IMG/VR virus record: IMGVR_UViG_3300037871_000014
Location: 1-26,314 of that record
Length of the DNA stretch: 26,314 nt
Direction: 5' to 3' (one strand)
Source of the DNA: a virus
Shown: one piece after another, positions 1-26,314 of the stretch
Layout: every line of letters begins with the position of its first letter
How positions within the stretch are numbered: position 1 is the stretch's first letter
The notes under the pieces: generated by a model
Seen by the model: the letters and a program-made list of their open reading frames with translations, nothing else
Told to the model about the DNA's origin: nothing
The model's database searches: none
Program-made: the position numbers and the translations under genes

Positions 1-2
1 AA

Positions 3-797
3 AGTCTCTACGAGAATAGTGAATACCAAAATATAATCCACGATATATCTGATGTATATTTTCCATTGTCACCAAACTGGAAAAATATAGGAATAAGTCT
101 TAGTGGTGGCTGTGATAGTGCCTTAATAGCATATATTATATGCGATTTAATTAAACGTAAAAATTATTATACCAAAATACACATAATTTATAATGTTAGA
201 TTATGGAAAACACGTCCTTGGCAACAACATATTTTTAAACAAGTATTTGCTTGGTTTAAAGAAACATTTAAAGATATAAAGTTTATAGAACATACAAATT
301 TTATTGCACCTGATTTAGAATGGGGTTCTAAAGGTCCAAACATTATTGATGAATATGGCAAATTAAAAAGCGGTAATCAAATAGAGTTAAGATCACACGC
401 AGAATATATAGGTCATAATTATAATCTAGATGCATGGTTTTGTGGACTTACTAAAAATCCTGAAATAAAATTCGATGGCCGATTAACGGACAGAGACAGT
501 ACATTATCAAATGATACTGTTGAAAATCTACATCGATTGATAAAGCCACACATGAATGGCGTGGCTTGTCATCCTTTCACCTTCGTACAAAAAGATTGGA
601 TAGTATCTCAATATAAGAGATTAGGCATCATGAATCTGTTTAATCTTACAAGAAGTTGCGAAGGTGATAAGGAAACTTATCCTGAAATATTTGGAAACCT
701 AGATTATAAAACATATGTTCCAGGTAAAGACATTCCAGTATGTGGTAAATGTTTTTGGTGTAAAGAAAGACAATGGGGAATAGATAACAGTGACTGA
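3..797 (+). CDS. PP-loop ATPase with QueC-like zinc motif (5' partial)
   Basis: The frame is open to the left edge (codons from base 3 contain no stop), so the gene begins upstream and the TTG at base 66 is probably not its start. It shows the PP-loop nucleotide-binding motif SGGCDS (bases 102-119), typical of N-type ATP pyrophosphatases that adenylate a carbonyl before amidation or nitrile formation. Near the C-terminus are a lone Cys and then C-x2-C-x2-C followed by KER (Cys codons at about 657, 741, 750 and 759), like the zinc site of QueC/ExsB (7-cyano-7-deazaguanine synthase). In QueC the first Cys lies about 8 residues before the triplet; here the gap is 27. The PP-loop also lies at least 33 residues in, further than the near-N-terminal position usual in QueC. 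It is therefore a QueC-superfamily protein and perhaps not a true QueC; sugar- or peptide-amidating PP-loop enzymes are alternatives. The downstream radical SAM gene starts inside its last codons, which suggests coupled function. Confidence 0.85.
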   Translation, partial: SLYENSEYQNIIHDISDVYFPLSPNWKNIGISLSGGCDSALIAYIICDLIKRKNYYTKIHIIYNVRLWKTRPWQQHIFKQVFAWFKETFKDIKFIEHTNFIAPDLEWGSKGPNIIDEYGKLKSGNQIELRSHAEYIGHNYNLDAWFCGLTKNPEIKFDGRLTDRDSTLSNDTVENLHRLIKPHMNGVACHPFTFVQKDWIVSQYKRLGIMNLFNLTRSCEGDKETYPEIFGNLDYKTYVPGKDIPVCGKCFWCKERQWGIDNSD

Positions 798-2208
798 AAG
801 TAATGAATATTGGTTAAATCCTAAAGATTCTAAATTAGGTAAATGGCAAAGAGAAATAGAATCAGTTAGTGGTTCTTGTACTTTTTGTGTATTGCCTTGG
901 ATTCACTTTGCTACACGCCCTAATGGAGATATGCGTTTATGTTGTAGTGCAAACGCCAGTGGAGCAGGAAAAGATCACAAAGTAGGTCTTGTTAAAAAAG
1001 AAGATGGCACACCAGCAAACTTTGGAAAAGATACACCAATGAGTGCTTGGAACAATGAATATATGAAGTCAGTTCGTAAAACTATGTTAGCTGGAAAAAT
1101 ACCTGCTAGTTGTACTAAATGTTTCAATGAAGAAAAAGTAGGAGTAGTTAGTAAACGTATTTGGGAAACGGGTACGTGGCACAAAGATGGTGTAGATATT
1201 CCTGAATTAATAAAACAAACACAAGAAGATGGAACTGTACCTGAAACATTAAGATATTTAGATTTAAGATTAGGCCATACTTGTAATATTAAGTGTGTTA
1301 TGTGTTCTCCTCATGACAGTTCTAAATGGGTTGCAGATTGGCAACGACTTATGCCTCAACTAACAATACCTACAGTTAGAAAACAAATGTCTTGGGGTAA
1401 ACAAGAATTTAATAACAAGTGGCACGAAAAAGATACATTTTGGGCAGAAATGAATAAACAAATTCCTAATTTAAAACAAGTTTATTTTGCTGGTGGTGAA
1501 CCTTTAATGATTAGAGAACATAAAACATTTATTGAAGAAATTGTACGACAAGGATATCAAGATAAAATCTTATTAAGATATAATTCAAATGGTATATTAG
1601 TAGACGAAGATTTAATTGAGTTATGGAGCAAGTTTAAGAAAGTTAAATTTGCAATTAGCATGGACGCTTGTCATGAACGAGATGAATATATACGTTTTCC
1701 AACTAACTGGGATACCGTAGAAAAGAATCTTCGTATGTTAGACAACACTCCCGACAATATACAAACAAGTTTAGCAACTGCTATACAAATTTTTAATGTA
1801 AAACACTTGCCAGACTTTATGAAATGGAAAGTAGAATCTAAATTTAAAAAACTTAATTTAGGAACTGTACCCGGCGGTACACAAATGGGAGGTGGATTAG
1901 TTAATATGCACTTGCTTTACATACCTACATTTTTAAGTATTCAAATATTACCTAAAGAGGATAAACAAGAAGTTCGTGAACGTTATACAGAATTTAAAGA
2001 ATGGTTATGGAAAAACTACAGACAAGATGATGAATATTGGAAACACAATCCTTATGGCTGGAAACGTTGGGAGGCTGTAATGGATCATATGGATGAAAAA
2101 GATAATAGTCATCTACTTCCAGGATTTAAAGAATACGTTACTAAACTAGATGGTATAAGAAAATTATCTGCTAAATCCACTTTTCCCGAGTTATCACATC
2201 TTTTATAA
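790..2208 (+). CDS. Radical SAM enzyme with N-terminal twitch (SPASM-like) domain
   Basis: A 472-aa protein. The N-terminal part carries Cys pairs C30-x2-C33, C51-C52 and C108-x2-C111, as expected for an auxiliary Fe-S 'twitch' domain placed before the radical SAM barrel. The radical SAM signature CNIKCVMC follows (C165, C169, C172), then AGGEP, which contacts S-adenosylmethionine. This is the layout of the 'twitch domain-containing radical SAM' family, whose reaction is not known to me. The start is GTG at 790: a stop lies just upstream in frame at 781, no ATG occurs before residue 48, and GGGGA at 775-779 gives a ribosome-binding site. The start overlaps the PP-loop gene by 8 bp. The 3' end overlaps the convergent SGNH-type gene by 38 bp. 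It has the same architecture as the - strand protein at 4695-5960. Family assignment is firm; substrate unknown. Confidence 0.93.
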   Translation: MTESNEYWLNPKDSKLGKWQREIESVSGSCTFCVLPWIHFATRPNGDMRLCCSANASGAGKDHKVGLVKKEDGTPANFGKDTPMSAWNNEYMKSVRKTMLAGKIPASCTKCFNEEKVGVVSKRIWETGTWHKDGVDIPELIKQTQEDGTVPETLRYLDLRLGHTCNIKCVMCSPHDSSKWVADWQRLMPQLTIPTVRKQMSWGKQEFNNKWHEKDTFWAEMNKQIPNLKQVYFAGGEPLMIREHKTFIEEIVRQGYQDKILLRYNSNGILVDEDLIELWSKFKKVKFAISMDACHERDEYIRFPTNWDTVEKNLRMLDNTPDNIQTSLATAIQIFNVKHLPDFMKWKVESKFKKLNLGTVPGGTQMGGGLVNMHLLYIPTFLSIQILPKEDKQEVRERYTEFKEWLWKNYRQDDEYWKHNPYGWKRWEAVMDHMDEKDNSHLLPGFKEYVTKLDGIRKLSAKSTFPELSHLL

Positions 2209-2866
2209 GATTAAAAACTTCATTGTCACCATCTGGTCCCATATGATTAACTCTAAAAGCAAATATACTTTGTAAAAATCTTAAATTTTCTTCGCACCAA
2301 GCTCTTTTTGGATCTGTTCTACAACTAATATAATACAAAGGTTTTCTTATTTCTATTCCGTGTTTCCAAGTATGCAAATACTTAATTTGATCTAGTTCTG
2401 CGTCACTCCAAGGTTCTACTCTAGTATCTCCAAAACTCCATAAGTGTAAAATTTTACCTTTCATTTTAGACAAGTATTCATTGTCTAACCAATAAGCAAC
2501 AGCCTGAAAATTTAATCTTTCTTTATTCCATTCTACTAATTCTTCAAAAAACATTTGAGCGGCTTTATGTCTTTTACTAGAACCTTGATAAGCACTAGGT
2601 GGACTAAAATCTCCTTTTGAATGATATATTCTAAAAGGATCAGTCCAAGCAAATACACAATAATCTAAATCTTTAAATTTATGAAAGTTTTTTGTAAAAT
2701 GCATAACGGCAGTCCAATAACTTGAACCACTAATTCCTGTATTTACAATTTCTGCATCTAATGAATCTGCCATTCGACCCATCCAATTATCTTTAAGAGG
2801 GTGAGCAATAAAACTGTCTCCGAAGAAACCTATTTTGTTTTTGGCACCTGAATGTCCGCTATACAT
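2171..2866 (-). CDS. SGNH/GDSL-hydrolase-like protein
   Basis: A 231-aa protein with the block I motif of SGNH esterases close to its N-terminus (GFFGDSF, GDS at residues 16-18, Ser as nucleophile) and a block II-like NTGISG stretch near residues 42-47. Near the C-terminus, FRVNHMGPDG resembles the His-containing block V, but the Asp normally three residues before the His is replaced by Arg. The usual GxND of block III is not evident; AWTDPFR lies in that region. Activity is therefore uncertain; the fold suggests deacetylation or ester hydrolysis on sugars or lipids. I chose ATG at 2866 because AAAGG lies 5 nt before it, while a GTG two codons upstream overlaps that site. It starts inside the preceding radical SAM gene (37-bp overlap) and is the last gene of the - strand block. 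Confidence 0.7.
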   Translation of the reverse strand: MYSGHSGAKNKIGFFGDSFIAHPLKDNWMGRMADSLDAEIVNTGISGSSYWTAVMHFTKNFHKFKDLDYCVFAWTDPFRIYHSKGDFSPPSAYQGSSKRHKAAQMFFEELVEWNKERLNFQAVAYWLDNEYLSKMKGKILHLWSFGDTRVEPWSDAELDQIKYLHTWKHGIEIRKPLYYISCRTDPKRAWCEENLRFLQSIFAFRVNHMGPDGDNEVFNLIKDVITREKWI

Positions 2867-3810
2867 ACACACCTTTCTTGATTACAAATAACACTAGTTG
2901 TTGGAAAATTAAAATCTTCATCATATTTTTTACCTGTAAAACCTTCAGATAAAACTCTGCAACCTGCTCCTAAATACATTCTTTTGTCATAATTAATATA
3001 AATTCTGTTTATACCAGCATTACAAGTATAACCACGCCAATCAACAATATCATTTGCTACTGTCCAATATGGATCAAAGTCATATGTTTGATCATCTTCT
3101 ACCATATACATATCTCTATTAAATCTAGTATCTATTTTTTCATTAACTCTTTCTTGAGCTCTAATTGTACCTTTAAATATCTGTTTTTGTTCTTCTGTAT
3201 AAGGATATAAGTCTCTTTCACTTACAGTATCGGTGTCCCAAACTTGATGTAATGGTTTAGCTTGAATCCCCCATTCAGTTCTGTTGCTATTTTTTAATAC
3301 ATCTATTATATCCATACATTTAGACCATTCATCGGGTTTCATCATTATATGACAAATATTATCTACTTTATTTTCTATTAAAAAGTCACATACATCTCTA
3401 ATATGTTCTGGTTTTGTAAATTCTGGATGAATACTAAAATGCACTGCAAAAAAATTTTTATAATTATCTTTCCACCAATCCATTTTTCTACTACCATTTG
3501 TCATAGGTATTATTAAATTATTTTCTTTTTGATTAATATATTCACATAGTTTTGCAAAATCTTTATAAAGAGTAGGTTCACCTCCACCAAACTTCCAAAT
3601 AAAATGTGTAATACCCATATCAGTATAATGATTATGTAATTTGTCTATAAATTTTTTACTTTTTTCTAAATTAATCCAAGGAAAAGAATTATCATGTAAT
3701 ATAGGTAAACAATATGAACAATTATAATTGCAAGTATTACCTAAAGTCCATTCAATTTGTAAAACATTGTTTAATTCAGGAAATTTATAAGTTATTTTGT
3801 GTATTTTCAT
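2830..3810 (-). CDS. Radical SAM enzyme with Cys-rich SPASM-like C-terminus (paralogue A)
   Basis: A 326-aa protein. The radical SAM motif CNYNCSYC (C27, C31, C34) is near the N-terminus, followed by GGGEP. The C-terminal region has C263 in a CNAG motif, C284, then C309-x4-C314-V-C316 followed by IAD, which fits an auxiliary iron-sulfur cluster as in SPASM enzymes. The same pattern occurs in the proteins at 3785-4702 and 9102-10088, so these three form one subfamily. SPASM enzymes usually modify peptides or proteins, and some act on small molecules or sugars; the substrate cannot be read here. The ATG start lies inside the 3' end of the upstream paralogue (26-bp overlap), so the two are probably translationally coupled. 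Confidence 0.93.
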   Translation of the reverse strand: MKIHKITYKFPELNNVLQIEWTLGNTCNYNCSYCLPILHDNSFPWINLEKSKKFIDKLHNHYTDMGITHFIWKFGGGEPTLYKDFAKLCEYINQKENNLIIPMTNGSRKMDWWKDNYKNFFAVHFSIHPEFTKPEHIRDVCDFLIENKVDNICHIMMKPDEWSKCMDIIDVLKNSNRTEWGIQAKPLHQVWDTDTVSERDLYPYTEEQKQIFKGTIRAQERVNEKIDTRFNRDMYMVEDDQTYDFDPYWTVANDIVDWRGYTCNAGINRIYINYDKRMYLGAGCRVLSEGFTGKKYDEDFNFPTTSVICNQERCVCIADIQVPKTK

Positions 3811-4702
3811 TTTTTATTTTTGTTAAATTTATATCCGCGGCACACGTACACCATTCTCTTGTACACACAATAGGATCTTTTGGAATTTCAAACGTACCAT
3901 TATAAATGTTACCTATACTTCCTCCTACTCTACAAGTTGCTCTATGTACATCACCATCCCAATTAATCATTAAACTTTCTAAACCTGCATTACAAAGCCA
4001 TCCTTTAAATTTATTAGTTTTCAAAATTAACATATCATTTACATTACAAGTTTTGGATTTGTCTACCAAAGTATTATGTGGTGGATTATGATTTTGGATT
4101 TTCAAAAACTTTATTTCTTCTTCGCTATACCGATTCATATCTTCAAAATCATCATGCTTTTTGGTCCACCGAATTGGACGCAAACTATACTTTATATTAC
4201 CATTTAAAAGGCGTCTACAAGCGTCTTGCACGTCATTTAACGAGCCTGGAAGCATCATTACGTGTACAAGAGCATTCTTATTAACTGAGCTGTTAACTGC
4301 CCTTATTATTGTTTCTACAACTTTATTCCAGTCATATTCGAAGTGTAAACTAAACACAATATGGTTAAGATAATTGTCCAAAAGATTTTGGTAATACTCG
4401 GCTGTTCTGGTACCGTTAGTGGTTACATTTATCCATGTAACTTTTGGTTTTGCATATTCTAAAAGTTCTGTAAATTTTGGATGCACACAAGGTTCACCTC
4501 CTGTAAAACTTATTCTAGGTTTATTCATTTTAGAAATAATATCTACAGTATTTTTAAGTATTTCAATATCAGTATGTTCACTAAAATTATCATGAATTTC
4601 TGCAGGACAATAACTGCAATCATAGTTACATCTTTTACCTATGTTCCATTCTATTTTAGTACTTTGTCGTACATCTTCATATAAATGTTCTACTCTATAC
4701 AT
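3785..4702 (-). CDS. Radical SAM enzyme with Cys-rich SPASM-like C-terminus (paralogue B)
   Basis: A 305-aa protein with CNYDCSYC (C25, C29, C32), TGGEP, and a C-terminal Cys set: C237 in CNAG, C257, then C280-x4-C285-T-C287 followed by AAD. The INWDGDVH stretch after CNAG matches the usual SPASM pattern of a hydrophobic strand and a DG turn. I chose ATG at 4702 rather than an in-frame TTG ten codons upstream because it gives the same distance to the radical SAM motif as in the neighbouring paralogue (C25 versus C27). A GGAG lies about 10 nt upstream. It overlaps the upstream gene by 8 bp. Adjacent to paralogue A in tandem, it probably arose by duplication; the two proteins are nonetheless clearly diverged in their middle regions, which suggests different substrates or partners. 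Confidence 0.92.
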   Translation of the reverse strand: MYRVEHLYEDVRQSTKIEWNIGKRCNYDCSYCPAEIHDNFSEHTDIEILKNTVDIISKMNKPRISFTGGEPCVHPKFTELLEYAKPKVTWINVTTNGTRTAEYYQNLLDNYLNHIVFSLHFEYDWNKVVETIIRAVNSSVNKNALVHVMMLPGSLNDVQDACRRLLNGNIKYSLRPIRWTKKHDDFEDMNRYSEEEIKFLKIQNHNPPHNTLVDKSKTCNVNDMLILKTNKFKGWLCNAGLESLMINWDGDVHRATCRVGGSIGNIYNGTFEIPKDPIVCTREWCTCAADINLTKIKNENTQNNL

Positions 4703-5960
4703 ATGGAGCAAACTCCGGAATAATTTTTTCAAAAGGACCTTGATTTCTTGTTTTATCTAACTTATGATTAAAATCTACACAATCTTTCCAATACTTGTTT
4801 AGATCTCTTGCTTTAAGAAAATTAATATTATCCTGAATTTGTTGTAATGTAATTTTTTCTAATATTGGATGTTCCTTAACTAACCTATATTCTTTAACTT
4901 TGTCCTTCATTAATTCTAATTTTGCTATAACTTTATCTTTTAATTCCTTTGGTAATACTTGGGCACTCAAGGCTCTAGGATATTGTACCCTATGACTATA
5001 AAATACAATTTCTAATTTGTTTAAAAAATAGTCTATTACCTTGTCTATTTGCATTATATTATTAGATTGTACTGTAAATGCTCCTACAATTCTACTTACT
5101 GTAGGTATATTTTTCATTATTCTAACATTATCTACAACATCTTGAAACTTTCCATTGGATCTAACATATTCATATACTTCATCTATCCCATCAATACTAA
5201 CATTAACAGCTACACTTTTAAATTTGGGCCAATAGTCTTTAATCCATCTTCCTTTTATTCCTAACACTGTACCATTTGTTGCATATTTTATTTCTATATT
5301 TTTCCCATTCTCACTGAGAAGATCTAAAATTTTATAATGTTGAGGGTCCATCAAAGGCTCGCCTCCTGCAAATTCTACTCTTTTAAAATGAGGTAATAGT
5401 TTTCTTAAGCTATCCCACCATTCTTTTTTATCGTCAAACAATCCAACATATGGTGCTTTTGTAAGTCCTAAATCTTCTACTGCTTTAACAAGATAGTTGT
5501 CTTCTTTTTTATAATGTTCTACAATGCTATTCCAATCTTTCCATTGTGTACTATCTAATGGATTACACATACGACATTTTAAATTACATAAATTATTAAT
5601 TTTAATTTCCATCGTAGGAAGTTCAAATGGCATTGTCATATCTTTAGAAAGACTATCAAGTGCATTAGGATAAAGGTTAACTCTTGATTCCGGTATATTA
5701 TCTGCAATATGTCTTTGTCTTAAACTTTGTACTCCTTGATCTTCTAAATCAAAACAAGGTGCACAAACATCAGGACGTTCTCCATTTAATACTTGCCGTC
5801 TTACTTCTCGCATTTTTTCACTATTCCAAGCAAATTCTAAACTTTCATTTTTAATATTACCAATAGGAAGACTTCTACAACATATCTTAATTGCGCCATC
5901 TTCTCTAGTAGCAAGACCAGTAAATGGATGCATACAAAACGTACAACTTTTATTTTTCAT
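4695..5960 (-). CDS. Radical SAM enzyme with N-terminal twitch (SPASM-like) domain
   Basis: A 421-aa protein. The N-terminal domain has C6-x2-C9, C27-C28 and C66-x2-C69, followed by the radical SAM motif CNLKCRMC (C125, C129, C132) and AGGEP. The order (auxiliary-cluster domain first, barrel second) is the reverse of ordinary SPASM enzymes and identical to the + strand protein at 790-2208. The two share local patterns such as CTFC...P at the start, FAGGEPLM, and ATNGT or NSNGI after the second strand. The ATG at 5960 lies 11 bp inside the preceding gene. It sits between the Rossmann-like two-part protein and two SPASM-type radical SAM genes. Reaction unknown. Confidence 0.93.
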   Translation of the reverse strand: MKNKSCTFCMHPFTGLATREDGAIKICCRSLPIGNIKNESLEFAWNSEKMREVRRQVLNGERPDVCAPCFDLEDQGVQSLRQRHIADNIPESRVNLYPNALDSLSKDMTMPFELPTMEIKINNLCNLKCRMCNPLDSTQWKDWNSIVEHYKKEDNYLVKAVEDLGLTKAPYVGLFDDKKEWWDSLRKLLPHFKRVEFAGGEPLMDPQHYKILDLLSENGKNIEIKYATNGTVLGIKGRWIKDYWPKFKSVAVNVSIDGIDEVYEYVRSNGKFQDVVDNVRIMKNIPTVSRIVGAFTVQSNNIMQIDKVIDYFLNKLEIVFYSHRVQYPRALSAQVLPKELKDKVIAKLELMKDKVKEYRLVKEHPILEKITLQQIQDNINFLKARDLNKYWKDCVDFNHKLDKTRNQGPFEKIIPEFAPYV

Positions 5961-7320
5961 TTAAATTTTTCCAATCTTCCCCAAATCTCCATAGCGGAGC
6001 TTTTAAATCTTCAAGATCCATTTCGTCAAATTTTTCTGCTGGGCCTGTGTGTCGTTTGTATTCTGACAAGCCACTCCAAGCATGAACTGAAACTACTAAT
6101 TGTATTTTAGGACTTTTCTCTTTTAATATACGCAATAATTTGTTTTCTTTTTCTAATCTTTGTTTAACAGTAATAAAAGCTACTGTAGGTTCATAAGCAA
6201 AAATATTACTAATATTAAAAATTGTATTTTCATCATTATTAATATCTATATTAAATTCATTTAATAAATCGCATTGAACAAATTGCATTTTTATATCATC
6301 TTTTAAATGCCACAATTTAGCAACTTTGCTAAAATTAGTAATAATTTCTTGTTTACTTTGAAACCAATCAGGTGCTTTATCTTTTATAAGACCTTTTAAG
6401 AATTTATGATAATCATGCCCATTAAATTTATTAATTGTTTCTTTCATATACCATAATGCATTAGGATTATAATCATAAAATATAACTTCTGTATTTTCAT
6501 CATGTCCGTACTTGTCTAAATATAACAACCAATTAAATCCACTGGCAGGAACAATTAATTGTGAAATAGGTCCTTTTATATTAACATCTTGTAATTTTTT
6601 TGTATTAGTAGGATAATAAAGTCTGTTCGCGGCAAAATTATATTTTTGATATATGCTTTGACTATTTTCTTGAAAGTCTGAATCATATTCAGCATAATAA
6701 CATTTTTTACTATCTCTTATTTTCTGATCAAATATTACTATATCCTCATCATTATCTAAAGCAATATTAAGTATATTCCAACCATGCCATTTATCCTTAT
6801 ACTCTATCATTTCATTACCAGGTTTAATCCAAAGTGGTGTATGATTATCATGATAATTTTCTTCACTTCTAATAGGCACAGCTTTTAAGTGTTTTTCGTT
6901 TTCTACTTCTGCACCCATATCTGGATAATCATATTCAACCCATTTTTTTAAATTGATAACATAACATTGTTCATGAAGTTCATAGTATCCTTCTTTTCTA
7001 TCTAATATATGTCCTGCTATAAAGAAATCTGTTTTAACTAATTCTTCTAAATATGTGAAAAATTTATCTCCCTCAAATTCTGTATCTACTGTATAAACTA
7101 CTGCGTGAGTATAATCTTTTTCACATTGTTTTAAACCATTTTCTTCTGTTACCGCAGTTAATAAATCATAACCACTACTAGTAATATTTTGCACTTGATA
7201 ATCTGCAATATTTTTAATTAACTCTTTAGTCCAAGTTCTTTGGATCTTATACATAGTGTCTAAACAAATAAACACAATTTTAGATTTCTCTTTTGTTAAT
7301 GCTTCAAATTTGTACGCCAT
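5950..7320 (-). CDS. Two-part protein of unknown function; second half Rossmann/methyltransferase-like
   Basis: A 456-aa protein that I do not recognise as a named family. The first ~200 residues alternate hydrophobic strands and helices (for example KIVFICLD, HAVVYTVDTEF, then AGHILDRKEGYYELH) and could be a degenerate GT-A-type nucleotide-sugar-binding domain. The region around residues 250-390 has a strand and loop (LIVPASGFNWL) followed about 20 residues later by VIFYDYNPNA, where the acidic residue after the strand resembles motif II of class I methyltransferases. I infer a two-domain glycosyltransferase-like plus methyltransferase-like protein at low confidence. The start is ATG at 7320, preceded at 11 nt by a full AAGGAG; an in-frame TTG seven codons upstream overlaps that site and is unlikely. 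It starts inside the methyltransferase gene (25-bp overlap). Confidence 0.8.
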   Translation of the reverse strand: MAYKFEALTKEKSKIVFICLDTMYKIQRTWTKELIKNIADYQVQNITSSGYDLLTAVTEENGLKQCEKDYTHAVVYTVDTEFEGDKFFTYLEELVKTDFFIAGHILDRKEGYYELHEQCYVINLKKWVEYDYPDMGAEVENEKHLKAVPIRSEENYHDNHTPLWIKPGNEMIEYKDKWHGWNILNIALDNDEDIVIFDQKIRDSKKCYYAEYDSDFQENSQSIYQKYNFAANRLYYPTNTKKLQDVNIKGPISQLIVPASGFNWLLYLDKYGHDENTEVIFYDYNPNALWYMKETINKFNGHDYHKFLKGLIKDKAPDWFQSKQEIITNFSKVAKLWHLKDDIKMQFVQCDLLNEFNIDINNDENTIFNISNIFAYEPTVAFITVKQRLEKENKLLRILKEKSPKIQLVVSVHAWSGLSEYKRHTGPAEKFDEMDLEDLKAPLWRFGEDWKNLNEK

Positions 7321-7964
7321 ACTTGTCCCAACTCCTTGCAATTAAATCTGTAAATTCTTTTCTTTTTTCCTATCACCATATATCTTTCATACTTAGGTAA
7401 CTCTAATGTACCTGAATACAAAATATTTGTTAATTCACATTTCTTTTTAAAAGCTTCTTCAGAAAGCACACAACTAATATGTTCTTTATGTTCTATAAAA
7501 TTGTTACTTTGTAAAATTATTAATTTATCTTCAGGTATATTCTCTAACCATTTATAATATTGATCCCAAGACATATGCTCGCACACTGTATTAATAATAA
7601 TATCATAATCTTTATAATTTTTAAAGTCTAACATATCACAAGTATCTGCTTTAAATTTTCCATTAATTTCATAATGTTTATTCATATTAAGTGCGATTGG
7701 TTTACACCCTGGATCAATATCTATACTTCTAATATTATTAACTTTAATATTGCTATTAAATAATAATGTAGCCATTACACCATACCATCCTCCGCATATA
7801 AGAACATTTGCATTAGCAGGTCTAACTATTTCATTAAGTTGTTCAGTTAACCAAACTTTACTAGATATTTGTCCTTTCCAAAAACTTTCTAATGTTTTAT
7901 ACTTGTCATCGGATCCCCTAATAGCATCCATCCAGTACATTACATCTTTAATATTGAGTTTCAA
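7296..7964 (-). CDS. Class I SAM-dependent methyltransferase-like protein
   Basis: A 222-aa protein with a Rossmann-type SAM-binding pattern: motif I VLICGGWYGV (residues 54-63), an acidic motif II about 20 residues later (SIDIDP), and a DIIINTVCEHM strand in the position of motif IV. The substrate is unknown; its place among radical SAM and glycosyltransferase genes suggests methylation of the same product. The start is TTG at 7964. AGGAG stands exactly 6 nt before it, whereas the first ATG (residue 9) has no comparable site. The TTG lies 17 bp inside the 3' end of the upstream radical SAM gene, and the ribosome-binding site lies wholly inside that coding region. The unusual start may lower expression relative to its neighbours. 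Confidence 0.8.
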   Translation of the reverse strand: MKLNIKDVMYWMDAIRGSDDKYKTLESFWKGQISSKVWLTEQLNEIVRPANANVLICGGWYGVMATLLFNSNIKVNNIRSIDIDPGCKPIALNMNKHYEINGKFKADTCDMLDFKNYKDYDIIINTVCEHMSWDQYYKWLENIPEDKLIILQSNNFIEHKEHISCVLSEEAFKKKCELTNILYSGTLELPKYERYMVIGKKKRIYRFNCKELGQVWRTNLKH

Positions 7965-8937
7965 ATTGTTCTCCTAATCTATCAAATTTTCCACATTGTT
8001 TTGAACATTCTATTAAAGGTTTATCTGTCCATGTGGCTTCTATTTTTCTAAAAAATTGTGAATCAAAAATTTCCTTTAAAGATTTATTATGTAAATTAGC
8101 AAATTCTCCTATTTGATCCATATAATCTACTCTTGCATCTGATGTAGGTATTGTCCATCGCAAGTCTAACCAACAACAAGGACTAACAGTACCATCTGCA
8201 GAAATATATATTTGACTATATTTTTTAGCTTTACAATCTATTGCACAAGGAGTTATTTTTGCTTCTTTTATTTTATCTATCATTTCAAAACTCTTTTTAC
8301 TTGGTTCTAATATGTGTGTTGTTCTTCCCATTTCATCTATAACATGAAATTTATCACTTTTAAATCTTGATGTGTGTTTATAACTAAAAGATTTAAAACC
8401 TAATTCCCTACTCATTGTTTGGCATTCTTCTACTTGGTGTTCATTATGTTTAAAAACTAACATATGCCATTTTGCAAAACCACCTGCTTTAATAAATGCT
8501 TTAGCATTTGTAATTATTTTTTCCCAATTAGTAGAAACACGATAAAGATGATGAGTATCTACCAAACCGTCTATACCAAAAGTTATTTTTACTTTTTCTT
8601 TAGCTAACGCCTCCCACCAATCTGTATCTCTAGCACTACCGTTTGTATGCATAGCTAATCTAATTTTTGGATTAACAGTTCTAATATACTGATAAATTTC
8701 TAAAGTATCTTGAGCAATTATAGGATCTCCTAAATTACCACACATGAATAAACTATCTAATTGAATTAAAAATTCTGTAGGAAACCATTTTTTAAATGTA
8801 TCTAAATTAATTTCTACAAGATGTATCAATGGATTTAAAGGACCTCCACCTATTCTTCTAGGACACATAGGACATCTAGCTTGACATTTGCTAGTAATTT
8901 CTAAATGCACATCTTTTATTTCTGTATAATTATACAT
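7948..8937 (-). CDS. Radical SAM/SPASM domain protein
   Basis: A 329-aa protein with CQARCPMC (C18, C22, C25) in an N-terminal context (HLEITSKC) typical of SPASM enzymes. A C-terminal SPASM domain follows: C231-x3-C235, then IYISADGTVSPCC (C254-C255), then C311-x3-C315. Where the usual GGEP stands, the sequence is CGNLGDPI, a variant seen in other SPASM enzymes. It belongs to a different subfamily from the three CNYxCSYC proteins here. The start is ATG at 8937, with AAGGA 5 nt upstream; a longer frame with no ribosome-binding site was rejected. It overlaps the 63-aa gene upstream by 8 bp. SPASM enzymes include peptide and protein modifiers; no precursor peptide is obvious. Confidence 0.93.
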   Translation of the reverse strand: MYNYTEIKDVHLEITSKCQARCPMCPRRIGGGPLNPLIHLVEINLDTFKKWFPTEFLIQLDSLFMCGNLGDPIIAQDTLEIYQYIRTVNPKIRLAMHTNGSARDTDWWEALAKEKVKITFGIDGLVDTHHLYRVSTNWEKIITNAKAFIKAGGFAKWHMLVFKHNEHQVEECQTMSRELGFKSFSYKHTSRFKSDKFHVIDEMGRTTHILEPSKKSFEMIDKIKEAKITPCAIDCKAKKYSQIYISADGTVSPCCWLDLRWTIPTSDARVDYMDQIGEFANLHNKSLKEIFDSQFFRKIEATWTDKPLIECSKQCGKFDRLGEQFETQY

Positions 8938-9121
8938 CTTCTTCCTTTGGTAAAAGATCATCAAACTCTTGTTGCGTAATCATTTCTAATTCTACTGCAT
9001 CAGCACCTTCTTTGTAGTGTTCATCAACTTCTTCTAATATCATTTTATATGGTAGACTATAATGCCACACCACTTCCTTTTTACCCTTTGTCACTATACA
9101 CTTATAATTGTCTAGTTTCAT
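8930..9121 (-). CDS. Small acidic protein between two radical SAM genes
   Basis: A 63-aa protein with a basic, aromatic N-terminal third and an acidic C-terminal half (EEVDEH near residues 30-35; PKEEDV at the end). It has one Cys (residue 8), no signal peptide and no membrane segment. A clear ribosome-binding site (AAAGGA, 5 nt before the ATG) and 20-bp and 8-bp overlaps with the flanking radical SAM genes make it a real gene. I do not recognise the family. It could be an adaptor, a small binding partner or a substrate of the adjacent enzymes. It lacks the leader/core layout of a classical RiPP precursor, so substrate status is only a guess. Confidence 0.75.
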   Translation of the reverse strand: MKLDNYKCIVTKGKKEVVWHYSLPYKMILEEVDEHYKEGADAVELEMITQQEFDDLLPKEEDV

Positions 9122-10088
9122 TTTTTTCCTTTGGTATTTTAGAATCAGCCGAACTTACACACGTTGGTGTAATACAAACTTTAGGCTTATCAAATAATTT
9201 AAAACCACCTTCTATTGTTCCTAATGGCTCGTCATGACAACTGTAGCCTCTTTTAATTTCTCCTCCCGGTTCTCTTATAATACAACTTTGATATCCAGCA
9301 CTACAACTCCAACCTTTAAATTTATTAAATCCAAATGCATTAAGTCTTTCTGCTTGGTCTATTTCATATTGTTTTCCTAAATTATCAAACAATATTAATT
9401 GTTTTGCTTCATGGTTCATTTCATTTTGTAATATATTAACTTGTTCTTTTGTATATCCTTGTACAATAAAACTTGCTGTAGTGTCACTTTGGGGTTTAAG
9501 AGTAACGTGTAATCCTTTATCTCTAAATCTTTTACATCTATCAAAATACTCATCCCATCTATCAGGCACCATAACTTGATTAATTGTTATTAATACACCT
9601 TGTTCTTGTAAAAATTTAAGTTTATTTCCAAATTCTTCTTCATTAGAAAATTCTGCATGGTAACTTGCTGTAATACCTCTACGATCCAATGGATAAGTTG
9701 CATCTAACCAACGACTCCACCATTTAAGACCTGGACTACAATTACTAGTCATATGAACACTAAGATATTCGCTAGTAGGATCTGCATAATATTCTAATAA
9801 TTCTATTAAACCTTTATATGTTGTTGGTTCTCCCCCACTAAAACTAAAATGAAATTTACTAAATCCATTTTCTTCTGCTTGTCTTTTAATTTCTTTCATA
9901 GTATTTTGATATTGTTCTAAAGGTCTATGATCTAAAACTTTACTTTTAGCATAAGGCCAACAATAGCTACAATCATAATTACAAAATCTTCCAAGTATCC
10001 AACTAACGGAGAACACGTTTTGTTCCAACATAGTTCTTTGTCCGAATTTGACTATATCATTAAATGGTATATTATTTTGATAATCCAC
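9102..10088 (-). CDS. Radical SAM enzyme with SPASM-like C-terminus missing one Cys (paralogue C)
   Basis: A 328-aa protein with CNYDCSYC (C36, C40, C43), SGGEP, and a C-terminal region aligning with paralogues A and B: C262 in CSAG, C284, then C305-x4-C310-V-S312 followed by SAD. In A and B the last position of this cluster is Cys (C-V-C or C-T-C), but here it is Ser. An extra C269 could compensate, or a cluster may be altered or lost. Two in-frame GTG codons compete for the start. I chose 10088 because AAGGA lies 8 nt before it; the GTG at 10094 is only 2 nt from that site. It overlaps the upstream glycosyltransferase gene by 17 bp. Confidence 0.9.
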   Translation of the reverse strand: MDYQNNIPFNDIVKFGQRTMLEQNVFSVSWILGRFCNYDCSYCWPYAKSKVLDHRPLEQYQNTMKEIKRQAEENGFSKFHFSFSGGEPTTYKGLIELLEYYADPTSEYLSVHMTSNCSPGLKWWSRWLDATYPLDRRGITASYHAEFSNEEEFGNKLKFLQEQGVLITINQVMVPDRWDEYFDRCKRFRDKGLHVTLKPQSDTTASFIVQGYTKEQVNILQNEMNHEAKQLILFDNLGKQYEIDQAERLNAFGFNKFKGWSCSAGYQSCIIREPGGEIKRGYSCHDEPLGTIEGGFKLFDKPKVCITPTCVSSADSKIPKEKNETRQL

Positions 10089-10779
10089 AAACACTATCCT
10101 TCATTTTATATTTGTAATATTCTTCTAACCACGTAAAATTATTAATTAATTTTAATTTACTTGGTAAATCTTTACTTTCAGATCCGTATTCTTTTCCTGC
10201 TAACGCTCCTTTAATTGCATATTCACCATAAAGTTTATCTTTACCTACAGTGCACCATACATTTAATCTACTATCTGTTTCTTTATCATCACCTCTATCA
10301 ATTACTTTACTACTTAATTTTACACACTCTCTAAATGCCGATTTAAAAGTATTAAACGCATTTGTATTGAATACGCTAATATTAGAAACTTGTTCCATTG
10401 CTCTAAATCTGTTACTAATACTAGTTGTCATATCTGTAGTATCTTCTTTCATTTCTAATGTTAATCTACGAGGTAAAAGTTTTACACCACCGTACCCATA
10501 TTCTAAATTATTAATTGGATTTTTACTTCTCCAGACGTGTACTACATTTTCATTTCTTTTTTCAGGCATAAAATCAAAATTAAAATCATCTAATACTTTA
10601 GCATCACCATCAACGACCCAAAACATTTTTGTCAAACATTTACTTGCGGCTGTTTTATGTGCTTTATGAATTCCTTGTACACCATCTACCCGTTGAACTA
10701 TAGGAAATCTTTTATATAATTCATTAAAGTGCTTGTCAGCATTAACTTCTTTATAGCTTATAAAAACAATATCATACAT
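10072..10779 (-). CDS. Glycosyltransferase-like protein (GT-A type, first pair)
   Basis: A 235-aa protein. It starts with a strand typical of nucleotide-sugar binding (YDIVFISYKE) and has a DGD motif at residues 57-59 at the end of a strand (FWVVDGDAKV), matching the metal-binding DxD of GT-A glycosyltransferases. It aligns over most of its length with the next gene upstream: VNADKH with PNAERN, RVDGVQG with RVHGVQG, and YGYGGVKLL with YGNGSLKLW, plus FRECVK with FREGVK. Donor and acceptor sugars are unknown. The ATG is preceded by AAGGA at 7 nt; start and preceding stop share one base (TAATG), a classic coupling arrangement. The position near tail-fibre genes suggests modification of phage particles or host surface glycans. 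Confidence 0.78.
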   Translation of the reverse strand: MYDIVFISYKEVNADKHFNELYKRFPIVQRVDGVQGIHKAHKTAASKCLTKMFWVVDGDAKVLDDFNFDFMPEKRNENVVHVWRSKNPINNLEYGYGGVKLLPRRLTLEMKEDTTDMTTSISNRFRAMEQVSNISVFNTNAFNTFKSAFRECVKLSSKVIDRGDDKETDSRLNVWCTVGKDKLYGEYAIKGALAGKEYGSESKDLPSKLKLINNFTWLEEYYKYKMKDSVCGLSK

Positions 10780-11726
10780 TATAGTTTCCTTTTTTTAAAA
10801 ATTCTTGGACTATTCATATAAACAGATTTAAAAAACTTACTTTGTTCTGTAGACAAAGGTAATACAGGTAAATCTATTTCTTCTCTATTTCTAATTTCGT
10901 GTCCTAATTTTATTATTTCAGCCATTAATTCTACTTCATTTAACTTAGAATGTTTAGGCCCACTTTTTCTTAAATTATCTCCTCTTCCCATTTTGTTTGG
11001 GTGCCATTCAGATAAAAGATATTCAAAATCTCTTACTTGATTTATATCCCAGTCAGTACAAACAACTTTATGACAGCCCATTCTTGCTCCGTATATTGAC
11101 CATAATCCATTTTCTACATCTGCACCTACAGACATCCACACTAACAATCTATGATAATTTTGCCACCACAACTCTTTTAATCTTGGAGCTCTAGCATTTC
11201 TGTCGATGCTCATTTTTACTCCTTCTCTAAAACCTGATCTCCAGGCTTGTAAAGGACTAGCATTAATATAACTTGTAGAATAATTTTCATTAAACTGATA
11301 ATAGTTTGGAAAATGACAAAACTCTACTGAATTTTTATCTTTACCATCATGGTTTTCATGAGTTTTCATATTTTTAACAAAGTCTTTTGTCCATAATTTT
11401 AAACTACCATTGCCATATTTTAACCCATTTAAGTTAATATTGCCACACCAGCTAAACATATACGTATTGTCGACGCCTAATGCTTTTAAATCTATTTCTA
11501 CATCAAGAAAATCTTTATCTACAATAGTATCACCGTCTATTGTAACAAATCTTTCTGCATCAGATACATCTGCACAGGCTTTATGAGCCGCATCTAATCC
11601 TTGTACACCATGAACTCTTTTAGCCCAAGGAAATTTTTTCTTTAAATCCGCATAATTTCTTTCAGCATTAGGTTCGTCATAGCTTAAAAATACTAAATCA
11701 GAATCTTGAATTTTAATTCTATCCAT
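10779..11726 (-). CDS. Glycosyltransferase-like protein (GT-A type, first pair)
   Basis: A 315-aa paralogue of the downstream 235-aa protein, with DGD at residues 64-66 (FVTIDGDTIV) as the probable metal and nucleotide-sugar site. Compared with its partner it has an extended central and C-terminal region of about 80 residues, rich in charged residues and ending in a basic tail (KKRKL). The ATG at 11726 is preceded by GAGG at 6 nt and overlaps the upstream gene by 8 bp. Retention of two diverged copies side by side suggests different acceptors or successive transfer steps. The role in the cell cannot be read; no membrane segments are apparent, so a cytoplasmic enzyme is likely. Confidence 0.78.
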   Translation of the reverse strand: MDRIKIQDSDLVFLSYDEPNAERNYADLKKKFPWAKRVHGVQGLDAAHKACADVSDAERFVTIDGDTIVDKDFLDVEIDLKALGVDNTYMFSWCGNINLNGLKYGNGSLKLWTKDFVKNMKTHENHDGKDKNSVEFCHFPNYYQFNENYSTSYINASPLQAWRSGFREGVKMSIDRNARAPRLKELWWQNYHRLLVWMSVGADVENGLWSIYGARMGCHKVVCTDWDINQVRDFEYLLSEWHPNKMGRGDNLRKSGPKHSKLNEVELMAEIIKLGHEIRNREEIDLPVLPLSTEQSKFFKSVYMNSPRIFKKRKL

Positions 11727-12318
11727 TAACTACCTCATAACTATAATCATAAAGTTTTCTACAATACAAAGAAGGGACATTATTACTTTTATGTTCTATT
11801 GTAAGTGTTTTTTGTTTAATTAAATTGTTTAAATTGACTGGTAATATATAATCTAATATATTAGCATCATCTTTTTTAGTAACATAAAAGTCTAAAACTA
11901 TATCTTCCGACATATCTAAAGTATTTTGTATCTCTTGCCCCAAATTATCATTAATACCTATATTCCACTGTTTATTTTTCATATCTAGTTTAAATGAAAT
12001 TTTATCATTTATATCATTAGACTCTATTTTGTATACATTTCTATTTTCTGTCTTTTTAGAAGACGTAACTTCATACGCTATCCCATCCATATCAGTTTTA
12101 GATTTAACAATATACTTTCCGTCTTGTAAAATTATAACGTATTGCGATAAATTTTTTACTCCATTAGCAATATCATGTCCTAAAGACTCTGGAACTTCTA
12201 CAGAATTTCCTTTTTTAATGACACTACAATTAAGAACTTGTCCAGTATCTTTATTAAAATTAAAATACCATTTTTGTTCTTTTATATCAGGCGTAAATGT
12301 TAAATCAGGTCTTTGCAT
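11719..12318 (-). CDS. Conserved-looking hypothetical protein with internal repeat
   Basis: A 199-aa protein that I do not recognise. It is rich in charged and polar residues and beta-type alternation, with no Cys pairs or nucleotide-binding motif. Two segments resemble each other: around residues 13-30 (KEQKWYFNFNKDTGQVLN) and 113-131 (KNKQWNIGINDNLGQEIQN), so the protein may consist of two similar beta-rich halves. The ATG has GGAG 5 nt upstream and overlaps the preceding gene by 19 bp. It separates the two glycosyltransferase pairs. It could be a structural or binding protein, perhaps the acceptor of the neighbouring enzymes, but nothing in the sequence proves this. Confidence 0.75.
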   Translation of the reverse strand: MQRPDLTFTPDIKEQKWYFNFNKDTGQVLNCSVIKKGNSVEVPESLGHDIANGVKNLSQYVIILQDGKYIVKSKTDMDGIAYEVTSSKKTENRNVYKIESNDINDKISFKLDMKNKQWNIGINDNLGQEIQNTLDMSEDIVLDFYVTKKDDANILDYILPVNLNNLIKQKTLTIEHKSNNVPSLYCRKLYDYSYEVVNG

Positions 12319-13148
12319 TTATTCTCCAACTTATCAAATAGTTCATTTGTTAAAAATCCAGGATCTACATAATGAAATATTCCGTTTTGTTTATAATTTC
12401 CTATTTTTAAATTACAGTCATCATCAAAATAAGAGTTTACATAAGACATCCAAGCATTGGGTTTGTATTTCCAATTTTGTATATTTGGTTTCATATGTGT
12501 AAATGTTAAAAAATTTACTTTAGAAGTTATATTATTAGCATTATTAATTAATTGACTTGCTATTGCTACCGATAAATCCATACTACACCATCTTTGTGTA
12601 TTCATAGGTGTATATCTTTTGTAATATATGTCATAATTTTTTATTATATGTTCTACTAAAGCAAAAAAATTAAAGTTATTTTTTGTTTTTTTAAAATAAT
12701 GCATACCACAATATAAATTTGGTAAATTATTCTTTGTAAATGCTTTTCTATAAAAGTCTGATGATGCAATTTTGTTTTTATAAGTTTTTACTTGCGATGT
12801 AAAGTATAAATCAAAGTTATCTAAAAATTTCCACCGGTGATCCAGGTTTTCTAAGACCAACATATCAGCATCTAGTACTATTGTTTCATCATACGGTGAT
12901 GCATTATAAATTTTACACCTATTTTCTACTTTCCAAATGCTTTCTTCCGCATAATCGTCCCCAGGTATACCTATAATACTATTAAAATACTTTTTTAACT
13001 CATCAGGTACATTAATATTAGTCATCAAACACACATTTGCATTTTTATTATGTAATTTTATACTCATAGACAATGCAACTGCTTGTTTAAAGTAGTCTGT
13101 GCTTTTATTCGACTGCACAAAAATAAGATACCCTTTATTTTTTATCAT
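12300..13148 (-). CDS. Glycosyltransferase-like protein (second pair, GT8-like fold)
   Basis: A 282-aa protein. The N-terminal GYLIFVQ strand, the PYDETIVLDADMLV segment with DAD at residues 93-95, and a later region with a conserved Trp and His (FTHMKP) resemble retaining GT-A enzymes of the GT8 type, which bind a metal and UDP-sugar. It aligns with the upstream neighbour over most of its length (PYDETIV, HYFKK/FYFKK, a following FF...HI helix). I chose ATG at 13148 because a perfect AAGGAGG stands 6 nt before it; the longer frame would begin upstream of that site. It overlaps the next upstream gene by 14 bp. Substrates unknown. Confidence 0.8.
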   Translation of the reverse strand: MIKNKGYLIFVQSNKSTDYFKQAVALSMSIKLHNKNANVCLMTNINVPDELKKYFNSIIGIPGDDYAEESIWKVENRCKIYNASPYDETIVLDADMLVLENLDHRWKFLDNFDLYFTSQVKTYKNKIASSDFYRKAFTKNNLPNLYCGMHYFKKTKNNFNFFALVEHIIKNYDIYYKRYTPMNTQRWCSMDLSVAIASQLINNANNITSKVNFLTFTHMKPNIQNWKYKPNAWMSYVNSYFDDDCNLKIGNYKQNGIFHYVDPGFLTNELFDKLENKCKDLI

Positions 13149-13992
13149 GTTGATCCTCCTTAATCCAGCGATCATACATTATTGCACGTCCCAACGCCAA
13201 CTTATTCATAATATGTAAATTCATACCATTAATTTTACACGGATAATATTCTTTTGTATCAACTGACAACTTTAATTCCCAATCTCCATCAAAATGTATA
13301 ACTTCATCTCTATCAGTTATGTAATACAACTTACTTGGTAGCTTCATGGGCCAATTAGTTTCTTGAAAATCATTAAACATATGAATAGCAATACTAAAGG
13401 AATGATCATTTCTGTAATTCTGTCCTATTATTTGATATGTGAATCTATAAAATGACCAATTATCTTTAATATGTTTAATTAATTCAAAGAACGTTTTCAT
13501 TTTATCAGTCTTTTTAAAATAAAATACAGTAGCCCAATACATAGGAATACTAGGATCACTTACATCTACATCTAATAAATCCTCTCTATGTTGATAATTG
13601 ATATATTCTGCATCTTTATTAATTAAAAAGTCCGCATTTGATTGAAAACATTTTAATAGATGATCATTACCTACAATATAATCTGTGTCCATAACAATAG
13701 TTTCATCGTAAGGTGTTAAATCATAACAATCAGGCCTTGAAAAGTTATGCCATAAAGCATTATATTTGTTTGTAGAACCGTCTAGAAATGATTTTGTTTG
13801 GTTTGTATTAGTGTTTTTAATAGGAATGATTTTGTCAAACAAGGAAATACTATCAGGAGGTACTTTATTTGATGTTACCAGACTTACTGGTATGTTTAAA
13901 TGTTTTTTAATTTGTTCACAACAAAAGATTGCCTGCGATACATAATCTATTAGGCTATTGTTATGAGCAAATAGTAATACACCTTTAGTCAT
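13135..13992 (-). CDS. Glycosyltransferase-like protein (second pair, GT8-like fold)
   Basis: A 285-aa paralogue of the downstream protein, with DTD at residues 102-104 in PYDETIVMDTDYIV as the probable metal and sugar-nucleotide site, and FYFKKTD in the second half. The strand GVLLFAHNN at the start fits a Rossmann-like GT-A domain. The ATG lies 8 bp inside the preceding gene. The nearest purine-rich sites are AAAGG directly adjacent to the ATG and GGGGA about 12 nt upstream, so translation is probably coupled to the upstream gene. It is the first enzyme gene of the block in the direction of transcription. Donor and acceptor unknown. Confidence 0.8.
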   Translation of the reverse strand: MTKGVLLFAHNNSLIDYVSQAIFCCEQIKKHLNIPVSLVTSNKVPPDSISLFDKIIPIKNTNTNQTKSFLDGSTNKYNALWHNFSRPDCYDLTPYDETIVMDTDYIVGNDHLLKCFQSNADFLINKDAEYINYQHREDLLDVDVSDPSIPMYWATVFYFKKTDKMKTFFELIKHIKDNWSFYRFTYQIIGQNYRNDHSFSIAIHMFNDFQETNWPMKLPSKLYYITDRDEVIHFDGDWELKLSVDTKEYYPCKINGMNLHIMNKLALGRAIMYDRWIKEDQHDKK

Positions 13993-14329
13993 CCTTTAAT
14001 ATTTCCCCTTTTGACTTTTCTAACTTATTGTATTCTACCCAATAAGAATTAAGATTCCTTTGATATAAGTCGGAAATGTCGTCAAAAAAGTCCTGAACGT
14101 TATCTATTTTAACAGGAATTTTGTAATCATCTAATATAATAACGTCAATTTTGTTTAAATCTATTAATCCTTTACAATAGTTGATTAATGTTAAATCAAC
14201 TGTAAATTGATGACCTTTAAGGAAATGAATATTAGAATCCACAAACTTTTCTTTCAGTATTCTAGTTTGGTTATTGTGGACTTTTAATCTATCCGCAAGT
14301 CGCAAGGTTTTTTGTTGTATTTCTTCCAT
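13985..14329 (-). CDS. Small conserved-looking phage protein, function unknown
   Basis: A 114-aa mostly helical protein, rich in Lys, Asp, Asn and Leu, with a heptad-like N-terminal helix (residues 1-30), a central region containing KGHQFTVDLTLINY, and a helical C-terminus. From memory, similar small proteins sit beside structural genes in marine T4-like phages; I cannot verify this here. It has no recognisable domain. The ATG at 14329 has only a weak ribosome-binding site (AAAGAAAACG). It is the first gene after a 57-bp gap, so it may be the first cistron of a transcript that covers the overlapping block. Whether it belongs to the structural or the modification module is unclear. Confidence 0.8.
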   Translation of the reverse strand: MEEIQQKTLRLADRLKVHNNQTRILKEKFVDSNIHFLKGHQFTVDLTLINYCKGLIDLNKIDVIILDDYKIPVKIDNVQDFFDDISDLYQRNLNSYWVEYNKLEKSKGEILKDD

Positions 14330-14386
14330 ACGTTTTCTTTGCGATTATAACAGGATTTATGAATTTAATCAAGTAGGATTTTGGTA
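14330..14386 (-). promoter_or_regulatory. 57-bp gap at the structural/modification junction; possible late promoter
   Basis: This is the widest non-coding gap in the window. On the - strand it contains CATAAATC (14354-14361), 24 nt before the next ATG and near the T4-type late box TATAAATA, and GTTATAAT (14344-14351), which resembles a sigma70 -10 box. No strong hairpin is visible, so I see no intrinsic terminator. In a sequence this rich in A and T such boxes occur by chance, hence the low confidence. Confidence 0.25.
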
Positions 14387-15274
14387 TTAAAGAGTGCTAG
14401 TTCCGTCAATTGCAAAACCTGGAGCAATACCAATTACATCAGTTTGTGCCAAACCATAATCAATTGTAGCTGTAGCATCGGCAACATTTTCGTCGATATT
14501 ACCTCCTGCATCATCTGAATAGGTCATTGTGAACCAAATTTTATTAGTTCCATCTAGTTTGGCTTCGATTTTAAAATCGTTTGCTGAATATGATCCGCCT
14601 CCAGCATCTATTGCCGAAAATATATCTTGATAAGATGCTGTTAATTGATAATTTCCCATGCCAGTAGCTACTGTTCCTATCGGATTGCCTGAAGTTTGAG
14701 TTGTGCCATTAGCACCAAAACCTATAGTACCACAACTTGACAACATAGTATTCCAATCGTTGTCTTTTGCACTACCCGTATTCACACTTCCTGATATTCT
14801 TATTGTACCTCCTGAATTAAAAAAGTATCTTCTAGCATCTTCATCAGTAAATGTAACAGTAAAAACGTGGACAATTGTACCATTCCAAGACGAGCTTCTA
14901 GTTTTAGTAGCCGCCGAGGCGTTTACTGCTATTTGATTTACGTGAGCTGTAAGTCTATTTGTTGATATGTTTGTTGCAAGTGCTTCGTATTGATCCCAAC
15001 CTTTATAATTTGTTTGATCGTCGTCTGTAACTAAATCTGTAGTAAGAACTTCTTGAAGTTGCCCTGCTGTTGGATTGCCACCATTTTGGTGTTTGTAACA
15101 TTTTCTAATATCTTCGTAAATGTTATTGATATGACTTGCTTGGACTAGATTTCCTGATGATACCGTAGAACTTGTTAAAGTTTGTCCGTAACCAGAATCG
15201 CCTGCTCCTGTTGATAAAACAGAAAACACGCTTTGTCTTAAATTATTGTATCTTTCAGCTGTTACTAGTGCCAT
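14387..15274 (-). CDS. Virion structural protein, probable tail-associated
   Basis: A 295-aa protein rich in Ser, Thr, Gly and Ala. A helical N-terminal region (YNNLRQSVFSV, then SHINNIYEDIRKCYKH) is followed by beta-rich sequence (HVFTVTFTDEDARRYFFNSGG) that looks like a receptor-binding or decoration fold. The composition and the position next to tail-fibre genes make a virion structural role likely. From memory, similar proteins occur in T4-like cyanophages in this neighbourhood. The ATG has AAAGGA 6 nt upstream. There are 19 bp between it and the preceding tail-fibre gene. No catalytic motif is seen. The exact position in the particle is unknown. Confidence 0.75.
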   Translation of the reverse strand: MALVTAERYNNLRQSVFSVLSTGAGDSGYGQTLTSSTVSSGNLVQASHINNIYEDIRKCYKHQNGGNPTAGQLQEVLTTDLVTDDDQTNYKGWDQYEALATNISTNRLTAHVNQIAVNASAATKTRSSSWNGTIVHVFTVTFTDEDARRYFFNSGGTIRISGSVNTGSAKDNDWNTMLSSCGTIGFGANGTTQTSGNPIGTVATGMGNYQLTASYQDIFSAIDAGGGSYSANDFKIEAKLDGTNKIWFTMTYSDDAGGNIDENVADATATIDYGLAQTDVIGIAPGFAIDGTSTL

Positions 15275-15293
15275 TTGTATTCCTTTGAATTAT

Positions 15294-16757
15294 TTACACT
15301 TTTAAAACGCACTGGACTAGTTTTTCTGATATCTCTTGATTGGTTTCTAAAGCAATTCCTATTACATTACCAGGGGTTCCATGACCAATTCCTACGCCAT
15401 TTTCGCCAGAATAGACTTTATCTCCTTTGGAGATAGCGCCTAAAACTCTAACAGGTACCTTACCAACAAAAGCAACAGCTTGTCCTGTGCCTTCACTATT
15501 CATTAAGTATGCTGGATTTTCGGAAATAACACCCATTGGGCTTGAACCATCATCTGCTGTTACTTCTTTATCTCCTCCTACTCTCATAACTGTACCTACT
15601 GAATATTCTTCGTCAGTTTCATAAATTTCTGCCAAATCAGCATATTGAGCCTTTGTCGCTGTACCATCAAAAAGATTTGCAGTAATATTACCACTGACAT
15701 CTCTTAATGCTGTTGTAGATGCACTTGCCGTAGTTGCTCCTGCATATGTTGAATTATTAAAATAAATTCCTGATGCCGAATCTGCATTTCCTTTGAAACT
15801 TGTTGCATGGACTTCAAACCATTTATCTGCCGCATCACCTAAATTTCTATTTCCAGTTCCTGGATTAATACCTGTAGTTGTTACTTCTGCAATTGTAGTA
15901 ACTTGTCCAGTAACATTTACTTTTAAATCTATTTTTGATCCTACTTCGTTTGATATATTAGCTTCATTACCGTTTACAATTGATACTCTAAGGTCATTAC
16001 TATCACCTACTGTAAAACCAGCATCTACAAAAGATGCAATTCCACTAAACGTTGTTGTTCCACTACCGGTAGATAGATATTCACTAGCAAGTTTTCCACC
16101 TAATCTTAAAGAGTTAGATGCACTACCCCAGAAATAATGATCTGTTGATGTAGTTCCATTTGTAGCGTCTTTAGTATCTACAAGAGTAATACCTTTTTTA
16201 ATTTTATCAAAACCTGTAATTAAATTATTTGGATCTGAAGTTCCTATTGTGAATTCTGTTTGACTTATAGCAATTATTGTTTTATCGTTAACAACACCTT
16301 CTATAATTAAATGATTTGCGTTTAATGTATCTTTAACAGTTCTACTTTTGAACTGAGTAACAACTGATCCTACACCTTGTGGACCTACTAAAATAAATCC
16401 TGTTCCATTCCAGGCATATAATTGATCATTTCCAGTATCCCACCAAAAATCTCCAGTGGTTAAACCTGATGGAGCCGCCGAATTTACTTCTGCACCACCA
16501 GTTGTTCTAAATTTTGTACCATCATAAAACTTTAATTTACTATTTGCACTATCAAACCAAAGTTGTCCACTAACCGCTTTTGATGGTGAAGTCGCTCCTG
16601 AGAAGTTTTCCAACATATGTAAGAAGTTCTCATTTTGAATTTCACCGTATCCAGCGTAGTTTTTACCTATAAATTTGATGTCTGTAGTCTGGTCTATAGT
16701 ACCATCTGCTACAGTTGTAAGTAAAGTCCCGTCGTATTTGTTAACTAAATATGCCAT
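15294..16757 (-). CDS. Tail-fibre protein paralogue with ADLAE-type C-terminal domain
   Basis: A 487-aa protein. The first ~125 residues are a module shared with the next two upstream fibre genes: NENFLHMLENF, then two similar units of the form GxLWxD...LxxYDGT (GQLWFDSANSKLKFYDGT and GDFWWDTGNDQLYAWNGT) ending in ILVGP. The middle is a repetitive Gly/Ser/Thr-rich beta region. The C-terminal ~120 residues begin with ADLAEIYETDEEY and look like the end domain seen in many phage fibre proteins; I suspect similarity to intramolecular-chaperone or Peptidase_G2-like tips but cannot confirm it. The ATG follows AAAAGGA at about 11 nt. The shared module probably anchors several fibres at equivalent baseplate sites, while the unlike C-termini bind different receptors. 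Confidence 0.85.
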   Translation of the reverse strand: MAYLVNKYDGTLLTTVADGTIDQTTDIKFIGKNYAGYGEIQNENFLHMLENFSGATSPSKAVSGQLWFDSANSKLKFYDGTKFRTTGGAEVNSAAPSGLTTGDFWWDTGNDQLYAWNGTGFILVGPQGVGSVVTQFKSRTVKDTLNANHLIIEGVVNDKTIIAISQTEFTIGTSDPNNLITGFDKIKKGITLVDTKDATNGTTSTDHYFWGSASNSLRLGGKLASEYLSTGSGTTTFSGIASFVDAGFTVGDSNDLRVSIVNGNEANISNEVGSKIDLKVNVTGQVTTIAEVTTTGINPGTGNRNLGDAADKWFEVHATSFKGNADSASGIYFNNSTYAGATTASASTTALRDVSGNITANLFDGTATKAQYADLAEIYETDEEYSVGTVMRVGGDKEVTADDGSSPMGVISENPAYLMNSEGTGQAVAFVGKVPVRVLGAISKGDKVYSGENGVGIGHGTPGNVIGIALETNQEISEKLVQCVLKV

Positions 16758-16776
16758 TTTAAATATTTATCCTTTT

Positions 16777-19059
16777 TTACGTAGAGTGTGTAAGTGTTCT
16801 ATCGTATTCCCATGCTCCTGTACCATTACCATTAGGGTCATTAACTATAAACTGTAATAAAGCTCTTGTTGGTGTAAATCCTATGTTTCCTGAAGCAGTT
16901 GAAAATGTAATATCTTCTACAACTTGTTTATTTGCGTTACCTACAACAGGTGTTCTTTCAATTGTTCCACTATTAGCATTATAATTACCACCTGCAAAGT
17001 TTAATCCTGTAGTAGCACTACTATCTAAATCAATAGTCAGTGAAATGTAATTAGGTGCTTCTGCAATAAATTCTGCCGCTATTACAGTATAATTACCATC
17101 AATGTTTGCAACAGGGCCCGCTCCAAACGTTGTTCCTGTAACTACAACTGCCTGACCTGCCTCATAATAGTGAGAGACTGTCATAGTAAGTTTAGTTGTT
17201 TGTAACAAACTATTATCATCTACTCCTGTTACAACTGCATTAATAGTTCTTTGTGCGGCTGTAACTGTTTGATCAACTGGTGAATAGTCTATTAATTTTA
17301 CACCTTCTACATTAATACCCGATACTGCTCCGCCTGATCCATAATCAACTGTACGAACTCTTGCTAATACTCCATGAGATTTAGATCCAATTGGAACGGC
17401 ATTAGCCGCCGTAACATTTGTGTTTAAAGGTGGTTCACCGTTTGGTTGAGCATAAGTGGCCCAAGCATTAGGGTTACTCAATGCTGAATATCCTTTTGCA
17501 GGATATAAATCTTCTAATACTTTACATATCCAATTCCATAAAGTAGTTCCTGAACCTTGTCCAGAAATATCTAATTCTATTCCAACAGATACACTTCCGT
17601 CTACATATGCTTTAGTTACTGCATCGGATGGATCTGCTGGTGTGCCAAGTCCTGTAATTCTTTGGCTATCCATAATTGTAATAGGTTGAGGACTTTTAAG
17701 TTGAATTTTGTTTGATGCATTACTACTATCTGCTTCAATAGTTAAACCATCTATTATTATTTCATCAACTTGAAGTGCAGTTAACGTTCCTAAATTTGTT
17801 AAAGATGAATTTGCTACTTGAGATCCTAATGTAGTTTCTGATAATACAATATTTGTATTAACTTTAAATGTTTTTCCTACTGCTAAATCTATATTTTCTG
17901 TTGACGTCCAACTATCTGTACCATCTGACCAAATAAATTGTTTATCACCTCCAGTGGATTTAAGAATTATTCCACCTTCATTTGCCGCAGTGTCATCTCC
18001 AAAAACTCCTGCATCATCTATTGCTAATTCAATATTTTTATCTTTAACTTGTAAATTAGTAACAGAAATATTAGTTTGTGTTCCGCTTACTGTTAGGTTT
18101 CCTGAAATGTTTACGTCACCACCTACGTCAAGTGTTTTAGTTGGCGTTGCTTGAAATATTCCTACATAGCTATTTGTGGCATCTACTTTAATTGCAGATG
18201 TTGATGTAGGATTACGTACTTTAAAATTAAAATCTTGATTAGTTAATACGTTTTCTATAGTAAATGCGTTTAAATCAAATTTTAATTGAGTGTTATTGTT
18301 TAAACCAACAATAACTCCTGCATTATTTTGAACAGTTATTGAACCTGTTGTTGTATCATCAACATCTGCAAACAAATATTGATCACCGGTTCTTGCTGTA
18401 CCTGCCGCATTAGTTAAATTTTGTGCTTTAGAAACTACGCCTCTATATATAAAAGAATCTTGTACAGCATTAAAGCCTTTGTATATTGCACCATTAGGAT
18501 TAGTACTTGCATTAACTAGTTCTGTTATTTGTTGTGTTGGTACTGGTGTAAAATCTACATTAGCCCAAGCACCTACAAGTGAACCTTGAATAGAAAACTT
18601 AATAACAGTTCTTGTTTGATTTTGTGTATCTAAAACTGATATTACTTCCCAACCCGATGTACCTTGTGCAAGTGAATAATCTGGACCAACTAATTTAAGA
18701 GCTGTTCCATCAAAGAAATACATTTGTTGCTTAGAACTATCAATCCATAGATCACCTGCAATCATATTAGGTTGTGTAGTTGCAACAGTTGTTCCACCAC
18801 CGGATACAAAAGCTGTTCCATTATAAATTTTTAATTTATTTTCTGAAGAGTCATACCAAAGTTGTCCTTTGATAGGATTTGCAGGAGCAGTTGTATTAGC
18901 AAAATTTTCTAATACTTTGATAAAGTTTTCATTTAATACTTCACCAAAGCCAGTATAATTTCTGCCAATTAAAGTTAAGTCGCTAGATGTAGTATCGATT
19001 TGACCATCGATTAGATCTACTAATAAACTTCCATCTGTTTTATTAAGTTTATACCCCAT
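16777..19059 (-). CDS. Tail-fibre protein paralogue, long form
   Basis: A 760-aa protein that begins with the shared anchoring module (NENFIKVLENF; GQLWYDSSENKLKIYNGT; GDLWIDSSKQQMYFFDGT; KLVGPDYS). The middle has fibre-type sequence (DVGGDVNISGNLTVSGTQ, and a TLGSQV...SSLTNLGTLT stretch), then SDAVTKAYVD near residue 490, a motif frequent just before fibre tips. The last ~260 residues form a separate beta-rich domain with few Cys. AGGAG stands 6 nt before the ATG, inside the end of the upstream gene, whose stop is separated from this ATG by a single base, so the two are probably translationally coupled. A receptor-binding role is inferred from architecture. Confidence 0.85.
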   Translation of the reverse strand: MGYKLNKTDGSLLVDLIDGQIDTTSSDLTLIGRNYTGFGEVLNENFIKVLENFANTTAPANPIKGQLWYDSSENKLKIYNGTAFVSGGGTTVATTQPNMIAGDLWIDSSKQQMYFFDGTALKLVGPDYSLAQGTSGWEVISVLDTQNQTRTVIKFSIQGSLVGAWANVDFTPVPTQQITELVNASTNPNGAIYKGFNAVQDSFIYRGVVSKAQNLTNAAGTARTGDQYLFADVDDTTTGSITVQNNAGVIVGLNNNTQLKFDLNAFTIENVLTNQDFNFKVRNPTSTSAIKVDATNSYVGIFQATPTKTLDVGGDVNISGNLTVSGTQTNISVTNLQVKDKNIELAIDDAGVFGDDTAANEGGIILKSTGGDKQFIWSDGTDSWTSTENIDLAVGKTFKVNTNIVLSETTLGSQVANSSLTNLGTLTALQVDEIIIDGLTIEADSSNASNKIQLKSPQPITIMDSQRITGLGTPADPSDAVTKAYVDGSVSVGIELDISGQGSGTTLWNWICKVLEDLYPAKGYSALSNPNAWATYAQPNGEPPLNTNVTAANAVPIGSKSHGVLARVRTVDYGSGGAVSGINVEGVKLIDYSPVDQTVTAAQRTINAVVTGVDDNSLLQTTKLTMTVSHYYEAGQAVVVTGTTFGAGPVANIDGNYTVIAAEFIAEAPNYISLTIDLDSSATTGLNFAGGNYNANSGTIERTPVVGNANKQVVEDITFSTASGNIGFTPTRALLQFIVNDPNGNGTGAWEYDRTLTHST

Positions 19060-19060
19060 C

Positions 19061-21067
19061 CTAAACTCCTGTAAAAATTATATAGTTAATTGTTAAGTAT
19101 GGATTCATAACACTAAACGACTGTCCTACAGTTCCATCTACTCCGCCTGAATTAGGCATTGCTTGAGCTGTATTAGAACCTGTTGGTCCGTCATATACAA
19201 TTACTGCTGGATCTGAAGGCGTTGCTGTTATATTTCTAATTCCATAAAATTGATCATTATTAGTTGATTTCATATCGTGTTGGTGATCTGGTAAATTATC
19301 AGAAATAAGTGTTTTTGTTTCAGTACCACTGTATCCTGCTAAATTATCTGCTGTCATATCAGTTACACGCCCAGCACTTGTACCACCCATGTTATCTGCA
19401 CCTAATGGGAATCTTCCTCTTAAATCTGGAACTTTAAACAAACTAGCATTACTAGGTGTTCCAAATTGAGTTCCTATTACTGCATATAAAGATGCATATG
19501 TTGATCTAGAAATTTCGTTACCATCACATAATACCCAACCTGTTGGAGCATTAGCTCCTCCGTAAGACATAATAGATCCTACTGGTGGTGTTGCTACAAA
19601 AGATAAAAATTGATCTGCTGAAATTTTATAGACACCTGTTGATCCTGTAGTTCGATTAATTATAATTTCATCTGTTGATTGTGGTGTAGTTGTTAATGTT
19701 TTATCTGCAATAAAACTATTGCTTACTGTAGTATTAAAAGTTTTTGTAGTTCCACCTGTTTGACCATCAAAAGATAATGATGTTGCTGAAACATCTCCAG
19801 TCATTGCAAAAGTAGTTGCTGTAGATAATTTATTAGATGAACCTGCAGTTCCGCTAACTGTACCACTAACGTTACCTGTAAAATTTCCTACAAAATTATT
19901 AGCATAAACATTTAAATATTGATTGTTAGTTGCTCCTAAACTATCTGTATTATTAGCAGTTGGTACAATTGAACCTGCTGTAACTCCTCCTGCAACATTA
20001 AGATCAGTACCTACGTAAAGACTTTTGGCAACACCGGCTCCTCCTTTAACAATTAAAGAACCTGTTCCTATTGACGTTGCATCTGTAGTACCATCTGCAA
20101 GTACATTAGCACTTGATTTAATATTACCTATTACATCTAATGCTTCTGTTGGAGCTAAATTATTAATTCCTACGTTAGAAGAAGAGTCTAATCTCATTAT
20201 AGCAGTTGTTGTGCCTTGATTATTAACTCTAAAATCTATATGTGAACCTGATGTTTTATGTTCTACTATTCCTGCTTGTCCTTCAACTCCTACAGAAAAC
20301 GTTCCGCTAGAGCCTACTTCAATTCCTGAATCATTTTTAACTTTAAGTTGGAAATTTGCAATATTAGTTGTGTCCGCTCTTAAAAAATTACTTGCGGCAA
20401 CTGATGTTGTACCTACTATAAGATTTTCTGCCTTCTCGGCAGTTCCATAAAATTTTCCTACACCTGCACCTGTAATATCTGCTGTACTTAAATTGAATCC
20501 TGGAAATACCATTGAAAATCCAGTAATAGTTGACTTAGGTGTAAATGAATCTGTTGCTATAATGGCAATTGGTTTAGCATTAACTTCTAATTGTACAACT
20601 GTATGTGAAACGTCATCGGTACCTGTAATAGTTAAAGGTTTTGCTCCTGTTGATAAACCTGAACTATAATCTGGACCTATTAAAATCCAACCTGTTCCTG
20701 TAAAAAGATATAATTGTTGATTATCTGTATCAACCCAAAGATCGCCTGTAATACTTTCACTAGCCGCTGGTTGGTTTAATGCTTTTTTTAAACCTCCACT
20801 TGCTACCCAATTAGTTCCATCATAAACTTTTAATTGATTAGTTCCAACTGTAGTATCAAACCATAATTGACCTTCGATAGGTCTTACTGGAGCAGAACTT
20901 TTTGCAAAATTTTCTAATAAATGTAAAAAGTTTTCAGCTATTACAGTTCCATATGAAGTCGTGGATTTTCCCGGTAACGATATACTCGTTTCTTGATTGA
21001 CCGTATTATCTTCTACAGTAATACTGCCTTTGCTTACGCTATCAGAAAAATTAACAGTATATGACAT
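19061..21067 (-). CDS. Tail-fibre protein paralogue with phage tail-collar domain
   Basis: A 668-aa protein. The N-terminal shared module is present (AENFLHLLENF; GQLWFDTTVGTNQLKVYDGT; GDLWVDTDNQQLYLFTGT; ILIGPDYS). The repetitive middle includes IGTGSLIVKGGAGVAKSLYV-type fibre sequence. Near residue 500 a classical phage tail-collar domain begins: PPVGSIMSYGG, APTGWVLCDGNEISR, then FKVPDLRGRFPLG, the pattern of T4 short tail fibre (gp12) and microcystin-dependent-protein-like tips. This supports a receptor-binding fibre. The ATG has GAGG/GGGG about 8 nt upstream and lies 3 bp after the stop of the 203-aa gene. Confidence 0.92.
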   Translation of the reverse strand: MSYTVNFSDSVSKGSITVEDNTVNQETSISLPGKSTTSYGTVIAENFLHLLENFAKSSAPVRPIEGQLWFDTTVGTNQLKVYDGTNWVASGGLKKALNQPAASESITGDLWVDTDNQQLYLFTGTGWILIGPDYSSGLSTGAKPLTITGTDDVSHTVVQLEVNAKPIAIIATDSFTPKSTITGFSMVFPGFNLSTADITGAGVGKFYGTAEKAENLIVGTTSVAASNFLRADTTNIANFQLKVKNDSGIEVGSSGTFSVGVEGQAGIVEHKTSGSHIDFRVNNQGTTTAIMRLDSSSNVGINNLAPTEALDVIGNIKSSANVLADGTTDATSIGTGSLIVKGGAGVAKSLYVGTDLNVAGGVTAGSIVPTANNTDSLGATNNQYLNVYANNFVGNFTGNVSGTVSGTAGSSNKLSTATTFAMTGDVSATSLSFDGQTGGTTKTFNTTVSNSFIADKTLTTTPQSTDEIIINRTTGSTGVYKISADQFLSFVATPPVGSIMSYGGANAPTGWVLCDGNEISRSTYASLYAVIGTQFGTPSNASLFKVPDLRGRFPLGADNMGGTSAGRVTDMTADNLAGYSGTETKTLISDNLPDHQHDMKSTNNDQFYGIRNITATPSDPAVIVYDGPTGSNTAQAMPNSGGVDGTVGQSFSVMNPYLTINYIIFTGV

Positions 21068-21070
21068 CTA

Positions 21071-21682
21071 TTACCCCTCGTTAAATCCTGTCAAACTTTG
21101 TACTCTAACAGTATAATCTATTTGGATTAATCTGTTTAAACTTTTTTGGACAGGATGGAATATTACATGAGTAAGTAGATTTCCAGTACCACTAGGGGAG
21201 TAACTTACTAAACCTAATTCGTCAAATACGTATAATCCGTCTACATTACTAGAATTATCTACTGCATCTTGTCCACTTGGTTCACCATAATCTAACAAAC
21301 AAGTAACCAATACATCTGTATAATTTGTTCCATTAACGTGTCTTGTTTCAAGTTTATTTCTTAATGGATCAAGATTTGATACTGATCTATCATCAACTAT
21401 TTTAGTAAATGTTTGATTATATAGACTAGCATTAGTTCCTGTTGAATTAGGCGTTAGATATGTAATAATACCAGTTGGATCGATGGACGTTCCTCCATTA
21501 CCAAATACCATAGAATTTATAAATCCTTGTCCAGCATTAGCAAGACTATCTGCTAAGGCTTGACTCATATTTTCATAGTGTATGGCGTTTCTTTTACTAA
21601 CAAATACATGGCCCGATTCCGGATCATGGATCTTAATATGTCCTTGAAGTAGTACGCCGCTGTTTTCTTTAATATTGTTCAT
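21071..21682 (-). CDS. Virion structural protein of T4-like marine phage type
   Basis: A 203-aa protein with a first strand (GVLLQGHIKIHDPESG), a helix (SQALADSLANAG), a Gly-rich VFGNGGTSIDPTGI loop, and a C-terminal beta region ending RLIQIDYTVRVQS. From memory, similar proteins lie between the large baseplate-associated protein and the fibre genes in marine T4-like phages. It could be a fibre connector or baseplate component. The ATG follows GGAG at 5 nt. An AATAAATA box stands 21 nt upstream of the ATG, so this gene may begin a late transcript that runs through the fibre genes. Confidence 0.78.
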   Translation of the reverse strand: MNNIKENSGVLLQGHIKIHDPESGHVFVSKRNAIHYENMSQALADSLANAGQGFINSMVFGNGGTSIDPTGIITYLTPNSTGTNASLYNQTFTKIVDDRSVSNLDPLRNKLETRHVNGTNYTDVLVTCLLDYGEPSGQDAVDNSSNVDGLYVFDELGLVSYSPSGTGNLLTHVIFHPVQKSLNRLIQIDYTVRVQSLTGFNEG

Positions 21683-21703
21683 TTACGCTCCAGTTCTTAT
21701 GTG

Positions 21704-21711
21704 TATTTATT
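21704..21711 (-). promoter_or_regulatory. Candidate T4-type late promoter box AATAAATA
   Basis: Read on the - strand this is AATAAATA, one base from the T4 late box TATAAATA that a gp55-type sigma factor would recognise. It overlaps the stop of the large structural gene and lies 21 nt before the ATG of the 203-aa gene, which leaves a short leader containing the GGAG ribosome-binding site. Spacing is right for a late promoter, but the match rests on sequence alone in A+T-rich DNA. Confidence 0.35.
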
Positions 21712-24700
21712 GCGGCAAAGCCAGTTCTTTTTGTCGCAAGAATCTAGCAATATCATTGTCTGATTGACTTAATGGTTTAATGCCAGATTGCCATTTTTTA
21801 CCTTGTTTTCTTATAGTTATTATTTTTGTGCCAGCTATAGGTGTTGTTGTAAGTGTTACAACTGGGCTTATACCGTCTACAGTAAATTCTGCAGGGGAAG
21901 TAACATCGGCTTCAGGACTATCTTGACCTTGTGTTGGGTCATATACAGAAATATCATTCTTTCTCATCCTTTTACCACCTACAAATAGTTCAAATTCGTT
22001 AGCAGATTTAGGAGTAAATCCAATAGTAATTGCATTAGTGCTACCATCTGCTGTATATTGTTCAGTTAAAAATTCATCTTTATAAGGTACATTTTGAAAC
22101 TGTCCTTGATCTAATACTTCTTCACCTACAATATGCGTATCTTTTACTCCTGTTCCATATGTTCCTCGTCTAAGTTGTGAAAGTATATTACCTACTTTAA
22201 CAAAATATTCTAATCTTTCCCCATCAATAAACAATACTCCAGGAATATTATTTGCTATACTAGGTTCTGTTATACCTGTTGCATCTGTTAATTCTAATTC
22301 TTGATCTGTCCATTTAAGCGAAGTTGCTAATTGATATTTGTTATTATTACCTAAACGTTTGTAGTGAGTTTTATTCATCATATCTTTAAATTGTCTATAA
22401 CCAAATTTAGATACAAATTTAGGTGCTGTAAAGTGTATAATATCTATAACATCATTTGTAGCCAATGATCTGTTTATTTTCAAATACATTTGATCATTTG
22501 TAACCTTGTAGTCTACACTAGGAGCTAATAATTCTCCATTAAGAGTTACCCAAACATATTGAGCATCTTCGGCTAATTGTCTTAATTTAATAAGTCCATT
22601 AGTTAATTGTTTGTACATATAATAATCATCTGTACCTACAGTTACAGTTAATCTTGCAACAACATCATAATTAATTCTTTCTATTTTTGCTATATCATGA
22701 TTACTAAATTGGTAAACTGAAATAGTTAATCCTTGGCTTGGAGCAGTACTAAATGTAATCATTCCTGTTGTTTCATTTAAAGTATATTGACCATTACTCA
22801 TAGCAAATACTTTTAAAATATCACCAGGAACACCTACTCCAGTTACAAGTGTTATACTAGTAGTACCTGAGTTCCAAGTATATTGTTGACTTTGTATTAA
22901 TTCTACTCCATTTAAAAATGCTCTTACATCTGCAGGAAGTATTGATCCCGGAATTTCTTGCCAAGTTTCAAATTCATATTCTCTATTATTATCTAATGTA
23001 AATGTTTTAGTAAATCCTGCATTTAAAACTTCACTGCCTACTCTAACAACTGTATTAAATGATAAAGGTTTTTGATTAAATGGCGTTTGACTTAATTGGA
23101 ATGAAGCCGTACTTCCATCTCCTGTAAAATTATCTTCAGTAACTTCACTAAATGTTTGACTAGCACTTGCGTATACAACTATATTAACAACTGAATCTGC
23201 CGGAGGTGCATCTGCAAATCTTACAACAACTTTGCCTTGTACAGCATAAGAACTATCTGATTCTAAAATAGTGTATGAAGCAGATAAACCATTTACTCTT
23301 ACAAACGTGTTTATACTATTATTAATCCATGTTGCTCTTGTTACATAATCTAAAGTACTTCCATCTCCTGTAAATGTATCAAAGTCTAAAACTTTTTCTC
23401 CATTATTACTCATAGTCACAAAATTAATTTTAGAATTTAATATAGGAGCACTATTAAATTTCAATAATTTATTTGGATAGTCCACAACATAAGTATTAGA
23501 TTCTTGTAAAACATTACCTACTGAAACAAATACTGCATCTGAACTTTGTGGATATTCGCTAAATGGATAATTTGTAGTAACACCATCTCCTGTATGATTG
23601 TAACTACTAATTCTACTTCCTGATTCTCCACCTTTGTCAAATACTTGAATGTCTAAAGTATCAAGTACTTGTCCTGGTATAAATTCTTCTGGACCTTTTG
23701 AAGTTGTATGCGATACAAAATCATCTCCTTCTACTATAATGTCTTCTGCTTTTAATCCTGATGCAGTTGAATAAGTTAAATCACCGCCTGTTAATAAAGT
23801 ATCATAAGCTTCTGGATCAGGTAAGAAGCTACCATCACTAGTAGATTTTCTAACTACAATTAGATCACCAGCTACTGTTGGTACAGTATCAAATGTAATA
23901 GTCATTGTCGAACCATCACCTGTAACACTTTGCATCATTGCATTTTTATTTGTTACAGTATTTCCTGTTCCATAGTTAGGATCATCTATTCTTATTGCAT
24001 TTTTATAAATGTTATAAACTATACCATCTTCTAGTGCTTTGCTTAATGTAAGTGAATTAGTACTACCATCCATTTTTAAAATTTCATCTTCAAAAGTTGC
24101 ATCATAGGTATCCCAAGAACCTGCCATGTATGATTCTGTGTCCCAACCAGTTGCAGTATCAAACCCTAAACTTCTAACTTCAACTCCACCATAATCTATT
24201 CCATCTAAAATTTGAGCTAATTCTTTACCCGGCATTCCTGACGCTGGTGTATAGAAAAGATTAATTCTATCTTGTGCTTGTAATTTAGATGCATCTATCA
24301 TATATTCTATTTTAATAGAATGTAAATTAGCAGGTGGTGAAATAAATTTAATATGTCCTATATATCTGTTATAATCTTTAGTTGTATCTAATTTATTAAC
24401 ATAAGTGTATTCACTTGATAAACTTTCAATATTATTAACAGTTACTTTGATTGTATTTCTTCTTAAATCTATCGGCCATTTTAAATAATAATCTAATACA
24501 GAATTATTTCCTGCAAACGTTTCTGTTCTTGCTAATGATGTTATTAAATATGTTCCAGATGTTCTGTCAAATTTAACAGTAAGATGAGTTACTTTAACTA
24601 AAGACTTACCTAATACAGCACTAACTTTAGCAACTGTTCCTGTAGTTACATCTTTAATTCCTCCTTGTAAAGTTACTGTAGGCGCTGTTAAATATCCTAA

Positions 24701-26314
24701 TCCTTCATTAACAATTTTAATTGCTGTTACTTTTCCGCTACTAATATATGCTTGAGCTATAGCACCAGTACCTCCGCCACCAGTTATTGAAACAGCTGGT
24801 GGCGTAATATAACCACTACCTTTATCTCCTATATTAAATGAAGTAATTTTAAATCCTACATTTTCTAACCAATGTTTATCAGGATAATTTACAATTGTAC
24901 TTGTTCCTGTTAAAGCAGTACCTACAAATTTTGCTGAACTAGGTACTATTTTATTTTGATCATCATAACTAGCAGGTAAATCAAAGTCCGTTATAACTGA
25001 ACTAGATGGCGTTACATTTTCGTAAGAACTTACATATTCTCTAATATTAGTTTTATATGGTTTAGTTTCTTTAATATAATCTTCGAAATTAGAAAGATTA
25101 TCATTTTTATAAGTTACTTTTTGTTTAAGATCACCCGCATTATGTTTTATTTTGATGAAACTTGTTTTAAATGCCCAATCTGTTAATTTATTTTCGCTTA
25201 ATGCATATCTTAAACTAGCAAAGAAAAGTTCATTATAATGTACTTCTAAATCATTAATAAAAATTTTATCTCTTAAAGCTTCTAATATTATTCTTGTTTC
25301 TTGAACAGGTTGTCTATCATACAATACAGTATCATAACTAGTTGACGCATAACCTACAGTATTAGAACCAAAATCATATAAAGTATTTTTAAATGCAATT
25401 GTTCCATTTTCTCTACCAATAGTTTTATAATTTACAGTATAATCTACATTAAGTTGATTATCTATTTTTTCTAATAATAGCCAACCACCTGTACCTACAT
25501 TTTCTATTTTTACAATATCTCCTATTTCATCACTTAAAGAATCTAACAAGTATGATTGACTAACAGTATAATCTATTGACGTAAATTGATTATATCCTAC
25601 GTCATACCAATCAATATATGACCAATAAAGATCAGTATTATATTTTTGTGAAGCTGTTCTACTCCAAGTACTTAAACTTGTATCGTAACCATATATTGCC
25701 CATTTACCTCCAAGCTCTGCATCACTTTTTACAAGTACACTATAAGGTCTAACAACAACTTTTGTATTTGATGTATATCCTTCTCCATTAACTTTTACAA
25801 TTGCAGTATCAACTTGTCCTGAAGCATCAATTGTTAATTCTATTACAGCACCACTTCCGCTGTCTCCTGAAATTTCAAATGTAGGTACAGTTGTATAACC
25901 TTTACCTTTACTTAAAATAGTTACATCAGTAATTTTACCATTTACAATTGTTGGTAATAGTTCTGCTTTCTTAATTGTATTTGTTCCTACAAAAGCTAAA
26001 TCTCCTACTACGTCTACAGTTTTATCAAAAAGTTTAGTATTTGTTGTAGGCTGTGTTTCTGCTTTAGATAAGTTAGTTAAGTCCACTTTATCTACAATTA
26101 AATTAAGTTTCAATACTGAATTAACTCTTTCTACTAATTGTTTTAATGCTTCTTGATGATTATCAAACCAACTTTGTCTAGGTTTATATAAAGTTCCATA
26201 CTTTAATTTGTTACTTAAATTTGGATCAGGTACAGCATTTCCTTGTTCGTCATAACCTATTAAACTATTATGCCAAACTTTTTCTATTTCCGAAGAAGGT
26301 TTACTAGTAGACAA
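21707..26314 (-). CDS. Very large virion structural protein (5' partial), probable baseplate/tail component
   Basis: At least 1535 codons; the frame runs off the right edge, and the first codon in the window is TTG inside the gene, so the true start lies outside. The visible part has a region resembling a wedge-type attachment sequence (KPRQSWFDNHQEALKQLVERVNS in two parts near residues 45-67). It also has two Gly-rich beta units of the type GxGYTTVPTFEISG...GSGAVIEL, and, from about residue 740 on, at least five units beginning TGDGST (or TADGST) followed by a strand and VRVNG or VFVSVG. The organisation is that of large modular beta proteins in marine T4-like phages that follow the gp6 wedge. 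The C-terminal ~100 residues are not repetitive. Specific position in the particle unknown. Confidence 0.85.
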   Translation of the reverse strand: MSTSKPSSEIEKVWHNSLIGYDEQGNAVPDPNLSNKLKYGTLYKPRQSWFDNHQEALKQLVERVNSVLKLNLIVDKVDLTNLSKAETQPTTNTKLFDKTVDVVGDLAFVGTNTIKKAELLPTIVNGKITDVTILSKGKGYTTVPTFEISGDSGSGAVIELTIDASGQVDTAIVKVNGEGYTSNTKVVVRPYSVLVKSDAELGGKWAIYGYDTSLSTWSRTASQKYNTDLYWSYIDWYDVGYNQFTSIDYTVSQSYLLDSLSDEIGDIVKIENVGTGGWLLLEKIDNQLNVDYTVNYKTIGRENGTIAFKNTLYDFGSNTVGYASTSYDTVLYDRQPVQETRIILEALRDKIFINDLEVHYNELFFASLRYALSENKLTDWAFKTSFIKIKHNAGDLKQKVTYKNDNLSNFEDYIKETKPYKTNIREYVSSYENVTPSSSVITDFDLPASYDDQNKIVPSSAKFVGTALTGTSTIVNYPDKHWLENVGFKITSFNIGDKGSGYITPPAVSITGGGGTGAIAQAYISSGKVTAIKIVNEGLGYLTAPTVTLQGGIKDVTTGTVAKVSAVLGKSLVKVTHLTVKFDRTSGTYLITSLARTETFAGNNSVLDYYLKWPIDLRRNTIKVTVNNIESLSSEYTYVNKLDTTKDYNRYIGHIKFISPPANLHSIKIEYMIDASKLQAQDRINLFYTPASGMPGKELAQILDGIDYGGVEVRSLGFDTATGWDTESYMAGSWDTYDATFEDEILKMDGSTNSLTLSKALEDGIVYNIYKNAIRIDDPNYGTGNTVTNKNAMMQSVTGDGSTMTITFDTVPTVAGDLIVVRKSTSDGSFLPDPEAYDTLLTGGDLTYSTASGLKAEDIIVEGDDFVSHTTSKGPEEFIPGQVLDTLDIQVFDKGGESGSRISSYNHTGDGVTTNYPFSEYPQSSDAVFVSVGNVLQESNTYVVDYPNKLLKFNSAPILNSKINFVTMSNNGEKVLDFDTFTGDGSTLDYVTRATWINNSINTFVRVNGLSASYTILESDSSYAVQGKVVVRFADAPPADSVVNIVVYASASQTFSEVTEDNFTGDGSTASFQLSQTPFNQKPLSFNTVVRVGSEVLNAGFTKTFTLDNNREYEFETWQEIPGSILPADVRAFLNGVELIQSQQYTWNSGTTSITLVTGVGVPGDILKVFAMSNGQYTLNETTGMITFSTAPSQGLTISVYQFSNHDIAKIERINYDVVARLTVTVGTDDYYMYKQLTNGLIKLRQLAEDAQYVWVTLNGELLAPSVDYKVTNDQMYLKINRSLATNDVIDIIHFTAPKFVSKFGYRQFKDMMNKTHYKRLGNNNKYQLATSLKWTDQELELTDATGITEPSIANNIPGVLFIDGERLEYFVKVGNILSQLRRGTYGTGVKDTHIVGEEVLDQGQFQNVPYKDEFLTEQYTADGSTNAITIGFTPKSANEFELFVGGKRMRKNDISVYDPTQGQDSPEADVTSPAEFTVDGISPVVTLTTTPIAGTKIITIRKQGKKWQSGIKPLSQSDNDIARFLRQKELALPQ
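22042..23925 (-). repeat. Protein-level TGDGST repeat units in the large structural protein
   Basis: Within the large gene the encoded sequence repeatedly shows TGDGST or close variants followed by alternating hydrophobic residues and a VxVNG-type turn. Units are centred near bases 23917, 23590, 23370, 23125 and 22048, with a degenerate one near 24068. The DNA copies share the + strand string CCATCTCCTGTA or close variants. This marks duplicated beta domains, not a mobile element. Confidence 0.65.
24659..24860 (-). repeat. Gly-rich GYxxxP beta unit, copy 2
   Basis: This encodes a unit of the form DKGSGYITPPAVSITGGG...GAIAQAY...GKVTAIKIVNEGLGYLTAP. It is related to the unit at about 25770-25945, which has KGKGYTTVPTFEISG and NGEGYTS. 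Each unit contains the GxGYxxxP turn twice, a pattern common in large marine phage structural proteins. Confidence 0.6.
25770..25945 (-). repeat. Gly-rich GYxxxP beta unit, copy 1
   Basis: This encodes KGKGYTTVPTFEISG, then GSGAVIELTIDASGQVDTA, and NGEGYTS, matching the later unit at 24659-24860. The two copies lie about 370 residues apart in the same protein. Boundaries are approximate. Confidence 0.6.

Follow-up and report, generated by a model that had tools for sequence, protein, structure and literature searches.

What a phage gains from encoding six radical SAM enzymes beside its tail-fibre genes, and on which substrate such enzymes may act, is the question raised by the stretch of DNA considered here (hereafter the window), which comprises positions 1 to 26,314 of the IMG/VR virus record IMGVR_UViG_3300037871_000014 on one strand.

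Gene content of the locus

Genes C to V are all encoded on the same strand, with only two intergenic gaps (164 and 57 bases) within positions 3–15,274 (Table 1). The radical SAM genes adjoin the tail-fibre genes R, S and T in a phage contig, as a sequence-only reading of the same DNA had recognized; R and T carry Pfam matches to Peptidase_G2 and Collar, respectively, and fall in PHROG tail families, and S is about 34% identical to T across its first part. Mis-assembly, considered beforehand as a possible source of this arrangement, is unlikely, because the set recurs at 98–100% identity in five other contigs (L004/L084, L005/L085, L006/L086, L007/L087 and L094), spanning A to S wherever the locus extends that far. 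The neighbourhood goes on beyond the left edge of the window with a β-hydroxylase-like gene (c4) immediately outside it, oxygenase-like genes and a seventh radical SAM gene. The dN/dS values of B, E, F and J are 0.05–0.18 (three pairs), and those of C, D and H reach 0.2–0.33. The cassette proteins have no strongly hydrophobic segment (19-residue mean ≤ 1.6), which counts against a membrane-bound O-antigen system.

Table 1. Genes of the 26,314-base window, with positions, strand and proposed place in the cassette or tail module.
Gene	Product	Position	Strand	Remarks
A	Divergent PP-loop protein of predicted QueC fold	1–797	+	Probable ATP-dependent ligase, judged from a model; 5′ end lost at window edge
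B	N-terminal twitch radical SAM enzyme	790–2208	+	Core member; NF033640, PF04055
C	ORF with GDS-type motif (by eye)	2171–2872	−	Accessory, narrow distribution
D	Radical SAM enzyme, variant C-terminal Cys pattern	2830–3810	−	Variable member; PF04055
E	Radical SAM enzyme	3785–4702	−	Core member, mostly adjoining F; PF04055
F	N-terminal twitch radical SAM enzyme	4695–5960	−	Core member; NF033640, PF04055
G	463-aa protein, no function assigned	5950–7341	−	Accessory
H	Putative class I methyltransferase-like protein	7296–7964	−	Core member
I	Radical SAM enzyme with C-terminal SPASM	7948–8937	−	Kept even in minimal form; PF04055, PF13186
J	Radical SAM enzyme, variant C-terminal Cys pattern	9102–10088	−	Frequent member; PF04055
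K	Small soluble protein of predicted GT-A fold with DxD motif	10072–10779	−	Frequent member
L	GT-like protein, relative of K	10779–11726	−	Accompanies tail module; clusters with K
M	199-aa protein, no function assigned	11719–12318	−	Without Pfam match
N + O	Two GT-like proteins (by eye) of tail module	12300–13992	−	Co-occur with tail module
P + Q	Tail module proteins (114 and 295 aa)	13985–15274	−	Order R-Q-P-O-N conserved across tail loci
R, S, T	Tail-fibre proteins	15294–21067	−	Pfam and PHROG matches
U + V	U, 203 aa, phrog_11259; V, baseplate/virion structural protein, cut by window	21071–26314	−	PHROGs

The radical SAM enzymes

All six radical SAM genes are open at, or some codons off, the coordinates of Table 1, and each product has the CX3CX2C motif and matches PF04055 above the curated cut-off (36.4–58.9 bits against 29.5), with E-values far beyond chance (B 2e-11, D 7.8e-9, E 8.9e-16, F 2.4e-13, I 3e-9, J 2.3e-13). 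The three architectures initially discerned among them are likewise recovered by profile searches and alignments. B and F carry an N-terminal auxiliary-cluster domain, scoring 397.3 and 334.8 bits to N_Twi_rSAM (NF033640; cut-off 170), while D, I and J remain under this cut-off and E is absent among the 25 matches listed. A standard SPASM domain lies at the C-terminus of I (PF13186, 37.6 bits, E 2.7e-9, cut-off 21.5); the same family matches the N-terminal part of F at 37.1 bits and B at 20.2 bits, slightly under the cut-off, and has no match at E ≤ 0.1 in D, E or J. These last three have in common the unusual C-terminal pattern C-x-AG ... C ... C-x4-C, in which J terminates in C-V-S as opposed to C-T-C in E (from alignments, D having been read from its ORF). 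Mean column identity is 80% for F (14 sequences), 75% for B (18 sequences) and 63% for J.

When compared with PDB profiles, E matches viperin-like proteins, MoaA and YydG, and the best match of I is the cytosylglucuronate decarboxylase BlsE. The viperin model NF038283 is the best NCBIfam match of D, E and J, with partial coverage, and their assignment as viperins was rejected at 44.1, 59.1 and 40.5 bits, respectively, against a cut-off of 180. Among the Pfam matches of the window genes scanned, no PqqD-type leader-binding domain was present, which counts against the tail-protein reading favoured below.

A divergent QueC-fold protein and its partners

Gene A had been read as a QueC-like PP-loop ATPase, of which the fold and the SGGxDS loop (29/29 family members) stand, but the signatures of QueC, Cap9 and QatC are all absent. 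The window encodes 264 of its 273 residues, the full length being known from a 104,729-base relative. PF06508 (QueC superfamily) is the commonest Pfam family among its members (24/29 at E ≤ 0.05, best E 2.1e-5), with 17.2 bits for the window copy against a curated 22 and 2/28 records above that cut-off. The AF2 model of A (pLDDT 89.7) is close to QueC 3bl5 (Z 13.9 across residues 26–264), Cap9 (12.5) and QatC (12.4). The zinc motif C(x)8CxxCxxC of canonical QueC occurs in 0/29 members, as does each of the QueC substrate motifs YxQxHxxE, VPxRN and YPDC (PMC13329287; cited, like the other papers below, from excerpts). Instead, the cysteines of the family are arranged as C(x)20CxxCxxC in 16/29 members and as C(x)27CxxCxxC in 13/29, the former near the spacing of Pseudomonas aeruginosa QatC (PMC13279940). 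Cap9, from type IV CBASS, and QatC, from qatABCD, are ATP-dependent enzymes of the same fold, and Cap9 attaches a base at the N-terminus of a protein (PMC13279940); A, found in phages, lacks the YxDC of Cap9 and three of the QatC motifs. The YxDC of the H(x)4YxDC that defines Cap9 is found in 0/29 members and, within the QatC motif set described in PMC13329287, HP is present in 29/29, P(x)4TK in 5/29, DxW/YxxxF in 2/29, and D(x)4R(x)7WxR, RxRxxxF/Y and CGxCxxRR in 0/29 each. PADLOC returned no match for A. Judging from the predicted structure, A is a divergent QueC-fold protein and probably an ATP-dependent ligase.

The product of c4 scores 17.2 bits (L004 copy) against a cut-off of 22.6 for the Asp/Asn β-hydroxylase family PF05118, which 8/22 members match at E ≤ 0.01; its profile matches β-hydroxylase 7v4f in the PDB (1.4e-16), and H-x-D ... 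H ... R is invariant in its alignment. For H, Methyltransf_25 is matched by 5/31 family members at E ≤ 0.01 (best E 4.6e-4) and not by the window copy, and PDB profiles gave no match; the columns GW-G, D-x-D and N...EH are invariant.

Four genes had been taken as glycosyltransferase-like, which holds for the predicted GT-A fold of K and for L, which clusters with K, but Pfam gives no match for N or O, and the only PHROG match of N is phrog_1903, of unknown function. The AF2 model of K (pLDDT 88.1) matches WrtF in Foldseek (E 1.3e-4) and aligns to B4GALNT1 with Z 11.4 (VIA; 2.7 Å, 135 aligned); residues 1–150 score alike (Z 9–11) against nucleotidyltransferases and many GT-A chains. With D57 and D59 invariant (DxD), K can be described as a predicted GT-A-fold protein and putative glycosyltransferase, and its equal likeness to nucleotidyltransferases would count against a firm sugar-capping role. 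L adjoins tail genes in many tail loci. For C, earlier proposed as an SGNH-like hydrolase, there is only a GDS-type motif seen by eye, and no match was found in Pfam, PHROGs or the PDB; C is present in few relatives. For G, neither Pfam nor NCBIfam gives a family above its cut-off.

Recurrence of the cassette

Viral relatives number 121 for F and 473 for A, and two scans of 84,980 bacterial and archaeal species, weak tests with two short motifs each, found no copies. The recurring block consists of nine genes, namely c4, A, F, E, B, I, H, J and K. When dereplicated A loci flanked by 5 kb or more on either side (26 loci) are scored with analyst-set thresholds, F, E and B are present in 26/26, c4 in 24, I in 23, H in 22, J in 19 and K in 11, some loci ending before K. 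The 39 F loci contain E in 39/39, I in 35/39, H in 32/39, the D cluster and J in 25/39 each, and the G main cluster in 8/39; in 39 representatives, F and E are adjacent in 34, A and F in 27 of the 36 with A, and c4 and A in 26 of the 33 with both. The minimal five-gene form c4-A-I-H-K lies in one fragment and abuts tail genes, with I retained in L265 and L274. In L265 it directly adjoins L-N-O-P-Q-R, and the record concerned, 66 kb long, contains a single radical SAM gene. At the other extreme, a record of 357 kb shares the core of the larger block, has 13 radical SAM matches and encodes IscU, an A-type carrier and a glutaredoxin, which fits a heavy demand for Fe-S clusters. The multi-step pathway proposed for tail fibres or a glycan is upheld in so far as the recurrent block looks like one multi-enzyme pathway, but not in its choice of substrate.

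A search for the gene set next to tail-fibre genes, as had been suggested, revealed a conserved block, mostly constant in gene order, that usually adjoins them, partly on the same strand. Of 26 long F records, 20 contain tail protein U. When tail-U records are considered, radical SAM genes occur in 17/17 with at least 16 kb past U and in 2/8 shorter ones, a threshold chosen post hoc with the data already seen. Tail adjacency is nevertheless not obligatory, since in the 364-kb G057 the block (239–264 kb) and the main tail module (T tail gene at 135.5 kb) are some 100 kb apart. Conversely, F at E < 1e-200 is found in 3/25 tail-module records, and because tail-module phages without orthologous F exist, the tail proteins do not require exactly this set.

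Comparison with known phage systems

The closest cultured relatives of U are found in Sinorhizobium phage Phosso (54%) and Agrobacterium phage Atu_ph07 (51%), both of which carry a radical SAM cluster in the same slot, after the fibre gene and beside U. In these complete genomes, all 3 + 3 PF04055 matches (E ≤ 1e-5) lie ≤ 9.2 kb from U, and Phosso has a weaker annotated radical SAM gene about 15 kb away. However, these enzymes are different and non-orthologous to the cassette genes: in the 40-kb stretches searched, Phosso gives weak matches to E (2.7e-5) and F (1.1e-4), and Atu_ph07 none.

No phage system with such a gene set had been known to the sequence-only reading. The set itself was indeed not found in the literature, but radical-SAM-rich phage modules are already published, and the excerpts of PMC2853527 and PMC5332604 name neither this set nor a function for it. 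Campylobacter phage CP220 has 11 radical SAM proteins, and in CP220/CPt10 several radical SAM genes and nucleotide-diphospho-sugar-transferase-like genes form a block soon after baseplate-type genes, including a five-gene module exchangeable between close phages (PMC2853527). That module has an amidinotransferase, absent among the Pfam matches of the 20 window genes scanned, and its enzymes are distant, the profile of I reaching 90 bits at best, E 45 and F 20, with none for A and B in the stretch searched. In the marine T4-like genome TARA_ERS488813_N000010 (PMC5332604), 12 radical SAM genes are accompanied by an A-type carrier of Fe-S clusters; like record G008, it pairs radical SAM enrichment with Fe-S maturation encoded by the phage. 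Fibre-side variability is also known from the host recognition cluster of pelagimyophages, an island with glycosyltransferases (PMC7029224). Pelagibacter phage Mosig has genes annotated as hydroxylase and MoaA-like in its fibre-side island; it belongs to another phage lineage, its genome has 2 PF04055 matches (one above cut-off), and relatives in the stretch are confined to the I (84.3 bits), H (76.8 bits), E and J types.

Possible functions of the cassette

We tentatively favour, at somewhat less than even chance, a virus-borne, self-contained tailoring set of jumbo tailed phages related to Atu_ph07, made of soluble proteins and acting covalently, with a virion tail protein as the preferred substrate. 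Inside the infected cell, the enzymes would act serially on a single substrate, likeliest a virion protein and foremost a tail-fibre or adjoining tail protein: c4 would hydroxylate residues, I (and in larger versions also F, E, B, J and D) would alter residues by radical chemistry, H would methylate, A would use ATP to make an amide link or to amidate, and K would add a sugar cap. Such treatment may protect the fibre or give it a receptor-binding surface of unusual chemistry; the order of steps, the substrate and what A makes are guesswork. Amino-acid or peptide chemistry is suggested because c4 matches a β-hydroxylase and the fold neighbours of A include Cap9 and QatC, although SPASM/twitch domains, which occur in sugar and cofactor enzymes too, would count against a peptide substrate. 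A bolder version, in which tail fibres are decorated during assembly by all these reactions, including ATP-dependent conjugation through a new QueC-fold ligase clade, as a virus-specific post-translational modification giving a receptor tip beyond the twenty amino acids, is rather unlikely.

The main competitor to protein tailoring, itself on the unlikely side, is an unusual sugar or glycan, whether on the host surface, in a superinfection block or on the fibres, for which the radical SAM enzymes and A would modify a nucleotide sugar, H would methylate it and K, L, N and O would transfer it. The predicted fold of K with its relative L, the resemblance of I to BlsE, whose substrate is a sugar nucleoside, the sugar amidotransferase WbpG within the QueC superfamily (PMC13329287), the reading of pelagimyophage glycosyltransferases as O-chain modifiers by their authors (PMC7029224) and the G057 block away from tail genes all fit such a role, but neither a family for nucleotide-sugar synthesis nor a membrane segment was seen among the window proteins scanned, several of them without assignment, and the partner c4 is a β-hydroxylase-type oxygenase. 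Quite improbable is a small-molecule, cofactor or peptide pathway, serving auxiliary metabolism or a diffusible product and merely housed in the cargo-collecting fibre-side region of T4-like phages. This region is hypervariable in marine T4-like phages (PMC7029224), holds annotated aminotransferase, nitroreductase, carbamoyltransferase and MoaA-like genes in Mosig, and a metabolic benefit was proposed by the CP220 authors (PMC2853527); the position of the G057 block would suit it as well. However, the core set recurs as one block and not as loose cargo, and the weak scans for bacterial copies also argue against it.

Phages use QueC, radical SAM enzymes and glycosyltransferases on DNA bases, and the QueC-like protein, radical SAM enzymes, methyltransferase and glycosyltransferase could together decorate a nucleobase of DNA or RNA. 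QueD homologues do occur in 4/12 records searched, including the close relative G001, but this gene is distant from the cassette there (96.5 kb against 64 kb) and was not found in 8/12 records, some being fragments; thymidylate synthase is found in only 2/12, and A lacks the canonical QueC substrate motifs, so that hypermodification appears very unlikely. A TET/JBP search gave no match, and its control had none anywhere either, hence it is uninformative. Least probable by far is counter-defence, with E, F, B and J as viperin-like makers of modified nucleotides against competitors or host systems: the partial viperin matches and the PADLOC pVip match of E (1.6e-18, residues 17–139) point that way, but the viperin scores, far under cut-off, cover the radical SAM core only, and several different enzymes are kept together.

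Implications for phage biology

Radical-SAM-rich phage islands, some of them fibre-side, have been known since 2010 without a demonstrated function. One such island can now be described as a definite set of genes that recurs and has an apparent minimal form of five, and the same slot holds radical SAM genes in phages growing on laboratory hosts, so that the question of what these enzymes modify becomes testable. If the fibre is indeed the substrate, phages would be able to give their receptor-binding proteins chemical features that the genetic code does not specify.

Gene content of the window

All six radical SAM genes that had been recognized by eye in this 26,314-base IMG/VR virus record (B, D, E, F, I and J) score above the Pfam cut-off. 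Two of them, B and F, were thought to carry an N-terminal auxiliary-cluster domain and indeed reach 397 and 335 bits, respectively, against the cut-off of 170 of the N-terminal-twitch radical SAM model NF033640, and I ends in the SPASM domain that had been ascribed to one enzyme. The variant C-terminal cysteine pattern described for D, E and J is common to the three, except that its last cysteine is missing in J. The tail-fibre neighbourhood is likewise borne out by Collar and Peptidase_G2 domains and by tail, baseplate and virion PHROGs among the window genes. C, G and M represent local accessories; a family assignment was found for neither C nor G, and PDB profile searches with the methyltransferase-like H and the GT-A-fold K gave no match. 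Strong membrane segments are absent from the cassette proteins.

Features located in related records and in the window
Feature	Coordinates	Observation
Gap between I and J	8938-9101	Sole sizeable gap in the cassette; open frame of ~54 codons
c7 family, example	L079:7959-8651	~230 aa
IscU of G008	L291:3647-4042	2.1e-55
A-type Fe-S carrier of G008	L292:16366-16728	1.5e-14
Glutaredoxin of G008	L296:10309-10569	7.1e-12
QueD-like PTPS	L100:14569-16938 (G001 94569-96938)	Distant from the cassette; its neighbours are a carbon-nitrogen hydrolase and an IMPDH/GMP reductase gene; more QueD matches in G007, G008 and Phosso
Second radical SAM cluster	G011 112630-122655 (L104/L105)	Nine ORFs with CX3CX2C motifs, large fibre-like genes on the flanks
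862-aa ORF	L106 (G007 72150-74738)	Two radical SAM matches; possibly two such proteins fused
Counterpart of V (baseplate/virion structural) in the longer relative	G001 28515-43187	4,890-aa structural protein of which V is part

Recurrence and conservation of the block

Searches for viral relatives returned 121 for F, of which 80 were kept, and 473 for the PP-loop protein A, of which 80 were likewise kept. The recurrence of the gene set as a block, by which the sequence-only reading proposed to be judged, was found, the core being kept across F and A loci. Among 39 representatives hand-picked from the 80 F loci, E and B occur in 39, A and the beta-hydroxylase-like c4 in 36, I in 35, H in 32, J and D in 25, K/L in 17 and G in 8, these counts being lower bounds owing to contig cuts. 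The A loci, one of 79 being without an assigned A and L064 being left out of the rerun, were dereplicated at 95% identity from 78 to 37; in the 26 dereplicated loci with at least 5 kb on each side, F, E and B are present in 26, c4 in 24, I in 23, H in 22, J in 19, D in 15, G in 13 and K in 11, again as lower bounds because of contig cuts. A frequent arrangement, with insertions and exceptions, places A-F-E on one strand and B-(D)-I/H-J-K on the opposite one, F and E being adjacent in 34/39 representatives, A and F in 27/36, and c4 and A in 26/33. The c7 family, found in 30/39 loci, appears kinase-like by eye (HKDLG-type motif), and a Pfam match was absent in the copies scanned.

Mean column identities are 80% for F, 75% for B, 71% for K, 63% for J and E, 57% for A, 51% for H and 47% for I, and this range of 47-80% compares with 39-57% identity for the tail-fibre protein T among distant records of the lineage. 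In three comparisons, dN/dS was 0.05-0.18 for B, E, F and J; it rose up to 0.2-0.33 for C, D and H, and to 0.5-0.7 in the alignable parts of the tail-fibre proteins S and T. A bacterial origin or homologous bacterial operon was also considered and rejected: scans of bacterial genome contigs with two short motifs each yielded 84 pattern stretches for A6 and 23 for A1 and no relative in either, and such two-motif scans could miss distant relatives.

The cassette continues past the window's left edge, where c4 adjoins A. A search with the c4 profile gave a PDB beta-hydroxylase at 1.4e-16, and the family has invariant H-x-D...H...R residues, Pfam Asp_Arg_Hydrox staying below cut-off in the copies inspected. 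Two further families, c8 and c9, are 2OG oxygenase-like by motif; one c8 copy reaches 0.0025 against Asp_Arg_Hydrox, and another c8 copy and two c9 copies gave no match when scanned. In the longer record G001 there is one more radical SAM gene, the seventh, whose product carries an HMPTM zinc ribbon. A minimal form of the cassette also seems to exist, as seen on record fragments. The order c4-A-I-H-K-L-N-O-P-Q-R was found in L265, from a record of 66,015 bases with one radical SAM match, F, E, B and J not being found there, and c13-c4-A-I-H-K in L274, L275 and L276, the last from a record of 107,488 bases with three radical SAM matches, two over the cut-off. From these orders, all on fragments, the irreducible core may consist of c4, A, I, H and K, with the remaining radical SAM genes as elaboration.

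Phage lineage and linkage to tail genes

In G001 (104,729 bases) the window's genes recur at 98-100% identity, and other phage genes follow, among them one for a family B DNA polymerase. Mis-assembly, which the sequence-only reading had allowed for, is unlikely, since the block is present in G001 and on four more contigs. A pelagimyophage was suspected first from the fibre repeats; the best cultured matches of tail protein U pointed instead to Atu_ph07-like jumbo phages (Sinorhizobium phage Phosso at 54% and Agrobacterium phage Atu_ph07 at 51%, ahead of GAP32/CBB-type jumbo phages). On these matches and the lengths of cassette-bearing records (up to 357,559 and 363,943 bases), the source is assigned to an uncultured branch of the jumbo T4-like lineage and not to the pelagimyophages.

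Radical SAM clusters are a known kind of phage locus, described in reports on CP220/CPt10 (PMC2853527), pelagimyophages (PMC7029224) and a TARA genome with 12 such genes (PMC5332604). Searches of the open-licence PMC literature showed no paper on this gene set. Against 50,697 phage records, tblastn left A, G, K and the glycosyltransferase-like L without a match, and returned F only at 24-26% from Vibrio phages and E and I only as distant matches.

The block usually lies beside tail-fibre genes, with an exception. U is present in 20/26 long F records, the six others (52,595-80,893 bases) being possibly cut. The exception is G057, whose core block (239-264 kb) is ~100 kb away from the tail module, with T at 135.5 kb; at 217-221 kb it has an ORF that looks fibre-like and gave a short match. 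Conversely, among 25 tail-U records picked mainly by length from 80 tail loci, PF04055 matches at E<=1e-5 occur in 17/17 that extend downstream of U for 16 kb or more (1-15 each) and in 2/8 shorter ones, this threshold having been set post hoc, after the records without matches proved short. All such matches lie within 9.2 kb of U in Phosso and Atu_ph07 (3 and 3), with an additional annotated radical SAM gene ~15 kb from U in Phosso, and these enzymes differ from those of the cassette; in G008, 13 radical SAM matches fall within 34.7 kb of U. Linkage was judged on distances rather than P values, because operons break the assumption of independent gene positions. The comparison of distances covered nine records, leaving out G009, a near copy of G008, and G011, with two clusters, and G057, found afterwards, would contradict its proximity result. 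The second G011 cluster (112.6-122.7 kb) sits between two other fibre-like genes, and its ORFs gave no BLAST match to the window's proteins. Of the tail-U records, 3/25 hold an orthologous F and 17/25 an F-like match, strong or weak, at E<=1e-10; thus, radical SAM genes are retained even as their exact complement changes.

Protein A and the QueC superfamily

The predicted model of A (pLDDT 89.7) has MesJ as its nearest fold neighbour (Z 14.0 over 14-221), closely followed by QueC (Z 13.9; 4.1 A, 181 aligned; 13.4), Cap9 (12.5) and QatC (12.4), whose ranges include the cysteine tail; TilS chains come next at Z ~12, so that the margin is small. Foldseek ranked the Cap9-CdnD complex first (E 2.9e-6). 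A PDB profile search with A1 gave only weak PP-loop chains and chance matches, not QueC, which the fold search did find. The family conserves SGGxDS, TRSCEG, W-xx-[RK]PW, HP and CxxCFWCxER in 29/29 members, with cysteine spacing C(x)20 in 16/29 and C(x)27 in 13/29. In contrast, the canonical QueC motifs and the QatC motifs D(x)4R(x)7WxR, RxRxxx[FY] and CGxCxxRR are each found in 0/29. By the criteria of PMC13329287, A is thus not a canonical QueC, Cap9 or QatC, and we label it a putative separate QueC-fold clade. Within this superfamily, activities range over the synthesis of bases, conjugation at protein N-termini and the amidation of sugars (PMC13329287, PMC13279940).

Fe-S supply and late promoters

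The Fe-S burden of the cassette appears to be matched in G008 (357 kb, 13 radical SAM matches) by phage-coded IscU, A-type carrier and glutaredoxin; motif searches in pieces of G001, G007 and G011 gave no convincing copy of the three. Such a match is reported in part for another T4-like marine genome (PMC5332604).

The T4-type late promoter octamer TATAAATA occurs 0 times in the window against 8.55 expected, and cannot be used as evidence of late expression or co-expression of the cassette, none being present there. G001 holds four copies against ~28 expected, all of them 13-78 bases before the start of an ORF, and this avoidance elsewhere suggests a live late promoter in the lineage.

Substrate of the putative pathway

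Judged by family chemistry, the mixture of proteins would be that of a tailoring pathway combining a hydroxylase, radical SAM/SPASM/twitch enzymes, and methyltransferase-like, ligase-fold and GT-A proteins. Deazaguanine or DNA hypermodification was rejected as the main reading and kept as an unlikely one, with QueD in 4/12 records, thymidylate synthase in 2/12 and A devoid of the canonical QueC motifs; a TET/JBP search gave a match in 0/12 records, its control being equally silent. A RiPP precursor within the cassette was also rejected on a comparison of its one sizeable gap: this gap is missing in L012, L013, L014, L016 and L017, and its open frame, which continues in the close relatives L009-L011, may be an upstream extension or a small gene rather than a conserved precursor. 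The chief competing reading has an unusual sugar as product, consistent with the match of the I profile to BlsE at 3e-7 and with the membership of WbpG in the QueC superfamily (PMC13329287). A protein substrate, and hence a tail protein as candidate target, is nevertheless favoured because of where the cassette lies, the strand it shares with tail genes, and the similarity of c4 to a beta-hydroxylase and of A to Cap9/QatC.
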